NCBI GenBank assembly: GCA_947494195.1
Contig: CANLUC010000002.1
Coordinates: 248,001-312,000 of the forward strand
Source: an uncultured Nesterenkonia sp.
GTDB taxonomy: Bacteria > Actinomycetota > Actinomycetes > Actinomycetales > Micrococcaceae
Direction of reading: 5' to 3'
Length of the DNA: 64,000 nucleotides
Below, in pieces: positions 1 to 64,000 of this stretch (position 1 is the first letter of the stretch; each line of letters opens with the position of its first letter). The notes below the pieces were generated by a model that saw nothing but the letters and a program-made list of their open reading frames with translations, was not told where the DNA came from and ran no database searches. Both the position numbers and the translations under genes were made by a program.

Positions 1-401
1 GCTCCGTCTACCTGGTTCCGCGGGCGGATGGGGGACTGGTCATCGGTGCCTCCTCCCGGGAGGACAGCCTCACCGGCACTCACGCCGGCTCGGTGCAGGA
101 GCTGCTCAGCGATGCTGTGGCTGTGCTGCCCGGGGTCAAAGACATGGAGCTGACCGAGATCACCACCCGGGCCCGCCCCGGGACCCCCGACGAGCGCCCC
201 TACCTCGGCGCCCTTCGTCCCGGCCTCGTCGTCTCCACCGGCTACTCCCGCCACGGGATCCTGCTCGCTCCGCTGGCCGCCCGACTCGGGGCCGCGCTGC
301 TGGATCATACGTTCACCGACGCTTCCCCACCTGCGGTCCCGCTCTCCGCAGCCGACGAGCAGCTGCTGGCCAGCATGAGCCTGACTCGGCACAGGTCCTG
401 A
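1..401 (+). CDS. thiO: Glycine oxidase ThiO, C-terminal part (5' end outside window)
   Basis: This is an FAD-dependent amine oxidase that makes the iminoglycine needed to build the thiazole of thiamine in aerobic bacteria. The window opens inside the gene. The reading frame runs open from base 3 to a TGA at 399-401, giving about 132 C-terminal residues. Visible are RPGTPDERPYLG and STGYSRHGILLAPL, the substrate/flavin-proximal C-terminal blocks of the DAO/ThiO family. The assignment rests on these blocks and on thiS, thiG and thiF following on the same strand. Any TPP riboswitch would lie upstream, outside this window. Confidence 0.85.
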   Translation, partial: SVYLVPRADGGLVIGASSREDSLTGTHAGSVQELLSDAVAVLPGVKDMELTEITTRARPGTPDERPYLGALRPGLVVSTGYSRHGILLAPLAARLGAALLDHTFTDASPPAVPLSAADEQLLASMSLTRHRS

Positions 402-518
402 CTCACTAGACTGGTCGTGGCCGGCACTCGCTGGCCCGAGGCCTGGATCGGACCAGGAACACACCCGGCCCTCGCCGTGTTGTGAGAAGACCACCCGCAC
501 CAGATGACGTGGAGAACC

Positions 519-1584
<1,066 letters not shown>

Positions 1585-1598
1585 GGACCCACGCACCG

Positions 1599-2780
1599 AT
1601 GAATGATCTCTCCCAGTTCTCCGCCTCCCAGATGGAGCGGTTCCAGCGGCACTTCTCGCTCGACGGCTTCGGCATCGAGGCCCAGGCCAAGCTGCTGAAC
1701 TCCCGCGTCGTGGTCATCGGCGCCGGCGGGCTCGGTGCGCCGATCCTGACCTACCTCGCCGCTGCCGGGGTGGGCACCATCGACGTGATCGACCATGACG
1801 TGGTGGACCGCTCCAACCTGCACCGGCAGGTGATCCATTCCGAGGCTGGCATCGGGGAGCCCAAGACCGCCTCGGCCGCCGCCGTCATGCACGGACTGCA
1901 CCCCGAGATCGTCATTCACGAACACCGGGAGCCGATCACCGCGAACAATGCGCTGGAGCTCATCGCCGAGGCGGACATCGTCGTCGACGGCTCGGACAAC
2001 TTCGCCACCCGCTACGTGGTGGCCGACGCCTGCGAGATCGCCGATAAGCCCATGGTCTCCGGATCGATCCTGCGCTTCGCCGGTCAGGTCAGCGTCTTCT
2101 GGGCCAGCCACGGCCCGACCTACCGGGACCTCTACCCCGAGGCGCCCGACGCCGGCGAGGTCCCCACCTGCGCCCAGGCGGGGGTGCTCGGCGTGCTGCC
2201 GGGAGTCATCGGTGCCATCATGGCCACCGAGACCATCAAGTTCCTCACCGGGATCGGACGCACTCTGCTGGGCCGCGTGCTCACCTATGACGCGATGAAC
2301 TCGAGCTTCCGCGAGATCACCTTGCATCCGGACCCCGCACGGGAGCCTGTGACCACTATCGGTGCGGACGTCACCGGACTCGGCGGCTTCAACCCAGACC
2401 CCGAGCCCGAGGTCGAGGACCTCGAGTTCAACCCCTACACAGGGGAGCCCAAGCTCGCGGACGAACTCAGCCCCGCGCAGCTGCGTGAGCTCATCGACGC
2501 CGGGAAGATCGGCGGCATCCTCGACGTGCGGGAGCCCTGGGAGCACCAGATGGGCACCATCGAGGGTGCGGTGAACCTGCCGCTGAGCGGTCTGATGGGC
2601 GATGCGACAGCCGACGACGGCGCCGCCTCCGGACTCGACGAGGCGGCCGGAAAGCCGGTGGTCCTGTACTGCAAGGTAGGGGTCAGGTCTCGTCAGGCAC
2701 TCGAACTTCTGCGCGAGCGGCACCCGCAGGCGGATCTGCGCAACCTCATCGGCGGCTACGAGCTCTACAAACAGCTCTGA
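1599..2780 (+). CDS. thiF: ThiF/MoeB-type adenylyltransferase with C-terminal rhodanese domain
   Basis: E1-like enzyme that adenylates the C-terminal glycine of ThiS (possibly also MoaD/CysO-type carriers) and hands it sulfur. 393 residues. An N-terminal ThiF fold holds the nucleotide motif VVVIGAGGLGAP near residue 38 and the conserved Cys in EVPTCAQAGVLG. A C-terminal rhodanese domain (about 285-393) carries a persulfide Cys in VVLYCKVGVRSRQ. The two CxxC zinc pairs found in E. coli ThiF and MoeB are not visible. Last gene of the thiOSGF group. A MoeZ-like role in molybdopterin synthesis cannot be excluded. Confidence 0.88.
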   Translation: MNDLSQFSASQMERFQRHFSLDGFGIEAQAKLLNSRVVVIGAGGLGAPILTYLAAAGVGTIDVIDHDVVDRSNLHRQVIHSEAGIGEPKTASAAAVMHGLHPEIVIHEHREPITANNALELIAEADIVVDGSDNFATRYVVADACEIADKPMVSGSILRFAGQVSVFWASHGPTYRDLYPEAPDAGEVPTCAQAGVLGVLPGVIGAIMATETIKFLTGIGRTLLGRVLTYDAMNSSFREITLHPDPAREPVTTIGADVTGLGGFNPDPEPEVEDLEFNPYTGEPKLADELSPAQLRELIDAGKIGGILDVREPWEHQMGTIEGAVNLPLSGLMGDATADDGAASGLDEAAGKPVVLYCKVGVRSRQALELLRERHPQADLRNLIGGYELYKQL

Positions 2781-2796
2781 GCATGAGCCGGTGCGG

Positions 2797-2802
2797 TAGT
2801 TT
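2797..2802 (+). promoter_or_regulatory. -10-like TAGTTT, 6 nt before GTG 2809 (leaderless type)
   Basis: TAGTTT is separated from the GTG start of the PfkB kinase by exactly 6 nt, so transcription would begin at or next to the start codon. No convincing Shine-Dalgarno or -35 is visible. The same spacing recurs elsewhere in this window. Confidence 0.5.
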
Positions 2803-2808
2803 AGTGGG

Positions 2809-3843
2809 GTGAGTTCATACCTAGCGGTCATCGGCGAGTGCTTGGTGGATGTCGTCCAGTCCGAGACATCTGCCCCCAAGGCGCACGTCGGGGGCTCACC
2901 GTTCAATGTCGCAGTGGGGCTCGCCCGGTTGGAGCACGACGTGGTCTTCGCCGGCCGCCGCGGGGATGACGAATACGGACGCATGATCGCCCGCAGTCTC
3001 CGGGCCCAAGGCATCACCGCCCTGCTCGAAGCCGACGCCTCCCCGACCTCCGTGGCCAGGGCCACGTTGGATCCCACCGGGCAGGCCAGCTATGAGTTCA
3101 CCCTGGACTGGACGCTGCCCAGCGCCGATGAGCTGGAAGCGAAGTTCTGCGCCCTCGCCGGAGAGACGGCAGAGTCTGGACAGACCGGAGATGCCGGCCG
3201 CACCGGGACCGCCACGAAGGACCAGCACTCCCAGGATCAGCACCCCGGTCCGCTGGAACACCTGCATGCAGGCTCCATCGGGGCGATGCTTCAGCCCGGC
3301 GCTGAGACCGTGAAGAACGTGATCGACCGTGCGCACGCCGTCGCCACGGTCTCCTATGACCCGAACTATCGGCCGACCCTGGTGCCCAATCGAGATGAGG
3401 CGCGCCGCCAGGCGGAGGAGTTCATCTCCCGCGCGGACATCATCCAGGCCTCCACCGACGATCTCGATCTGCTCTACCCGGAACGCAGCCATCGCGAGAC
3501 GATGGACGCCTGGCTGCAGATGGGCCCCGCTCTGGTCACCGTGACCCGAGGGCCCTCCGGCGCGATGGGCCTGACCCGCGCCGGCTTCGCGGAGCAGGAG
3601 GCGTTCTCCGTGGAGGTCGCTGACACGGTGGGAGCGGGCGATTCCTTCATGGCAGCCACGCTCTCCACGCTGCGCGGAATGAATCTCCTCGGCGCCTCCC
3701 GCCGTCCGGCGCTGCGCGAGATCAGCCCCGAACAGCTCAGCACCGTGCTGCGCACGGCAGCGCGCGCGGCCGCCATCAACTCCTCACGCTTCGGGGCTCA
3801 GCCGCCGACAGCCGAGGAGCTCGACCACGCTCTCCGGGGCTGA
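2809..3843 (+). CDS. PfkB-family carbohydrate kinase (fructokinase-like)
   Basis: Ribokinase-fold kinase that phosphorylates a sugar with ATP; fructose is the usual substrate of the closest-looking family. 344 residues. The N-terminal VIGECLVDVV and GGSPFNVAVGLARL blocks and the C-terminal signature DTVGAGDSFMAATLSTL with its catalytic Asp are intact. Residues about 117-148 form a polar low-complexity stretch (Gly, Thr, Gln, Asp, His) between two strands that normally sit close together. The start is GTG 2809, placed 6 nt after a -10-like hexamer. It precedes a HAD phosphatase by 3 nt and probably shares an mRNA with it. Exact substrate unknown. Confidence 0.8.
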   Translation: MSSYLAVIGECLVDVVQSETSAPKAHVGGSPFNVAVGLARLEHDVVFAGRRGDDEYGRMIARSLRAQGITALLEADASPTSVARATLDPTGQASYEFTLDWTLPSADELEAKFCALAGETAESGQTGDAGRTGTATKDQHSQDQHPGPLEHLHAGSIGAMLQPGAETVKNVIDRAHAVATVSYDPNYRPTLVPNRDEARRQAEEFISRADIIQASTDDLDLLYPERSHRETMDAWLQMGPALVTVTRGPSGAMGLTRAGFAEQEAFSVEVADTVGAGDSFMAATLSTLRGMNLLGASRRPALREISPEQLSTVLRTAARAAAINSSRFGAQPPTAEELDHALRG

Positions 3844-3846
3844 CGC

Positions 3847-4797
3847 GTGACCGAGCTTTCGCTTCCCGCGTCCACCTCCGCCCTCGGAGACGTGCAGCTG
3901 ATCGCCAGCGACATCGACGGTACGATCCTCAGCTACACCCACACCGAGAGCGGCTCGGTCTCCGCCAGGACCGTCGAGGCATTTCAGGCGGCGCAGTCCG
4001 CCGGGATCGGGGTGGTGCTGGTGACCGGCAGGCCGGTGCGCTGGCTCAAGCACATCAGTGCGACCCTCGGTGCGCCGGGCACGGTCATCGCCTCCAACGG
4101 TGCGGTGATCTACGATCTCGCCGCTGATCGGGTGTTGCATGAGGACGCGCTGGACGCCGCCGCGCTGTTCACCGTGAAGGACCTGATCTCCGAGATCGAC
4201 CCCCAGGCCTCCTTCGCCGCAGAGACCCTGGAACACCTCCACATGGAGGAGCCCTTCATCGCCGGATCGCTGTTCTTCGAAGAGAATCGACGACGCGCCG
4301 CCGGAGTCACCGAGCAGGAGCTCCGTCTCGGCCCGCTGGACGAGACGCTCGAGCGCGACGCGCTCACCAACGCGGCGCAGACGCCGAACAGCGACGTCAC
4401 CAGTGCACATGTGACCGACCGGGTGGTGAAGCTGCTCTGCAAGACCGAGGCCATGGCGCCTGATGAGTTCCTCGACAGGGTCCAGTCAGAAGTGGGAGAT
4501 CTGCTCACCGTGACGCACTCGGCTCCCGGGATCAGTCTGCTGGAGCTCTCCGCTCGCGGCGTGAACAAGTCATCCGGCCTGGCTCGGTATGCCGCCAGCC
4601 AGCAGATCGACCGTGATCGTGTGATCGCCTTCGGTGACATGCCCAATGACATCGAGATGCTGCGCTGGGCCGGCACATCCTGGGCCGTCGGCTCTGCGCA
4701 CCCGCTGGCCCGGTCCGCCGCGAACCACACCGCGGCCTCCTGCGACGACGACGGCGTCGCCCAGGTGATCGAGCAGCTCCTCGCCGGTGAGCTGTAG
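3847..4797 (+). CDS. Cof-type HAD-IIB sugar-phosphate phosphatase
   Basis: Cytosolic phosphatase of the haloacid dehalogenase superfamily, subclass IIB. 316 residues from a GTG start 3 nt after the kinase stop. Motif I is ASDIDGTIL with the nucleophile Asp. Motif II is VVLVTGRP. Motif IV is IAFGDMPNDIEMLRWAG, which ligates magnesium. An alpha/beta cap lies between motifs II and III. Such enzymes dephosphorylate sugar phosphates or flavin phosphates, and the substrate cannot be read from sequence. The next gene starts on the base after its stop codon, so co-translation is likely. A paralogue lies at 56244-57119. Confidence 0.8.
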   Translation: MTELSLPASTSALGDVQLIASDIDGTILSYTHTESGSVSARTVEAFQAAQSAGIGVVLVTGRPVRWLKHISATLGAPGTVIASNGAVIYDLAADRVLHEDALDAAALFTVKDLISEIDPQASFAAETLEHLHMEEPFIAGSLFFEENRRRAAGVTEQELRLGPLDETLERDALTNAAQTPNSDVTSAHVTDRVVKLLCKTEAMAPDEFLDRVQSEVGDLLTVTHSAPGISLLELSARGVNKSSGLARYAASQQIDRDRVIAFGDMPNDIEMLRWAGTSWAVGSAHPLARSAANHTAASCDDDGVAQVIEQLLAGEL

Positions 4798-5637
4798 ATG
4801 GCCGCGCCCTACCGTCGCCGCACCTATCGCGAGGTCCCCTACCTGGTGAACTCCCAGCCGGGGCCGCTCCACCACAGCCCTCTCGCCTTCGCCCACCGCG
4901 GAGCCGATCCCCGCCGAGAGAACACAATGGGCGCCTTCCGTCGCGCCGTCGAGCTGGGGTATCGGTATCTGGAGATCGATGTGCGCACCTCGGCCGACGG
5001 CACGCTGGTCGTCTTTCACGACGAAGAGCTCGATCGCGCCACCACCGGGACCGGCAAGCTCAGCGAGAAGACCTGGCAGGAGCTCTCCCTGCTCCGGGTC
5101 GGTGCCCAGGGGGAGTTCGCCGAAAAGCTGGTCCGCTTCGAGGATCTGCTGAGAACCTGGGAGGACGTCCACCTCAATGTGGACCTCAAGGACGCGGAGT
5201 CGGTCAGCGAGTTCACCCGCATCGTGGAGAAGCACCAGGCGCATGCGCGGGTGCTCGCCGCGAGCTTCAACGATGCCCGCCGGCATCAGGTGCGCAGACG
5301 GCTCTCCCGGCCGGTCGCCACCTCGGGTGGCTGGGTGGCCACCGCGCTGATCGTGCTGCTGGGCCCGCTCGGACTGATGCAGCGGTTCACCGGGAGGATC
5401 ACCGAGATCGACTGCGTGCAGGTTCCGATCTCGCAGGGACGCATCCGCGTGGTGACCCCGCGGTTCGTGCAGCGCTGCCACCGAGCCGGCCTGCAGGTCC
5501 ATGTCTGGGTGGTCGATGATCCCGCCCAGATGCATGAGCTGCTGGACATGGGAGTGGATGGCCTGATGACTGACGACGCCGAGGCGCTCGCCGGCGTCAT
5601 GCGCGAACGCTCGGTCTGGCCCCAGCGGGTGCGCTGA
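4798..5637 (+). CDS. Glycerophosphodiester phosphodiesterase family protein
   Basis: Hydrolyses glycerophosphodiesters to glycerol 3-phosphate and an alcohol. 279 residues. The catalytic core is intact: LAFAHRGADPRRENTMGAF (His and Arg), EIDVRTSADGTLVVFHDEEL (Glu, Asp, second His) and the C-terminal VHVWVVDDPAQMHELLDMG. One hydrophobic segment around residue 180 (GWVATALIVLLGPLGLMQRF) may touch the membrane. There is no signal peptide, so it acts in the cytosol or at the inner membrane face. Its ATG begins immediately after the upstream TAG. Confidence 0.88.
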   Translation: MAAPYRRRTYREVPYLVNSQPGPLHHSPLAFAHRGADPRRENTMGAFRRAVELGYRYLEIDVRTSADGTLVVFHDEELDRATTGTGKLSEKTWQELSLLRVGAQGEFAEKLVRFEDLLRTWEDVHLNVDLKDAESVSEFTRIVEKHQAHARVLAASFNDARRHQVRRRLSRPVATSGGWVATALIVLLGPLGLMQRFTGRITEIDCVQVPISQGRIRVVTPRFVQRCHRAGLQVHVWVVDDPAQMHELLDMGVDGLMTDDAEALAGVMRERSVWPQRVR

Positions 5638-5677
5638 TCTGGTCCTGCAGTATGAGGACACCACCGGCGCCGGCTTC

Positions 5678-5683
5678 TAGACT
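5678..5683 (+). promoter_or_regulatory. -10-like TAGACT, 6 nt before GTG 5690
   Basis: TAGACT followed by GGAGGC and then the GTG start. The six intervening bases would also read as a Shine-Dalgarno at very short spacing, but the TANNNT-N6-start geometry matches the leaderless pattern seen at nine other genes here. Confidence 0.45.
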
Positions 5684-5689
5684 GGAGGC

Positions 5690-6079
5690 GTGAATCCTCC
5701 AGTCCTCTCCGCCCTCGGCCGCCTGCTCTCGGACGGCAACTCCGTCTGGGCCTGGGCGATCGCGGTGGCCGCAGTCGGTCTGCTGGTCGCTGCGCTGATG
5801 GTCCTCGTCCAGGACAAGGCGCTTGCGCCGCACAAGGGAGCCATCTGGGCCGTGGTGATCTTCGCGCTGCCGATCTTCGGACCCGCCGCCTACCTGGGGT
5901 GGGAGACCATCCGCTTCCGCAAGGAACACGGCCCCGATGGGAAGGGCCCGGTGGAGAAGTACGCCCCGGAAGAGGTGGCGCAGCGCAGAGAGGCCTCCCG
6001 GCGGAACGAACAGGCCGCCCGGGAGCAGGATCGTGCGGACCAGACAGACCAGCCGGACCGCCCGCACCAGTCGGGCTGA
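5690..6079 (+). CDS. Small membrane protein with PLDc_N domain
   Basis: 129 residues with two predicted membrane segments, WAWAIAVAAVGLLVAALMVL (about 20-40) and AIWAVVIFALPIFGPAAYLG (about 50-70). They are followed by a short charged, Gln/Arg/Asp-rich cytoplasmic tail. The second helix with its F-P-x-GP-x-x-YL signature is the phospholipase D nuclease N-terminal (PLDc_N) module, here without any catalytic HKD domain. Function unknown. It stands 3 nt before the sensor kinase gene, so it may be an accessory membrane part of that two-component system. Confidence 0.7.
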   Translation: MNPPVLSALGRLLSDGNSVWAWAIAVAAVGLLVAALMVLVQDKALAPHKGAIWAVVIFALPIFGPAAYLGWETIRFRKEHGPDGKGPVEKYAPEEVAQRREASRRNEQAAREQDRADQTDQPDRPHQSG

Positions 6080-6082
6080 GCG

Positions 6083-7390
6083 ATGACTCTGCTCAACTAT
6101 GCCCACGAGGCGACCAGATTCACTCGAACGCGGCGGATCGACACCCTCGTCAAGGTCCTCCCGCTGTTGCTGCTGGTGCTGTACTCCCATTCGCTGGGCA
6201 GGCGCTCCTTCGGAGAGATCGGCATTTCGGTGCCATGGTCGGTGGTCATCCTGATGGAGGTCCTCGCCGTGGTCCCGCTGGCCTACTCGCGGACTAATCC
6301 CGGCGCCGCTGCCGGAGTCATTGCAGTCTTCTGCGCCACCCAACTGGTCATCGGGGCTGCCCCGGGAGTGTCTGCGCTTGCAGCCCCGCTGGCCGTCTAC
6401 GCCTGCGCGAAATACGGCAGGCCCAGCGTCTCCCGCGCCTACCTCGCGGTGGCGCTGTTGGGAGCCGGTGCGCTCGCCACTTATTTCGTCCTTCTGGATT
6501 TCTACTACGTGCGGCAGTACAACGACACCGGAAGCTGGACCGATTCGCTGGGCAGTGCCGCGTTCACCGGCGGCTTCGCCGCCGCCGTCGTTCTGGTGTT
6601 CTGGCTGGCCGGGCACCTGGCGGGGCGCCGTCGTCGTGAGCTCAGTGCGGTCTTCGATCGCAATCAGCTGCTCATGCGGGAGCGTGACCAGGAGGCGCGG
6701 CTGGCGGCCGATGCCGAACGCATGCGCATCGCCCGCGAGATGCACGATGTGGTCTCCCACTCCATGTCAGTCATGATCGCCCAGGCCGACGGCGGTCGCT
6801 ACGTCCTGCAGCAGAGCCCGGATCGCGCGGCGCAGGCCTTCGAGACCATCGGCGAGACCGGGCGCGAGGCGCTCACCGAGATGCGCCGGATGCTCGGGGT
6901 GCTGCGCGAGGGCGACGGCGAGCTGCAGAAGCGACCGGCACCGGGCGTGCAGGATCTGCACCAACTCATCGAAGATGTGAGCGCCTCGGGGCTCGAGGTG
7001 CGGCTGAACATGCTCAGCGATTCCATTCCGCGGCTGCCCGAAGGTGTGGGACTCGCCGCCTACCGGATCGTCCAAGAAGCGCTGACCAACACGCTCAAGC
7101 ATGCCGGCCCAACGGCGCGCGCCGGGGTTTGGGTCGCCGTGGCCAGTGCTCCGGACCCGGCCCTCATGCTGGAGATCCGCGACACCGGACGTGGGACGGC
7201 GGCACAGAGTGACGGCGGCGGCTCCGGACTGCTGGGGATGGCGGAGCGCGCCCGACTCTACGGCGGGACCGTGCAGACCCGCGCCCACGAGGCGGGATTC
7301 GATGTGCTGGCGAGGTTTCCGCTGGACACTCGCACTGCCCGGGCCGTCTCCGTCGAACGGTCCGACCCGATTCAGGAGGACGCCGGATGA
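6083..7390 (+). CDS. Two-component sensor histidine kinase, NarL/HPK7 class
   Basis: 435 residues. Five or six membrane helices occupy the first 180 residues, with no large extracellular sensor loop. A coiled region leads into the HisKA_3 dimerisation box REMHDVVSHSMSVMIAQADG with the phospho-accepting His near residue 222. The C-terminal ATPase domain shows DTGRGTAAQSDGGGSGLLGM (G box). The stop overlaps the response regulator start (ATGA at 7387-7390), so the pair is translationally coupled. This DesK/LiaS-like layout often senses the cell envelope, but the signal is unknown. Confidence 0.9.
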   Translation: MTLLNYAHEATRFTRTRRIDTLVKVLPLLLLVLYSHSLGRRSFGEIGISVPWSVVILMEVLAVVPLAYSRTNPGAAAGVIAVFCATQLVIGAAPGVSALAAPLAVYACAKYGRPSVSRAYLAVALLGAGALATYFVLLDFYYVRQYNDTGSWTDSLGSAAFTGGFAAAVVLVFWLAGHLAGRRRRELSAVFDRNQLLMRERDQEARLAADAERMRIAREMHDVVSHSMSVMIAQADGGRYVLQQSPDRAAQAFETIGETGREALTEMRRMLGVLREGDGELQKRPAPGVQDLHQLIEDVSASGLEVRLNMLSDSIPRLPEGVGLAAYRIVQEALTNTLKHAGPTARAGVWVAVASAPDPALMLEIRDTGRGTAAQSDGGGSGLLGMAERARLYGGTVQTRAHEAGFDVLARFPLDTRTARAVSVERSDPIQEDAG

Positions 7391-8076
7391 GCACCGAGCA
7401 GACCCCGCTGCGCATCCTGCTTGCCGATGACCAGGCCCTGCTGCGGGCTGGCTTCGCCATGGTCATCGATTCCCAGCCGGACCTTCGCGTGGTCGAGCAG
7501 GCGGGCAACGGCCAGGATGCTCTCACCGCCGCCAGGGTGCACCGCCCCGATGTCGTGCTCATGGACATCCGCATGCCGGTCATGGATGGGCTGGAGGCCA
7601 CCCGGCTGATCACCGAGGATCCCTCTCTGGGTGCCACCCGGGTGATCGTGTTGACCACCTTCGACACTGATGAGTACGCGCTCCAGGCGCTGCGCGCCGG
7701 GGCCGCAGGCTTTCTGCTCAAGGATGTGAAGCCGGAGACTCTGCTCGACTCCATCCGCACGGTGACCACCGGTGGCGCGGTCATCGCGCCGTCCACCACC
7801 CGGCGGCTGCTCGACGCCACGCTGGGCAGCGGCGCCCAGGCTCGGCGTCGGTCGCCCGACGCCGAGCAGCAGGGGAAGCTTGATCGACTCACCAACCGCG
7901 AACAGGAGATCCTGCTCGAGCTCGCCACCGGAGACTCCAACGGTGAGATCGCGGCGCGACTCTTCCTCTCCGAGGCCACCATCAAGACCCACGTGGGACA
8001 GGTGTTGGCGAAGCTCGAGGTGCGTGACCGGGTGCAGGCCGTGGTCTTCGCCTACGAGACCGGGCTGGTGTACTGA
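7387..8076 (+). CDS. Response regulator, NarL/FixJ (LuxR-HTH) family
   Basis: Cognate regulator of the kinase just upstream. 229 residues: receiver domain with the acidic pocket LADDQALLR, phospho-acceptor Asp in VVLMDIRMPVMDG and the Lys in GFLLKDVKP. A LuxR-type helix-turn-helix follows at about residues 160-225 (LTNREQEILLELATGDSNGE). It probably controls nearby genes; the ABC/FtsX operon that begins 860 nt downstream is the natural candidate, though I see no shared operator. Confidence 0.92.
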   Translation: MSTEQTPLRILLADDQALLRAGFAMVIDSQPDLRVVEQAGNGQDALTAARVHRPDVVLMDIRMPVMDGLEATRLITEDPSLGATRVIVLTTFDTDEYALQALRAGAAGFLLKDVKPETLLDSIRTVTTGGAVIAPSTTRRLLDATLGSGAQARRRSPDAEQQGKLDRLTNREQEILLELATGDSNGEIAARLFLSEATIKTHVGQVLAKLEVRDRVQAVVFAYETGLVY

Positions 8077-8137
8077 GAGACACAACCCCTGGGAACCCGT
8101 CATCGCCCGGGCGGTGTGCATCTGCGCCGGAGCAGGG

Positions 8138-8143
8138 CAGACT
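8138..8143 (+). promoter_or_regulatory. -10-like CAGACT, 6 nt before ATG 8150
   Basis: CAGACT followed by TGGCCC and ATG. It matches the TANNNT-N6-start pattern except at the first base. No Shine-Dalgarno is visible before this start. Confidence 0.35.
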
Positions 8144-8149
8144 TGGCCC

Positions 8150-8812
8150 ATGGCTGATGCAGCAGAGATCTCGACTCAGAATTCGACCCTCGAGAAGTGG
8201 ACGCGCGCACTCGCAGAACCCGTCGGCTCCCCCGGGGGTGGCGCCGGCGCCGGAGTGATGCTCGCGCTCGCCGCCTCGTTGACCTCCATGGTGGCCGGTT
8301 ACACCGAACCGGGAGACGAGCAGCAGCAAGAGCTCGACGCCCTCGTCGCCAGAGCGCAGAAGCGGCGGGAGGTGGCCCTGCAGCTCGCCGATGAGGACGC
8401 CGAAGCCTCGCAGACATTCGGCAAGGCCTTCGCCATGGAACGCGGCGAGGAGCGCAAGAAGGCCATCCGCGACGCGTCCCTGGGTGCCGCGCGCTCCTCG
8501 GTGATCCTCGGCGAGCACGCCGTCGACGCGATCGATGACCTCACCTGGCTCGCCGAGAACGGTAACTCGGCGCTGATCGCCGACGTCGTCGTCGCCTTCG
8601 GGGCGCTCCGCGCCGCGGTGACCGGGGCCCGCACCAACGCGAGCTTCGACCTCGCTGCGCTGAAGTCCTCCGGCTCCACGCTCGAGCAGGTCCGAGAGCA
8701 GCACACGAAGCTCTGGGCCAGCGTCGAAGCGCTGGACACCGCGCTCGACCGCATCGACGCTGCGACGAACGCCGTGGACGATCGAGCCGCACCCACCGAC
8801 ACGCAGGGCTGA
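8150..8812 (+). CDS. Stand-alone cyclodeaminase/cyclohydrolase-family (FTCD_C-like) protein
   Basis: 220 residues, mostly helical. It starts with TLEKWTRALAEPVGSPGGGAGA, the glycine-rich N-terminal signature of the four-helix formiminotransferase-cyclodeaminase C-terminal domain. That domain acts on tetrahydrofolate one-carbon adducts. No formiminotransferase domain and no histidine-degradation genes are nearby, so the reaction is uncertain. The frame remains open upstream to 7772, inside the response regulator. I chose ATG 8150 because the family signature begins there and a -10-like hexamer lies 6 nt before it. Confidence 0.7.
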   Translation: MADAAEISTQNSTLEKWTRALAEPVGSPGGGAGAGVMLALAASLTSMVAGYTEPGDEQQQELDALVARAQKRREVALQLADEDAEASQTFGKAFAMERGEERKKAIRDASLGAARSSVILGEHAVDAIDDLTWLAENGNSALIADVVVAFGALRAAVTGARTNASFDLAALKSSGSTLEQVREQHTKLWASVEALDTALDRIDAATNAVDDRAAPTDTQG

Positions 8813-8925
8813 GACCTGGGCGGGCTGCCGCAGGGCGGAAAAGCGGCAATCTGCACTCCAGCTCATCCTGCAGGATGAGGTGCTGACCGGCCTGTAGTCC
8901 GATGTGGACCACCACGGGTGGTTCG

Positions 8926-8931
8926 TAGGGT
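8926..8931 (+). promoter_or_regulatory. -10-like TAGGGT, 7 nt before ATG 8939
   Basis: TAGGGT then seven bases then ATG of the ABC ATPase, with no Shine-Dalgarno. Leaderless type. The frame is open a little further upstream (8918), but the ABC family match begins after ATG 8939. Confidence 0.45.
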
Positions 8932-8938
8932 GAACAGC

Positions 8939-9688
8939 ATGACGACTGCACTGACCCCCGCGCTGCGCGCCAGGGACCTGAACAAGACCTACGGCTCCGG
9001 AGACGCGGCCGTCCACCCGCTGCGTTCACTGAACATCGACTTCCCCGCCGCGCGCTTCACCGCGGTGATGGGGCCCTCGGGCTCCGGGAAGTCCACCCTG
9101 CTGCATGTGTTGGCGGGACTGGACACCGCCGACGACGGCGAGGTCATCCTCTCCTCCTCGCGCGGCGAGACCACACTGAACGGGCTCAACGAGAAGCAGC
9201 TCACCCGAGTCCGCCGCGAATCCATCGGCTTCATCTTCCAGGCCTACAACCTGGTCCCGGCGATGACCGCCGAGGAGAACATCCTGCTGCCCACCAATCT
9301 GGGCGGCAACGCCGTGGACAAGGCGTTCTACGCGCAGGTCATCGAGCGGCTGGGACTGAAGGACCGACTGGGGCACCGCCCCTTCGAACTCTCCGGCGGA
9401 CAGCAGCAGCGCGTCGCCGTGGCCCGCGCGCTGGTCTCGAAGCCCGCAGTGATCTTCGCCGATGAGCCCACCGGCAACCTGGACCAGGCCACCGGCGCGG
9501 AGGTGCTGGGGCTGCTGCGCACCGCCGTCGATGAGTTCAGCCAGACCGTCATCATGGTGACCCACGACGCCAATGCCGCCGCCCAGGCGGACCGCACGGT
9601 GCTGCTCGCCGACGGCCGCGTCGCAGGCACCCTGGAGAACCCCACGGCCGCCCAGCTCGCCGCAGCACTCGTCGAGGCCGGCTCATGA
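8939..9688 (+). CDS. ABC transporter ATP-binding protein (LolD/MacB type)
   Basis: ATPase subunit of a MacB/FtsX-type exporter. 249 residues: Walker A GPSGSGKSTLLHVLAG, Q-loop in FIFQAYNLVPAMTAEENILL, signature LSGGQQQRVAVARAL, Walker B VIFADEPTGNLD and the switch His in VIMVTHDANAA. The LVPAMTAEEN block is typical of ATPases that pair with FtsX-like permeases. The stop overlaps the permease start (ATGA at 9685-9688). No periplasmic partner is encoded, so substrate and direction are unknown. Confidence 0.92.
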   Translation: MTTALTPALRARDLNKTYGSGDAAVHPLRSLNIDFPAARFTAVMGPSGSGKSTLLHVLAGLDTADDGEVILSSSRGETTLNGLNEKQLTRVRRESIGFIFQAYNLVPAMTAEENILLPTNLGGNAVDKAFYAQVIERLGLKDRLGHRPFELSGGQQQRVAVARALVSKPAVIFADEPTGNLDQATGAEVLGLLRTAVDEFSQTVIMVTHDANAAAQADRTVLLADGRVAGTLENPTAAQLAAALVEAGS

Positions 9689-12318
9689 GGCGCAACCCCG
9701 TGCTGCAGGTCAATCTGCGCTCAGCCGGGAAGAAGCTGTTCGCCGCGGGGGCCGCCGTCGCCATCTCGGTGGCGTTCATCGTGGCCGGAATGCTCATGGT
9801 GGACTCCTTCAATCGCGGCCTGACCCAGCAGATCGAGGCCGAGGCCGCCGGCAGCGACCTGATCATCGACACCGCCATGGCCATGACCTGGGACGAGGAC
9901 ACCGAAGACTATCTGCGCGACGACGTGCCGCTGGCCGAGGAGATCGACGACCTCGACGGCGTGGACGTCGCCGACGCGGTCAGCGGTGCCTACCTCAGCG
10001 ACGTGGAAGAGGACGGCTCCGCCACCATCGGACTTCCGGTGACCGAGCAGTCCGAGACGCGGGAGGGCGAGATCAGCGCGGGACGCGAGGCTCAGGCCCA
10101 GGATGAGGTCGTGATCAGCTCTGCCGCGGCCGAGGGTCAGGGAATCGAACTTGGCACCACGCTGACCGCGCAGGAGTTCGTCTACGAGGAGGGTGCCGCA
10201 GAGGATGCGGAGCCCACCGTGATCGAGGAGGACTACACCGTGGTGGGCGTGATGGATGCCCAGGGCGCACCCCGCGGATTCCTCACGCCTGAGGGTATGG
10301 AACGCGTCCCCGCCGGCGGGAGCCCGGTCGAGATCCGCGTGAAGCTCAGTCCCGACGGTGACGCGACCGAGGTGCAGGAGCAGATCCGCGGGCTCATCAG
10401 CGACGCGGCCGCAGGTCTGGAGTCCACCCGGGCCGCGGGCCTCGAATCCCTCGAGGTGAGGACCACCGAGGAGATCGTGGAGACTCGGATGGCGGAGCAG
10501 ACGGGCAGCGGCGATGCCCTCGCCTATTTCGCCATCGGTTTCGGAGGCATCTCGGTGTTCGTCTCCGCCCTGGTCATCTCCAACACCTTCCAGGTGCTGG
10601 TGGCCTCGCGCCAGCGCACGCTGGCGCTGCTGCGGGCGGTCGGCGCCACCTCGGCGCAGCTCAAACGCGCCACGCTGATGGAGGGTGCCGTGCTCGGGCT
10701 TCTGGGCGGCGCTGCCGGCGTGGTGCTCGGCACCGCAGCGGCACTGGGCTTCTCCGCGATCGCCCGGGCGACCTTCGCGCCGGAGCTGCCCCTGGCGGGG
10801 CCCACGCTGCTGGCCACGATTGTCGGGCTCGGGCTGGGACTGATCGTCAGCGTATTCTCCGCTCTGCTTCCGGCACTGAAGGCCGGGCGGGTCTCCCCGA
10901 TGGCGGCTCTGCGCCCCGCAGGACTCGGCGCCGCCGCGCCGAAGATCTCGATCCTGCGGGTGAGCATCGGACTGATCCTGACCCTGGGTGGGTTCGGTGT
11001 GGTCCTGGCCGCCGCCCTGTTGGCCGATCCCGACGGGTCGCTTCCGTTGCCCGCCCCGCTTCTCGGCGCCGCGGGTGCCGTGCTGGGCTTCACCGGGGTG
11101 CTCGTGCTGGCTCGGCTGGCCGTGCCCGAGCTGGTGGCCCAAGGGGGCCTCCTGCTCGCACGGATCCCGGGGCTGCGCGTCAACGCGCGGCTCGCCGGTC
11201 AGAACGCACGGCAGGTGCCAGGACGCACGACGGCGACCGCATCGGCCCTGCTGGTGGGCGTCACCCTGGTGGGGACCATGATGGTGGGGGCCTCCACAGC
11301 ACAGACGGTGCTCTATGACGAGCTCGCCGAACGGTACCCGGTGGAGGCCTCGGTGGCCGCCGTCGGTGAGGATCTGGAAGCAGATCTCACCGAGAGTGAT
11401 CTCGTCGAATCCGTCAGCAGCGCCCAGGGTGCCGCTGCCACGGTGGAGGGTGAGCTCGGCAGTGCCGAGGGTCGTGTGGTCCTGGTGGACGAAGAGACCT
11501 TCGCCGGGGTGGCCCGTGTCGAGGGCCTCGCTCCGGCACCTGGCCAGGCGCTCGTCGCCGGGCAGCTCAACGGCGAGGTGTACTCCGGGAGTGGCGCTGA
11601 GCTGGAACTCACGCCCTACGGCACGGCGTCCTCCGGCGCCGAGGAGCTGGCGATCACCGTAGAGGCCTCGATCGCGTCCTGGCTGCCCGGGGGGACGGTG
11701 CTGATCACCGCGGAGTCACTGCCTGAAGAGGCACTGGCCGAGGAAGGGTCTCCCTGGACCTTCAGCGATGCTCAGGGCATCACGCTGATCCGCGTCGCCG
11801 AGGGTGTCAGCCCCGATGAGTCCTTCGGTCTAGCGTCGCTGATGGACGATCATTCGGAGGAATTCAACGACGAGGGTGCGGTGATGCGAGCCAGCTACTC
11901 GCAGAGCATCGACATGGTGCTGCTGATCGTGCTCGTGCTCCTCGGCGCCTCGGTGCTGGTGGCAGTCATCGGCGTCAGCAACACGCTCTCGCTCTCGGTG
12001 CTGGAACGGCGCCGCGAGGCGGCCCTGCTCCGAGCCGTGGGCATGAATCGGCGTTCCGTGGGGCAGATGATCACCATCGAGGCCCTGCTGCTTGCCGGGG
12101 TGGCGCTGCTGATCGGCACCGCTCTGGGGGCCTTCCTCGGTTGGGCCGGCGTGGCGTCCATGGTGGCGCGCGAGGACTGGAGCGTGGTCCTGGAGATGCC
12201 GTGGCTGCGGATCGCCGGGCTCTGGGCGGTGACCCTGCTGGCCGCAGGCCTCGCGGCGATGCTGCCGGCTCGGGCACTGTCCAAGGTGGAGCCGGCGGCC
12301 GGGCTCAGCGAGGACTGA
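9685..12318 (+). CDS. FtsX-like ABC transporter permease
   Basis: 877 residues with the double-module architecture of actinobacterial FtsX/MacB permeases. There is an N-terminal helix (about 15-40), a large acidic extracellular domain (about 40-275) and three helices (about 280-410). A further helix pair, a second extracellular domain (about 525-735) and three C-terminal helices follow. The repeat is visible in RQRTLALLRAVGATSAQLKRA and ERRREAALLRAVGMNRRSV, the cytoplasmic coupling loops. It partners the ATPase it overlaps. The extracellular domains are rich in Glu and Asp. The role is probably envelope stress response or mechanotransmission rather than small-molecule uptake (inference). Confidence 0.9.
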   Translation: MRRNPVLQVNLRSAGKKLFAAGAAVAISVAFIVAGMLMVDSFNRGLTQQIEAEAAGSDLIIDTAMAMTWDEDTEDYLRDDVPLAEEIDDLDGVDVADAVSGAYLSDVEEDGSATIGLPVTEQSETREGEISAGREAQAQDEVVISSAAAEGQGIELGTTLTAQEFVYEEGAAEDAEPTVIEEDYTVVGVMDAQGAPRGFLTPEGMERVPAGGSPVEIRVKLSPDGDATEVQEQIRGLISDAAAGLESTRAAGLESLEVRTTEEIVETRMAEQTGSGDALAYFAIGFGGISVFVSALVISNTFQVLVASRQRTLALLRAVGATSAQLKRATLMEGAVLGLLGGAAGVVLGTAAALGFSAIARATFAPELPLAGPTLLATIVGLGLGLIVSVFSALLPALKAGRVSPMAALRPAGLGAAAPKISILRVSIGLILTLGGFGVVLAAALLADPDGSLPLPAPLLGAAGAVLGFTGVLVLARLAVPELVAQGGLLLARIPGLRVNARLAGQNARQVPGRTTATASALLVGVTLVGTMMVGASTAQTVLYDELAERYPVEASVAAVGEDLEADLTESDLVESVSSAQGAAATVEGELGSAEGRVVLVDEETFAGVARVEGLAPAPGQALVAGQLNGEVYSGSGAELELTPYGTASSGAEELAITVEASIASWLPGGTVLITAESLPEEALAEEGSPWTFSDAQGITLIRVAEGVSPDESFGLASLMDDHSEEFNDEGAVMRASYSQSIDMVLLIVLVLLGASVLVAVIGVSNTLSLSVLERRREAALLRAVGMNRRSVGQMITIEALLLAGVALLIGTALGAFLGWAGVASMVAREDWSVVLEMPWLRIAGLWAVTLLAAGLAAMLPARALSKVEPAAGLSED

Positions 12319-12338
12319 GTCCGGAGCCGCCAAGCCGG

Positions 12339-12370
12339 CACGGGGCCGCCTGGGCCGCCGGGGCCCCGTG
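12339..12370 (+). terminator. Hairpin after the FtsX permease gene
   Basis: Nine-bp perfect GC-rich stem (CACGGGGCC / GGCCCCGTG) with a 14-nt loop, 20 nt after the permease stop. No strong T-run follows, which is common in high-GC actinobacteria. Confidence 0.55.
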
Positions 12371-12412
12371 TCGTGACCTCCCTCAGCCGGGGCTGAGTGC
12401 TTAGACACACTT

Positions 12413-12452
12413 TTCTACGTCGTGTAGAAGAACTCTTCTACACGACGTAGAA
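12413..12452. promoter_or_regulatory. Perfect 18-bp inverted repeat with nested dyads, upstream of cydA
   Basis: Left arm 12413-12430 and right arm 12435-12452 are perfect reverse complements around a 4-bp spacer. Each arm is itself a dyad of the form TTCTAC-N5-GTAGAA. The element is therefore two tandem operator-like sites facing each other, about 140 bp before cydA. It follows the FtsX terminator, so a regulatory role for the cyd operon is more likely than termination. The binding protein is unknown; BlaI/CopY-like or TetR-like dimers would suit such half-sites. Confidence 0.55.
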
Positions 12453-12592
12453 TTCAAGCACAGCGGACGTCGCACCCAGCGCGACACCATCCGTGGACGG
12501 CCAGCATCACCGGGGGTCATGCACGCAGAACCTCCGGAGCAGGTCTGGCGCCCATCAGCGGATGCCCGCCCGTGCTGTTGAGGTGAGTGTGC

Positions 12593-14011
12593 ATGGAAGA
12601 GTTCTTCGACCCGCTGGCCCTGGCCCGGTGGCAGTTCGGCCTGACCACGCTCTATCACTTCATCTTCGTCCCACTGACCATAGGCATGGCGCTGATGGCG
12701 GCGATCATGCAGACCGCCTGGTACCGCACCAAGGACGTGAAGTACCTTCGACTGACCCGGCTCTTCGGCAAGATCTTCCTGATCAACTTCGCCATGGGTG
12801 TCGTCACCGGGATCGTCCAGGAGTTCCAGTTCGGCATGAACTGGTCAGAGTACTCACGCTTCGTCGGAGACGTCTTCGGAGCCCCGCTGGCGATCGAGGG
12901 CCTCGCCGCCTTCTTCCTCGAGGCCACCTTCATCGGCCTCTGGATCTTCGGCTGGGACAAGCTTCCCCGGCTCGCCCACCTGTTGAGCATCTGGATGGTC
13001 TTCTTCGCCAGCGCCATGTCGGCCTATTTCATCCTGGCCGCCAACGCGTTCATGCAGAACCCGGTCGGGTACACCATGAACGCCGAGCGTGGCCGCGCGG
13101 AGCTGACCAGCCTGTGGGAGGTGCTGAGCAACCCCGTGGTGCTCGCGGCCTTCCCGCACACCATTCTGGCCGCCATCATGTTCGCCGCCACCGTGATGAT
13201 CGCCGTCGCCGCCTGGCACCTGCGCCGCAACCAGCACATCGAGACCATGCGCACCGCACTGAAGGCCGGGCTCTGGACCAATGTGCTGGCCTTCATGGGC
13301 GTCGGACTCTCCGGAGACCAGCTCTCGCTGGCCATGGTGGACGCGCAGCCGATGAAGATGGCCGCCGCCGAAGGACTCTACGAGACCACGAACGCGGCCA
13401 GCTTCTCCATCTTCACGCTGGGAACCCCCGACGGTGCCAGCGAGCTCTTCTCGATCCGGATCCCGCACCTGCTCTCGCTGCTGTCCACGCACACCATGAA
13501 CGGCGAGGTGGAAGGCATCAACAACCTGCAGGCGCAGTACGTCTCGCAGTTCGGCCCGGGCGACTACTCACCCATCATCTGGATCACCTATTGGGCCTTC
13601 CGCTGGATGATCGGCCTGGGAGTCTTCTCCGCGCTGGTGTCCCTGGTGATGCTGTGGATGACCCGCGCCAAGGCCCCGCAGCGCTCGGCGCTGGTGCAGG
13701 ATCGGCTGTGGCGGGTCCTCATCTGGACCGCTCCGCTGCCGATGGTGGCCTCGCTGGTCGGCTGGCTCTTCACCGAGATGGGCCGGCAACCGTGGATCGT
13801 GTTCGGCCTGATGAAGACCGAGGCCGCAGTCTCCCCGAATGTCGCCGGCTGGCAGGTGGCGCTCTCGCTGGCGGCCTTCACCGCGATCTACGGCAGCCTG
13901 GCGGTCGTCGAGTTCAAGCTCATCCGCAAGGCGGCCCAGGAGGGTCCCCCCGAGATCTCGCAGGGAGAGGACGACAATGCCGAGCCCGACTCACTGGCGA
14001 TCGTCTACTGA
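12593..14011 (+). CDS. cydA: Cytochrome bd quinol oxidase subunit I
   Basis: Large subunit of the high-affinity terminal oxidase that oxidises quinol and reduces oxygen to water. 472 residues, about nine membrane helices. The N-terminal ARWQFGLTTLYHFIFVPLT carries the heme b595/d region His. The GRQPWIVFG signature lies late in the protein and the Q-loop is of the short type. I used ATG 12593, which follows GAGGTGAG at 12580-12587; a GTG two codons upstream is in frame. It is followed by cydB after 93 nt and then by cydD and cydC. Confidence 0.95.
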   Translation: MEEFFDPLALARWQFGLTTLYHFIFVPLTIGMALMAAIMQTAWYRTKDVKYLRLTRLFGKIFLINFAMGVVTGIVQEFQFGMNWSEYSRFVGDVFGAPLAIEGLAAFFLEATFIGLWIFGWDKLPRLAHLLSIWMVFFASAMSAYFILAANAFMQNPVGYTMNAERGRAELTSLWEVLSNPVVLAAFPHTILAAIMFAATVMIAVAAWHLRRNQHIETMRTALKAGLWTNVLAFMGVGLSGDQLSLAMVDAQPMKMAAAEGLYETTNAASFSIFTLGTPDGASELFSIRIPHLLSLLSTHTMNGEVEGINNLQAQYVSQFGPGDYSPIIWITYWAFRWMIGLGVFSALVSLVMLWMTRAKAPQRSALVQDRLWRVLIWTAPLPMVASLVGWLFTEMGRQPWIVFGLMKTEAAVSPNVAGWQVALSLAAFTAIYGSLAVVEFKLIRKAAQEGPPEISQGEDDNAEPDSLAIVY

Positions 14012-14104
14012 GCCTCGCATGCGGAATCAATTGCGGAATCAACTGCCGCACCACACGCCGAATCACGGGGCACCGAGCCACATGCGCAGAAGGGACATCC
14101 ACTG

Positions 14105-15121
14105 ATGGACATCGAACAGATCTGGTTCGCGCTGGTGGCCTTCTTCTTCATCGGCTACTTCGTGCTCGACGGATTCGACTTCGGCGTGGGCATGGCGCTG
14201 CCGCTGCTCGGCCGTGATGACACCGACCGCCGCGTCATGATCAACACCATCGGCCCGGTCTGGGACCTCAACGAGACCTGGGTCATCGTCGCCGGTGCCG
14301 TGCTCTTCGCCGCCTTCCCCGAGTGGTACGCAAGCCTCTTCTCAGGCTTCTACCTTCCGCTGCTGCTGATCCTGCTCGCGCTGATCCTGCGCGGCGTGAG
14401 CTTCGAATACCGGCACCAGCGCAGAGAGCCCCAGTGGGCCGCCCGGTTCGACCTGATGATCATCATCGGCTCCTTCCTGCCTGCCTTCCTCTGGGGAGTG
14501 GCCTTCGCGAACATCGTGCGCGGAGTCCCCATGGACGCTGATCACCAGGTCTCCATCTCGCTGTTCGGCCTGCTCAACCCCTATGGCCTGCTCGGCGGGA
14601 TCACCCTGGTGCTGCTCTGCCTGGTGCACGGGATGATCTTCATCGCGCTGAAGACCGAGGGAGAGATCCGCGCCCGGGCACGTGCCATGATCCTGCGCTT
14701 CATGCTCCCCACCATTGCGGTCGCCGCGACCTTCCTCTTCTGGACGGTGCTGATGCACATCCAGGTGCCGCATCTGGTCTGGATCATCGCGCTCGCCGGG
14801 CTCGCCGCAGCCTCACTCATCGCGGCCGGGCTGCTCAGCCTGCGCGGCCGCGAGGGATTCGCCTTCACCGCCATGGCACTGACGATCGCGGCCGCCGTCG
14901 CGACACTGTTCGTCTCGCTCTTCCCCAATGTCATGCCCTCGACGACGACGCCGGCCGGGACGCTGACCATAGTCAACGCGAGCTCCTCGGAGTACACGCT
15001 CGGGGTCATGCTCTGGGTTGCGCTGATCACCACCCCGCTGGTCATCGGATACCAGGCCTGGACCTACTGGGTCTTCCGTCGCAGGCTCAGCCGTGACCAT
15101 ATCCCCGCGGCAGCGCACTGA
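14105..15121 (+). CDS. cydB: Cytochrome bd quinol oxidase subunit II
   Basis: Second membrane subunit of the bd oxidase, needed to stabilise the heme groups. 338 residues with eight or nine helices. The diagnostic N-terminal blocks VLDGFDFGVGMALPLLGRDD and NTIGPVWDLNETWVI are intact, as is LPAFLWGVAFANIVRGVP. The 93-nt gap after cydA contains no hairpin that I can see, so cydAB are probably one mRNA. cydD follows after 14 nt. Confidence 0.95.
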   Translation: MDIEQIWFALVAFFFIGYFVLDGFDFGVGMALPLLGRDDTDRRVMINTIGPVWDLNETWVIVAGAVLFAAFPEWYASLFSGFYLPLLLILLALILRGVSFEYRHQRREPQWAARFDLMIIIGSFLPAFLWGVAFANIVRGVPMDADHQVSISLFGLLNPYGLLGGITLVLLCLVHGMIFIALKTEGEIRARARAMILRFMLPTIAVAATFLFWTVLMHIQVPHLVWIIALAGLAAASLIAAGLLSLRGREGFAFTAMALTIAAAVATLFVSLFPNVMPSTTTPAGTLTIVNASSSEYTLGVMLWVALITTPLVIGYQAWTYWVFRRRLSRDHIPAAAH

Positions 15122-15135
15122 GCCCGGCGGTCACC

Positions 15136-16857
15136 ATGAAACCCCTTGATCCGCGCCTGCTCCGATATGCCGCCGCGTCACGCAGCTTCCTCATCCTGGC
15201 GGCGCTGCTCGGACTGGGGCAGGTGACACTGGTGATCCTCTTCAGTTGGCTGGTGGCTTCGATCCTTGCCCGCGCCGCAGCCTGGGTGGGGATCCTCGGG
15301 GAGGTGCCCGGCACCGGCAGCGGGGCACTGCTTCCCGAACTGGCGCCGGCGCTGCTGGGTTTGGGCGGGGTGGTCCTCGGGCGTGCGGCGCTGGCCTGGG
15401 CGGTGGAGCTCGCGGCCGCTCGGGCAGCCGTGAAGGCCAAGAGTCAGCTGCGCAGGCACGCCACCCGGGCGCTCGCGGATTCCGTGGCTGGAAGTGAGGC
15501 CTCCCCGCGCTCCCGCGACAGCGCCCATGCCGTCACGGTGCTGGGCTCCGGGCTCGACGCGCTGGACTCCTACTTCTCCCGCTACCTTCCGCAGCTGGTG
15601 CTCACCATTCTGGCCATCCCGCTCCACCTCGGTGTGCTGGCCACCCAGGACCTGACCACGGCGGTGATCGTCGCGCTGACCCTGCCGCTGATCCCAGTCT
15701 TCATGGCGCTCATCGGCTTCTCCACGCAGGCAGCCCAGCAGCAGCAGTGGAGGCGTCTTGACCGGCTTTCCCGCACCTATCTGGACATCGTGGAGGGGCT
15801 GTCCACCCTGAAGGTCTTCAACCGAGCGCATCGCCAACGTGAGAATCTGCGCGAGATCTCCGACCAGCACCGCCGCAGCACGATGAAGGTCCTGCGGATC
15901 AGCTTCCTCTCCGGGTTCGTGCTCGAACTCGCGGCGAGCCTGTCGGTGGCCCTGGTGGCAGTCTCCGTGGGCATCCGACTGATCGACGGGCAGATGGACC
16001 TTGCCGTGGGTCTCTTCGTGCTGCTCATCGTCCCGGAGGCCTACGCCCCGCTGCGCCAGGTCGGAGCGAACTACCACGCGGCCGCCGAGGGTGTGGCTGC
16101 CGCCGAGGACGTCTTCGAGATCCTTGACGACGACGCCGCTCACCAGGGTCGCCCCGCCGGGGAGAGCCTCACACCAGTGCCGGCGTTGCGCGGAGGCTCC
16201 GTGGATCTGGTCATCAGCGGGCTTCAGGTGCGCCGCGGAGAGGCCGACGTGCTCCAGGGAGTGGACCTGAGGGCACGCGCCGGAGAGCTCACCGTGATCA
16301 CCGGGCCCAGCGGGACCGGGAAGACCTCCCTGTTCGACGCGATCATGGGGTTTCTTCCCAGCCGCGGAGAGATCCTTCTGCAGCCGCATGGCACCTTCAG
16401 TGCGACCTCGGGGCTCACCGGCCCGCAGCGGCGCGAGCTCATCGCGTGGAGCGGTCAGCGACATGGCCTGCGCAGCGGGACCGTGGAGGAGAACATCGCG
16501 ATGGACCAGCCAAGAAACCAGGATCTCACCCGAGAGGTGCTCGACGACGTCGGACTCCAGGTCCAGCTCGACCACCGGCTCGGAGTGCGCGGGGCGGGGC
16601 TCTCCGGCGGCCAGGCACACCGAGCAGCGATCGCACGGGCACTGTTCCGCGCTCGCAGCCTGGACTGTCCCATCCTGCTGCTGGACGAGCCCAGCGCCGC
16701 CCTGGACGCACGATCCGAGGAGCAGCTGATCCACACTCTGCGCGGCGAGGCCGCCGCCGGCAGGACGGTCCTGGTCATCAGTCACCACCAGGCCATGCGT
16801 GAGGCGGCAGATCACCTGGTGCAGCTGAGTCCGGCGTATGCGGGGGCCCCGAGATGA
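15136..16857 (+). CDS. cydD: Thiol reductant ABC exporter subunit CydD
   Basis: One half of the heterodimeric CydDC ABC transporter, required for assembly of cytochrome bd. It has been linked to cysteine/glutathione export and heme binding. 573 residues: six N-terminal helices (about 15-320), then an ATPase with Walker A GPSGTGKTSLFDAIMGF, signature LSGGQAHRAAIARALF and Walker B ILLLDEPSAALD. The stop overlaps the cydC start (ATGA at 16854-16857). Confidence 0.93.
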   Translation: MKPLDPRLLRYAAASRSFLILAALLGLGQVTLVILFSWLVASILARAAAWVGILGEVPGTGSGALLPELAPALLGLGGVVLGRAALAWAVELAAARAAVKAKSQLRRHATRALADSVAGSEASPRSRDSAHAVTVLGSGLDALDSYFSRYLPQLVLTILAIPLHLGVLATQDLTTAVIVALTLPLIPVFMALIGFSTQAAQQQQWRRLDRLSRTYLDIVEGLSTLKVFNRAHRQRENLREISDQHRRSTMKVLRISFLSGFVLELAASLSVALVAVSVGIRLIDGQMDLAVGLFVLLIVPEAYAPLRQVGANYHAAAEGVAAAEDVFEILDDDAAHQGRPAGESLTPVPALRGGSVDLVISGLQVRRGEADVLQGVDLRARAGELTVITGPSGTGKTSLFDAIMGFLPSRGEILLQPHGTFSATSGLTGPQRRELIAWSGQRHGLRSGTVEENIAMDQPRNQDLTREVLDDVGLQVQLDHRLGVRGAGLSGGQAHRAAIARALFRARSLDCPILLLDEPSAALDARSEEQLIHTLRGEAAAGRTVLVISHHQAMREAADHLVQLSPAYAGAPR

Positions 16858-18668
16858 CCGCCAGGACGGCCGAGCAGAACCGACACCGCCAGGCGCGAAG
16901 TCTGCTGGCGGCGTCACGACCCTCCTGGCGCGCCATGGCCCCGGGGCTGATCTTCGGGATCCTCTCCGGGCTCAGCGCAGTGCTGCTGCTGGGAAGCTCC
17001 GCGTACCTGATCACCCGCGCGGCCGAACAGCCACCGATCCTCTACCTCGGCCTGCTCGTGGTCGGGGTGCGCGCCTTCGCCCTCTCCCGGGGCTTCTTCC
17101 GCTACCTCGAACGGCTGAGCACCCATGACGCCGCCTTCCGGGCACTGGGCGAGGTCCGCGTGGACGCGTTCTCCCGGCTCGAACCGCTCGCCCCGGTGAA
17201 GCTGGGCCCCCGACGGCGCGGGGACCTGCTCACCCGGGTGATCCGCGATGTCGATGGCCTGGTGGATCTGCCCACCCGAGTGATCCAGCCGCTGGTGTCC
17301 TCACTGACCGTGGTGGGGCTGACGCTGGTCGCCGTGCTCTGGTTCTCGCCGCTCCTCGCCCTGACGCTTGCGGGACTGCTGCTGCTCACCCTCGTGCTGG
17401 GAACCCTGGTGACCGAGACGCTGACCGTGCGCGCCGAGCGGCGCACCGCAGGGCTGCGCGGAGACCTTGCCGATGAGGTAGTGGATCTCGTCGGCGAACT
17501 TGACGTGCTGATCGCCTACGACGCCGTGGACGCTCAGCTTCAGAAGGTCGCGGAGCTCGACGCCCGGCTGCGTCGGGAGGCGCTGATCGGCGCGCGCGGG
17601 GCCGGTCTCCTCGCAGCGGTCTTCTCAGCCGGGACGGGCGCGGCGGTGCTGGCCGCGCTGCTGATCACCGGGCCCACACTGCAGGCCGCGGTGCCCCTGG
17701 GCCCCGACGTCGCGCTGGGCTTCGGCGAGGTGGACCCGGCTGTGCTGGTGACGCTGACGCTGATTCCGCTGGCGGTCTTCGAACTGGCGGCAGCGGTGCC
17801 GCTGGCGTGGAGTGCACGACGGCGCGTGCTCACCCATGCGCGCAGAATCGCGGAGATCGCGCCAGAGCCGGCGCCGCCGGGCCAGCCGCAGCCCCAGCCC
17901 CAGCCCCAGTCGCAGCCGCAGCCCCGGCTGCCGGCGGACGAGCAGCGACCGCACGCCCAGGCGCAGCCCACCTCTGGCGCCGAGGTTCGTGCGGACTCCT
18001 CTGCGGGGTGCGTGCCCGTTCTGGAGCTGCGCGATGTCACCGTGCGGTGGCCCGAGAGCGATGCCCCGGTCGGAGCGCCCCTCTCGGCGCGGCTGCTTCC
18101 TGGGGAGAACCTGCTCATCACCGGGCCCAGCGGTGTGGGCAAGACCGCGCTGGCACTCGGGCTCACCGGGTTCCTGAGAATCGAGGGCCGGTACCGGGTG
18201 GCGGGTGAGGATGTAGGGGGCTGGAGTCCAGAGCGGCTGCGCCGGGAGGTCTGTCTGATCGAGCAGCAGGCGCACATCTTCGAATCAAGCCTGCGCGCGA
18301 ATCTGGCGCTCGCCCACCCCGATGGTCCGGAGGCGGCGCAGGATGCCGAGCTCGAGCAGGTGCTGCGCGCCGTCGGACTCTGGGACTGGGCGCAGACTCG
18401 TCAGGGTCTGCAGACTCCCGTGGGCATGTTCGGGGCCTTGATCTCGGGAGGTCAGGCGCAGCGCATAGCTGTTGCCCGCGGACTGCTCTCTGGGGCGCGC
18501 GTCCTGATCCTGGATGAGCCGACCGCTCACGTGGACCCGGAGACCGCCGCGCTGATGCTCGAAGAGCTGCTGGGCGCCACCGGTCCCGAGCGGAGCGTGG
18601 TGCTGTTCTCGCACACTCCGGTGCCGGACCGACTGATCAACTCATCGCTGCAGCTTCGCCGGGCATGA
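16854..18668 (+). CDS. cydC: Thiol reductant ABC exporter subunit CydC
   Basis: Second half of CydDC. 604 residues. The membrane domain spans about 25-320 and the ATPase about 385-600, with Walker A GPSGVGKTALALGLTGF, signature ISGGQAQRIAVARGL and Walker B VLILDEPTAHVDP. Between them, residues about 338-372 form an unusual proline/glutamine repeat linker (PQ dipeptides), encoded by imperfect tandem CAGCCC-type repeats at about 17880-17930. The linker lies just after the last helix, where the cytoplasmic extension meets the ATPase. Its effect on function is unknown. Last gene of cydABDC. Confidence 0.92.
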   Translation: MTARTAEQNRHRQARSLLAASRPSWRAMAPGLIFGILSGLSAVLLLGSSAYLITRAAEQPPILYLGLLVVGVRAFALSRGFFRYLERLSTHDAAFRALGEVRVDAFSRLEPLAPVKLGPRRRGDLLTRVIRDVDGLVDLPTRVIQPLVSSLTVVGLTLVAVLWFSPLLALTLAGLLLLTLVLGTLVTETLTVRAERRTAGLRGDLADEVVDLVGELDVLIAYDAVDAQLQKVAELDARLRREALIGARGAGLLAAVFSAGTGAAVLAALLITGPTLQAAVPLGPDVALGFGEVDPAVLVTLTLIPLAVFELAAAVPLAWSARRRVLTHARRIAEIAPEPAPPGQPQPQPQPQSQPQPRLPADEQRPHAQAQPTSGAEVRADSSAGCVPVLELRDVTVRWPESDAPVGAPLSARLLPGENLLITGPSGVGKTALALGLTGFLRIEGRYRVAGEDVGGWSPERLRREVCLIEQQAHIFESSLRANLALAHPDGPEAAQDAELEQVLRAVGLWDWAQTRQGLQTPVGMFGALISGGQAQRIAVARGLLSGARVLILDEPTAHVDPETAALMLEELLGATGPERSVVLFSHTPVPDRLINSSLQLRRA

Positions 18669-18687
18669 CAACAGCGGGCATAACAGA

Positions 18688-18719
18688 AGGGCGTGACCCG
18701 AATGCTCGGATCACGCCCT
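18688..18719. terminator. Bidirectional terminator hairpin between cydC and minus-strand genes
   Basis: Perfect 9-bp stem AGGGCGTGA / TCACGCCCT with a 14-nt loop, 19 nt after the cydC stop. It is also 21 nt after the stop of the small minus-strand ORF at 18741-18815. It can serve both. Confidence 0.7.
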
Positions 18720-18740
18720 CCTGCTGCTGGTCTATCTGGA

Positions 18741-18815
18741 TCAGGTCACCAGAATGACGATGATCACGATGAGCAGGATTGTAGTCAAGCTGATTGGAAG
18801 TACTGACTTATGCAT
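18741..18815 (-). CDS. Candidate 24-residue hydrophobic membrane peptide
   Basis: Minus-strand ATG at 18815 opens a 24-codon frame ending in TGA at 18743-18741. It encodes MHKSVLPISLTT followed by an uninterrupted Ile/Leu/Val stretch ending in VT, enough for one transmembrane helix. GAAAGGACC lies about 10 nt before the ATG. A hairpin terminator stands 21 nt after the stop. The 135-bp region between this ATG and the next minus-strand gene could hold its promoter. It resembles small single-helix regulatory or toxin-like peptides, but no family is recognised. It could still be chance. Confidence 0.4.
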   Translation of the reverse strand: MHKSVLPISLTTILLIVIIVILVT

Positions 18816-18950
18816 AATTGCCCGGTCCTTTCTGTCGTCGACGTCGATGTCGCTGAAATGACGAACCCGTCAGTCGATCACAGGTCCGTGAGCGATGTTC
18901 TTCACTCTACGGGGGTTTTGCTGAGCACCGGCTGGACGCCAGCACTTTGA

Positions 18951-20099
<1,149 letters not shown>

Positions 20100-20189
20100 G
20101 ATGATATGTCCCTTTCACGGGCAGGTACGTGCCCGACGATCCGTTGTGAAGGTGGTTGTGTGACAGTTCCCCGCGTGCTGTGGGTCACA

Positions 20190-20205
20190 TGTCAGCTGAA
20201 TCACA
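20190..20205. promoter_or_regulatory. CRP/GlxR-like dyad upstream of the sugar ABC ATPase
   Basis: TGTCA-N6-TCACA, one mismatch from the TGTGA-N6-TCACA consensus of CRP-type regulators. It lies about 90-105 bp before the minus-strand start at 20099. This suggests global carbon control, but it rests on a sequence match only. Confidence 0.35.
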
Positions 20206-20264
20206 TCACAACAAGTCGTAGAAGTCCAAACCAGGTGCGGCCACAAGCTGTCAGCAGAGACGAC

Positions 20265-20324
20265 GACGGCGCCCGTCCGCCTCGTCCACGGTGTCTTCCG
20301 TGGTGGAGGTGAGCGGGCGCCGTC
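20265..20324 (-). terminator. Terminator hairpin after ectC
   Basis: Perfect 11-bp stem GACGGCGCCCG / CGGGCGCCGTC enclosing a second small hairpin (CCACGG / CCGTGG). It lies about 45 nt beyond the ectC stop on the minus strand. Confidence 0.7.
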
Positions 20325-20367
20325 GGATGCTGCACATCAGTGCAGCGAGGCTCAGCGGTTCAACAGA

Positions 20368-20766
20368 TCAGGCTGTCTCGTCCTCGATGATCAGCGGGTA
20401 GACGCCGTTCTCGTCGTGGACCTCACGGCCGGTCACCGGGGGGTTGAAGACGCAGACCACGCGGATCTCTTCTTCGACCTCGACGCGGTGCTTTTCCTGG
20501 CCGTCGAGCATGTAGAGGAAGCCGTCGGTGATGGCGTACTTCTCTCCGGTCTCGAGGTCGGTCAGGGTGCCTTTGCCGCCCACGCAGTAGACGGCCTCCA
20601 CATGGTTGGCATACCAGAACTCATTGGTGGTGCCGGTGTAGAGGGTGGTCTCATGCAGAGAGAAGCCCACCTTCTCCTTGGCCAGGACCATGCGGCGCGA
20701 GCGCCAGTTCTCCTGCTGGATGTCGCGGTTAGTGCCGTTGAGGGTGTCGATGTTCATCGTGTACAC
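20368..20766 (-). CDS. ectC: L-ectoine synthase
   Basis: Cyclises N-gamma-acetyl-2,4-diaminobutyrate to the compatible solute ectoine. 132 residues, cupin fold, matching the family length (about 130). Visible are [20 protein letters not shown], the metal/substrate region [20 protein letters not shown] and [20 protein letters not shown]. The GTG start at 20766 aligns with the normal family N-terminus and follows GGAG by 7 nt; an ATG three codons later is in frame. No ectD hydroxylase follows, so the product should be ectoine and not hydroxyectoine. Confidence 0.95.
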
Positions 20767-20823
20767 GCAGATCTCCGATCAGTGGCTGTCAATAATGAAG
20801 GGCGCAGTGCCCCGGGAGCAGGT

Positions 20824-22110
20824 TCAGCGGGGTGCGCGCAGCCGGGAGGGCTCACCGAGGTTGCCGGTGGCCGCCAGCACGGACTCCTCGACGATCGCGA
20901 GGCCCTTCTGCAGGTCCTCGGACTCGATGTTCAGCGCGGGCATGAGCTTGAGGACCTCGTCCTGCGGACCGGAGGTCTCCACCAGCAGGTTGCGCTTATA
21001 GGCCTCTGCCGCCGTCTTGCCGGCGGTGTCCGGGTTCGGGAAGTGGATGCCGGTGAGGAAGCCGCGTCCGCGGATCGAAGCGCCGGGGACGTGCTCAGCG
21101 ATCTTCGCCAGGCCGTCATGGAGCTCGGTGATGCGTTCGGCGAGCTGATTCTCGAAGCTGTCATCGGACCAGAAGAGCTCCAGCGCGCGGGCTGCGGTCA
21201 CGAAGGCGAGGTTGTTCCCGCGGAAGGTGCCGTTGTGCTCGCCACCTTCCCAGACATCCAGCTCGGGCTTGAAGAGGGTCAGCGCCATGGCGAGGCCATA
21301 GCCGGAGATCGACTTCGAGACGCAGACGATGTCGGGGTAGAGGCCGGCCTCCTCGAAGGAGAAGAACTTGCCGGTGCGTCCGCAGCCTGCCTGGACGTCG
21401 TCGACGATCAGCAGGATCTTGTGCCGACGCAGCAGCGACGCCAGGGACTTGAGCCAGTCCATGCGTGCGGCATTGAGGCCGCCCTCGCCCTGGACCGTCT
21501 CGACGATCACGGCAGCGGGCTTGTCCACGCCGGAACCGGAGTCCTCGAGGATCTTCTCAAGCCACAGGAAGTCAGGCATATCGCCGTCGAAGTAGTCGTC
21601 ATAGGGGATCTTCGAGGAGTTCGTCAGCGGAATGCCGGCACCGCGACGCTTCATCGAATTGCCGGTGACCGAGAGTGCGCCCAGGGTCATGCCGTGGAAG
21701 GCGTTGGTGAAGGACAGGATGTGCTGCCGACCGGTCACCTTGCGGGCCAGCTTCAGCGCGGCCTCCACGGTGTTGGTGCCCGTCGGGCCCGGGAACATGA
21801 CCTTGTAGTCCAGCTTGCGAGGCTCGAGGATGACGCGCTCGAAGGTCTCCAGGAAGTGGCGCTTGGCTGGGGTCTTCATGTCCATCGAGTGGGTGACGCC
21901 GTCGTTGGCCACGTAGTCCACGATCAGATCGCGAAGCTCCGGGTGGTTGTGCCCGTAGTTCAGTGCACCGGCTCCGGAGAAGAAGTCCAGGTAGCGGGTG
22001 CCGTCCTCGGTCCACTGGTAGGGCCCCGATGCCTTGGCGAAGGTCGCGGGCCAGTTCTTGCAATAGCTGCGGACCTGGGATTCGCGAGTTTCGAAGATAT
22101 CTGTAGCCAT
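20824..22110 (-). CDS. ectB: Diaminobutyrate-2-oxoglutarate transaminase
   Basis: PLP enzyme that converts aspartate semialdehyde to 2,4-diaminobutyrate, the first committed ectoine step. 428 residues, class III aminotransferase. Visible are the N-terminal [39 protein letters not shown], the cofactor block [20 protein letters not shown] and [19 protein letters not shown] with the PLP lysine. It lies 60 nt after ectA and 57 nt before ectC on the same strand. Confidence 0.96.
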
Positions 22111-22170
22111 GGTGCTTATCGATTCCTTAGGTTTCGGGGAAGTCGTGCTGGAAGTTCGTGGAGGTGATGC

Positions 22171-22728
22171 TCAGGCGGTGCGGGACCCGAGCGGGGCCAC
22201 CGTGTAGAGGTCCTCGGGGGCGTGCTCCTCCCCGGATTCCTGAGCCGAGGGGAAGTGCTTCTCGGTGAAGAACGTGGTGGTGGTGATTTCGGCACCCTGA
22301 TCGCGGGCGAGGCCGGTGAACAGCGCGATCGATGCAGCATTGTCCGATGTGATCGTGGTCTCCAGGCGCTGGGGTGCGACCGATTCCACCAGTGTGGTGA
22401 GCATCCGGGACGCGAGCCGGCGTCCGCGGAAGCGTGAGTCCACCGCCACCTGCCAGATGAACAGCGTCTCCGGAGCATCGGGTCGGCGGTACCCGGAGAT
22501 GAATCCCGCGGGCTCTCCGTCGACCTCAGCGATCACTGACGTCTCGGCGAAGTCCCGGGTCCACAGGATGTAGGCATAGGGGGTGTTCACATCCAGGACG
22601 CCCGTGCCGGCGGCGAGTCGCCAGAGCGAAGAGCCATCGTCGACTGTGGGCGTGCGGATCTCAACTCGCTCCGAGGTCGAAGAGGACTCGGCGGAGTTCT
22701 GGGCAGGGGTGTCTGCGGTATGAGGCAT
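22171..22728 (-). CDS. ectA: Diaminobutyrate acetyltransferase
   Basis: GNAT-fold enzyme that acetylates 2,4-diaminobutyrate at the gamma amino group with acetyl-CoA. 185 residues from ATG 22728 (MPHTADTPAQ), which follows GGAGAG closely. The longer frame to 22803 runs through the promoter and is unlikely. Visible are RTPTVDDGSSLWRLA, the substrate block VNTPYAYILWTRDFAETSVI and the acetyl-CoA loop QVAVDSRFRGRRLASRML. First gene of ectABC. Confidence 0.94.
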   Translation of the reverse strand: MPHTADTPAQNSAESSSTSERVEIRTPTVDDGSSLWRLAAGTGVLDVNTPYAYILWTRDFAETSVIAEVDGEPAGFISGYRRPDAPETLFIWQVAVDSRFRGRRLASRMLTTLVESVAPQRLETTITSDNAASIALFTGLARDQGAEITTTTFFTEKHFPSAQESGEEHAPEDLYTVAPLGSRTA

Positions 22729-22736
22729 CACTCTCC

Positions 22737-22764
22737 ACAGTAGTGAGCTGGCTCGGAGATTCAA
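22737..22764 (-). promoter_or_regulatory. ectABC promoter: -35 TTGAAT, 16-bp spacer, -10 TACTGT
   Basis: On the minus strand TTGAAT (22764-22759) and TACTGT (22742-22737) are 16 bp apart. The -10 ends 8 nt before the ectA ATG, so the 5' leader must be extremely short. Confidence 0.55.
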
Positions 22765-23001
22765 CCGCAGATCGGATGAATACCCGGTGAAACAGGGGTT
22801 CATGACACGTTCTGGAGTTTAGGCCCAGCGATATCCGCGGCGCCAGAGCCCAGGTGAGCCTGGGGAATGCGCGGATACCGCCGATCAACTGCGGCAATTG
22901 CGTCGAATGTAATCATCATGTGATGGTGTTCAAGATATTCGAAAAGCTGAATGATGATCCGCGGGCTGCCCGGACCAGGCGTGCCGACGCCCAGGTGCCG
23001 C

Positions 23002-23007
23002 TAATGT
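23002..23007 (+). promoter_or_regulatory. -10-like TAATGT, 7 nt before ATG 23015
   Basis: TAATGT, seven bases, ATG. No Shine-Dalgarno is visible, so this is leaderless type. The frame is also open from a GTG at 23006, which would overlap the -10. Confidence 0.45.
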
Positions 23008-23014
23008 GTGTGGG

Positions 23015-24391
23015 ATGAAGACGCAGAAGAAGAACCGGTTTCCCGGATTCGGGTGGACGCTGCATGGTGACGGCCGCACCGTCAGGCCCGGGGCGGTGGT
23101 GGCTCCCGGAGAGCGTCTCGGCTGGTTCCAGACCACCGGCGTGGGCATGCAGCACGTGGTCGCGATGTTCGGTGCCACCTTCCTGGTGCCGCTGATCACC
23201 GGCTTCCCACCGTCGACCACGCTGCTGTTCTCTGGCATCGGCACGGTGCTCTTCCTGATCATCACCGCCGGCCGCATCCCCAGCTACCTGGGGTCCTCGT
23301 TCGCGTTCCTCGCCCCTGTGGGTGCGGCGACGACGCAATACGGCATGTCCGGCGCGCTGGGCGGGATCTTCCTGGCCGGACTGGGGCTCGTGGTGGTCGG
23401 AGTCGTCGTCCACTTCGCTGGCAGCCACTGGATCCAGCGCATCATGCCCCCCGTCGTCACCGGGGCGATCGTCGCGCTGATCGGACTGAACCTTGCGCCC
23501 GCGGCGTGGAACAACGTCAATGAGGCACCGGTGACCGCCGCCGTGACCATCGCGACGATCCTGGTGGCCAGCGTGTTGTTCAAGGGGCTGCTCGGCCGCC
23601 TGTCGATCCTGGTGGGAGTGGTCACCGGCTACGTGGTGGCCGTGCTGCGCGGAGAGGTGGACTTCTCCACCATCGGGTCCGCGGGCTGGTTCGGCCTGCC
23701 CGAGTTCACGGCACCCAGCTTCCACATCGGCGTTCTGGGTCTGTTCATTCCAGTGGTGCTGGTGCTCGTGGCCGAGAACGTCGGCCACGTGAAGTCCGTG
23801 GCGCTGATGACCAAGCAGGACCTGGACCCGTTGACCGGGCGGGCGCTGATCGCCGACGGCGCGGCGACCATGCTGGCGGGCACCGGCGGCGGCTCGGGCA
23901 CGACGACCTACGCCGAGAACATCGGGGTCATGGCCTCATCCCGGGTGTACTCCACCGCCGCCTACTGGGTGGCGGGTCTCTTCGCCATACTGCTGGCACT
24001 GCTTCCGAAGTTCGGAGCCTTGATCGCCACAGTCCCCGTAGGGGTGCTCGGCGGTGCCGGCACGGTGCTCTACGGGATGATCGGCGTGCTGGGCGTACGG
24101 ATCTGGGTGCAGAACCGGGTGGACTTCGCCAATCCGATCAACCTGGCGGTCGCGGGGGTGCCCCTGGTGATCGCCATCGCCAACTTCACCATGGTCTTCG
24201 GGGAGATCGTCTTCGAAGGCATCGCCCTGGGCAGCTTCGCCGCGCTTGCGATCCACCACGTGCTCAGCGCGATCGCCCGGATCCGAGGCACCGATGTCGG
24301 TTTCGGGACCGACGAGGACGCCGCCCTGGCCACCCCGGTCAATGAGAGAGACCTCTCGCGCGACGAGGAGGATGAGCCGCGCAGGCCTTGA
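23015..24391 (+). CDS. Uracil/xanthine permease, nucleobase:cation symporter-2 family
   Basis: Proton-coupled uptake of a nucleobase, most likely uracil or xanthine. 458 residues and about 12-14 membrane segments. Family marks are QTTGVGMQHVVAMFGATFLV near the N-terminus, SSFAFLAPVGAA and the central GGSGTTTYAENIGVMASSRV (quinone-like TTYAEN motif). An acidic and charged cytoplasmic tail ends the protein. It is a single-gene unit between ectABC (divergent) and the stress gene csbD. Confidence 0.9.
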   Translation: MKTQKKNRFPGFGWTLHGDGRTVRPGAVVAPGERLGWFQTTGVGMQHVVAMFGATFLVPLITGFPPSTTLLFSGIGTVLFLIITAGRIPSYLGSSFAFLAPVGAATTQYGMSGALGGIFLAGLGLVVVGVVVHFAGSHWIQRIMPPVVTGAIVALIGLNLAPAAWNNVNEAPVTAAVTIATILVASVLFKGLLGRLSILVGVVTGYVVAVLRGEVDFSTIGSAGWFGLPEFTAPSFHIGVLGLFIPVVLVLVAENVGHVKSVALMTKQDLDPLTGRALIADGAATMLAGTGGGSGTTTYAENIGVMASSRVYSTAAYWVAGLFAILLALLPKFGALIATVPVGVLGGAGTVLYGMIGVLGVRIWVQNRVDFANPINLAVAGVPLVIAIANFTMVFGEIVFEGIALGSFAALAIHHVLSAIARIRGTDVGFGTDEDAALATPVNERDLSRDEEDEPRRP

Positions 24392-24439
24392 GCCACCGAG
24401 GGAGTTCACTGTGAGTTCCCTGGGAAACCAATGTTCTGA

Positions 24440-24468
24440 GTGACAGTCCACGGCGTGATCTGTAGCGT
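24440..24468 (+). promoter_or_regulatory. csbD-like gene promoter: GTGACA, 17 bp, TAGCGT
   Basis: GTGACA at 24440-24445 and TAGCGT at 24463-24468 with a 17-bp spacer, about 36 nt before the ATG. It looks like a housekeeping-type promoter. I do not see a clear SigB-type GTTT...GGGTAT. Confidence 0.4.
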
Positions 24469-24504
24469 GACGAGGGACTTGTCCGCCGACGAAAGGGGTC
24501 ACCT

Positions 24505-24699
24505 ATGGGACTCGATGACAAGACCGACAACAAGACCGAACAGGCAACCGGCTCCGCCAAGGAAGGCTTCGGCAAGCTGACCGGCGACAAAGAGACCGAG
24601 GCTGAAGGCAACAGCCAGAAGACCCAGGCCAAGGCCGCCGACGCAGCACAGGACGCGAAGGACAGCGTCAAGGGCTTCGTCCAGGGCCTGAAGAAGTAG
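24505..24699 (+). CDS. CsbD-family stress response protein
   Basis: 64-residue, highly charged, probably unfolded-to-helical protein starting MGLDDKTDNKTEQATGSAKE and containing GKLTGDKETEAEGNSQKTQA, the CsbD repeat. Members are induced by general stress in Gram-positive bacteria; the molecular role is unknown. GAAAGGGG lies about 6-13 nt before the ATG. Well-placed promoter and terminator make it monocistronic. Confidence 0.88.
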   Translation: MGLDDKTDNKTEQATGSAKEGFGKLTGDKETEAEGNSQKTQAKAADAAQDAKDSVKGFVQGLKK

Positions 24700-24720
24700 T
24701 CTGGCTCAAACGTTCACGCC

Positions 24721-24754
24721 CGCCCACCGGGTAAGACAGTCCGCCAGGTGGGCG
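24721..24754 (+). terminator. Terminator after the CsbD-family gene
   Basis: Stem CGCCCACC / GGTGGGCG with an 18-nt loop, followed by GTTGTGT, 22 nt after the stop. Confidence 0.65.
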
Positions 24755-24768
24755 GTTGTGTATCACTC

Positions 24769-24801
24769 AGCGCCGGGTCCGAGTTCATCGGGCCCGGCGC
24801 T
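24769..24801 (-). terminator. Terminator after the amidase gene (minus strand)
   Basis: Perfect 9-bp stem AGCGCCGGG / CCCGGCGCT located about 50 nt beyond the amidase stop on the minus strand. Confidence 0.6.
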
Positions 24802-24850
24802 GCTGTGTCGGCACAGGCTGCCCGCATACTGTGCCGATCGCCATGATGTC

Positions 24851-26320
24851 TCAGCCCTGGCCCATGGTGGCGGCGAGTGCCAGCAGGGCCTCCTCCGAGC
24901 CGTGGCGACCGATCAGTTGGACCGACCAGCTCAACCCGTCGGCGTCGATGTGGGTGGGGACGTTGATCGCAGGCAGGCCCATCACATTGATCACCGAGCT
25001 GTACGGGGTGAAGCGGCACTGCTCTCGGTAGTTCTCCTCGGGCGTCAGCGAGGTGAACCATCCGATTCTCGGCGGGGCGAAGGCGAGCATCGGTGTGACC
25101 AGGATGTCCCATGGCCCCATGAAGGCGTCCGCATCGGCGGAGAAGGATTCCAGTGCGGCGATGGCCTCCTGCGTCTGAGCCCCGGGTCGCCGGGCCGCCA
25201 GATCGATGAAGTACCGGGTCAGCGGGGCCAGCTTCGCCCGCTCTTCAGCGGAGAAGTCGAGCTGACCCAGTCGAGAGGTCCAGAGTGCCTGGAAGTTCTG
25301 GTGGTACTCATCCGGCCAGAACGCGTCCACTCCGGTGCAGTGGCTGCTGCCCTGGATGATGTGCCCGAGCCGTTCCAGAGCACTCAGGCCCTCTTCCAGG
25401 GCCGTCACGGCGGACTCGGCGAGCACGATGTCCAGATCCGGGGAGAACGGGGACTCCGTGGTCACGCCGATGCGCAGCGGGGGGAGGCCGTCCCGCAGCC
25501 CCCGACGGACTGTTCGCATGGCGGGGCCCTCCGCCAGCCCCGAGGTGCTCTCGGAGAATCGATGACCGGCCATCACGTCGAAGAGCAGCGCAGCGTCTTC
25601 GGCAGTGGTGGCGAGAGGACCCGAGACTGCGAGGTTGCGCACGCTCGGGTCCTGCTGATCGTCCGGCAGACGCGCCCGGCCGGGTTTCAGGCCGATGAGC
25701 CCGCAGGCGGCGGCGGGGATGCGGACGGAGCCTCCGCCGTCGTTTCCCGGGGCCAACGGAAGCATGCCGGCCGCCACGGCGGCGGCCCCGCCACCGGTGG
25801 AGCCCCCCGCAGTCCGGTCGGGATCCAGGGGATTGCGTGCCGGTGAGGCGAGCTCGTTCTCCGAGTAGCAGGGGAGTCCGAACTCGGGGACCTGTGTCTT
25901 GCCCAGACTGATCGCGCCGGCGGCATGTACGCGCCGGGCGAGCGGGTCGTCGCGACCCGGAATGACGGCAGGCATCGCCGCAGTGCCCATCGTGGTGGGC
26001 ATCCCCGCGACCTGGACGAGATCCTTGAACGCGGTGGGCAGTCCCAACAGGGGTGCTCGGGCGGAAAGCTCCGCCATGGCCGCCCTGCGCGAGTCTGGGC
26101 TGCGGGAGTCCAGCACGGCACGGCGCACCTGATCGACCTCTTCTGCGCGGCGCAGTGCATACTCCGCATCGAGGTGGATGAACGCGCCCAGCTCAGCCTG
26201 GACCGCGGCTGCGGTCAGCGCGGCCGTCGCCAGCTCCACCGCAGAGACCTCGCCGTGGAAGAAGTCGCTGCGCAGCTGGACGGCGGTGGATGGTGAGTCT
26301 GGATCGGTGGTCTGCTCCAT
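24851..26320 (-). CDS. Amidase-signature family amidase
   Basis: Hydrolyses a carboxamide. 489 residues. The Ser-cisSer-Lys triad is recognisable: Lys in PTAFKDLVQVAG (about residue 95), cis-Ser in RTAGGSTGGGAAAVAAG (about 172) and nucleophile Ser in NDGGGSVRIPAAACGLIGLK. The usual GGSSGGSA reads GGSTGGGA here. Helical bundle and C-terminal blocks (YREQCRFTPYSSVINVMGLP) fit stand-alone amidases rather than GatA, and no gatB/gatC are nearby. Substrate unknown. Confidence 0.88.
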   Translation of the reverse strand: MEQTTDPDSPSTAVQLRSDFFHGEVSAVELATAALTAAAVQAELGAFIHLDAEYALRRAEEVDQVRRAVLDSRSPDSRRAAMAELSARAPLLGLPTAFKDLVQVAGMPTTMGTAAMPAVIPGRDDPLARRVHAAGAISLGKTQVPEFGLPCYSENELASPARNPLDPDRTAGGSTGGGAAAVAAGMLPLAPGNDGGGSVRIPAAACGLIGLKPGRARLPDDQQDPSVRNLAVSGPLATTAEDAALLFDVMAGHRFSESTSGLAEGPAMRTVRRGLRDGLPPLRIGVTTESPFSPDLDIVLAESAVTALEEGLSALERLGHIIQGSSHCTGVDAFWPDEYHQNFQALWTSRLGQLDFSAEERAKLAPLTRYFIDLAARRPGAQTQEAIAALESFSADADAFMGPWDILVTPMLAFAPPRIGWFTSLTPEENYREQCRFTPYSSVINVMGLPAINVPTHIDADGLSWSVQLIGRHGSEEALLALAATMGQG

Positions 26321-26406
26321 GGGCTCACTCTATGCGCGGCGCTGCGCGCACGCGCTAGTGTTGAGGGCGCACCAGGCCTGTTCGCCCTGCCCTGAAGGAG
26401 GCTGAA

Positions 26407-26736
26407 ATGTCGGACTTCGAGACTGTTCGTGCCGCAGATGTGCCCGCCGACGCCGCGTTGCTCGATGTCCGCGAGGACTACGAGTTCGCCGAGGGCCACG
26501 CTCCGCGGGCGCTGCACATCCCTGTGGGCGAGGTGCCTGCCCGGTTTGAGGAGGAGCTGGATCCCGACGAGGACTATTACGTGATCTGTCGGACCGGCGG
26601 GCGTTCGGTGCAGATCGCCACCTGGCTGACCGGCAAGGGGTATTCGGCGATCTTCGTCGCGGACGGTATGGACGGCTGGCTCGTGGCCGGGCGACCTCTG
26701 GAGTCGTCCACCGGTGAGGAGCCCAAGGTTCGATGA
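26407..26736 (+). CDS. Single-domain rhodanese-like protein
   Basis: 109 residues. CDC25/rhodanese fold with LLDVREDYEFAEGHAPRALH and the persulfide loop YYVICRTGGRSVQIATWL with its catalytic Cys. A strong Shine-Dalgarno (GAAGGAGG) precedes the ATG. Its stop overlaps the start of pheA (ATGA at 26733-26736), so the two are translationally coupled. The sulfur acceptor is unknown. Confidence 0.88.
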   Translation: MSDFETVRAADVPADAALLDVREDYEFAEGHAPRALHIPVGEVPARFEEELDPDEDYYVICRTGGRSVQIATWLTGKGYSAIFVADGMDGWLVAGRPLESSTGEEPKVR

Positions 26737-27683
26737 GCACTGGCAGCCGCGATGAGGCAGGGTCTCTGCGCTATTCCTTCCTGGGGCCAGCGGGCACCTT
26801 CACCGAAGCGGCGTTGTTGCAGGTTCCCGGCGTGGAGCAGGCAGAGCGTGTTCCGGCGGGCTCGGTGCTGACCGCCTTGAACATGGTCGACGCCGGGGAG
26901 GTCGACGCCGCCATGGTGCCGATCGAGAATTCGGTGGAGGGCGGAGTCACCGCGACCCTTGATGCGATTTCTGTGGCGCATCGGCTGCACATCGTCCGTG
27001 AGGCGCTGGTGCCGATCAGCTTCGTGCTGGCCTCGGCCGCCCCGCTCAAGGCTGAGCAGATTCGCAGGATCTCCACACACACCCACGGCTGGGCACAGGT
27101 CCGGCGCTGGGCGGAGGCCACGATTCCGGCAGCTGAGTTCGTTCCTGCCTCCTCCACCGCGGCCGCCGCCCGTGGGCTGCTTGAGGAGACGCCGAGCGCC
27201 GATGCTGCGGTGTGCTCTCCGCTGGTGGCGGCCGAGCTCGGACTCAATGTGGTGGCCAGCGGCATCGAGGATGTGGCCGGGGCTGTGACGAGGTTCGTGC
27301 TCGTGGCGCGTCCCGGGGAGATTCCTTCGATCACCGGGGCGGACAAGACGACGATCATGATCCCGCTTCCGCAGGACCGGGCCGGTGCGCTGATGGAGCT
27401 GCTCGAGCACTTCGCCACACGCGGGGTGAACCTCTGCCGGATCGAGTCACGGCCGACAGGCAACGGGCTGGGGGAGTACTACTTCTCGATCGACCTCGAA
27501 GGCCACATCGCCGAGGCGCGGGTGGCAGATGCGCTCGCTGGCATTCATCGCATCGCGCCGGGGATCCGTTTCCTGGGGTCCTATCCGCGCGCCGATGAGA
27601 AGCCTCAGCAGACCACCGCAGAGGTCTCCGACGAAGCGTTCACCGCCGCTGCCGCGTGGATCAGCTCGCTGAGACACGCGTAA
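26733..27683 (+). CDS. pheA: Prephenate dehydratase
   Basis: Converts prephenate to phenylpyruvate in phenylalanine synthesis. 316 residues. The catalytic domain shows YSFLGPAGTFTEAALLQ, VPIENSVEGGVTATLD and the TRF active-site Thr in AGAVTRFVLVA. A C-terminal ACT domain (about 205-290) contains GVNLCRIESRPTGNGLGEYY, with the ESRP feedback-binding motif. No chorismate mutase domain. The last eight codons and stop are duplicated just downstream. Confidence 0.95.
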   Translation: MSTGSRDEAGSLRYSFLGPAGTFTEAALLQVPGVEQAERVPAGSVLTALNMVDAGEVDAAMVPIENSVEGGVTATLDAISVAHRLHIVREALVPISFVLASAAPLKAEQIRRISTHTHGWAQVRRWAEATIPAAEFVPASSTAAAARGLLEETPSADAAVCSPLVAAELGLNVVASGIEDVAGAVTRFVLVARPGEIPSITGADKTTIMIPLPQDRAGALMELLEHFATRGVNLCRIESRPTGNGLGEYYFSIDLEGHIAEARVADALAGIHRIAPGIRFLGSYPRADEKPQQTTAEVSDEAFTAAAAWISSLRHA

Positions 27684-27794
27684 GAGAACCCGGCGCGGGC
27701 CCCGCGCTCGGCGTCAGCCGAGGGTGGGTGCCGGGTGAACGGGATCAGCTCGCTGAGACACGCGTAAGAGAGCCCGGGTAAACGGGATCAGCTC
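27658..27794 (+). repeat. Direct duplication of the pheA 3' end
   Basis: A 30-bp sequence containing the last pheA codons and its TAA (27658-27687) recurs identically at 27742-27771. A third, shorter piece (GGATCAGCTCG) lies at 27784-27794, at the end of the convergent diacylglycerol-kinase-like gene. Spacings are 84 and about 42 bp. Confidence 0.8.
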
Positions 27795-29005
27795 GTGGGC
27801 TCCTTGGTGACCCTGGCCTCCGTGAGGCCGGGGTCACCATCGTTCTCGGCCGTTGTGCTGGAGTCGCTGCCGAGGCCGTCCTCGGTGGCGGTGGTCTCGT
27901 CGAGTTCCTGGACTCCCCGGACGGTGACTCCATTGACCTTCAGCGCGTGGGCGTTGACGGTCCCGGAGACGCTGATCACCTCACCGACCGCGTCACCGTC
28001 GATCTGGAAGGGCATCGGCTCGGCCATCGTGATTCGGGCCTGCTTGGCCTGGCGCACGGTCATCACGGGGATGTCGGCCGCAAAGCGCGTGATGGTCTTG
28101 GCCAAGATCCGCGCCCAGTCCAGTGCGTGGCGCGGAGTGAACAGCACCGCGTCCATGTGCCCGTCGTCGAACTCGGCGGAGGGCACCAGCAGCATTCCGG
28201 CCTGGAGTGAGCCGCAGTTGGCCAGCAGGACCGAGCGGACCTTGTGGGTCTGCGCCTCGCCGTCGTCGAGCTGGACGGTGACACTGGAGCGCGCGCCCAT
28301 GATGTGGCGCAGTCCGGCCTCGCCATAAGCCAGCCAGCCAGCGCGCTGCTTGAGCGCCTCGCGGGTGTCGCCCATCACTTCGGCGTCCAGACCGCCACCG
28401 GCGATGACCAGGGAGATCTCTTCTTCGGTGCGACCGCCCACCCGCTCGAGCACCAGGTCCAACGTGTCCACGCGGTGACTGCGGCCGTGGATGGCCTCGT
28501 CCACGCAGGCATGCAGGTCCTGATAGGGCAGGCCGATGTTGCGCGCGAAGAGGTTTCCGGTGCCCAGCGGCACGATCCCCAGCGCGGTCTCGGTTCCGGC
28601 AAGTTCCGCGGCCACAGCGCGGACGGTGCCGTCTCCACCAGCGGCGACGACGACGGCGGCGCCCGCCTCTAACGCTCGGCGCGTCATCTCATGGCCGGGA
28701 TCCTCGGCGCTCGAGGCCATCACGAGCGGAGCCGGCATGCCGGCTCGGGAACAGGTGGAGTGGATCTGCCGCACGACGTCGTCGGAGGAGTCCTTGGTCG
28801 TGTTGACCACCACCGCCACCAGGCGCCCCGGAGCGTGCTCGCTCGGGGAGTAGTGGGTGCTGCTGCGTTCGCGCTCGCGTTCGAGGGCGGCGTTGCTGCG
28901 GCGAAGCTTGTGGCGCGAGACGCTCAGCCAGATCACCGCAATGAGCAGCAGCGCTGCCGCGGCGAGGGCGAACCAGAGAAGTGTGCTGAGGGCGTCGTTA
29001 GTCAT
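27788..29005 (-). CDS. Diacylglycerol-kinase-family lipid kinase
   Basis: DAGK_cat/LCB5-type lipid kinase. About 405 residues. One N-terminal membrane helix (LLWFALAAAALLLIAVIWL) is followed by the nucleotide loop VVVNTTKDSSDD. Further on are the signature VVAAGGDGTVRAVAAELAG, PLGTGNLFARNIGLP and the C-terminal catalytic lid. It probably phosphorylates diacylglycerol or a related lipid at the membrane. I chose ATG 29005, whose A is the last base of the upstream regulator's TGA; an in-frame TTG lies one codon earlier. The close coupling to a LacI regulator is unusual. Confidence 0.85.
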   Translation of the reverse strand: MTNDALSTLLWFALAAAALLLIAVIWLSVSRHKLRRSNAALERERERSSTHYSPSEHAPGRLVAVVVNTTKDSSDDVVRQIHSTCSRAGMPAPLVMASSAEDPGHEMTRRALEAGAAVVVAAGGDGTVRAVAAELAGTETALGIVPLGTGNLFARNIGLPYQDLHACVDEAIHGRSHRVDTLDLVLERVGGRTEEEISLVIAGGGLDAEVMGDTREALKQRAGWLAYGEAGLRHIMGARSSVTVQLDDGEAQTHKVRSVLLANCGSLQAGMLLVPSAEFDDGHMDAVLFTPRHALDWARILAKTITRFAADIPVMTVRQAKQARITMAEPMPFQIDGDAVGEVISVSGTVNAHALKVNGVTVRGVQELDETTATEDGLGSDSSTTAENDGDPGLTEARVTKEPTS

Positions 29006-30093
29006 CAAGGGCAGTGTACTGCCGCGGAGGCGTCCGGATCGGATGGTCCACCGACCGCTGGCCCGGGCGCTGCGGTGGATTCACGGACAACGAGCTCAGT
29101 GGAGAGCAGAATGTGATGGGAGTCAGGACGTTCGCCCCGATCGAGCTGAAGCAGTGTGCGAAGCGCTACGCGTCCCATATCGGAAATGGGTTGTCGCACA
29201 GTGGTCAGTGCGGGAGCCACGGGCATGGTCGCGTAGGTATCATCGAAGCCCACGATGGCGAGGTCCTGGGGAACGCGTAGGTGCTGCACCCTTGCGGCCT
29301 CGATGATCCCCAGTGCGGCCCTGTCGGAGCCTGCGAACACGGCGGTCGGACGGTGAGGCGTGGAGAGCATCATGGAGCCCATCTCGAGTCCCGCCGCGAA
29401 GGTGAATTGGGTCTCGAGCACATGCCTGTCGTCGACGGGCGCTCCGGCCGCACGCATGGCACTGAGAAAGCCGTGCAGTCGTTCTCTGGAGGCAGTGGAG
29501 CCAGGCGGGCCCCCGGCGTAGCCGATCCTTCGGTGCCCCAGGTTAAGCAGGTGACTCGTCGCCTGAACACCGCCGGTGAAATTTGTCGCCCCCACGGAGG
29601 GCGTCTTGTCGTCGAATGGGTTGATCGGGTCCACCACGACCAGTGCTATCCCGAGCCTGCGCAGGAGGGTGCGCTGGTCGGAAGTCAGTTCCGCAGTCAC
29701 CAGGATGACCCCGGCACGACCGCGAGCGGAGAGATGTCGAAGCCAGGATTCGGACAGCGGCCCATCGGGCCCTCTGCGTTCCAGGGCGAGGCTGTCCACC
29801 AGCACTTCTACTCCGTGCTCAGATGCTGCGGCCAGAACGCCGTCGAGGACCTGCATGACGTACATGTTGACCACGGTGTTGAAGACGACGTGGACCTCTC
29901 GCAGAGAGTTTGCTTCCCGCGACCCTGTGCTGGGCACATAGCCGAGCTCCTTGATCGCTGCTTCGACCCGCTCTCGCGTGGACGGCGACACATGGGGCCT
30001 GTGGTTGAGCACTTTGGATGCAGTCGCCTTGGATACGCCGGCGGTGCGTGCCACGAGCTCCAACGTGGGGCGGGCTCTGTGTTCTGCCACCAT
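29005..30093 (-). CDS. LacI-family transcriptional regulator
   Basis: 362 residues. N-terminal HTH and hinge: TLELVARTAGVSKATASKVL and VSPSTRERVEAAIKELGYVP. A periplasmic-binding-protein-like effector domain from about 60 includes VFAGSDRAALGIIEAARV and IVGFDDTYATMPVAPALTT. It is transcribed away from a sugar-binding lipoprotein/GH5 operon, and a pair of identical operator-like sites lies in the shared intergenic region. The most likely role is a sugar-responsive repressor of that operon and of itself. Confidence 0.93.
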   Translation of the reverse strand: MVAEHRARPTLELVARTAGVSKATASKVLNHRPHVSPSTRERVEAAIKELGYVPSTGSREANSLREVHVVFNTVVNMYVMQVLDGVLAAASEHGVEVLVDSLALERRGPDGPLSESWLRHLSARGRAGVILVTAELTSDQRTLLRRLGIALVVVDPINPFDDKTPSVGATNFTGGVQATSHLLNLGHRRIGYAGGPPGSTASRERLHGFLSAMRAAGAPVDDRHVLETQFTFAAGLEMGSMMLSTPHRPTAVFAGSDRAALGIIEAARVQHLRVPQDLAIVGFDDTYATMPVAPALTTVRQPISDMGRVALRTLLQLDRGERPDSHHILLSTELVVRESTAAPGPAVGGPSDPDASAAVHCP

Positions 30094-30126
30094 GCGCTCC
30101 GATCTCCCCTCTGCACTCCACGACCT

Positions 30127-30141
30127 ACGGAAAAAGTTTCA
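30127..30141. promoter_or_regulatory. LacI-type operator copy 1
   Basis: ACGGAAAAAGTTTCA. Its complement TGAAACTTTTTCCGT has a perfect LacI-family half-site (TGAAAC) and a degenerate second half. It lies upstream of the binding-protein promoter and close to the start of the divergent regulator gene. Confidence 0.6.
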
Positions 30142-30156
30142 GCAAAAGTGAGCGCA

Positions 30157-30185
30157 TCGACTCCTGTTTTCTCTCCTACTATAAG
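30157..30185 (+). promoter_or_regulatory. Promoter of the binding-protein/GH5 operon: TCGACT, 17 bp, TATAAG
   Basis: -35-like TCGACT (30157-30162) and -10 TATAAG (30180-30185) with a 17-bp spacer. It is bracketed by the two identical operator-like sites. Confidence 0.5.
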
Positions 30186-30223
30186 GGTGAGACGAAGATC
30201 ACAAAGAAGTATCTCGATGAGTC

Positions 30224-30238
30224 ACGGAAAAAGTTTCA
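30224..30238. promoter_or_regulatory. LacI-type operator copy 2
   Basis: Second identical ACGGAAAAAGTTTCA, 97 bp from the first (about nine helical turns). It lies downstream of the -10 and 37 bp before the lipoprotein start codon. Confidence 0.6.
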
Positions 30239-30274
30239 TAGTCTGTGGGCTCACTTCCCGGAGGGATGGCGGTC

Positions 30275-31558
30275 ATGAAGAAGAACAACTCCTGCGCAGT
30301 CCGCGCGATCGGCGTATTCAGTGCAGCCGCACTGATGCTCACGGCGTGCGGCGGTTCCGAGCCAGATGGTGCAGAAGCCTGGGTGCTGACGGGCGATGGG
30401 TGGCCGAAGGTGGAAGAAGGTTTCGACCGCTGGAACGAAGAGGCCGAGGAAGGTCAGGAGTTCAGCGTCGAATCCTTCGAGAATGACGCGTACAAGGAGA
30501 GAATCCGGACAGTGGTGGGTTCGGGTGACGCCCCCACGCTCATCATGTCCTGGACCGGCGGTGCACTGTTGGAGTACGTGGAACAGGATCGTGTCCTGGA
30601 CCTCACCGACCATGTCGGCGACCTCGAGGAGAGGATCCATGAGTCGGTATGGAACGCAGGGGTGGTTGACGGTTCGGTGTACGCCGTTCCGCTTAATGAG
30701 CTCAAACCCGTCGCCCTCTACTACAACCAGGCAGTGCTGGATGAGGCTGGGGTCGATGTCCCCACCACGTGGTCGGAGGTGGAAGAGGTTGTGGAGGCTT
30801 TCGAGGAGATCGACGCGCGTCCGTTTGCGCTCGCAGGGGCCTCGGTCTGGCCCGCGCTCATGTGGGTCCAGTACCTCACGGATCGACACGGGGGAGAGGA
30901 GGTCTTCCAGCGTGTGATGGAAGGTGAGGAAGGCGCCTGGGACCAGGAGTCGATCCGATTCGCGCTCGAGGAGCTGAAACAGCTGGCCGACTCCGGCGCG
31001 TTCGGCGAGGATTTCAATGCTGTCAATGCCAATCAGAATGAGGACACGCGACTCTTCGCCGATGGTGAGGCGGCCATGATGCTGCAGGGCTCCTGGGTCT
31101 ACCCGAACTTCGCTCGGGACTTTCCCGAGTTTGCGGAATCAGGGGACCTCGGCTTCACCGAGTTCCCAGCGGTGGAGGGCGGTGCCGGTGATCCCAGCAA
31201 CATCGTCGGCAACCCTGCGAACTTTTGGTCGGTCTCTGCCGACGCCTCCGAAGCGGAGCAGGAGGCGGCGCTGAGCTTCCTCTCAGAAGAGCTTTACAAC
31301 GATGAGTACATCGATTCGCTGCTGGAACAGGGCACGTTGCCGCCGGTCAAAGGTATCGAAGACCGAATCGCAGACGCCGAGAACTCCGAGTTCCTGGAGT
31401 TCAACAACACTCTCGTGTCGGAGGCCAACCACTTCCAGCTCTCCTGGGACCAGGCAGTCGCTCCAGATGACGTGCAGGCGCTCCTCGACAATCTCGCCTC
31501 GCTTCTGCAGGGAGATGCCACGCCCGACGAGTTCATCGAGGCGATGAACGCGCTGTGA
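30275..31558 (+). CDS. CUT1-type sugar ABC transporter solute-binding lipoprotein (paralogue 1)
   Basis: Extracytoplasmic sugar-binding protein anchored by a lipid. 427 residues. The signal peptide MKKNNSCAVRAIGVFSAAAL ends in lipobox LTAC before GGSEPDG. ATG 30275 is chosen because GGAGGG lies 9 nt upstream. The mature protein is acidic. It is clearly paralogous over its whole length to the proteins at 42820 and 44495: shared blocks include APTLIMSWTGGALLEYVEQD, NPANFWSVSADASE and NHFQLSWDQAVAP. It is followed only by a GH5 gene with no permeases, so it must use a transporter encoded elsewhere, most simply 45877-47732. Confidence 0.9.
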   Translation: MKKNNSCAVRAIGVFSAAALMLTACGGSEPDGAEAWVLTGDGWPKVEEGFDRWNEEAEEGQEFSVESFENDAYKERIRTVVGSGDAPTLIMSWTGGALLEYVEQDRVLDLTDHVGDLEERIHESVWNAGVVDGSVYAVPLNELKPVALYYNQAVLDEAGVDVPTTWSEVEEVVEAFEEIDARPFALAGASVWPALMWVQYLTDRHGGEEVFQRVMEGEEGAWDQESIRFALEELKQLADSGAFGEDFNAVNANQNEDTRLFADGEAAMMLQGSWVYPNFARDFPEFAESGDLGFTEFPAVEGGAGDPSNIVGNPANFWSVSADASEAEQEAALSFLSEELYNDEYIDSLLEQGTLPPVKGIEDRIADAENSEFLEFNNTLVSEANHFQLSWDQAVAPDDVQALLDNLASLLQGDATPDEFIEAMNAL

Positions 31559-33003
31559 TGGCGCAGGAGACGCCGCGCAGAGGTCCCGCCCACCAGGACG
31601 CAGCAGCGGTTCGACTGCCGTGGCTGCAGGTGCAGGGACGACATCTCGTCGATGAATCTGGAGCACCCGTGAGGCTCTATGGCGTGGGCATGGGCGGGTG
31701 GATGAATATGGAGAACTTCATCAGCGGCTACCCGGGGAACGAAGAGAATATTCGCCGGATCATGCTGGATCGAATGGGGCGGGACTCCTTCGATGCGTTC
31801 TTCGAAGCCTTCTACGAGGACTTCATCGCAGAGGATGACGCGAGACACCTCGCGTCACTCGGCCTGAACTCGGTCCGTATCCCTTTCAACTACCGCCACT
31901 TCGAGGATGATGCGGCACCGTTCGAGCTGAAGGAAGAAGGGTTTCGGCGGCTCGATCGTGTCATCGACCTCTTCGCGCGCCATGGCATCTACTCGATTCT
32001 TGACCTGCACGCCGTCCCGGGGAGGCAGAATCAGCAGTGGCACAGTGACAACCCCGGCCACCTCGCCGAGTTCTGGCAGCATCCGCATTTTCAGGATCGA
32101 GCCGTGCACCTCTGGGAAGCGATCGCTGATCGGTACCGGAATCGGTCGGAGGTCGCGGGGTACAACCCGCTGAATGAACCTGCTGAGGAAACCGGCGATG
32201 CGCTCTCTGCGTTCTATGAGCGTGTGGCGAAAGCCATCCGGGCCGTGGATCCCAGACATGTCCTGTTCCTGGATGGCAATAAGCAGTCCACCGACTTCAG
32301 CGTGTTTGAGAAGCAGGGTGACCCCCTGCCCAACAGCGTCTATACGGCTCACGACTACTCGCTTCCCGGGATCAGCCGCGAGGGCCGGTATCCCGGCATC
32401 ACCAATGGCGAGATGTACGACCGTCGAAGGGTCGAGGAGACATTTCTCCGGCGCACGGAATACATGCGCAGAACAGGCACGCCCATCTGGGTGGGCGAAT
32501 TTGGGCCCTTCTACCCCCAAGACCAGCACGATCAAGAATGGCGCTACCAGCTGCTGCAGGACCAGCTGGAGATCTATGCAGAGCATGAGGCCAGCTGGGC
32601 GCTGTGGACATTCAAGGACGTCGGGCTCCAGGGCCTCCTTCACACGCGGCCGGATTCCGAGTACATGAGACGTATCCAGCCGGCCTATGACCTCAAACAG
32701 TCGCTCGGCACCGATTATTGGGGCGGATCCGAGACGGGTGTGGCGCACATACTGGATCCGGTCAAGGAACTCTTTGATCGCGAGTTCCCGGACTTCAAGC
32801 CCTATCCTTGGGGCCAGAAGCGTCATATCAGTCTGCTTGTGCGCAACATTCTGTTAGCGGAACCCTTGGCCGAGAAGTTCGGGGACCTCTTCCGGGGCGT
32901 TGACCCCGACCAGGCTCGCGCTCTCGCCCGCTCCTTCCGCTTTGACGAGTGTGAGGAGCGCACGCAATTGAGCGACCTGCTGCGGAAGTACACCACTGTC
33001 TAG
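31558..33003 (+). CDS. Glycoside hydrolase family 5 protein
   Basis: 481 residues, TIM-barrel retaining glycosidase of the cellulase/exo-glucanase superfamily. Visible are the N-terminal block YGVGMGGWMNMENFISGYPG, SLGLNSVRIPFNYRHF, the acid/base Glu of NEP (about residue 207) and the nucleophile Glu in WVGEFGPFYP (about 314). No signal peptide is present, so it acts inside the cell on imported oligosaccharides. Start and stop overlap with the lipoprotein gene (TGATG), so the pair is coupled. Substrate linkage cannot be told; a beta-glucoside or beta-mannoside is plausible. Confidence 0.85.
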   Translation: MAQETPRRGPAHQDAAAVRLPWLQVQGRHLVDESGAPVRLYGVGMGGWMNMENFISGYPGNEENIRRIMLDRMGRDSFDAFFEAFYEDFIAEDDARHLASLGLNSVRIPFNYRHFEDDAAPFELKEEGFRRLDRVIDLFARHGIYSILDLHAVPGRQNQQWHSDNPGHLAEFWQHPHFQDRAVHLWEAIADRYRNRSEVAGYNPLNEPAEETGDALSAFYERVAKAIRAVDPRHVLFLDGNKQSTDFSVFEKQGDPLPNSVYTAHDYSLPGISREGRYPGITNGEMYDRRRVEETFLRRTEYMRRTGTPIWVGEFGPFYPQDQHDQEWRYQLLQDQLEIYAEHEASWALWTFKDVGLQGLLHTRPDSEYMRRIQPAYDLKQSLGTDYWGGSETGVAHILDPVKELFDREFPDFKPYPWGQKRHISLLVRNILLAEPLAEKFGDLFRGVDPDQARALARSFRFDECEERTQLSDLLRKYTTV

Positions 33004-33069
33004 GAGAGCGGCGGTGAGACGCAGCGTCGTGGGTCGGTGCCGCGTTCCAGCGCCCGGATGGTGTGGCGA

Positions 33070-33075
33070 TAGGCT
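33070..33075 (+). promoter_or_regulatory. -10-like TAGGCT, 6 nt before GTG 33082
   Basis: TAGGCT-N6-GTG in front of serS with no Shine-Dalgarno. Leaderless type. Confidence 0.5.
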
Positions 33076-33081
33076 GGTGTC

Positions 33082-34371
33082 GTGATCGACATCAAGGACC
33101 TCATCGAGAATCCCGAGACCTACCGGGCCAGCCAGCGCGCACGCCAGGCGGACGAAGCAGCAGTGGATGCGCTGATCTCCGCCCAGGAGTCCCGCAACGC
33201 CGCCATCACCCGCTTTGAGACGCTGCGAGCGGAGCAGAAGTCCTTCGGCAAGAAGGTCGCCCAGGCCAGCGGCGAGGAGAAGCAGCAGCTGCTTGCGGAG
33301 GTCAAGGAGCTCTCACACCAGGTGAAGGCTGCCGAGACCGCCTCCGGTGAGGCCGAGGACCAGCTGCGCCGACTCCAGGGTGCCTTCCCGAACCTCATCC
33401 ACGAAGGTGTCCCCGCCGGCGGTGAGGACGACTTCGTCGTTCTGCGTGAGGAAGGCGCGGCCCGTGACTTCGAGGCCGAGGGATTCACCCCCAAGGACCA
33501 CCTGGAACTGGCCGAGCGTCTGGCCGCCGTGGACATGGAGCGCGGGGCCAAGGTCTCCGGCGCGCGATTCTACTTCCTCAAGGGGATCGGCGCGCGACTG
33601 GAGCTGGCGATGATGCAGATGGGCCTGGACCAGGCGGTGGAGGCCGGCTTCACTCCGATGATCACTCCCACCCTGGTGCGCCCCGAGACCATGGCAGGCA
33701 CCGGATTCGACGTGGAGCACGATGACGAGATCTACCGTCTCGAGCGCGACGACCTCTATCTGGTCGGCACCTCGGAGGTGGCGATCGCCGGATACCACTC
33801 GGATGAGATCCTTGACCTGGACAAGGGTCCGGAGCGGATCGCTGGATGGTCCACCTGCTACCGCCGCGAGGCCGGCTCGCATGGCCGGGACACCCGGGGG
33901 ATCCTGCGCGTGCATCAGTTCAACAAGCTCGAGATGTTCATCTACTGCTCGGCCGAAGACTCCGCCGCGGAGCACGCGAAGCTCCTGGCCTGGGAGGAGA
34001 AGATGCTCCAGAAGATGGAGCTGCCTTACCGGGTGGTGGACATCGCCGCCGGTGATCTTGGTCTCTCCGCGGCCCGCAAGTTCGACTGCGAAGCGTGGGT
34101 TCCTTCCCAATCGACCTACCGCGAGCTCACGTCCACCTCCGACTGCACCACTTTCCAGGCACGGCGGCTCAACATCCGGGAACGCACGCTGAAGGAGGAC
34201 GGCTCCAAGGGCCCCACGCGCCCCGTGGCCACGCTGAACGGGACGTTGGCGACCACGCGCTGGCTGGTCGCGATCCTGGAGAATCACCAGCAGGCGGACG
34301 GCACTGTGCGCGTGCCCGAGGCGCTGCGTCCCTACCTCGGCGGCATGGAAGTGATGACCCCGCCGGCCTGA
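33082..34371 (+). CDS. serS: Serine-tRNA ligase
   Basis: Class II aminoacyl-tRNA synthetase charging tRNA-Ser. 429 residues. The N-terminal antiparallel coiled coil spans about 25-105 ([20 protein letters not shown]). The catalytic core shows motif 2 in [20 protein letters not shown] and motif 3 in [19 protein letters not shown]. The [15 protein letters not shown] and [19 protein letters not shown] blocks are typical of SerRS. GTG start with a leaderless-type promoter. Confidence 0.97.
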
Positions 34372-34380
34372 ACTGGCAAC

Positions 34381-34399
34381 TGAGGATAGGCTCAACTGC
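34381..34399. promoter_or_regulatory. DtxR/IdeR-like iron-box match upstream of dps
   Basis: The 19-mer TGAGGATAGGCTCAACTGC matches 13 of 19 positions of the consensus TTAGGTTAGGCTAACCTAA, including the core TAGGCT. It sits just upstream of the dps -10 region. The core also resembles a -10 hexamer, so the match is uncertain. Confidence 0.3.
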
Positions 34400-34423
34400 C
34401 TAGCGGTCCCTTTTATGAATCAC

Positions 34424-34429
34424 TAGTAT
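34424..34429 (+). promoter_or_regulatory. -10-like TAGTAT of the dps promoter
   Basis: TAGTAT in an AT-rich island, 54 nt before the dps ATG. The -35 is weak, which suggests activator or alternative-sigma dependence. Confidence 0.4.
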
Positions 34430-34483
34430 CAACAGTGTCCGCGCCGAACAGCGCTAATGCATCAACAGCACAAGGAGTGTGAC

Positions 34484-34987
34484 ATGACTGAGAAGTACTC
34501 CGACTACACCGCGCCAGGTCTGGCGCAGGAGAACGGCCACGAAATTGCCGGTCTGCTGCAGAGCCGCCTGTACGCCCTGAATGATCTTCATCTGGTCCTC
34601 AAGCACGTCCACTGGAACGTGGTGGGCCCGAACTTCATCGCCATCCACGAGATGCTCGACCCGCAGACCGAGGTCGTGCGCGGATTCGCCGATGAGGTCG
34701 CCGAGCGCATCGCCACCCTGGGTGGATCCCCCTCCGGACTGAGCGGAGAGCTGGTCTCCAAGCGCCACTGGGAGGACTACCCGCTGTTCAAGGCAGACGG
34801 GACCACTCACCTGGCCGAGCTTGAAAAGGTCTACGACGGCGTCATCGGCGACCACCGCGACGTGCTGAACAAGGTCGGCGAGCTCGATCCGATCACCGAG
34901 GACCTGCTCATCGGACAGGCGAAGGCGCTCGAGCTCTTCCAGTGGTTCATCCGCTCCCACCTGGACAAGGCCGGAGCCACCTCCTGA
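34484..34987 (+). CDS. dps: Dps-family ferritin-like DNA-protection protein
   Basis: Forms a dodecamer that oxidises and stores iron and shields DNA under oxidative stress or starvation. 167 residues from ATG 34484, which follows AAGGAG by 8 nt (an in-frame ATG at 34457 lacks a ribosome site). The ferroxidase signature HVHWNVVGPNFIAIHEMLD with its His, Asp and Glu ligands is intact, as are FADEVAERIATLGG and LFQWFIRSHL. Monocistronic, ending in a strong terminator. Confidence 0.94.
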   Translation: MTEKYSDYTAPGLAQENGHEIAGLLQSRLYALNDLHLVLKHVHWNVVGPNFIAIHEMLDPQTEVVRGFADEVAERIATLGGSPSGLSGELVSKRHWEDYPLFKADGTTHLAELEKVYDGVIGDHRDVLNKVGELDPITEDLLIGQAKALELFQWFIRSHLDKAGATS

Positions 34988-35009
34988 CCTGCTGAGGCTT
35001 GGTTCTCTA

Positions 35010-35056
35010 CAAAGCCCGACGACGGCGCGTGAGTTGCGCGCCGACGTCGGGCTTTG
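35010..35056 (+). terminator. Strong terminator after dps
   Basis: CAAAGCCCGACG / CGTCGGGCTTTG outer stem with an inner CGGCGCG / GCGCGCCG pairing, 23 nt after the stop, ending in a TTTG run. Confidence 0.8.
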
Positions 35057-35091
35057 CTGTGTCCGAGGTGCTCCATCACGGGGTTCACTCT

Positions 35092-35116
35092 GAACAGATG
35101 TATTTGACGTTTGTTC
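35092..35116. promoter_or_regulatory. Operator-like dyad GAACA-N15-TGTTC with ACAGATGT
   Basis: Inverted GAACA (35092-35096) and TGTTC (35112-35116) flank the -35 region of the RpiB-like gene. ACAGATGT at 35094-35101 is the complement of ACATCTGT found upstream of the kinase gene at 36691-36698. A shared site for the SorC-family regulator at 35639-36598 is likely. Confidence 0.45.
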
Positions 35117-35131
35117 TGCGCGACGTAGCAT
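35104..35131 (+). promoter_or_regulatory. Promoter of the RpiB-like gene: TTGACG, 16 bp, TAGCAT
   Basis: TTGACG at 35104-35109 and TAGCAT at 35126-35131. A Shine-Dalgarno (GTTGAGGAG) follows before the ATG at 35166. Confidence 0.6.
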
Positions 35132-35165
35132 GGAGGAAGACCCAGGTACGAGTTGAGGAGCCATC

Positions 35166-35642
35166 ATGAGCAGTCAGTTTCGAATCGTCATCGGCAGCGA
35201 TGAAGCCGGTTTTGCCTATAAAGAAGTGCTGAAAGCTGATTTGGAGGCCGATCCTCGAGTGGCCTCGGTCGTCGACGTCGGCGTCGGCGACGACGCGGAC
35301 AAGACTCCGTATCCGAATGTCGGGGTCTCCGCCGCAGAAAAGATCGTCGCTGGCGAGGCCGACCGGGCGCTGCTGCTCTGCGGCACTGGTCTCGGCGTGG
35401 CCATCTCGGCCAACAAGGTCAAGGGCGTTCGCGCAGTCACCGCGCACGATGCCTATTCCGTGGAGCGCGGCGTGCTCTCGAACAACGCCCAGGTGCTCTG
35501 CATGGGACAGCGTGTGATCGGGCGAGAGCTTGCCCGCAAGCTGGTCGATGAGTGGCTCAAGCATGAGTTCGACCCCTCGAGCGCCTCCGCCGAAAAGGTC
35601 GGAGCGATCACGCGCTATGAGGACACCGGCAGCTGCAGCTAG
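35166..35642 (+). CDS. RpiB/LacAB-family sugar-phosphate isomerase (erythrulose-4-P to erythrose-4-P candidate)
   Basis: 158 residues. Typical RpiB fold: [20 protein letters not shown] at the N-terminus and the catalytic Cys and anion loop [48 protein letters not shown] follows as successive blocks. Family members interconvert aldose and ketose phosphates. Because it lies beside a DhaKL-type kinase and a TIM-like isomerase, the EryI-type reaction (D-erythrulose 4-phosphate to D-erythrose 4-phosphate) fits better than ribose-5-phosphate isomerisation. Its stop overlaps the convergent regulator's stop by 4 bp. Confidence 0.8.
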
Positions 35643-36598
35643 AGCTGGCGGTCCATCGCGCGAGCCGTTGACTCGTCGGTCACCAGGATGTTGAACCATC
35701 CTGCGCTGGCCGCAGCGATGATGCTCGGCGCCTTGTGAACCCCTACTGCCGCCGCGATGCGCGTGGGAACGGCACGCAGCGTCTCGCCAGGAACGCGCAC
35801 CATCCGCTCGCTGCCGGGGAACGTGACCTCGTGGCCCTGCGGATCGTAGAACGCGAGGCAGACATCGCCGATGGACTGCGCGAGGTTCGGGTGATGACGG
35901 GGCACTGACTGGGCGATCGAATTGCGTGACAGCGGCGCCGCGCCGATGCCCACCAGTGCCACCTTTGCGGTGTTCCAATCGGCGACCACCTGGCGATAGC
36001 CTGGGTCGTCCTGCAGCGCCGAGAGCAGGGCCGGTGAGGGCATCGATGGCGCGAAGAGGTAGTGGGGGTAGCCCCCGGAGGTCGCGGCGAAGGCCCGCAC
36101 CACCTCATTGGTCTGGTGCCAGGGATCCGGCTCCGCCTGGCCGCCCACGGTGGGGGCGATGACCACGCCCGCGAAGTCGCCCAGGCGCTGCTGTGCCAAT
36201 GCGTAGGTCGTCTCCCCTGAGGCCAGCAGCAGGACGTCGCCGGCGCGCAGATTCGCACCTGCGAGGGCCTGCCGCGTCACCGGGCCCAATCCTAGGCCGA
36301 CCCGCTGCGACTGATCTCCCGGTGCCAGGTGCACAGCCTCCACGCCCAGCTTCTGCGTCAGCCGCGCGCTGAGCTCATCCATGCCGGAGGCCGCAGGGCG
36401 GTGGACTCGAATCTCGACGATTCCCTGCGCCCGCGCCTCTGCCAACATGCGGCTGACCGAGGGGCGGGACACCTTCAGCTGCTCGGCAACCTCGGCCTGG
36501 GTCGCGCCCTGCTCGTAGTAGAGCTGAGCAGCCCGATACAGGCGTTCCAGCTCAGACGTGCCCGCGGGAGCGTCGTTCATGACCTCTGTTGCCTCCAT
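35639..36598 (-). CDS. SorC/DeoR-family sugar-binding transcriptional regulator
   Basis: 319 residues from ATG 36598. An N-terminal HTH ([38 protein letters not shown]) is joined to a SorC-type sugar-phosphate-binding domain with [20 protein letters not shown] and [21 protein letters not shown] -10-like TACGAT lies 6 nt before ATG 36598, which favours this start over GTG 36619 or ATG 36580. It is divergent from the dihydroxyacetone-kinase-like gene and convergent with the RpiB-like gene. It probably controls both, with a phosphorylated intermediate as effector. Confidence 0.88.
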
Positions 36599-36604
36599 CG
36601 GGAC

Positions 36605-36610
36605 ATCGTA
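36605..36610 (-). promoter_or_regulatory. -10-like TACGAT, 6 nt before ATG 36598 (minus strand)
   Basis: TACGAT-N6-ATG on the minus strand for the SorC regulator. Leaderless type, and the basis for choosing this start codon. Confidence 0.4.
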
Positions 36611-36674
36611 TCCGTCCACCTGACTTCACAGTGAAAGTGGTGCTGGTCACGCCATCTGCTCTAGGGTGGCCTCA

Positions 36675-36698
36675 GCACATATGTCAGCGCACATCTGT
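36675..36698. promoter_or_regulatory. Two GCACATNTGT sites upstream of the DhaKL-type kinase
   Basis: GCACATATGT (36675-36684) and GCACATCTGT (36689-36698) lie 14 bp apart, just after a -10-like TAGGGT at 36662-36667. ACATCTGT recurs inverted upstream of the RpiB-like gene. Likely operator for the SorC regulator. Confidence 0.45.
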
Positions 36699-36742
36699 AC
36701 CGCCCGTCAAGGGCGTACCGATCCGGGACCACGAGGACAGTC

Positions 36743-38473
36743 ATGACCTACCTGCTCAACTCTGCATCTGATTTCTCCCACGAGGCGGTGCTCGGCTTCG
36801 CCGCCGCCAACTCGCAATACGTGACCGCCGTGCACGGGGGAGTGGTTCGCTCCACGCAGACCCCCGCCGGCCAGCCGGCGCTGGTGATCGGCGGCGGCTC
36901 GGGACACTACCCCGCGTTCGCCGGCTGGGTCGGCCCCGGGATGGGCCACGGCGCCCCGTGCGGAAACATCTTCTCCTCCCCCTCCGCCTCCCAGGTCTAC
37001 TCGGTGGCCCGCAACGCCGAGAACGGCGGCGGAGTTCTCATGGGATTCGGAAACTACGCCGGAGACGTCCTGCACTTCGGAGCCGCCGCAGAGAAGCTCC
37101 GTGCTGAGGGGATCGACGTGCGGATCATTCGAGTCAGCGACGACATCGCCTCGAACAGCCGCAAGAACCATCGCGATCGCCGCGGCATCGCCGGTGACCT
37201 TCCGGTGTTCAAGATCGCCGGAGCCGCAATCGAGGCGGGCGCTGATCTGGATGAGGCCGAGCGGATCGCGTGGAAGGCCAATGACGCGACGCGTTCCTTC
37301 GGGCTGGCTTTCGACGGGTGCACGCTGCCAGGTGCCGAGGAGCCGCTGTTCCATGTGCCCGAGTCCACCATGGGCGTCGGACTGGGGATCCACGGGGAGC
37401 CCGGCATTCGAGATCTGCCGATGGGCACCGCCAGTGAGGTCGCCGACCTGCTCTTCGAAGGCATCCTTGAGGAGGTGCCGCAGGATCGGAGCGGACGCGT
37501 CGCCGTCGTGCTCAACGGTCTGGGTCGAGTCAAGTATGAAGAGCTCTTCGTGGTCTATGGGCGGATCGCTGAGCGTCTGGCAGAAGCAGGTCTCACTGCC
37601 GTGCAGCCCGAGGTCGGGGAGTTCGTCACCAGTCTGGACATGGCGGGACTGTCCCTGACCGTGGTGTTCCTCGATGAGGAGCTCGAGCAGCACTGGACGG
37701 CCGCCGTGGATACTCCCGCCTATCGCCGAGGCGAGCTTCGGGACCTCTCCTCGATGCAGGACCGCGCTCCGCGCACCGAGTTCTACACTCCCGGCGAGGA
37801 GAATGTTCCCGCGGCCACCTCGGAGTCGCAGACCACCGCGGCCTCCGTGCAGGAGGTCATTGAGCTCTTCGCGCGGGTCTGCGCCGAGAACGAGGGCGAA
37901 CTCGGCCGGCTCGACGCCGTGGCCGGCGACGGCGACCACGGCCAGGGCATGGTCCTGGGCAGCCGCGGCGCGGTTGAGGCTGGCCGCGCAGCGCTCGAGA
38001 GAGGGGCAGGGGCCAGGACGGTGCTGCTCCACGCCGGAACGGCATGGGCCGAGTCTGCGGGCGGCACCTCTGGTGCCCTCTGGGGTTCAGCGCTCACCGC
38101 AGCCGGTGGCGCGCTCTCCGATGAGACGAAGGCTGACCCGGAAGCCGCGGTGCAGGCGCTGCTCAGCGCGGTCGAGGCCGTCCGTCGGCTCGGTGGCGCA
38201 CAGCCGGGGGACAAGACCATGGTCGACGCCGCAGCTCCATTCGCTGCGCACCTGAAGGAGCAGTCGCAGGCCGGAGAGGATCTGCCCTCCGCGCTCTCCG
38301 CAGCGGCTGCCATTGCTACCGAGGCCGCTGCCGAGACCGCAGAGCTCAAGGCGCGCCTGGGCCGCTCCCGGGTCCTCGGTGACAAATCGCTCGGCACGCC
38401 TGATCCAGGGGCCACCTCCTTCGCCCTGCTCATGGAGGCTCTGGCGGACCACCTGAAGAAGGCCCGCGGATGA
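36743..38473 (+). CDS. Fused DhaK-DhaL ATP-dependent ketose kinase (erythrulose/dihydroxyacetone kinase family)
   Basis: 576 residues. The N-terminal DhaK domain (about 1-330) shows ALVIGGGSGHYPAFAGWVGP, PCGNIFSSPSASQVYSVARN and the substrate-binding His in MGVGLGIHGEPG. The C-terminal DhaL ATP domain (about 370-576) shows DAVAGDGDHGQGMVLGSRGA, the AESAGGTSGALWG loop and LGTPDPGATSFALLM. It uses ATP and not the PTS, since no DhaM is encoded. The family covers dihydroxyacetone and the tetruloses; the neighbouring TIM-like and RpiB-like isomerases favour an erythrulose (LerK/DerK-like). The stop overlaps the next start (ATGA). Confidence 0.88.
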   Translation: MTYLLNSASDFSHEAVLGFAAANSQYVTAVHGGVVRSTQTPAGQPALVIGGGSGHYPAFAGWVGPGMGHGAPCGNIFSSPSASQVYSVARNAENGGGVLMGFGNYAGDVLHFGAAAEKLRAEGIDVRIIRVSDDIASNSRKNHRDRRGIAGDLPVFKIAGAAIEAGADLDEAERIAWKANDATRSFGLAFDGCTLPGAEEPLFHVPESTMGVGLGIHGEPGIRDLPMGTASEVADLLFEGILEEVPQDRSGRVAVVLNGLGRVKYEELFVVYGRIAERLAEAGLTAVQPEVGEFVTSLDMAGLSLTVVFLDEELEQHWTAAVDTPAYRRGELRDLSSMQDRAPRTEFYTPGEENVPAATSESQTTAASVQEVIELFARVCAENEGELGRLDAVAGDGDHGQGMVLGSRGAVEAGRAALERGAGARTVLLHAGTAWAESAGGTSGALWGSALTAAGGALSDETKADPEAAVQALLSAVEAVRRLGGAQPGDKTMVDAAAPFAAHLKEQSQAGEDLPSALSAAAAIATEAAAETAELKARLGRSRVLGDKSLGTPDPGATSFALLMEALADHLKKARG

Positions 38474-39255
38474 CCCGTTGGATCGGCACCAGCTGGAAGA
38501 TGAACAAGTCCCTGGCCGAGGCGCGCGCCTACGCCAAGGGGCTCCACGAGGCGCTCAGCAGCCGGCCTGAGCTCACGGACGGGGTGCAGCCGTTCATCAT
38601 CCCTCCCCATACTGCGCTGGCAGCTGTGGCCACCGAACTCAGTTCGGATTCCCCAGGGGCCGGATCGGCCCCCGGCGTTCACCTCGGCGCGCAGAACGCG
38701 CACTGGGAGGACAGTGGGGCCTGGACCGGGGAAGTCTCGGTTCCCCAGGTCAAAGATGCCGGTGCCGTGCTCCTCGAGATCGGCCACTCCGAGCGCCGCG
38801 AACACTTCGCGGAGACCGTCGAGACCACCCGCTTCAAGGTCGAGGCAGCCCTGCGGCACGAGCTGATCCCGTTGCTGTGCATCGGCGAATCCGCCCAGAT
38901 CCGCCAGCAGGGCGGCACGGCCGACTTCCTGCTTGATCAGGCGCGCGGTGCGCTCCAGGGGCTCACCGAGGAGCAGCTGAGCCGGGTCCTCATCGCCTAT
39001 GAGCCCATCTGGGCGATCGGCGCGCAGGGACGCCCGGCCGAGGTCGGTGAGCTCCTCGAGCCCTTCGACGTGCTGCACCGGGAGTACGGAGGCCGAGTCG
39101 AGGCCCTGCTCTATGGAGGATCGGTCACACCGGCCAACGCTGCGCAACTGCTGGGCATCCCCGGGGTACAGGGTCTGTTCATCGGACGCGCGGCATGGTC
39201 CCTGCAGGGATATCTGGAACTTCTCCAGCTCGCGGCCCGGCCCTCCGCCGCCTAG
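38470..39255 (+). CDS. Triosephosphate-isomerase-family protein (tetrulose-phosphate isomerase candidate)
   Basis: 261 residues. TIM fold with all catalytic residues: Lys in GTSWKMNKS (about 12), His in LEIGHSERREHF (about 103) and Glu in IAYEPIWAIGAQG (about 178). LLYGGSVTPANAAQLL is the phosphate loop. It overlaps the kinase gene and is separated from any glycolytic gap/pgk genes. A pathway-specific role such as LerI/EryH-type isomerisation of erythrulose phosphate is therefore likelier than the housekeeping reaction. It could still act on dihydroxyacetone phosphate. Confidence 0.85.
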   Translation: MTRWIGTSWKMNKSLAEARAYAKGLHEALSSRPELTDGVQPFIIPPHTALAAVATELSSDSPGAGSAPGVHLGAQNAHWEDSGAWTGEVSVPQVKDAGAVLLEIGHSERREHFAETVETTRFKVEAALRHELIPLLCIGESAQIRQQGGTADFLLDQARGALQGLTEEQLSRVLIAYEPIWAIGAQGRPAEVGELLEPFDVLHREYGGRVEALLYGGSVTPANAAQLLGIPGVQGLFIGRAAWSLQGYLELLQLAARPSAA

Positions 39256-39304
39256 ATTCCGCAGCACTCGGCTCCCCGCGTAGCCCCACAATCACGTGTG
39301 ACGC

Positions 39305-39333
39305 TTGACACACGAGACCAAGTACTCAAAGAT
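39305..39333 (+). promoter_or_regulatory. Promoter TTGACA, 17 bp, AAAGAT before the TIM-barrel gene
   Basis: Consensus -35 TTGACA (39305-39310) with AAAGAT at 39328-39333. This suggests that the downstream three-gene unit (39363-42752) also has its own promoter. Confidence 0.5.
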
Positions 39334-39362
39334 GAACCCGCATGCACGTTTGAAAGGAACAG

Positions 39363-40319
39363 ATGTTCACAGCAGCCACGTGGCCCATCGCAGGAAATAT
39401 GCTCGCCTTCGGAGGCACAACATCCGAGGGTGTCCCGGTCTGGGAGGCATCGACGACCTATTGGTCCGACTGCCTGCGCCAGATGCGCGAACTCGGCTTC
39501 GATCACATCGATCCCACGGATGCCTGGCTTCCTCTGCAGAAGCTCTCCCCATCCCGTCTCGAAGACTTCAAGAAGGTCCTCGCGGATGAGGGGCTCAAAA
39601 TCTCTTCGATCTCCATGACGCGGAACTCGGTGGTGGATCGAGAGCACGGCGAACGCAATCTCGCCGATGCCCATCGGCTGATCGACATCGCCCCCGAGTT
39701 TGGTGCGACGATCGTCAACACCGGCTTCATGCAGGCGCTGACACCGGTCCAGCAACAGGCGCTCTGGTTCTGGCTCGAAGAGGGCCACCACGACGACCCC
39801 GCGCTGCGCCCGCTGGCCGTGGAGCGAATCCGCGAACTCGGTGACCACGCTCAGGCCAACGGCATCGAGCTGAGCCTGGAGATGTATGAGGACACCTTCC
39901 TCGGCACCGCCGACGACGCCGTCGCGTTCCACGCCGACGTCGACCACCCCGCCGTGGGCCTGAACCCCGATCTCGGCAACTTCATCCGCCTGCACCGACC
40001 GATGCCGGCCTATGAGGAGATGTTCGAGAAGGTCCTCCCGCACGCGAACTTCTGGCACATCAAGAACTACACCCGGGACGAAGACCCGGCGACGGGCGGC
40101 TACTCCTCGGCGCCGATGCCCCTGAAGTACGGCCAGATCAACTATCGCAAGATCATCCGCCGAGCCCTGGAGCTCGGCTACACCGGGCCGTTCTGCTGCG
40201 AGCACTACGGCTCGGACTCCATCGGAGTCTGTGCCGAGAATCGCGAGTACATCGCACAGATTCTGACCTCAGCCGAGAACAGTCCACTGCTCGCCGCCGC
40301 ACGCCCAGCCACGAGCTGA
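39363..40319 (+). CDS. Sugar phosphate isomerase/epimerase-like TIM-barrel protein (xylose isomerase-like)
   Basis: 318 residues, AP_endonuc_2/xylose-isomerase-like fold. Metal-binding acidic and His residues are likely in IELSLEMYEDTFLGTADD, VGLNPDLGNFIRLHRP, HANFWHIKNYTRDED and GPFCCEHYGSDSIGVC. AAAGGAAC precedes the ATG. Members include epimerases, hydroxypyruvate/2-oxo-tetronate isomerases and at least one beta-oxo-acid decarboxylase (OiaC type). Because the next gene encodes a 3-hydroxy-acid dehydrogenase, a decarboxylase or isomerase acting on its 3-oxo product is attractive. This is inference. Confidence 0.75.
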   Translation: MFTAATWPIAGNMLAFGGTTSEGVPVWEASTTYWSDCLRQMRELGFDHIDPTDAWLPLQKLSPSRLEDFKKVLADEGLKISSISMTRNSVVDREHGERNLADAHRLIDIAPEFGATIVNTGFMQALTPVQQQALWFWLEEGHHDDPALRPLAVERIRELGDHAQANGIELSLEMYEDTFLGTADDAVAFHADVDHPAVGLNPDLGNFIRLHRPMPAYEEMFEKVLPHANFWHIKNYTRDEDPATGGYSSAPMPLKYGQINYRKIIRRALELGYTGPFCCEHYGSDSIGVCAENREYIAQILTSAENSPLLAAARPATS

Positions 40320-40383
40320 ATCGGCAGCGATCAGGCACGAACACCACCAGACAGTGCACCATGACGAAAGAGACATGAGAACT

Positions 40384-41352
40384 ATGGCCAAGACCATCAA
40401 CACCGTGACAGTCGTCGGCGCCGGATACATGGGCGGCGGCATCGCCCAGTCCCTGGCCCTGGCGGAGCTGAAAGTCGAGATCGTCGACGTCGACGTCGAG
40501 GCGGCCAAGAAGGGTCTCGAGCGGCTGCTCCAGGAGGCTCAGGAGTTTGAGGACCAGGGGCTCTATGCCGCTGGATCCACTGAGACCATCAAGGCGAACC
40601 TGACGGCGGGCCGCACGCTTGAAGAGGCAGTCGCCGAGTCTGACTTCATCGAGGAGGCCGTCTTCGAGTCCCCCGAGGTCAAGCGCGAGGTGCTGGGAAA
40701 GATCTCCGAGCACGCTCGCGAAGACGCCATCATCGGCACGAACACCTCCACCATCCCGGTCCACGTGCTGGTCTCAGCGGTGAAGAACCCCGAACGGTTC
40801 CTCACCGTGCACTTCTCCAACCCTGCTCCCTTCATCCCCGGCGTGGAGCTGGTCTCAGGTGAGGCCACGACCCCGGACGTGGTCGATGCCGTCAAGGAGC
40901 TCCTTGCTCGCGCGGGCCGCGAAGGTGCCGAGGTCGCTGACACTCCCGGCATGGTGCTGAACCGGCTGCAGTACGCGCTGCTCAAGGAGGCCGCCTCGGT
41001 GGTCGAGGAGGGCATCGCCACCGCAGAAGATGTCGACACCGTGGTCCGGACCACCTTCGGCTTCCGGCTCGGCTTCTTCGGCCCCTTCGCGATCGCCGAC
41101 CAGGCGGGCCTCGATGTCTACGCCAACGGGTTCGACACGCTTTCCGAGGCTTATGGTGAACGCCTCGCCGCGCCGAAGCTGCTCGCGGAGAACGTCGCCG
41201 CTGGTCGCCACGGAGTCAAGAACGGCAAGGGCTGGACCGGGGACTTCGACGAGGAGACCAAGGCGGCCGTCATCGCCTACCGCAACAAGGCCTACGCCCG
41301 CATGGGCGACCTGCTGCGCGAGCTGGGCCCGGCACCGAAGGGTAAGAAATGA
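40384..41352 (+). CDS. 3-hydroxyacyl-CoA dehydrogenase-family NAD-dependent sugar-acid dehydrogenase
   Basis: 322 residues. Rossmann domain with VTVVGAGYMGGGIAQSLALA, followed by the FLTVHFSNPAPFIPGVELV and DTPGMVLNRLQYALLKEAAS blocks and the C-terminal helical domain. This short two-domain form includes L-gulonate 3-dehydrogenase (lambda-crystallin type), and the operon context has no acyl-CoA genes. I therefore favour oxidation of a sugar acid at C3. ATG 40384 is 10 nt after AAAGAGA; in-frame GTG 40354 and ATG 40375 are alternatives. Its stop overlaps the permease start. Confidence 0.82.
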   Translation: MAKTINTVTVVGAGYMGGGIAQSLALAELKVEIVDVDVEAAKKGLERLLQEAQEFEDQGLYAAGSTETIKANLTAGRTLEEAVAESDFIEEAVFESPEVKREVLGKISEHAREDAIIGTNTSTIPVHVLVSAVKNPERFLTVHFSNPAPFIPGVELVSGEATTPDVVDAVKELLARAGREGAEVADTPGMVLNRLQYALLKEAASVVEEGIATAEDVDTVVRTTFGFRLGFFGPFAIADQAGLDVYANGFDTLSEAYGERLAAPKLLAENVAAGRHGVKNGKGWTGDFDEETKAAVIAYRNKAYARMGDLLRELGPAPKGKK

Positions 41353-42752
41353 CCGATGATCTGACGCTCGCCTTCGAGCTTCCCACCCCAGCCCTCCTGG
41401 GCCTGGCACTGGCGTCCATCCTCCTGCTGCTGGTGCTCATCGTGAAGGTCAAGCTTCACGCCTTCTTCTCGCTGATCATCGTTTCACTGATCACCGCACT
41501 GGCCGCCGGCATCGCCGTCGGCGACGTGCTCTCCGTGGTGGTCGGCGGCTTCTCCACCACAGTGGGCAGTGTCGCGCTGCTCATCGGCTTCGGCGCGGTG
41601 CTTGGCCGTCTGGTCGAGATCTCCGGCGGCGCGCAGGTCCTGGCGGACAAGATGCTCGCCACCTTCGGAGAGAAGCGAGCACCCCTGGCCCTCGCCGTGG
41701 CCTCGCTGTTCTACGCCTTCCCGATCTTCCTCGACGCAGGCTTCATCGTCATGCTCCCGGTGATCTATACCGTGGCGCGCAGGCTCGGCGGCAGCTTCAT
41801 GCTCTACGTGCTGCCTTCGATCGGCGCGTTCCTGATGATGCATGCGCTCACCCCACCCCACCCCGGGCCGACGGCGGCCGCCACGGTCATGGGCGCGGAC
41901 ATCGGTCTCGTGCTGATCGTGGCCATGATGGTGGGAATCCCCACCTGGTACCTCGCCGGCTACCGGCTCGGACTGGTGATGGCCAAGGGCTACCCGAACT
42001 TCCCGGTCCCGAACCTCTTCGGTGAATCCAGAGTCACCGAAGAGTATGCGCGGCCAGCCTTCGGCACCGTCATCTTCGTGCTGCTCCTGCCGCTGGCGCT
42101 GATCTTCTACAACGCACTGTCGAACACGCTGGAGGCCGATGGCCGAATCAGCGAGGACAGCTTCGGCTACGCGCTCTCCCAGCTCATCGGTCCCACCCCC
42201 GTGGCGCTGCTGATCGCAACACTGGCCGCGATGTACCTGCTCTTCATCAAGCCACGCAGGGGCTCGGGCGGACTCGGCGACGCGATGTCCGACCTGATCG
42301 ACAACGCGCTCGCTCCGGTCTGCTCGATCATCCTGATCACGGGTGCCGGCGGTGCCTTCGGCGCCGTGCTCACGGCCACCGGGATCGGCGGATCCATCGC
42401 GGAGGGGCTGGATGCGCTGGGTCTGCCGGTCATCCTCGCAGGCTTCCTCGTCGCGGTGGTCATCCGCGTCGCGCAGGGCTCGGCCACGGTGGCCGCGACC
42501 ACAGCGGGCAGCATCATGGCGCCCGGCGTCATGGAGCTGGGACTCGACGGCTTCGCCCTGGCATCGCTTGTGGTTGCCATCGTGGCGGGTTCGATCACTT
42601 TCTCGCACTTCAATGACTCCGGTTTCTGGCTCGTCGGCCGCTTCTGCGGCTTCGACACGATCACCACGTTGAAGACCTGGTCCGTCATGGCCACGGCCAT
42701 CGGCTTCATGGCCTTCTTCCTCAGCTGGGGCGTCTACGCCATCGCCGCCTGA
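41349..42752 (+). CDS. GntP-family gluconate/sugar-acid:H+ symporter
   Basis: 467 residues, about 12-14 membrane helices. GntP marks: GDVLSVVVGGFSTTVGSVAL, LLIGFGAVLGRLVEISGGAQ, FYAFPIFLDAGFIVMLPVIY and HALTPPHPGPTAAATVMGAD. The transporter imports aldonic acids such as gluconate. Translationally coupled to the dehydrogenase (ATGA), so the dehydrogenase substrate is probably the imported acid. Confidence 0.92.
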   Translation: MTDDLTLAFELPTPALLGLALASILLLLVLIVKVKLHAFFSLIIVSLITALAAGIAVGDVLSVVVGGFSTTVGSVALLIGFGAVLGRLVEISGGAQVLADKMLATFGEKRAPLALAVASLFYAFPIFLDAGFIVMLPVIYTVARRLGGSFMLYVLPSIGAFLMMHALTPPHPGPTAAATVMGADIGLVLIVAMMVGIPTWYLAGYRLGLVMAKGYPNFPVPNLFGESRVTEEYARPAFGTVIFVLLLPLALIFYNALSNTLEADGRISEDSFGYALSQLIGPTPVALLIATLAAMYLLFIKPRRGSGGLGDAMSDLIDNALAPVCSIILITGAGGAFGAVLTATGIGGSIAEGLDALGLPVILAGFLVAVVIRVAQGSATVAATTAGSIMAPGVMELGLDGFALASLVVAIVAGSITFSHFNDSGFWLVGRFCGFDTITTLKTWSVMATAIGFMAFFLSWGVYAIAA

Positions 42753-42770
42753 GTCTGCACGCGCTAGATC

Positions 42771-42785
42771 TCTCGTACCGTAAGA
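42771..42785. promoter_or_regulatory. TCTTACGG-type motif upstream of binding protein 2
   Basis: TCTCGTACCGTAAGA; its complement TCTTACGGTACGAGA shares TCTTACGG-N-A-N-GA with the motif at 44306-44318 in front of binding protein 3. Confidence 0.45.
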
Positions 42786-42819
42786 AACATCGCAATTGAT
42801 GAGGATAGGAATGATTTCT

Positions 42820-44124
42820 ATGTGGGGTAAGAAAACCAAGCTGAGCACCGCGGTCCTCGCGGCAGGTGCGCTCCTGAGCGTGTCAGCATGCGGAGGTGGG
42901 GACGGCGGCGGCTCAGAGGGCGGCGAGCCAAGCGCCTGGGTCCTCAACGGTGGCGTCTGGAACGAGGTGGAGGAGGACTTCGAGGCATGGAACGAAGAGA
43001 ACCCTGACCAGGCCTTCGCCGTGGAGAGCTTCGCCAACGACATCTATAAGGACCGCATTCGCCAGGCCGTGGGTTCAGGGGAAGCACCCACGCTGATCGT
43101 CGGGTGGACCGGCGGAGGACTGCTGGAGTACGTCGAAGGGGACTACGTCACCGACATCACCGAGGAGACCGAGGAGCTGCGAGGTCGGCTGATCGAGTCG
43201 GTGGTCGCCAACGGTGAGGTGGACGGTTCCACCTACGCCGTCCCGATGAACAACGTCCAGCCCGTCGTCATGTATTACAACCAGGCAGTCTTCGACGAGG
43301 CCGGCATCGAGGTGCCGACCACCTGGGAAGAGACCCTCGAAGCGGTGGAGGTGTTCAATGAGCAAGGCGTCCATCCCTTCGCCCTCGCCGGAGGCTCCAA
43401 TTGGCCCCTGCTGATGTGGGCCTCTTACTTGACCGACCGCATCGGTGGTCCGGAGGCGTTCCAGGCCGTGGTGGAGGGCGAGGAAGATGCCTGGTCGCAC
43501 CCGGCCATCATCGAGGCGCTGGAACGTTGTCAGGAGCTTGTGGAGGCGGGGGCCTTCGACCCAGGGTTCGCCTCGGTGGTGGCTGACAACAACGAGGACG
43601 CCCACCTCGTGGCGGACGGCAAGGCGGCTATGGTCCTGCAGGGGTCATGGGTCTACTCGCGTCTGCTTGAGGAGAGTCCCGACTTCATGGAGACCGGCAA
43701 TCTCGGTGTGACCACTTTCCCCGAGATCGAGGGCGGAGAAGGCGACCCGGCGAACATCGTCGGCAATCCAGCCAACTTCTGGTCGGTCTCGGCCAATGCC
43801 TCCGAAGGCGAGCAGCAGGCGGCGGTGGACTACCTCTCTGACTGGCTGTTCAACGACGAGTATGTCGACGGCATGCTGGAGACCGGGAACATCCCCCCGC
43901 TGACCGGGCTCGAGGATGAGATTGCAGAGACCGAGGATTCCGAGTTCCTCAACTTCACCTACGAAACCGTGACAGATGCCCCCAACTTCCAGCTGTCCTG
44001 GGATCAGGCTGTCGATCCCGCGCAGGTGCAGGTTCTGCTGCAGAGCCTCTCCCAGGTATTCCGCGGCGAGATCACGCCTGAGGAGTTTGCGACGAACATG
44101 AACGAAGCCCAGACCAGCGAGTAA
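42820..44124 (+). CDS. CUT1-type sugar ABC transporter solute-binding lipoprotein (paralogue 2)
   Basis: 434 residues. Signal peptide MWGKKTKLSTAVLAAGALLS with lipobox SVSAC before a Gly/Asp-rich tether. ATG 42820 is chosen because GAGGATAGGA lies 9 nt upstream. Earlier TTG and ATG codons are in frame. Sequence blocks APTLIVGWTGGGLLEYVEGD, NPANFWSVSANASE and NFQLSWDQAVDP show that it is a paralogue of the proteins at 30275 and 44495, the most divergent of the three. It is a one-gene unit ending in a strong terminator and must share permeases. Confidence 0.9.
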   Translation: MWGKKTKLSTAVLAAGALLSVSACGGGDGGGSEGGEPSAWVLNGGVWNEVEEDFEAWNEENPDQAFAVESFANDIYKDRIRQAVGSGEAPTLIVGWTGGGLLEYVEGDYVTDITEETEELRGRLIESVVANGEVDGSTYAVPMNNVQPVVMYYNQAVFDEAGIEVPTTWEETLEAVEVFNEQGVHPFALAGGSNWPLLMWASYLTDRIGGPEAFQAVVEGEEDAWSHPAIIEALERCQELVEAGAFDPGFASVVADNNEDAHLVADGKAAMVLQGSWVYSRLLEESPDFMETGNLGVTTFPEIEGGEGDPANIVGNPANFWSVSANASEGEQQAAVDYLSDWLFNDEYVDGMLETGNIPPLTGLEDEIAETEDSEFLNFTYETVTDAPNFQLSWDQAVDPAQVQVLLQSLSQVFRGEITPEEFATNMNEAQTSE

Positions 44125-44143
44125 TCGAGGGTTGTTCACAGAC

Positions 44144-44191
44144 CGTAAGGCCTGGGCACCGGCAGAAGATCGCTGGTGACCAGGCCTTACG
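44144..44191 (+). terminator. Terminator after binding protein 2
   Basis: Perfect 12-bp stem CGTAAGGCCTGG / CCAGGCCTTACG, 20 nt after the stop. The stem ends contain CGTAAG/CTTACG, similar to the nearby operator motif; this may be coincidence. The 370-nt gap 44125-44494 otherwise holds the promoter and operator of the next gene. Confidence 0.75.
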
Positions 44192-44279
44192 ACTGTGGCG
44201 AGTGTCCGCCTTGATCAGACCTGCTGCGAGTTAAGTTTCACCATAAGACGCAAGTGTGACTGTCGTCATGGGTTGTGTC

Positions 44280-44308
44280 TTGACACACACTGATCGGCTA
44301 TTTAGTCT
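44280..44308 (+). promoter_or_regulatory. Strong promoter TTGACA, 17 bp, TAGTCT before binding protein 3
   Basis: Consensus -35 TTGACA (44280-44285), a 17-bp spacer and -10 TAGTCT (44303-44308). This is the best sigma-70-type promoter in the window. It leaves a leader of about 180 nt before the ATG at 44495. Confidence 0.7.
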
Positions 44309-44319
44309 TACGGCAAGAC
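44305..44319. promoter_or_regulatory. Operator-like dyad GTCTT-ACGGC-AAGAC over the start site
   Basis: Perfect 5-bp arms around ACGGC, overlapping the -10 and predicted start of transcription. This is the position expected of a repressor. It shares TCTTACGG with the region before binding protein 2. Confidence 0.5.
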
Positions 44320-44494
44320 GAAATCCAGATCACAGTCTGTTTCAGGTCCACTCGGGCTTCAGACCCGGATCTGGTTCGGACTGCGGCTCTGTACCGCTGA
44401 GCACCCCCGCCCGGCCGATCCGGGACGCGGGGAAGCCTCGGCCATGTACCGGTACAGCGCTGGAGCTCGCACTGATGAGAAAGGACGCGCGACG

Positions 44495-45790
44495 ATGCGT
44501 AAAGCAACTCGTATGGCAGCAGCAGGCCTCGGAGTCACCTCCCTGATGGCGATCTCCGCCTGTGGCGGCGGCGGAGACAACGGCGGTGGAGGCGGAGACG
44601 CAGACGCCAACGCATGGATCCTGACCGGTGGCGGCTGGCCCGCCATCGAAGAAGACTTCAACCGTTGGAACGAATCCAACGAAGACGCACAGATCGATGT
44701 CGAGGGCATCGAGAACGATTCCTACAAGGGTCAGATCCGCACTGCGGTCGGCTCCGGCGAGGCCCCCACGCTGATCATGTCCTGGACCGGCGGCGCGCTG
44801 CTGGAATACGCCGAGCAGGATGCCATCGTGGACCTCACCGGCGAGACCGGTGACCTCGAAGAGCGCGTCTTCGACTCGGTCTGGCAGAACGGCCAGGTCG
44901 ACGGCAGCACCTACGCCGTGCCCATGAACGATGTGCAGCCAGTGGTCATGTATTACAACCAGGAGGTCTTCGACGAGGCCGGTGTCGAGATCCCAGAGAC
45001 CTGGGAAGACGTCGAGGCCGCCATCGATACCTTCAACGAGAACGACGTTGCTCCGTTCTCCCTCGCAGGCGGCTCCGTCTGGCCGGCCCTGATGTGGCTG
45101 CAGTACCTCACGGATCGCCACGGCGGCGAAGAGGTGTTCCAGGCAGTGGTCGAGGGTGAAGAGGACGCATGGGACAACGAGTCCATCCTCTTCGCACTGG
45201 AGACCATGCAGGACCTGGGGGAGAACGGTGGCTTCATCGACTCCTACAACTCCGTGACCGCAGACCAGAACGAGGATGCCCAGCTGCTGGCTGACGGCCA
45301 GGCCGCCATGCTGCTGCAGGGCTCCTGGGTCTACGCCACCATCAACAACGACTTCCCAGAGTTCGCTGATTCGGGCAACTTCGGCTTCACCTCCTTCCCG
45401 ACTCTGGAAGACGGCGCGGGGGATCCCTCGAACATCGTGGGCAACCCGGCGAACTTCTGGTCGGTCTCGGCTGACGCCTCGGAAGAAGAGCAGCAGATCG
45501 CTACTGATTACATCAGCGAGAACCTCTACAACGAGGAGACCGTGACGGCGATGCTCGAGGCCGGCTCGCTGCCGCCGCTCAACGACATCGAGGAAGAGAT
45601 CGCTGCCACTGAAGACGCGGACTTCCTGGAGTTCTCCAGCCAGCTGGTGGGCGACGCCAACCACTTCCAGCTCTCCTGGGACCAGGCTGTCGCCCCTGAG
45701 GTGGCCCAGCCGCTGACGGACAACCTGTCCGGAATTCTCCGCGGGGAGATGACTCCGCAGGAGTTCGTCGACGCGATGAACGCACTGTAA
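44495..45790 (+). CDS. CUT1-type sugar ABC transporter solute-binding lipoprotein (paralogue 3)
   Basis: 431 residues. Signal peptide MRKATRMAAAGLGVTSLMAI with lipobox AISAC and a Gly-rich tether. ATG 44495 follows AAAGGA by 10 nt; the frame is open to 44444. Very acidic mature chain. Closest to paralogue 1 (APTLIMSWTGGALLEYAEQD, GSVWPALMWLQYLTDRHGGE, NPANFWSVSADASE). It stands directly before the two permease genes and is therefore the cognate binding protein of that transporter. Confidence 0.92.
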   Translation: MRKATRMAAAGLGVTSLMAISACGGGGDNGGGGGDADANAWILTGGGWPAIEEDFNRWNESNEDAQIDVEGIENDSYKGQIRTAVGSGEAPTLIMSWTGGALLEYAEQDAIVDLTGETGDLEERVFDSVWQNGQVDGSTYAVPMNDVQPVVMYYNQEVFDEAGVEIPETWEDVEAAIDTFNENDVAPFSLAGGSVWPALMWLQYLTDRHGGEEVFQAVVEGEEDAWDNESILFALETMQDLGENGGFIDSYNSVTADQNEDAQLLADGQAAMLLQGSWVYATINNDFPEFADSGNFGFTSFPTLEDGAGDPSNIVGNPANFWSVSADASEEEQQIATDYISENLYNEETVTAMLEAGSLPPLNDIEEEIAATEDADFLEFSSQLVGDANHFQLSWDQAVAPEVAQPLTDNLSGILRGEMTPQEFVDAMNAL

Positions 45791-45803
45791 CAACCCCACA
45801 TTC

Positions 45804-45837
45804 GGTTCGGGGCGGCCACTACTGGTCGCCCCGGACC
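45804..45837 (+). terminator. Intra-operon hairpin between binding protein 3 and permeases
   Basis: Stem of about 14 bp with one mismatch or G-U pairs (GGTTCGGGGCGGCC / GGTCGCCCCGGACC) around a 6-nt loop, 13 nt after the lipoprotein stop. A partial terminator or mRNA-stabilising hairpin here would give more binding protein than permease. Confidence 0.55.
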
Positions 45838-45876
45838 GTTTGCCTTGCACCGACAACAAGAATCTGAATCGAGCTC

Positions 45877-46788
45877 ATGACTGAAACCGCTTCTCGAAGC
45901 AAGACGACCGGGCTTGGTCATAAGGGACCCTCGTTCCTGATGGCGCTGCCCGCTGTCGCGTTCTTCGGAATATTCGCCCTGATCCCACTCATCGGAGTGG
46001 TCGTCATCTCCTTCATGGAGTGGAACGTGCTGGGGTCCCCCAAGTGGGTGGGCCTGACCAACTGGGAGGCGGTGCTCTTCGATCGCCCGTTCACCTGGAC
46101 TGCACTCGGCCTGACGGTCACGTTCGTCATCGGTTCATATCTCTTCCAGGCCCCTGTCGCGCTGCTCCTGGGCGTCTTCATGGCGGGCCAGCAGCGCTAC
46201 CGCGCCCTCCTCGCGGTCCTGTACTTCCTTCCCCTGCTCTTCTCCTCGGTGGCCGTCGGCCTGACCTTCCAGTCGTTGTTCTCCCCGAACTACGGCCTCT
46301 CGGCAGCGCTGCCCTTCGAATGGCTTCCCAACGACTGGCTGGCGAACTCCGACCTGGTCATGTGGGTGATGATCTTCGTGGTCGGCTGGTGCTTCGTGCC
46401 GTTCCACGGTCTGCTCTACCAGGCAGGCGTGCGCCAGATACCCCAGTCCATGTACGAGGCCGCCACCATTGACGGTGCAGGCCGTCTGCGGCAGTTCTTC
46501 TCGATCACGCTGCCCCAGCTGCGCTACACCATCATCACCTCTTCCACGCTGATGCTGGTCGGCTCGCTGACCTACTTCGACCTGATCTACGTGCTGACCG
46601 GCGGACAGCCTGCAGACGCAGTGCGCATCCTGCCGCTGGACATGTACGTCACCGGATTCGCCTCGTACAACCTCGGCTACGCCTCGGTCATCGCGGTGAT
46701 CCTCGTAGCAATCGGACTGACCCTCTCCCTCTTGCTGAACGTCCTTTCGGGCTCCTCCAAGATGGACAGCGACAAGGCAGGCGCATGA
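45877..46788 (+). CDS. CUT1 sugar ABC transporter permease, UgpA/MalF type
   Basis: 303 residues, six membrane helices. The N-terminal FLMALPAVAFFGIFALIPLI and the EAA loop YEAATIDGAGRLRQFFSITL identify a binding-protein-dependent permease of the MalFG class. The stop overlaps the second permease start (ATGA at 46785-46788). No ATPase gene follows, so the ATPase at 18951-20099 is the probable motor. Confidence 0.93.
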   Translation: MTETASRSKTTGLGHKGPSFLMALPAVAFFGIFALIPLIGVVVISFMEWNVLGSPKWVGLTNWEAVLFDRPFTWTALGLTVTFVIGSYLFQAPVALLLGVFMAGQQRYRALLAVLYFLPLLFSSVAVGLTFQSLFSPNYGLSAALPFEWLPNDWLANSDLVMWVMIFVVGWCFVPFHGLLYQAGVRQIPQSMYEAATIDGAGRLRQFFSITLPQLRYTIITSSTLMLVGSLTYFDLIYVLTGGQPADAVRILPLDMYVTGFASYNLGYASVIAVILVAIGLTLSLLLNVLSGSSKMDSDKAGA

Positions 46789-47732
46789 TGACCCACACCA
46801 CAAGCAGCGAACCAGTCACCCCGGACGCGAAGTCGGACCGGGCGATCACTCCGGAGACTGCCGGCGCAGACCGCGGCAACATCAAGCAGAACAAGGTCCG
46901 GCGCACCGGTGCTCCGGGGGAGAAGCTGAACATCCTCGGTGGTCTCGGCGGCTGGCTCTGGCTGGCAGTGATCATCCTCCCGATCTACTACATCGTCATC
47001 ACCTCGTTCCGCACGAGTGAGGACCTCCGGGCGAACAACCAGCTGCTGCCCTCCACGAACCCGACGATCGCGCCGTTCATCAAGGTGCTGCAGAACGACT
47101 TCCTGCACTACTTCACCAACTCCGTCATCGTCACGCTCGCCACCGTAGCTGTGGTGCTCTCGGCCTCGGTGATGGCGGCGTACTACATCACTCGTTCCAC
47201 CACCCTGGGTGGCAAGCGGCTGTTCCAGATCATCCTGCTCGGCATCGCGATCCCGGTGCAGGCAACGATCATCCCGGTGTACTACCTGATCCAGCAGCTG
47301 GGTCTCTATGACACCCTCTGGGCGCTGATCCTGCCGCAGATCGCGTTCGCGATCCCGCTGAGCGTGCTCATCATCGTGAACTTCGTGCGCGACATCCCAG
47401 CCGAGCTCTTCGAGTCCATGAAGGTCGACGGCGCAGGGGAGTGGCGGATCCTCACCTCGCTGGTGCTTCCGATGGCGAAGCCGGCGCTGATGACCGTGGG
47501 CATCTACCAGGCCCTGCAGGTCTGGAACAGCTTCCTGTTCCCGCTGGTGCTCACCCAGAGCAGCGAAGTGCGCGTGCTGCCGCTCTCCCTGTGGGAGTAC
47601 AGCGGCCAGTTCGGCATCGACGTTCCAGCAACCCTGGCAGCCGTCGTGCTCTCGGCCCTGCCGCTGCTCGTCGCCTATATCTTCGCTCGCCGCCACATCG
47701 TGGCGGGTCTGACCGCCGGCTTCGGCAAGTGA
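46785..47732 (+). CDS. CUT1 sugar ABC transporter permease, UgpE/MalG type
   Basis: 315 residues: a charged cytoplasmic N-terminal tail of about 50 residues and six helices. The EAA loop is ELFESMKVDGAGEWRILTSL. SFRTSEDLRANNQLLPS follows the first helix, as is usual in MalG-type subunits. It forms the heterodimer with the preceding permease and ends at a strong terminator before the GH3 gene. Confidence 0.93.
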   Translation: MMTHTTSSEPVTPDAKSDRAITPETAGADRGNIKQNKVRRTGAPGEKLNILGGLGGWLWLAVIILPIYYIVITSFRTSEDLRANNQLLPSTNPTIAPFIKVLQNDFLHYFTNSVIVTLATVAVVLSASVMAAYYITRSTTLGGKRLFQIILLGIAIPVQATIIPVYYLIQQLGLYDTLWALILPQIAFAIPLSVLIIVNFVRDIPAELFESMKVDGAGEWRILTSLVLPMAKPALMTVGIYQALQVWNSFLFPLVLTQSSEVRVLPLSLWEYSGQFGIDVPATLAAVVLSALPLLVAYIFARRHIVAGLTAGFGK

Positions 47733-47761
47733 GAATCGGCATCAACGCCTGACCCTCGGCG

Positions 47762-47800
47762 CCGCCGCATCGAAGCTGTCCATCAGCTCCGATGCGGCGG
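47762..47800 (+). terminator. Terminator between permease 2 and the GH3 gene
   Basis: Perfect 11-bp stem CCGCCGCATCG / CGATGCGGCGG with a 17-nt loop, followed by CTTTGCC. GH3 may be a separate unit or read through. Confidence 0.7.
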
Positions 47801-47852
47801 CTTTGCCATGCCAATGCCTCATCGTCGCTGAAACAACCCAAGGAGTTCATAC

Positions 47853-50219
47853 GTGAGCAAGCAGACCCCCGAACGAATCACCGGCCCATGGAACGACACC
47901 TCCCTCTCAGCAGAGAAGCGCGCAGACGCGCTGCTGGCGGAGATGACGCTCGAGGAGAAGGTGTCCCAGCTCGGCTCCCACTGGGAGATGCGGGAGGATC
48001 CGGACACTCAGGGCGAGGTCGCACCCATGGAGGACGCGATGTCTGCGGGCAAGCTTCCCTTCGAATCCGAGATCCTCGACGGAGAGGGTCACCTGACCCG
48101 TACCTACGGCACCGTGGCCCTGTCGGTGCCCGAAGGCGCCGCAGATCTTCGTAAGCGCCAGGCCGCCGTGGTCGCTGCCAACCGCTTCGGCATCCCCGCG
48201 ATCGCACACGAGGAGTGCCTCACCGGCTACACCGCCTACCAGGCCACGGTCTACCCGACCTCGCTCGCTTGGGGCGCCACGTTCGATCCGGAGCTCATCG
48301 AAGAGATGGCCGCCGCGATCGGCGCCGACATGGCCGCCACCGGCGTCCAGCAGGGACTCTCCCCGGTGCTCGATGTTGTCCGTGATGCCCGCTGGGGTCG
48401 CGTGGAAGAGACCATCGGTGAGGATCCCTATGTGATCGGCACGCTGGCCACCGCCTACGTCAAGGGCCTGCAGGCGAGCGGAGTCATCGCGACGCTCAAG
48501 CACTTCGCCGGCTATGCAGCCTCCCGCGCCGCGCGCAACCACGCGCCGGTGCACATGGGCAAGCGCGAGCTGATGGACATGATCTTCTATCCCTTCGAGC
48601 TTGCCGTCCGCGAGGGCAAGGTCGGGTCGGTGATGAACTCCTACGCCGACATCGACGGCGAGGCTCCTGCCGCCTCGCACTGGCTGCTCACCGAGGTGCT
48701 GCGCGAGCAGTGGGGCTTCGAGGGCACCGTGGTCGCCGACTACTGGTCCGTGGCCTTCCTGGAGAAGATGCATCACGTCGCCGCCGACCAGGCCGAGGCT
48801 GCGCGGCTCGCCATCTCCGCCGGGCTCGACGTGGAGCTGCCCCACACCGGCGGTTTCCGCACCCTGGCGCAGCAGGTCCGCGACGGACTGCTCGAGGAGT
48901 CGGTGCTGGACGCCTCGGTGCGTCGTGTCCTGCGGCAGAAGGCCGAGCTCGGTCTGCTTGACCGCGGCACCGACGACGCCGACTGGGAGCCCACCATCGA
49001 TGAGTCGGTGAACCTGGACTCAGAGAGCAACCGGACCCTGGCCCGAACTGTGGCGGCAAAGTCACTGGTGCTGCTGAAGAACGACGGCGTGCTGCCGCTG
49101 GCTCCGGCCTCCCAGGCCGGAAAGCGGATCGCCGTCGTCGGACCTTCCGCGGACGAGCCGCGGACCATGATGGGCTGCTACTCCTTCCCCAACCACGTGC
49201 TGGCGAAGTACCCGGCCGGGACCTTCCCGCACAAGGGCATCGGCGTGCCGATGCCCTCAGTCCTGGAAGCACTGCGCGAGTCCTACGCCGACGCCGAGGT
49301 CACCTACAGCTACGGCTCGCCGATCGTGACCCACGACGACAGCCAGATCGAAGCCGCCGCGGAGTCCGCGGCAGCGGCCGACATCGCCGTGGTCACCGTG
49401 GGCGACCTGGCCGGCATGTTCGGCGCAGGCACCTCCGGCGAGGGCTGCGACGTGGAGGACCTGAAGCTTCCAGGCGCCCAGCACGAGCTCGTGGAGGCCG
49501 TCCTGGCCACCGGCACCCCCGTGGTGCTCGTGGTCATCTCCGGGCGGCCCTATGCACTGGGAGGCCTCGCTGAACGCTGCGCCGCCGTGGTGCAGGGCTT
49601 CTTCCCCGGCGAAGAGGGCGGTCCCGCCATCGTGGACCTGCTCAGCGGCGCCATCGAGCCCACCGGTCGGCTGCCGATCGGCGTTCCGGCCCAGCCGGGC
49701 GGGCAGCCCGTCGGCTACATCGCGGCGCCGCTCGGGCAGAACAGCCAGGGCGTCTCCAACCTTGATCCAACCCCGCTGTACCCCTTCGGACACGGTCTCA
49801 GCTACACCACCGTGGAGTACTCGGAGCTCTCGGTCTCTGCCGCGGAGCTGGCGGTGGACGGGACGGCTCAGGTGAGCGTGACGGTCACCAACACCGGGGC
49901 GCGCCCCACGGAGGAGGTCGTGCAGCTCTACTTCGGTGATCGCGTCGCCTCCGTGGCCCGCCCTGTCCGGCAGCTGTTCGGCTACACCAAGGTGGAGCTG
50001 GCCCCGGGCCAGAGCCGCACCGTGACCTTCGAGGTCCATGCCGACCGGTTCTCGTTCACCGGAGTGGACTACCGCCGGATCGTGGAGCCGGGCGCGATCG
50101 ATCTCTACGCCGGCCCCTCGGTGGGCGAGCTGCCGCTGCAGGCTGAGCTGCACCTCACCGGAGCCGTCCGGGAGGTCCAGGGCCAGCGCGTGCTGAGAAC
50201 TCCGGCCACAGTGAGCTGA
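47853..50219 (+). CDS. Glycoside hydrolase family 3 beta-glycosidase
   Basis: 788 residues, cytosolic (no signal peptide). An N-terminal TIM-like domain ends with the nucleophile Asp in TVVADYWSVAF (about residue 296). The alpha/beta sandwich domain (about 400-620) is followed by a fibronectin-III-like domain (about 670-785). VRDARWGRVEETIGEDPYVI and LKHFAGYAASRAARNH are family blocks. Activity is probably beta-glucosidase or beta-xylosidase; the xylAB genes next door favour xylosides, but this is not decided by sequence. GTG start with AAGGAG 8 nt upstream. Confidence 0.9.
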   Translation: MSKQTPERITGPWNDTSLSAEKRADALLAEMTLEEKVSQLGSHWEMREDPDTQGEVAPMEDAMSAGKLPFESEILDGEGHLTRTYGTVALSVPEGAADLRKRQAAVVAANRFGIPAIAHEECLTGYTAYQATVYPTSLAWGATFDPELIEEMAAAIGADMAATGVQQGLSPVLDVVRDARWGRVEETIGEDPYVIGTLATAYVKGLQASGVIATLKHFAGYAASRAARNHAPVHMGKRELMDMIFYPFELAVREGKVGSVMNSYADIDGEAPAASHWLLTEVLREQWGFEGTVVADYWSVAFLEKMHHVAADQAEAARLAISAGLDVELPHTGGFRTLAQQVRDGLLEESVLDASVRRVLRQKAELGLLDRGTDDADWEPTIDESVNLDSESNRTLARTVAAKSLVLLKNDGVLPLAPASQAGKRIAVVGPSADEPRTMMGCYSFPNHVLAKYPAGTFPHKGIGVPMPSVLEALRESYADAEVTYSYGSPIVTHDDSQIEAAAESAAAADIAVVTVGDLAGMFGAGTSGEGCDVEDLKLPGAQHELVEAVLATGTPVVLVVISGRPYALGGLAERCAAVVQGFFPGEEGGPAIVDLLSGAIEPTGRLPIGVPAQPGGQPVGYIAAPLGQNSQGVSNLDPTPLYPFGHGLSYTTVEYSELSVSAAELAVDGTAQVSVTVTNTGARPTEEVVQLYFGDRVASVARPVRQLFGYTKVELAPGQSRTVTFEVHADRFSFTGVDYRRIVEPGAIDLYAGPSVGELPLQAELHLTGAVREVQGQRVLRTPATVS

Positions 50220-50266
50220 CTCGTTGCCGGGCTGGAGCCCGGCCCACACACCGCCACGAGGTGGAA

Positions 50267-50298
50267 GAAGCCCCCGACGCAGCAGCGTCGGGGGCTTC
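50267..50298 (+). terminator. Terminator after the GH3 gene
   Basis: Perfect 14-bp stem GAAGCCCCCGACGC / GCGTCGGGGGCTTC with a 4-nt loop followed by TTC, 47 nt after the stop. Confidence 0.85.
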
Positions 50299-50352
50299 TT
50301 CAATCCTGGTCAGCGGTGGTCAGTTGCCTGAGTTTCGTCGGATGTCCCACGC

Positions 50353-50404
50353 CTATGCCATGTCCCATGGTTATTTCAGTTCAAAGCCTTGGGACATGGC
50401 ATAG
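50353..50404. repeat. 15-bp perfect inverted repeat between GH3 and xylB
   Basis: CTATGCCATGTCCCA (50353-50367) and TGGGACATGGCATAG (50390-50404) around a 22-nt AT-richer loop. ATGTCCCA also occurs just before it (50342-50349). Possible terminator for xylB on the minus strand, or a small repeat element. Confidence 0.6.
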
Positions 50405-50441
50405 ACATGCGACCGATCCTGCCGAGGGGATCAGGTCGTCT

Positions 50442-50505
50442 CAGTGCTCCTCAGGATCGGTGCTCCTCAGGATCAGTGCCCCTCAGGATCAGTGCTTCTC
50501 GGCGA
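50442..50505. repeat. 16-bp tandem repeats abutting the xylB stop codon
   Basis: Three copies of a 16-bp unit (CAGTGCTCCTCAGGAT and variants) at 50442-50489. A fourth degenerate copy forms the last xylB codons. The repeats duplicate the sequence around the xylB stop. Confidence 0.7.
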
Positions 50506-51934
50506 TCAGCGCCCGGCGGTCGGCGTAGGTCTCGCGCACCTGGGGAGTGGGGGTGCCGCTGATGGTCTCAGACTCCACGGTGGTCCAGGAGGGCGCTTCT
50601 GCCTCCCCGGAGAGCACCCAGGCTGCCTGGCGGGCGGCTCCATCGGCCACATACTCGCCGGGGGCGGGCACCTGCACCTCGCGGCCGAAGATCGCGGGTG
50701 CGATCTGCTGAACCGCTGCGGACCGGGCAGCCCCACCGATGAGCTTGATGGAATGGACCGGGACGCCCAGCGAGGTCATCGCCTCCAGTCCGTCGGCGAG
50801 TCCGCAGAGCAGACCCTCCACGGCGGCGCGTGCCACATCCTGCGGGTTCATCGAGGCCAGGGTGAGCCCGATGAAGGAACCGGTGGCGTAGGGCAGGTTC
50901 GGCGTGCGTTCTCCCTCGAGGTAGGGCACCAGGGTCAGCCCGTTGGCGCCGGGCTCGGCCGCCAGGGCAAGTTCGGCGAGTCCGGCGTGATCCACGCCGA
51001 GCATCCGCGCGGCGCCGTCCATGACGCGGGAGCCGTTGAGCGTGACCGCGAGCGGCAGGAACTGGCCGGTGGCGTCGGCGAAGCCGGTGACCATTCCGGA
51101 GGGGTCCTGGATCGGCTGGGGCGAGACGGCGGAGACCACGCCCGAGGTACCGATGGAGATCGCGACGTCGCCCGTGCTCATGCCCAGGCCCAGGGCCGCA
51201 GCCGCGTTGTCGCCAGCCCCCGGCCCGAGGACCAGGTGGCCCCAGCCTTGCGAATCATCCCCGGTGCCGACCTGCTCACGCGGGCCGCAGACCCGAGGGA
51301 GGATGATCGCCTTCGCCTCCTCCTCGCTGATCCGCAGGGCGCGGGCCAACAGGTCGTAGCGATAGGTGCCGGCTGCGGTGTCGAAGTACCCGGTGCCGGA
51401 GGCGTCCGAACGGTCGGTGGCCAGTTCGTTGAGATCTGTGGAGCCTGAGAGCTTCCAGGTCAGCCAGTCGTGGGGGAGCGCGACGGCGGCCACGCGGCCG
51501 GCGTTCTCGGGCTCGGCGTCGGCGAGCCAGCGCAGCTTCGTCACGGTCAGCGAGGCTACCGGCACCGAGCCGGTCATCGAGGTCCACGCAGCCGCGCCCT
51601 CGGAGCCTCCGCCGAATTCGTTGATCAGGTCCGCAGCGGCATCGGCGGAGCGGGTGTCGTTCCACAGCAGCGCATCGCGGATGACCTCGCCGTGGGCATC
51701 CAGGGCGACCATCCCGTGCTGCTGGCCGCCGACGGACGCGGCGGCGACATCGGCGAACCCGCCGGCGGACTCGATGGCGCTGAGCAGGGCGTCCCACCAG
51801 GCGGCGGGGGCGACCTCGGTGCCCTCCGGATGCTTGGCCGAGCCGGTGCGCACCAGGGCGCCGGTCGCGGCATCGCGGATGACGACCTTGCAGGACTGGG
51901 TGGAGGAATCTATTCCTGCGACGAGTGTGGGCAC
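50489..51934 (-). CDS. xylB: Xylulokinase
   Basis: FGGY-family kinase that phosphorylates D-xylulose to xylulose 5-phosphate. 481 residues. N-terminal [17 protein letters not shown], the substrate block [13 protein letters not shown] with LLWNDTRS, and the ATP domain with [10 protein letters not shown] and [23 protein letters not shown] start with AAAGGAG 6 nt upstream. It lies downstream of xylA on the same strand with a hairpin in the 146-nt gap. Confidence 0.94.
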
Positions 51935-52012
51935 CGCAGTCTCCTTTCTTGAAGCAGCCCGCCAGGGCCGCCTCGGGGTGGGTGAAGAGCTGTGATCAGG
52001 ATCTCACAGCGG

Positions 52013-52050
52013 TGGCCGGCCGCCCCAGAACACTGGTGCGACCGGCCACA
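52013..52050 (-). terminator. Hairpin between xylA and xylB
   Basis: Stem GTGGCCGG / CCGGCCAC 31 nt beyond the xylA stop on the minus strand. Probably an attenuating or mRNA-end hairpin that lowers xylB relative to xylA. Confidence 0.45.
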
Positions 52051-52080
52051 TGCGTTGGTTCCGCCGAGTGGTGCTGAGAA

Positions 52081-53262
52081 TCAGCCGATCAGGTGCTTCA
52101 TTGCCAGCTGGTTCAGGTTCACGAAGCCGTATTCGCGCTCGGCGGCCTTGTCCACGTCGAACTTCTCGTAGGTGGAGGTGTCGGCGAGGAAGTCGGTGAG
52201 CGACTCTCCGGCGGCGAGGGTGGTCTCACCCAGCTCGTAGACGCCGGAGGCCTTCAGCGCAGCCTGCACCTCTGGGTCCGCGCGGAATGCCTTGGACTTG
52301 TCGGCCAGCATGGTGACCATCTCGACGTTGGCCTTCGCGGAATCCCAGATGCCCTGGACGTAGTCCGTGCGCGAAGGCTTGTAGTCGAAGTGCAGCCAGC
52401 CGTCGTACTTCGCTCCGCCGCCGGGGAAGCCGTTGACCAGCAGGTCGATGGTGAAGAACGCGGAGGCCAGCTCGCCGTGACCGAAGACCAGGTCCTGGTC
52501 GTACTTGATCGAGCGCTGACCGTTGAGGTCGATGTGGAAGAGCTTGCCTGCCCACAGTGCCTGGGCGATCCCGTGGGTGAAGTTCAGGCCAGCCATCTGC
52601 TCGTGGCCGGTCTCCGGGTTCAGGCCGACGATGTCGCCGTGCTCGAGCTTCGCGATGAAGCCCAGTGCGTGACCGATGGTCGGCAGGAAGATGTCACCGC
52701 GGGGCTCGTTGGGCTTGGGCTCCAGCGCGATGCGCAGGTCGTAGCCCTTGTCCTTGATGTAGCTGGCGATGGTGTCCACGCCTTCGGCGTAGCGCTCGTG
52801 GGCTGCGAAGAGGTCCTTGGAGCCGTCGTACTCGGCACCTTCACGGCCACCCCACATCACGAAGGTCTCGGCGCCGAACTCGGCGGCGCGGTCGACGTTG
52901 CGCAGCAGCTTCCGCAGGCCGAAGCGGCGCACGGAGCGATCGTTGGAGGTGAGGCCACCGTCCTTGAAGACCGGGTGGGAGAAGGTGTTGGTGGTGACCA
53001 TCTCGACCTTCAGGCCGACCTCGTCAGCGACCTCCTTGAAACGGGTGAAGTACTTCTCGCGCTCCGAGTCGTCGGTGCCGAAGGGGGCGACGTCGTCGTC
53101 GTGGAAGGTGACGCCCGATGCGCCGGCTTCCTTGATCTTGGGCAGGTACTCCCAGGGCTCGAACTCGGGGCGCGAGGCCGAACCGAACTGGTCCTGGGCG
53201 GTCCAACCGACGGTCCAGAGACCGAAGGAGAGCTTGTAGTCAGATGCTGGCATCGATGCCAT
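52081..53262 (-). CDS. xylA: Xylose isomerase
   Basis: Converts D-xylose to D-xylulose (and glucose to fructose in vitro). 393 residues, the short actinobacterial class I length. Visible are [15 protein letters not shown], the catalytic His in [12 protein letters not shown], the metal ligands in [32 protein letters not shown] and [23 protein letters not shown] 53262 has GGAGG 6 nt upstream; the frame remains open to 53319 without a ribosome site. Divergent from a ROK regulator. Confidence 0.97.
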
Positions 53263-53326
53263 GGGGGGCCTCCTGCAAGGGATAGTTCCGGGGTGCACCG
53301 GGAAGCTGTGACCCGGCACTCATTTT

Positions 53327-53341
53327 GTTTCTAGATGAAAC
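53327..53341. promoter_or_regulatory. XylR-type operator GTTTC-TAGAT-GAAAC between xylA and the ROK gene
   Basis: Perfect 5-bp dyad in an AT-rich island (TTTTGTTTCTAGATGAAACC), 65 bp before xylA and overlapping the -35 of the ROK gene. ROK-type XylR proteins bind AT-rich dyads of this kind. Confidence 0.6.
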
Positions 53342-53358
53342 CTAAATCGAATTGGGGC

Positions 53359-53364
53359 TAAGAT
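53359..53364 (+). promoter_or_regulatory. -10-like TAAGAT, 7 nt before GTG 53372
   Basis: TAAGAT-N7-GTG for the ROK regulator. No Shine-Dalgarno; leaderless type. Confidence 0.5.
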
Positions 53365-53371
53365 CAAGTCC

Positions 53372-54751
53372 GTGACCCAAGACACTTCCAGCAAGACGGC
53401 CGGACCGAGACCCAGCACCGGCTTCGGTGTGACCTCTCGCGGCTCCTTGGCACGCCTCGGCCGCAGCTCCGGAGCCGACCACGCGGACTACGCCCGATCC
53501 CCGCGCAGCGAGGGATCAGCCTCCGCGCACAGCCCGCGTCCCGGTGCCCGCCAGGAGACGCTGCGCGAGACGAACCTGGTGCTGCTGACCGAAGAGATCT
53601 TCTCCGCAGGGGTAGCCCTCTCCCGGGCAGACCTCGCGCTGCGCACCGGCATGACGCGCTCCACCGTCTCCCGTCTGGTCGATGACCTGCTCGCCGCGCG
53701 CATCATCCGCGAAGGATCACCCGCGGTCGGCGGTGGCGCCCGCGGCCGACCCGCGGTGCCGCTGCACCCTGCGCGCGCGACTCTGGCGGGTCTGGGAGTG
53801 GAGATCAGCGTGGACTTCATGGCAGCTCGAGCGCTGGACCTGACCGGGGAGGTCCTGGCCGAGGAGACCCTCGACGGAGACTTCCGCGGATCTGATCCGG
53901 AGGCGGTGCTCCCGCAGGCCGGAGCGATGGCCATCCGAGTGGCACGCGCGGCGGCTGCGCGCGGAGCCACGATCGTCGGCACCGTGCTCGCCCTGCCCGG
54001 CCTGGTCGGCGCGGACGAACACTCGCTGGTGCTCGCACCGAACCTGGGCTGGCGCGGCGTGGACGCGGTCTCCCTGCTGGTCGGAGACGAGCGAGAGGTC
54101 TTCGGCGGCTTCATCCACGCCGCCAATGAGGCCAAGCTCGCCGCGCTCGCCGTGGCCCAGGAACTGGCCGCCGCAGATCAGCAGGAACAGACCTTCCTCT
54201 ACGTCTCTGCCCAGATGGGCATCGGCGCCGCAGTGGTGATCGAATCGGTGGTCGATGTCGGACAGCACGGCTGGGCCGGAGAGATCGGGCACATCTCAGT
54301 GGAGCCCAACGGACCGCAGTGCGGCTGTGGCGCCCTGGGATGCCTGGAGACCTACGCAGGCAAGCGTTCGCTGCTTGTGGCGGCCGGAATGCCCCGGACC
54401 GCCAGTGCCCAGGAGCTGGTGGAGCTGAGTCGGCGCGACGACGACGACGGCCGGAAGGCCTGCGCGGCGATCGACCGTGCCGGGTGGGCGCTCGGCGTGG
54501 CCCTGGCCGGTGCGATGAACCTCCTGGACATCCACGACATCGTGCTCGGAGGGGTCTACGGGCCGCTGGCAGAGATGCTGAGTCCCAGGATCGAGGAGGA
54601 GCTCAACTCACGGGTGCTCTCTGCCCAATGGAGCACCTTCCGAGTGCGCACCGCCTCAGGGCAGCCCGCACCGGCAGCCACCGGCGGGGCGCTGCGCGCC
54701 ATGCGCTGCGTGGTGGACGCCCCGCTGCAGTGGGTGCCGCTGCCGCTCTGA
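53372..54751 (+). CDS. ROK-family transcriptional regulator (XylR-like)
   Basis: 459 residues. A basic, low-complexity N-terminal extension of about 60 residues precedes a winged HTH (LSRADLALRTGMTRSTVSRL, VDDLLAARIIREG). The ROK sugar-binding domain from about 145 contains WAGEIGHISVEPNGPQCGCG, with the GH plus Cys zinc site, and LGCLETYAGKRSLL. The glycine-rich ATP loop is absent, as in pure repressors. Divergent from xylA with a dyad between them, so xylose is the probable effector. Confidence 0.9.
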   Translation: MTQDTSSKTAGPRPSTGFGVTSRGSLARLGRSSGADHADYARSPRSEGSASAHSPRPGARQETLRETNLVLLTEEIFSAGVALSRADLALRTGMTRSTVSRLVDDLLAARIIREGSPAVGGGARGRPAVPLHPARATLAGLGVEISVDFMAARALDLTGEVLAEETLDGDFRGSDPEAVLPQAGAMAIRVARAAAARGATIVGTVLALPGLVGADEHSLVLAPNLGWRGVDAVSLLVGDEREVFGGFIHAANEAKLAALAVAQELAAADQQEQTFLYVSAQMGIGAAVVIESVVDVGQHGWAGEIGHISVEPNGPQCGCGALGCLETYAGKRSLLVAAGMPRTASAQELVELSRRDDDDGRKACAAIDRAGWALGVALAGAMNLLDIHDIVLGGVYGPLAEMLSPRIEEELNSRVLSAQWSTFRVRTASGQPAPAATGGALRAMRCVVDAPLQWVPLPL

Positions 54752-54831
54752 ACCGGACAGTTCGTCCGGCCCGTGGCCGTGCTGGGAGAGTGGCGGTGCT
54801 GGGAGAGCCCAGGTCGCTCGACCCCGGGGGG

Positions 54832-56013
54832 TCAGTCGACGCGGATGGCTTCGATGCTGTAGCCCATGCGGAACCATTCACCGGGGGCGAGGTGGACGAG
54901 GTCCTCCCCGGAGTTGAGCGCATTGGGCGGGCAGCTCATCGGCTCGATGGCCACTCCCGCGCGATCGATGCGCTCGCCGGTGTAGACCTGCACCCAGGGG
55001 GAGTCAGCGATCATGCGCACCACGAATCCCGACGGGCCGTGGACGAGCTCTGCCGTCCACCCTTCCGGGGGAAGGTCGGTGAAGGCATGGTCGATACGCC
55101 GTCCGGCGAGCAGCGGTCCGTTGGTCAGGTCGAAGTCCCCGGAGACGGTCTCGCGCCCGGTCACAGCGCCATCGGGCGAGGTCCTGAGCATCGTGCGAGC
55201 CGGCAGGCGAAGGCGGCATTCCTTCAGCGAGGCACCGCCCGCGGTCAGGTAGGGGTGGAAGCCGGCGCCGAAGGGCGCGGTCTGCCGTGCGGCAGCTGCG
55301 ACGTCGTCGTCGGCCTCTGCCTGATCCTGCTGCGTCGTGTCGGCCTGCCTGGAGTCTTCCTGCGCCAGATCCTCCTGTGCCAGATCCGTCTGTGCAGGGT
55401 CAGCCGCCACATCCGTCTCCGTGACATCATCCCGGTGGGCGGGTTCGCCGTCGATCTCCACGGAATCCCCATCAGCGTCGGGGGATGCCTCGGGTTTCAG
55501 CGGCTCGGACAGCGGGAGATCCTCCGCTGAAGGGGCGTCGGTGGCGTCGGCCAGCTCGTCGGCGGTCAGCTCGGGCTCCACCTGAGGGTGGTATCGGGCC
55601 ATCAGCGTGGCGGAGAGTCCGATGTCGGCGGAGACGCGGTAGGTCAGCGCGATGTCGAGTCCGAAGGGATAGCCTTCGGTGGGCTCCAGGAACCCCTGCA
55701 GCTGAACCTCGGTGTCCTTATGAGCCTGCACGCGCAGCGGGAGGTCCACCATCAGGCCATGCAGCGCGGCGCCGGTGGACTCTTCGTTGACCGGGAGCGC
55801 GTAGTCCTGACCGTCGTAGGAGTACATGCCGCCCTGTGTGCGATTGGGCCAGGGGGCCAGGACAGCCCCCGCGAAGGCGCCCTCAGTGGCCTCGCCTGCG
55901 GGAACGACGAGCTCGTCCTCGTGGTGCCTGAGGCGCAGCAGCTGACCGCCGAGGAGGCTGATCTGTGCTGAGTATCCGCCGCCGTCGATGGATACCGAGT
56001 TCGTCGCGTCCAT
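54832..56013 (-). CDS. Aldose 1-epimerase family protein with acidic insertion
   Basis: Mutarotase that interconverts alpha and beta sugar anomers. 393 residues, about 90-100 longer than the family norm. N-terminal blocks VLAPWPNRTQGGMYSYDG and GAALHGLMVDLPL and the C-terminal FGAGFHPYLTAGG and WVQVYTGERIDRAGVAIEP are intact. Residues about 143-243 are an Asp/Glu/Gln/Ala-rich insertion with QED repeats, placed just before the HPY active-site block. Neighbouring xylAB suggest xylose or glucose as substrate. Confidence 0.85.
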   Translation of the reverse strand: MDATNSVSIDGGGYSAQISLLGGQLLRLRHHEDELVVPAGEATEGAFAGAVLAPWPNRTQGGMYSYDGQDYALPVNEESTGAALHGLMVDLPLRVQAHKDTEVQLQGFLEPTEGYPFGLDIALTYRVSADIGLSATLMARYHPQVEPELTADELADATDAPSAEDLPLSEPLKPEASPDADGDSVEIDGEPAHRDDVTETDVAADPAQTDLAQEDLAQEDSRQADTTQQDQAEADDDVAAAARQTAPFGAGFHPYLTAGGASLKECRLRLPARTMLRTSPDGAVTGRETVSGDFDLTNGPLLAGRRIDHAFTDLPPEGWTAELVHGPSGFVVRMIADSPWVQVYTGERIDRAGVAIEPMSCPPNALNSGEDLVHLAPGEWFRMGYSIEAIRVD

Positions 56014-56243
56014 ATGTGGTGCCTCCTACGAAGCGTCGCAATACCGTGCGTCTCCCTGACACTGTCCCGGCCAAGCTGAAGACCAGGCGGACGGTAACAA
56101 TGAAACGCAAAGTGACATGTAGGTCAACAGTACCCAAAAGGCTATAGTCCGGCCTATTCCTGGGCATGTGTGGCGCGGTGACGGTGTGAGACTGACCGAT
56201 AAGGCATAATGGTTCGTTACCCTTTCGAGCGAGTGTGAAGACT

Positions 56244-57119
56244 ATGAATACATCTGCAATGACAGCCTCTGAAGAATTCTCCATCCCGGCGGCCGGTTCC
56301 GGTGGCAGCTTCTCCCATGGCCGGGGAAAGAAGATGGTCTGCCTCGACGTGGACGGCACGATCGTCCACCACGACGGCCGGATGTCCGATGCCGTGAAGG
56401 AGATCGGACGTTCCCTCGTGGCCGAGGGGCACACCGTGGTGGTCTCCACGGGTCGTTCGCTGCCCGCCACTCTGCCGGTGGTCGAGACCTTCGGGATCGA
56501 GCACGGCTACGCCGTCTGCAGCAACGGCGGTGTGACGGTGCGCATCGATGCCTCGCTGGAGGACGGCTATGAGGTGCTGGACCGGCGGATCTTCGATCCC
56601 GCCCCGGCGCTGGACGCGCTGATGGAGCGTCTGCCGAGCGCGCGCTACGCGATCGAGACCTCCGTGGGAGATTTCCTCTCCACTGAGCGCTTCGAGGACA
56701 TGTCCTTCGGCCTGGATGCTCGCGGGGTGAGCTTCCAAGAGATGAAGGACGCCGAGGCCGTGCGCCTGGTCGTGAACTCCACCGACTCCACGGCCGAGGA
56801 CTTCACCGCGGCCGTCGAGGGAATCGGCCTTCACGGCGTCACCTACTCCGTGGGCTGGTCGGCCTGGCTGGACATCGCGGCCGCCGGGGTCACCAAGGGC
56901 TCGTCCCTGGAGACGCTGCGCGAACGCCTCCAGGTGCCGGTTCAAGACACGGTCGCCGTGGGCGACGGCCGCAACGACATCGAGATGCTGCGCTGGGCCG
57001 CCCTCGGTGTGGCCATGGGGCAGGCCCCTCAGGAGGTCATCGACTCCGCCGACGAGGTCACCGCCCCGGTGGAGCAGGACGGACTGGTCAGCGTGCTGCA
57101 GCGGGTGCTCAAGGGCTGA
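56244..57119 (+). CDS. HAD-IIB family hydrolase
   Basis: 291 residues. Cof-like phosphatase with motif I VCLDVDGTIVHHDG, motif II VVVSTGRSLPATLP and motif IV TVAVGDGRNDIEMLRWAALG. A flexible Ser/Gly-rich N-terminal extension of about 30 residues precedes motif I. ATG 56244 is used; GTG 56235 and GTG 56233 are nearby alternatives. A -10-like TATAGT lies at 56143-56148. Paralogue of 3847-4797. Substrate unknown. Confidence 0.82.
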   Translation: MNTSAMTASEEFSIPAAGSGGSFSHGRGKKMVCLDVDGTIVHHDGRMSDAVKEIGRSLVAEGHTVVVSTGRSLPATLPVVETFGIEHGYAVCSNGGVTVRIDASLEDGYEVLDRRIFDPAPALDALMERLPSARYAIETSVGDFLSTERFEDMSFGLDARGVSFQEMKDAEAVRLVVNSTDSTAEDFTAAVEGIGLHGVTYSVGWSAWLDIAAAGVTKGSSLETLRERLQVPVQDTVAVGDGRNDIEMLRWAALGVAMGQAPQEVIDSADEVTAPVEQDGLVSVLQRVLKG

Positions 57120-57165
57120 GGCCCGCCTTCGCACGACGACGGCGGCGACAGCGGGCGGGCGCGCG

Positions 57166-57543
57166 TCAGCCTGGTGTCACCTCGACGTCGACCCGGTCGG
57201 GGTAGAACGCCAGGTGGTCCTTGATCTCGGCCACCGCAGCGTGGGGGTGCTCGTAGCTCCAGACCACATCGCCGAGCTCCGTGTCTCCGGCAAGAACGGT
57301 GAACCAGCTCGCCTCGCCCTTATAGGGGCAGTAGGTCTCATGCTCGGTGCGCCGAAGCGCCGCCATCTGCACATCGGCCCGCGGGAGATAGTAGGAGGGC
57401 GGATATCCGTGCTCACGCAGCACCAGCGCGGCGTGAGTGTCCGCAAGGGTGACACCCGCGGCCGTGACGCGCACACGCTCGGCGCTCGCGGTGACGCTGA
57501 TGGGGTGATCCGGGCCAGGCTGAAGAACCGTCTTCTCACTCAT
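57166..57543 (-). CDS. DUF427 domain protein
   Basis: About 125 residues from ATG 57543 (MSEKTVLQPGPDHPISVT). The DUF427 fold is recognised by GYPPSYYLPRADVQMAALRR, HETYCPYKGEASWFTVLAGD and the C-terminal DHLAFYPDRVDVEV. Function unknown in the whole family; the conserved Tyr/Cys/Lys cluster suggests ligand or cofactor binding. The frame extends to 57663, but that part is Arg/Pro-rich and falls in the cstA terminator. Confidence 0.75.
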   Translation of the reverse strand: MSEKTVLQPGPDHPISVTASAERVRVTAAGVTLADTHAALVLREHGYPPSYYLPRADVQMAALRRTEHETYCPYKGEASWFTVLAGDTELGDVVWSYEHPHAAVAEIKDHLAFYPDRVDVEVTPG

Positions 57544-57599
57544 GGGATGGACAACCATTCCACTGGTCGCCCCATTCCGTCCTGGTGGCTTGCGCCAGC

Positions 57600-57664
57600 A
57601 GTGGAGGGGGCAGCGGCACCTAACGCAGCGGCGGAGGGGGCAGCGGCGCGCCGCCCCCTCCACT
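57600..57664 (-). terminator. Terminator region after cstA
   Basis: AGTGGAGGGGGC (57600-57611) and GCCCCCTCCACT (57653-57664) are perfect 12-bp arms 20 nt beyond the cstA stop. GGAGGGGGCAGCGGC is repeated inside, so alternative shorter stems are possible. Confidence 0.55.
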
Positions 57665-57683
57665 CAGGGTCGCCTGGTTGGAT

Positions 57684-59399
57684 CTAGCGCAGCGGCAGCT
57701 TCTCGTCCTCGGTCAGCGCCACGTCGTCCTCCTGCTCCTTCTCCCCGCTCCAGGCCCGCTTCATGGACATGATGCACTCGGCCAGCACCCAGACGGCGGC
57801 GAAGATGATGACCACGTTCAGCGTGAAGAGCAGCCACTGTCCCTCGTTGAAGAAGCTGAACACCTGCACCACTGCGGCGTAGGAGCTCATCACGAGCACG
57901 AAGGCCATCGGGATCAGCACCGGCAGGAACGGGCGGTTCTTCTTCATCAGCATCACCACGATGATGCCCAGGGTCAGAGCCGCCAGAAGCTGGTTGGTGG
58001 TGCCGAAGAGCGGCCAGATCAGCATGCCGCCTGAACCGTCGGCGCCCTGCGAGAAGGTGAGGCCGCCACCGATCACGATCACGATGATGGTCGCCGCGAT
58101 CACCCCGATCCGCACCTTCGCGAGCTCACCGATCTCCTGGACCACGAAGCGCATCAGTCGCACGCCGGTGTCCATGGTGGTGGCCGCGAAGAGCACGGCC
58201 ATGGTGGCCAGGATGGTGGCCGAGAGGTCCTCGGGGATGCCCAGGCCGGCATTGACGATCGTCCCGCCGCCGGCCACGAAGTTCCCGACCGGGTTGTCGT
58301 TGAAGGAGGCGTAGACCTCTTCCCACTGGGTCAGCGACTGGAACCCGGCGGTGGTGGCGATGATCGCGCCCAGAGCCAGCAGGCCCTCGCCCACCGCGCC
58401 GAAGTAGCCCACGAAGCGGGCATCGGACTCGCGGTCCAGCTGCTTCGAGGTCGTGCCGCTGGCGACCGTGCCGTGGAAGCCTGAGATCGCGCCGCAGGCG
58501 ATGGTCACGAACAGCAGCGGCACCATCGACGGTGTTCCCTCGGGAAGGTTCGTGTTGATGGCCGGTGCCACGATCGTCGGCGTCGCGATCAGCGTGGCGC
58601 CGTAGAGGATGCCCAGGCCGATGAACAGCTGCACGCCGTTGATGTAGTCGCGCGGCTGCAGCAGCACCCACACCGGAAGCAGCGAGGCGATGCCGGCGTA
58701 GAGGAACAGCACGATGATCCAGACCCCGTTGGGGGCCAGCCCGAAGGTGCTCTCCGGCAGCTCGATGGGATAAGAGTTGCCCACCACGATCAGCGCATAG
58801 AGTGCGACGACGCCGACGATCGTCACCGCCAACAGGTTCATCCGGAACCGGTAGATCGCCTGGCCGACCAGCAGCGCCACGATCAGCGCGCCCCAGGTGG
58901 GGATGACCGAGCCCGGCTGGGAGACCAGCAGGTTCGAGATCACCACGGCGAAGGCGGCCACGACCATGAGCAGCAGCAGGAAGACCACGACCAGGAACAG
59001 GTTGCGACCGCGTGCGCTGATGTAGCGCCCGGAGAGTGTGCCGATGGACTGTCCACGGTTGCGCTGGGAGGCCCAGAGCGCGCCGAGGTCATGCATGCCC
59101 GCGATGAACACGGTGCCGAAGGTGACCCAGAGGAACGCCGGGAGCCAGCCCCAGATGACCGCGACGGCGGGGCCCACGATGGGGGCAGCTCCTGCCACCG
59201 AGGTGAAGTGGTGGCCCCAGAGCACGTACCGGTTGGTGGGAACGAAGTCCACGCCGTCGTTGAACTGGTGGGAGGGGGTCTTGAACTCGGCGTTGAGCTT
59301 ATAGACCTTCCGTGCCAGGAAGCGTGAATACAGGAAGTAGCCGGTGAGCATCATCGCCACACCGATGATCGCGATGATCAGGGAATTGATCCCGTCCAT
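57684..59399 (-). CDS. cstA: Carbon starvation protein CstA family (pyruvate/peptide transporter)
   Basis: 571 residues and about 15-16 membrane helices. ATG 59399 has GGAGGAG 4 nt upstream; the frame extends to 59498 without a ribosome site. CstA blocks: FVPTNRYVLWGHHFTSVAGA, GPAVAVIWGWLPAFLWVTFG, FIAGMHDLGALWASQRNRGQ and ACGAISGFHGTVASGTTSKQ. Proteins of this family import pyruvate or peptides under carbon limitation. This is the shorter Gram-positive type. Single-gene unit. Confidence 0.93.
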   Translation of the reverse strand: MDGINSLIIAIIGVAMMLTGYFLYSRFLARKVYKLNAEFKTPSHQFNDGVDFVPTNRYVLWGHHFTSVAGAAPIVGPAVAVIWGWLPAFLWVTFGTVFIAGMHDLGALWASQRNRGQSIGTLSGRYISARGRNLFLVVVFLLLLMVVAAFAVVISNLLVSQPGSVIPTWGALIVALLVGQAIYRFRMNLLAVTIVGVVALYALIVVGNSYPIELPESTFGLAPNGVWIIVLFLYAGIASLLPVWVLLQPRDYINGVQLFIGLGILYGATLIATPTIVAPAINTNLPEGTPSMVPLLFVTIACGAISGFHGTVASGTTSKQLDRESDARFVGYFGAVGEGLLALGAIIATTAGFQSLTQWEEVYASFNDNPVGNFVAGGGTIVNAGLGIPEDLSATILATMAVLFAATTMDTGVRLMRFVVQEIGELAKVRIGVIAATIIVIVIGGGLTFSQGADGSGGMLIWPLFGTTNQLLAALTLGIIVVMLMKKNRPFLPVLIPMAFVLVMSSYAAVVQVFSFFNEGQWLLFTLNVVIIFAAVWVLAECIMSMKRAWSGEKEQEDDVALTEDEKLPLR

Positions 59400-59585
59400 G
59401 TTCTCCTCCTCATTGAGGTGCACCTGCCCGAGGGTGGGCGCGCATTGGGCGCAGTGATGTGATGCCCACCATGGTACGCAGTGTGAGGTGCGCCTCACAC
59501 TGTCGACATGCGAGTCCTGGTGTCCGGCTGCGTCCTCGGCGCCTGGGGACTGGATCCCTCGCCCTCACACCGCCGCGACCGCCGA

Positions 59586-59591
59586 TAGGAT
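59586..59591 (+). promoter_or_regulatory. -10-like TAGGAT, 6 nt before ATG 59598
   Basis: TAGGAT-N6-ATG without a Shine-Dalgarno. Leaderless type. Confidence 0.5.
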
Positions 59592-59597
59592 CGCGGG

Positions 59598-60788
59598 ATG
59601 GCCGAACTCAGTGCAGTCCCCGTGACCGTGGAGTGGGTGCGCGCCGCGGTCCTCCATGCCCAGCGGATTCCGGACCCTCGCGGCCCCAGCTCCTACGCCA
59701 CCGCGGCCGAGGTGCTCCGCGGGATCGGGCTCATCCAGCTGGATCCGCTCACCCGGGTCTCCACGGCGCAGCGCCTCACCTCGCTGACCAGGCTTCCGCG
59801 AAGCGCCCGGGCTGAGGACGTCGATTCCTCGCTCTGGCCAGCGGGGGCGCCGCTGCATGAGCCGCCGGTCTCCTTCGAGGCCTTCACCAAGGTCGCCTGC
59901 CTGTTCCCGCTCGAAGACTGGCCGCTGCTGCAGCTGCGCCGTGAGCGGGTGCGAGAGACCTATGGGCGCCAGATCGACCAGGGCATGCGTGAACAGATCC
60001 TCGAGGTGGTCGCGCAGCGGCCGCAGGGCGCGCAGATCGGCGCCATCGAATCGACGCTGGGGGAATCTCGGACCACCGGGTGGAACTGGTCCGAGATCAA
60101 GAAGACAGCTGAGCTCATGGTGCGCACCGGAGACCTGGTGATCACCGCACGAAACGGCATCATCCGACTCTTCGACCTGCCGGAGCGGGCGCTGCCGGCC
60201 CCGGTCCGGGAAGCCTCGCACCTGCCCCCGGAACATCTGCGCGCCGGGCTCGCTCGCCGGGCTGCGGGCACGCTGGCGGTGATGACAGTCGGGGACTTCG
60301 CCCACCACTACCACCTCTCGGCCGCGGACGCCGGTCTGGGCATCGAGCTCGCCGGGCTGCGGCCGCTGCAGGTCGCCGGATGGAAGGACACCGCATATTG
60401 CCTTCCGGAGCTGCTGGAGGCCATGCCGGTGGACGAGCCCACAGAGCCCGGCTCCGGCCCGGCATCCGCAGCCCGGCTCATCGGTCCCTTTGACCCGTTG
60501 CTGCGCGACCGCGGCCGTGCCCGGCGGATCTTCGGCTTTGACTACACCTTCGAGGCGTACGTCCCCCGGGACAAGCGGCTTTTCGGGCATTACGTCATGG
60601 GGGTGCTCTCCGGCACGGAGATGCTCGGCCGAGTCGATCTTCAACGGGTGTCGGGCGTGCTGCAGCTCAACCGCATCTTCAGCGAATCCGGCCATAGCCG
60701 ACGATCGGTGGCCGCTCGCGCACGAGCCGGAGCCAAGACGCTCGCCGCCCAGCTCGGGGTGCAGGTCTCGGGCGAGGCCGCGAGGTGA
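59598..60788 (+). CDS. YcaQ/AlkX-like winged-helix DNA glycosylase family protein
   Basis: 396 residues, HTH_42 superfamily. It contains GIGLIQLDPLTRVSTAQRL, whose Q-L-D corresponds to the catalytic Q-x-D/Q motif of YcaQ and AlkZ-type glycosylases. These enzymes remove bulky alkyl adducts or unhook interstrand crosslinks. Winged-helix repeats and GPFDPLLRDRGRARRIFGFD, another family block, follow. A role in DNA repair or self-protection is likely; no antibiotic cluster is nearby. Confidence 0.8.
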   Translation: MAELSAVPVTVEWVRAAVLHAQRIPDPRGPSSYATAAEVLRGIGLIQLDPLTRVSTAQRLTSLTRLPRSARAEDVDSSLWPAGAPLHEPPVSFEAFTKVACLFPLEDWPLLQLRRERVRETYGRQIDQGMREQILEVVAQRPQGAQIGAIESTLGESRTTGWNWSEIKKTAELMVRTGDLVITARNGIIRLFDLPERALPAPVREASHLPPEHLRAGLARRAAGTLAVMTVGDFAHHYHLSAADAGLGIELAGLRPLQVAGWKDTAYCLPELLEAMPVDEPTEPGSGPASAARLIGPFDPLLRDRGRARRIFGFDYTFEAYVPRDKRLFGHYVMGVLSGTEMLGRVDLQRVSGVLQLNRIFSESGHSRRSVAARARAGAKTLAAQLGVQVSGEAAR

Positions 60789-60940
60789 ACCAGCACATGG
60801 CAGGAGCGGCGGACACCGCGCCTGCGGAGGTTCGGAATGTGTACGCTTGGCCCAGAGAAGGACGCGTTCGAGCGTGACCTCTGAGGTCAGCCCGACGCGA
60901 GACCCAGCACAGCCCTTGACGCACAATCAGAGGAGAACCC

Positions 60941-61426
60941 ATGGCCCTGACTCACGATGTCACCGTCGAAATCCCCGAAGGCTCCCGCGTGAAGTACGAG
61001 ATCGACCACGAGACCCATCGTCTCCGCCTCGATCGCGTGCTGTTCACCCCCATGCAGTACCCGACGCACTACGGCTACTTCGACGACACCCTCGGTGAAG
61101 ACGGTGACCCGCTCGATGCCATGGTCTGGATCCCCGGTGTGGATCTGGTCCCCGGCGTCGTCGTCGAGTCACGGCCTGTCGGCGTGCTGAACATGACCGA
61201 TGACGGTGGAGGCGATGCCAAGCTGCTGTGTGTCCCCAAGGACAAGCGCTTCGATCACATCCAGGAGCTCGAGGACGTCGACGAGTGGACCCGCAAGGAG
61301 ATCGAGCACTTCTTCACCCGCTATAAGGACCTCGAGCCCGGCAAGTGGGTCAAGATCGAGGGCTGGGCGTCCCGCGCGGAGGCTGAGGCCGAGCTGACCC
61401 GCTCCATCGAGCGCTTCAAGGGCTGA
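60941..61426 (+). CDS. ppa: Inorganic pyrophosphatase (family I)
   Basis: Hydrolyses pyrophosphate to two phosphates and so drives biosynthetic reactions. 161 residues. Blocks [40 protein letters not shown] and the metal signature [12 protein letters not shown] (three Asp). The shorter bacterial soluble type. AGAGGAGA lies 6 nt before the ATG. -10-like TACGCT at 60842-60847 may be its promoter. Confidence 0.97.
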
Positions 61427-61571
61427 TCCAGCGCCACGCAAACTCTGCACCACCGAACCTCTGCACGGCCGACTGGTGGGCGGTAATCGGGAATTTCTGC
61501 GCGTTCTGCGCCGGGATCCTCCCGAATATCGCCCACCAGATGCATTCGGGCCAGCACCGAGGTTGTTGTGA

Positions 61572-61577
61572 TGTGAT
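61572..61577 (+). promoter_or_regulatory. -10-like TGTGAT, 6 nt before ATG 61584
   Basis: TGTGAT-N6-ATG. It is weaker than the other leaderless-type signals, because the second base departs from TANNNT. Confidence 0.3.
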
Positions 61578-61583
61578 GGGGCG

Positions 61584-62654
61584 ATGAACAGCATCTCCGA
61601 GGCCCACGCCGGCGACCTGATGATCAATTGGGAGATCGCCAGCACGACGGCGGCCAAGCTGGCACCCGCCGGCCCCCGGTTCACCCCCGCACAGGTCACC
61701 GAAGAGGTCGCTGCCCTTCGCCGTGCCGCCGCGCAGGCAGTGGGTCACGTCCATCGGATCACCGGTCTGGATGCCGCCGAGAATCTCGGCACCGACCCGG
61801 CCGAGACCCTGGTCGTGGACCGCGCCACCTGGTCCAAGGCGAATGTGCAGAGCTTCCGCGAGCTGCTGGGGCCTGCGCTGAGAGTCGTCCTGGAGCAGAA
61901 GCCCGAGCTCGGCAAGGAGGGCTCCAACGCGCAGGTCTTCGGATCCTCCTTCGCCGGAGCAGAGCTCGGTACCATGCTCTCCTTCCTCTCGGCCAATGTG
62001 CTCGGCCAGTTCGATCCCTTCGGACAGAACCGGCTGATCCTGGTCGCGCCGAACATCGTGGAGATCAGCACCGAGCTCAATGTGGTGCGCGAAGACTTCC
62101 GACTCTGGGTCTGCCTGCACGAGCAGACCCACCGGGTGCAGTTCGCCGCCGCGCCCTGGCTGGCCGACCATCTCCGGTCCAAGATCACCGAACTGAGCTC
62201 CTCCACCATGGGGATGGCCACCGGCTTCGGTGAGCGTCTCGGCGAGATCATCTCCGAGGTGCGCAAGGGTCGCGGACTCATCGAAGTCATCCAGTCCCCG
62301 GCCGACCGCGAGACCATGTCCCATCTGACAGCCGTGATGAGCCTGCTGGAGGGCCATGCCAACGTGATCATGGACTCGGTGGACTCCTCGATCGTGCCCA
62401 GTGTGAAGACCATCCGCCGACGCTTCGAGGCGCGCGGCAAGACCCGCACCCCGCTGGAGAAGTTCATCCGCAGGCTGCTGCAGCTCGATCTCAAGGCCGC
62501 GCAGTACCGCGACGGCCAGAAGTTCGTCGGGCACATCGTCGACGCCGTGGGCATGGACTCCTTCAACACCATCTGGGAGTCCCCGGAGCATCTGCCCACC
62601 GAGCACGAGCTGCACCATCCGCAGGAGTGGATCGAGCGCATGGGGCTGGTGTGA
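61584..62654 (+). CDS. DUF2342-type zinc-dependent metallohydrolase-like protein
   Basis: 356 residues. It belongs to the actinobacterial family sometimes annotated as F420-biosynthesis-associated. Zinc-protease-like HEQTHRVQF (about residue 182) is preceded by a helix and followed by an acidic helix with GERLGEIISEV. It is almost always found directly before tilS and hpt, as here. No catalytic activity is established, so the HExxH is only suggestive. The stop overlaps tilS (GTGA). Confidence 0.85.
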   Translation: MNSISEAHAGDLMINWEIASTTAAKLAPAGPRFTPAQVTEEVAALRRAAAQAVGHVHRITGLDAAENLGTDPAETLVVDRATWSKANVQSFRELLGPALRVVLEQKPELGKEGSNAQVFGSSFAGAELGTMLSFLSANVLGQFDPFGQNRLILVAPNIVEISTELNVVREDFRLWVCLHEQTHRVQFAAAPWLADHLRSKITELSSSTMGMATGFGERLGEIISEVRKGRGLIEVIQSPADRETMSHLTAVMSLLEGHANVIMDSVDSSIVPSVKTIRRRFEARGKTRTPLEKFIRRLLQLDLKAAQYRDGQKFVGHIVDAVGMDSFNTIWESPEHLPTEHELHHPQEWIERMGLV

Positions 62655-63673
62655 GCCCGCGCTTCCCAGATTCACTCAACCGCGCCCGCCGTGCCGTCGA
62701 AGCGGTCCTCGATCCTGCGGGGCTGACCCTGGTGGCCTGTTCTGGGGGCGCCGACTCCCTGGCGCTCGCGGTGGCCGCCGCCTTCCACCACCAGCGCAGC
62801 TCGGGGCCGCTGGCGCAGGCGAGGGTGGGCGCCGTCGTCGTGGACCACCAGCTGCACCCGGACAGTGAAGCCGTCACCACGACGGCGCTGCGCCAGCTGG
62901 AGGCTCTCGGCCTGGAACCGCTGATCTCACTGCAGGCCTCCGTGGACCCCAGCTCCGGCACCGGGCCCGAGGCCGCCGCACGCACGGCCCGATACCACGC
63001 CTTCGAGCAGGCGCTCACCCAGAGCGGTGCCAGCCGGATGCTGCTCGCCCACACGCAGGACGATCAGGCAGAACAGGTGCTGCTGGGCCTGGCCCGCGGC
63101 TCCGGCACCCGCACCCTGGCAGGGATCCCGGCCGAGCGGGGTCCTTTCCGCCGTCCCCTGCTCGGGCTCAGCCGCGCCGAGACCGAGGAGATCTGCGCCC
63201 ACGCCGGCCTGACCCCTTGGCAGGACCCGGCCAACGCGGATCCGCGGTACCTGCGCTCCCGGGTGCGCACCCGGATCCTTCCCTTTCTGCAGGCCGAGCT
63301 CAGCGGCTCGATCCGCGAGTCGCTGGCGCGCACCGCGCAGATCGCCGCCGAGGACGCCGCCTATCTCGAGCAGGAGGCCAAACAGGTCTTCGCCGCCCTG
63401 CTCGAGGACCCAGGGGCCGAGGGGCAGCTGCGCATGGACCTCGCCGCCCTGCACCGTGCGCCGCCGGCCATCCGCCGCCGGGTGATCGCGCTCGCCGTCG
63501 TCGCCGCGGGAGGGTCCGTACCGTCCTTCGAACGCCTCGGCGCGGTCGAGAAGCTGCTGATCACCGAAGGCTCCGCGGGCCCCGTGGAGCTCGAGGGACA
63601 CCTGAGCGCGCACCGTGGCACACGCGAAAGCCCGGACTATGGGAAACTTGTCCTCGTTCCACGCCTGAACTGA
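62651..63673 (+). CDS. tilS: tRNA(Ile)-lysidine synthetase
   Basis: Modifies C34 of the CAU-anticodon tRNA-Ile to lysidine so that it reads AUA. 340 residues from GTG 62651, which overlaps the upstream TGA. PP-loop ACSGGADSLAL near residue 37, VVDHQLHPDSEAV, LLAHTQDDQAEQVLLGLARG and RRPLLGLSRAE are typical. The C-terminal part is short, as in other actinobacterial TilS. Confidence 0.93.
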   Translation: MSPRFPDSLNRARRAVEAVLDPAGLTLVACSGGADSLALAVAAAFHHQRSSGPLAQARVGAVVVDHQLHPDSEAVTTTALRQLEALGLEPLISLQASVDPSSGTGPEAAARTARYHAFEQALTQSGASRMLLAHTQDDQAEQVLLGLARGSGTRTLAGIPAERGPFRRPLLGLSRAETEEICAHAGLTPWQDPANADPRYLRSRVRTRILPFLQAELSGSIRESLARTAQIAAEDAAYLEQEAKQVFAALLEDPGAEGQLRMDLAALHRAPPAIRRRVIALAVVAAGGSVPSFERLGAVEKLLITEGSAGPVELEGHLSAHRGTRESPDYGKLVLVPRLN

Positions 63674-63712
63674 GGAACGCGAGACTTATCTACGAGGAGC
63701 TGGACACCGCCC

Positions 63713-64000
63713 ATGGACGCTCAGGATGTCAGTGCAGATCTCACCGAGGTGCTCTACACCAAGGACGAGATCGACGCGAAGATAAAGGAACTGGCCGCGC
63801 AGATCGATCGCGACTACGCAGACAAGGACGTGCTGCTGGTCGGCGTGCTCAAGGGTGCGGTGATGGTGATGGCCGATCTCGCCCGCGCCATGAAGTCACA
63901 CGTGACCATGGACTGGATGGCGGTGTCCTCCTACGGCTCGGGCACCAAATCCTCCGGTGTGGTGCGCATCCTCAAGGACCTGGACGCGGATCTGATGAAC
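63713..64000 (+). CDS. hpt: Hypoxanthine phosphoribosyltransferase, N-terminal part (runs off the window)
   Basis: Purine salvage enzyme that makes IMP or GMP from hypoxanthine or guanine and PRPP. 96 residues are visible. It opens with ADLTEVLYTKDEIDAKIKEL and the phosphate-binding VGVLKGAVMVMADLARAM. The flexible loop region SSYGSGTKSSGVVRILKDLD is also present. The active-site phosphoribosyl motif lies beyond the window. tilS-hpt order is conserved in bacteria. Confidence 0.93.
   Translation, partial: MDAQDVSADLTEVLYTKDEIDAKIKELAAQIDRDYADKDVLLVGVLKGAVMVMADLARAMKSHVTMDWMAVSSYGSGTKSSGVVRILKDLDADLMN

Follow-up and report, generated by a model that had tools for sequence, protein, structure and literature searches.

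A conserved seven-gene block in an uncultured Nesterenkonia sp. and its proposed role in the conversion of a C5 sugar acid to erythrose 4-phosphate

The window analysed here is a 64,000-nucleotide stretch of an uncultured Nesterenkonia sp. (GCA_947494195.1, contig CANLUC010000002.1). Seven genes at positions 35166..42752 were confirmed with Pfam and NCBIfam searches and a check of the open reading frames, and the seven families listed in a preliminary description were all present there. An RpiB/LacAB-family isomerase (RpiB; 35166..35642, plus strand; PF02502), carrying a CGTGLG motif, converges with an overlap of 4 bases on a SorC-type regulator with a winged helix and a sugar-binding domain (SorC; 35639..36619, minus strand; PF04198). 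A divergent region of 123 bp separates SorC from a fused DhaK-DhaL (Dak1-Dak2) kinase (DhaKL; 36743..38473, plus strand; PF02733 and PF02734), which is followed on the same strand by a TIM-family isomerase (TIM; 38470..39255), a xylose-isomerase-like TIM barrel (XI; 39363..40319; AP_endonuc_2, PF01261, 5TNV family), a 3-hydroxyacyl-CoA-dehydrogenase-like enzyme (HAD; 40354..41352; 3HCDH_N and 3HCDH, PF02737 and PF00725) and a GntP-family permease (GntP; 41349..42752; PF02447). Judging from the sequence, HAD more probably begins at one of the in-frame ATG codons at 40375 and 40384 than at 40354. Most junctions had been described as coupled, which holds for DhaKL/TIM and HAD/GntP, both 4-base overlaps on the same strand, and was overstated for the other four of the six; gaps of 34 bp and 107 bp separate XI from HAD and TIM from XI, respectively. 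On sequence evidence, the seven genes form a conserved catabolic module.

The best PDB match of TIM is 11ef, named L-erythrulose-1-phosphate isomerase (E 4.7e-68); the best triosephosphate isomerase stands at 7.4e-46. TIM scores 332 against NF000722 (cut-off 293), a model that carries the NCBI name triose-phosphate isomerase; the other TIM of the genome, at 218.6, is not over the cut-off, nor was any TIM of the 14 control genomes. By these matches the block TIM is LerI-like in identity. RpiB is above the cut-off of RPI_actino (199.8 against 168.2), and its second-best model is D-erythrulose-4-P isomerase (NF051858, whose name ends in Rhiz and which is apparently rhizobial). Since its score of 158.2 is under the cut-off of 240, RpiB is not filed as NF051858, and likeness of working is drawn from context; it is proposed to be an EryI/DerI-like isomerase converting D-erythrulose 4-phosphate to D-erythrose 4-phosphate. 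DhaKL is over the cut-off of PRK14479 (739.3) and below those of glycerone kinase TIGR02361 (366.6, cut-off 575), TIGR02363 and TIGR02365, which sets it apart from the dihydroxyacetone kinase equivalogs. Kinases grouped in a quick tree by the presence of a block-like TIM in the locus, and DhaKL is proposed to be a LerK-like L-erythrulose 1-kinase. The genome holds another RpiB, TIM and DhaK outside the block, each unlike the block copy: the other RpiB is distant (GSGNGEQ motif, 38 bits with phmmer), and the other fused DAK reaches 158 bits to DhaKL. The earlier suggestion of a kinase and two isomerases of the tetrulose-phosphate kind, which would end at erythrose 4-phosphate, is supported by these results.

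HAD was compared with solved structures both as a substrate-loop fragment and as a whole. The loop fragment is closest to 4om8, an enzyme with a carboxylate substrate, then to 6ium and then to lambda-crystallin. It has a basic residue, as do 4om8 (Lys) and lambda-crystallin (Arg), beside three residues that are missing in the single-domain acyl-CoA enzymes shown. The NRLQYA and R-x-x-F-x-GP loop has no 3-residue deletion and aligns ungapped with 3ado and 3f3s, with the Arg in common; the second 3HCDH domain of the multifunctional enzymes 6ium and 1zcj also has the ungapped loop, without the Arg. This Arg may bind the carboxylate. Over the whole protein, 4om8 comes first, acyl-CoA enzymes next and 3f3s 30th of 55; in whole-fold matches the acyl-CoA enzymes lead, with 4om8 31st and lambda-crystallin 43rd. 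None of the 21 listed NCBIfam models reaches its cut-off, the best being PRK08269 (215.5, cut-off 427). That HAD does not cluster firmly with true acyl-CoA enzymes is supported by the loop, with its features of the non-CoA beta-hydroxyacid kind, but not by the whole-fold ranking. HADs without XI are 47-54% identical and have as neighbours a CoA-transferase and an enoyl-CoA hydratase (locus L100) or histidinol dehydrogenase (L103); because XI-linked HADs also reach down to 52%, identity does not separate the two groups. We propose that HAD is an aldonate 3-dehydrogenase.

XI is 74% identical to 5TNV, a Mg complex from M. smegmatis that bears no functional name. Among 38 sequences, E173, D203, H232, E280, R87, R209, K234 and R238 are invariant. 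XI is proposed to be a metal-dependent 3-oxo-acid decarboxylase, although it may instead be an epimerase. The preliminary description had also considered an OiaC-type role in apionate breakdown, and this candidate is not supported, since XI is not of the TIM-barrel family linked to ApnO and has no ApnO pairing. A different TIM-barrel protein, c24, only 24% identical to XI over part of the length, adjoins an ApnO-like dehydrogenase gene in all 16 of 394 genomes having c24. We take c24 to be OiaC and its partner to be the ApnO-like dehydrogenase; neither was found in the Nesterenkonia genome at the E-values used.

Conservation was counted in 80 loci found from the XI protein, partner copies being accepted if at least 80% of the query was covered. 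With changed gene orders, these loci hold HAD in 56, DhaKL in 56, RpiB in 49 and TIM in 41. In a second count of 81 XI loci over a 15 kb span (L110 being a repeat of L035), RpiB was present in 60 and DhaKL in 68. A class-wide sample of 394 genomes, centred on neither the HAD nor the XI locus, had HAD in 16, XI in 18 and both in 12, against 0.73 expected (hypergeometric 1.3e-15, kinship not corrected for), and in all 12 the two genes lie less than 2.5 kb apart. The grouping of the block genes is not due to chance, and the co-occurrence in relatives on which the preliminary description had made its reading depend is present. The nearest partner of XI is the dehydrogenase, because HAD shares its strand in 56 of 56 loci, whereas DhaKL does so in 30 of 56 and TIM in 14 of 41. 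Among the 81 loci, HAD occurs in 59, a PdxA-type enzyme in 9, both in none and neither in 13 (15 kb). By sequence, the PdxA-type enzyme replaces HAD in some relatives; PdxA also oxidises a beta-hydroxyl. Two rhizobial operons that were read consist of PdxA, Tct, XI and DhaKL, with no RpiB or TIM nearby.

GntP scores 326.8 against TIGR00791, above the subfamily cut-off of 292.75, and its earlier reading as the likely acid importer is retained; we propose that it imports a sugar acid. In relatives it is often replaced by tripartite tricarboxylate (TctABC) or MFS carriers and sometimes by ABC carriers; sugar-type ABC carriers adjoin XI in L012 and L061, and a ribose-type one does so in L007 and L008. 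The recurrent carriers, GntP, TctABC and MFS, belong to types that either transport organic acids or are of a general kind. The 123-bp SorC/DhaKL region contains ACATATGT and ACATCTGT, both retained in L004-L006 and changed in L007, L008 and L073. Before XI, an imperfect inverted repeat TCACGTGTG..CACACGAGA (39292..39317) adjoins a TTGACA hexamer and is a candidate second promoter/operator; its core GTGTGACGCTTGACACA alone is retained in L004 and L005, and in L006 with one change. Of 94 loci, 42 carry the palindrome CCTATAGG in the 250 bp before XI, and 22-23 of 74 have it in the 250 bp before DhaKL, with a separate site at each gene in 11 loci; the next best of 96 palindromes is found at 4 of 94 XI loci. 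In many relatives the XI and kinase genes have this upstream palindrome in common, a hint of the co-regulation expected earlier, but none of L003-L009, which are the nearest Nesterenkonia loci, has CCTATAGG. We infer that SorC controls the block.

The reading that we favour, with about an even chance of being right, is that the block is a catabolic module in which a C5 sugar acid is oxidised and decarboxylated, ending at erythrose 4-phosphate. A C5 aldonate is the probable substrate, most likely a linear one of the L-series. GntP would import it, HAD would oxidise the C3 hydroxyl with NAD(P) to a beta-keto acid, and XI would decarboxylate this to L-erythrulose. DhaKL would form L-erythrulose 1-phosphate, the LerI-type TIM would shift the carbonyl, producing D-erythrulose 4-phosphate, and from this the RpiB-type enzyme would make D-erythrose 4-phosphate, which would enter the pentose phosphate pathway, all under regulation by SorC. 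The L-erythrulose route cannot hold everywhere, because 6 of 30 XI-locus genomes have one TIM only, which scores like canonical TIM; in those 6 a D-erythrulose version must be supposed. Further points weigh against the favoured reading: the ABC carriers beside XI, the 13 loci with neither HAD nor a PdxA-type enzyme, the rhizobial loci with no RpiB or TIM nearby, the lack of CCTATAGG in the nearest Nesterenkonia loci, the RpiB score under the NF051858 cut-off, the whole-fold ranking of HAD, the acyl-CoA neighbours of a HAD without XI, and the epimerase folds close to XI.

With the same acid and HAD, XI could instead be an EryC-like or ketose-3-epimerase-like enzyme, a 3-epimerase or an isomerase whose substrate is erythrulose, erythrulose phosphate or the 3-oxo acid; CO2 would then be lost spontaneously or through the action of HAD. 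Beta-keto acids readily lose CO2, and EryC, which works with EryH and EryI, is an epimerase of the superfamily of XI. After 5TNV, the folds nearest to XI are those of Art22 and of ketose 3-epimerases, among them UlaE and the D-tagatose and L-ribulose 3-epimerases. XI retains the E-D-H-E metal residues and, six positions past the His, an Arg; we assign the roles of these residues by analogy. We consider an epimerase possible but doubtful, as XI is tied by strand to HAD and not to the tetrulose steps, loci L053, L081 and L108 hold an XI-HAD pair but no kinase, RpiB or TIM, and XI is kept in 18 of 30 tested genomes with no TIM over the NF000722 cut-off, where an EryC role makes little sense. A true 3-hydroxyacyl-CoA enzyme in a mixed assembly of unrelated genes would suit the Pfam and NCBIfam names of HAD and its whole-fold ranking; it is hardly credible given the tight XI linkage, the substrate loop, a block without any acyl-CoA gene, and the presence elsewhere in the genome of two further HADs that bear HFFNPV-type, acyl-CoA-like motifs.

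Other acids were also weighed. A C4 tetronate would be oxidised by HAD to 3-oxo-tetronate, decarboxylated by XI to dihydroxyacetone, and passed by DhaKL to DHAP and by TIM to glyceraldehyde 3-phosphate, leaving RpiB a bystander. The composition of the two rhizobial operons fits this course, as do genes annotated as 3-oxo-tetronate kinase and aldolase in the neighbourhood in Paracoccus sp. TOH and DUF1537 kinase and LtnD-type genes near several Actinomycetota loci. Dihydroxyacetone would, however, reach DHAP without the frequent RpiB or a TIM of L-erythrulose-1-phosphate type, and Paracoccus aminovorans, whose locus L078 is without TIM, has an NF000722-type TIM elsewhere (437.7 bits). Overall we give a C4 acid a low probability; it is unlikely in Nesterenkonia and may apply in the rhizobial relatives. 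Slightly less probable still is an apionate/isoapionate route, in which HAD would make 3-oxo-isoapionate and XI, as OiaC, would give L-erythrulose. The end trio would be the same, and Brachybacterium loci L031, L037 and L042 have ApnO-like and second TIM-barrel genes beside the kinase-isomerase operon; yet the ApnO-like gene adjoins c24 and not XI, the pair was not found in this Nesterenkonia at the E-values used, and lactonase, 2-hydroxyacid dehydrogenase and FMN-dehydrogenase neighbours (single loci) weakly suit a secondary C2 hydroxyl better.

Several known systems resemble parts of the block. LerI and DerI, with EltD and LerK, are described as taking L-threitol and erythritol to erythrose 4-phosphate in E. 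coli (PMC10733421). Tetritol catabolism as outlined for Mycolicibacterium smegmatis and Brucella (LerK/LerI/DerI; EryH/EryI) shares entry through a kinase or a dehydrogenase, isomerases of the LerI and RpiB types and the same end product (PMC10733421, PMC12780249), whereas the block is proposed to start from an acid, by C3 oxidation and CO2 loss, and not from a polyol, and adds the HAD, XI and GntP genes. The account of the animal L-gulonate route, from L-gulonate through 3-dehydro-L-gulonate to L-xylulose, likewise has C3 oxidation of an aldonate by a 3HCDH-family enzyme (CRYL1 L-gulonate 3-dehydrogenase) followed by CO2 loss to a ketose, but converts a C6 acid to a pentulose with a 3-dehydro-L-gulonate decarboxylase that it describes as newly identified (PMC12435205). 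The decarboxylation branch of apionate breakdown shares with the block a carrier for the acid, a step that oxidises it to a beta-keto acid, a TIM-barrel protein and the kinase-isomerase trio; it differs in a PGDH_C, KARI-like dehydrogenase and a TIM barrel of the c24 family, and the two pairs are separate in genomes. That branch runs through ApnO and OiaC to L-erythrulose. Threonate and erythronate routes use LtnD or PdxA2, a DUF1537 kinase, OtnC and OtnI. They resemble the block in GntP or Tct carriers, a TIM-barrel protein and the logic of 3-oxidation and decarboxylation; the block has DhaKL in place of the DUF1537 kinase, no OtnC-type aldolase, and erythrose 4-phosphate, not DHAP, as its proposed end.

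More broadly, and more tentatively, the block may represent an undescribed non-phosphorylative pentonate pathway to erythrulose and the phosphate trio, in which XI, of the 5TNV family, acts as a metal-dependent 3-oxo-pentonate decarboxylase of a new kind. The module would occur in an L form, which has a LerI-type TIM, and a D form, which has none, and with either of two unrelated dehydrogenases; in a sizeable share of the Actinomycetota loci examined it would be a regulon with a TCCTATAGGA-like operator. The candidate operator makes this regulon directly searchable. If true, this would assign a function to a widespread family for which a crystal structure has existed since 2016 but only a generic name, and would explain second TIM, RpiB and DhaKL copies that family models name housekeeping enzymes. 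It would add a linear-sugar-acid entry to erythrose 4-phosphate alongside the polyol and apionate routes, would make an erythrose 4-phosphate-forming module available for engineering, and predicts growth of these bacteria on a C5 sugar acid.

The block (window 35166-42752, in a genome of 2.78 Mb) contains all seven genes where the preliminary description had put them: an RpiB-like isomerase, a SorC regulator on the minus strand, a fused DhaK-DhaL kinase (DhaKL), a TIM-like isomerase (TIM), a xylose-isomerase-like TIM-barrel protein (XI), a 3-hydroxyacyl-CoA-dehydrogenase-like protein (HAD) and a GntP permease. Coupling, claimed for most junctions, proved only partial: DhaKL/TIM and HAD/GntP overlap by 4 bases on the same strand, XI/HAD and TIM/XI are separated by gaps of 34 bp and 107 bp, and 123 bp lie between the divergent SorC and DhaKL genes. 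The nearest relative among the XI loci found, Nesterenkonia sp. Act20, has an XI that is 100% identical. The block thus carries its own copies, for elsewhere the genome encodes another TIM, another fused DAK, an RpiB whose active-site motif differs, and two further HADs, both with motifs of the acyl-CoA-like kind.

Directly 3' of the block, window 42796-50219 holds genes for an SBP-type lipoprotein and a like protein, two ORFs whose sequences resemble ABC permeases, and a GH3 glycosidase; related genes also occupy this position in several Nesterenkonia loci. In Microbacterium the immediate neighbour of the XI gene is a GH3 gene from the same cluster (locus L079; L numbers denote loci of relatives, most found from XI). 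On the 5' side, 31555-34987 encodes a GH5-type glycosidase, a putative seryl-tRNA-synthetase-like protein and a Dps-type ferritin, and gene calls and family searches of the window gave no sign that these genes belong to the module.

The lower half of the proposed route, in which kinase and isomerases convert erythrulose to erythrose 4-phosphate, is well supported. The best solved match of TIM is 11ef, named L-erythrulose-1-phosphate isomerase (LerI; E 4.7e-68), followed by a triosephosphate isomerase (E 7.4e-46). With the NCBIfam model NF000722, which NCBI itself names triose-phosphate isomerase, the block TIM scores 332, over the cut-off of 293, and the other TIM of the genome 218.6, under it; the cut-off was reached in none of 14 control genomes. 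The earlier view of DhaKL, TIM and RpiB as a tetrulose-phosphate set is supported. PMC10733421 describes how E. coli forms erythrose 4-phosphate from erythritol and L-threitol by means of LerI and DerI with LerK and EltD, and PMC12780249 a path in M. smegmatis from tetritols through erythruloses and their 4-phosphates to erythrose 4-phosphate. Two Nesterenkonia species carry a zinc alcohol dehydrogenase, a DUF2291 lipoprotein and a ribose-type ABC carrier between TIM and XI (L007:4149-9805, L008:4152-9817), an insert that looks like a tetritol uptake branch on the shared kinase and isomerase.

In a census of 30 chosen genomes, a TIM over the NF000722 cut-off was present in 12 and a second TIM under the cut-off in 12, while six (L009, L011, L055, L056, L065, L075) had a single, canonical-scoring TIM. 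In a kinase tree, built by a quick search and with several long branches, kinases group according to TIM state (10 changes vs 25.9 in shuffles). Of two loci in Promicromonospora sukumoe, L062 has HAD but lacks TIM, and L064 has TIM but lacks HAD. Most simply, loci that lack TIM would make D-erythrulose, for which no LerI is needed. The idea of an ery-type TIM acting in trans is drawn from one genome (L078), since at the E-value used XI occurred in 1/240 genomes of the alphaproteobacterial sample, the centre genome itself.

The upper half of the route we infer from linkage and family logic. An even, class-wide sample of 394 genomes contained relatives of HAD (E 1e-70 or better) in 16 genomes and of XI (E 1e-60 or better) in 18; 12 genomes had both, against 0.73 expected by chance with kinship ignored, and in all 12 the two genes lay no more than 2.5 kb apart. 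HAD occurred without XI in four genomes, and other genomes had two second HAD copies (the loci are L098-L101, L103 and L111). Three of these six loci were annotated: L100 (2239-9699) has HpaB, CoA-transferase, cyclase, E1-type and enoyl-CoA hydratase genes beside a HAD 51% identical to that of the window, apparently an aromatic or CoA-linked pathway; L099 has ketopantoate-reductase-type and rhodanese genes, and L103 a histidinol dehydrogenase. The HADs of this group are 47-54% identical to the window HAD and XI-linked HADs go down to 52%; as these ranges overlap and the contexts differ, neither family nor identity by itself reveals the specificity of HAD.

The dehydrogenase had been read as a sugar-acid enzyme and not a true acyl-CoA enzyme. 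Its substrate loop is nearest to a carboxylate enzyme, and whole-protein and fold rankings have acyl-CoA enzymes in first or second place. The loop fragment aligns without gaps to this carboxylate enzyme, 4om8 (pyridine carboxylate substrate), which has a Lys at the place in question, and to lambda-crystallin (3ado, 3f3s), which has the same Arg there as HAD. The single-domain acyl-CoA enzymes compared have a 3-residue deletion beside this Lys/Arg place; the second domains of the multifunctional 6ium (second in the loop ranking) and 1zcj lack it. Plain beta-oxidation was rejected on NCBIfam cut-offs, loop and gene context.

Among the 81 XI loci that span more than 15 kb, scored with fixed bit-score thresholds, HAD was present in 59, a PdxA-family gene in nine, both in none and neither in 13; one locus is doubled in these and the palindrome counts (L110 repeats L035, with an identical kinase and a contig of equal length). 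Eleven of the 13 were covered for a short-chain-dehydrogenase-cluster gene, which seven had. PdxA oxidises the beta-hydroxyl next to a carboxylate end. That two unrelated beta-hydroxyl oxidisers replace each other beside XI argues for C3 oxidation of an acid. The same exchange is seen on rhizobial plasmids: those of Shinella and Pararhizobium carry GntR, PdxA, TctC-TctB-TctA, XI and DhaKL in that order, and Paracoccus sp. TOH the same genes in another order. XI matched 94 plasmid records, of which these are three; a fourth came unannotated. Carriers vary (GntP, Tct, MFS), and the sugar-type (L012, L061) and ribose-type (L007, L008) ABC carriers do not point to an acid. In Brachybacterium L042 (10968-15031), which has no HAD, XI is followed by an SDR, an FMN-dependent lactate-dehydrogenase-like protein, a D-2-hydroxyacid dehydrogenase and another SDR, possibly a C2-epimerising entry.

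XI would decarboxylate the 3-oxo acid made by HAD; the main rival is that it is an epimerase with an EryC-like role. The AlphaFold2 model of XI (mean pLDDT 93) matches 5TNV from M. smegmatis (with Mg; 74% identity), whose title names no function, and the next folds, Art22, UlaE and other ketose 3-epimerases, favour the epimerase. Across 38 sequences no variation was seen at E173, D203, H232 and E280, by analogy a putative metal set, nor at R87, R209, K234 and R238. Against the epimerase stands the genetic linkage: in XI-derived loci, with gene copies limited to those that span 80% or more of the query, XI shares its strand with HAD in 56/56 loci, with DhaKL in 30/56 and with TIM in 14/41, and L053, L081 and L108 have XI and HAD without kinase or isomerases within the locus. 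XI thus appears to act on what the dehydrogenase makes, which is why it is proposed to be a decarboxylase. An OiaC or apionate identity, entertained earlier, was rejected. In the 394 genomes a distinct TIM-barrel protein, c24, occurs in 16 and is adjoined in all 16 by a PGDH_C protein like ApnO, itself present in 21; we take these to be OiaC and ApnO. The ApnO-like protein matches 5t57, an entry with a generic name. Of the 18 genomes with XI, six also have an ApnO-like gene, which lies away from XI on the chromosome or on a different contig. At the E-values applied, the window genome gave no hit for the ApnO-like protein or for c24. In Brachybacterium L031, L037 and L042 the XI and c24/ApnO-like sets flank one kinase-isomerase operon, which suggests that the XI product enters at erythrulose.

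The LerI-type TIM and RpiB favour erythrulose over dihydroxyacetone, and so a C5 over a C4 acid. On their account, conversion of a tetronate to dihydroxyacetone was rejected as the sole explanation; the earlier C4 alternative survives as compatible with the rhizobial loci. SMP-30-type lactonase genes lie near XI and HAD in L013 and L053, and Microbacterium has a sugar-lactone-oxidase-type FAD oxidase (scores below the NCBIfam cut-offs). Two Nesterenkonia species without a second TIM have overlapping ORFs for a D-2-hydroxyacid dehydrogenase and a GFO/IDH/MocA protein after HAD (L009:11998-12915, L011:11792-13168). All of these fit aldonates weakly. Alpha-L-fucosidase-family genes near two XI loci (L031:17066-18397, L061:13539-15068) were set aside as a clue to a sugar source, two loci being too few.

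Co-regulation, anticipated earlier, is indicated by a shared palindrome in many relatives but not in those nearest the window. The 250 bp upstream of XI contain the octamer CCTATAGG in 42/94 loci, and those upstream of DhaKL in 22 or 23 of 74, depending on treatment of the upstream-window edge; 68 of its 81 sites in 1.78 Mb are upstream of one or the other. The count is post hoc, the octamer having been seen in some loci and then counted in all 94, with 95 other palindromes as control; of all 96 palindromic octamers that contain four G or C, the next best reached 4/94. In 11 loci the site of XI is physically distinct from that of DhaKL, and in several of these 11 the two lie kilobases apart. 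The binder is likely the GntR/FCD protein often encoded beside XI or DhaKL. A palindrome like TCCTATAGGA, upstream of both genes in many loci (e.g. L014, L047, L106), is a candidate operator through which GntR/FCD would control the regulon. CCTATAGG is absent from L003-L009, the Nesterenkonia loci nearest the window, which have SorC instead.

The open-access literature, outside which most subscription papers lie, held no description of the module among the matches listed, no paper on 5TNV, none that brings a 3-hydroxyacyl-CoA dehydrogenase together with GntP and a dihydroxyacetone kinase and, judged by title and abstract start among the matches listed, none placing pentonates with erythrulose on the proposed route. 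As the M. smegmatis homologue structure has been public since 2016, an assignment may have been published elsewhere. The module itself is real, widespread and co-regulated in many relatives.
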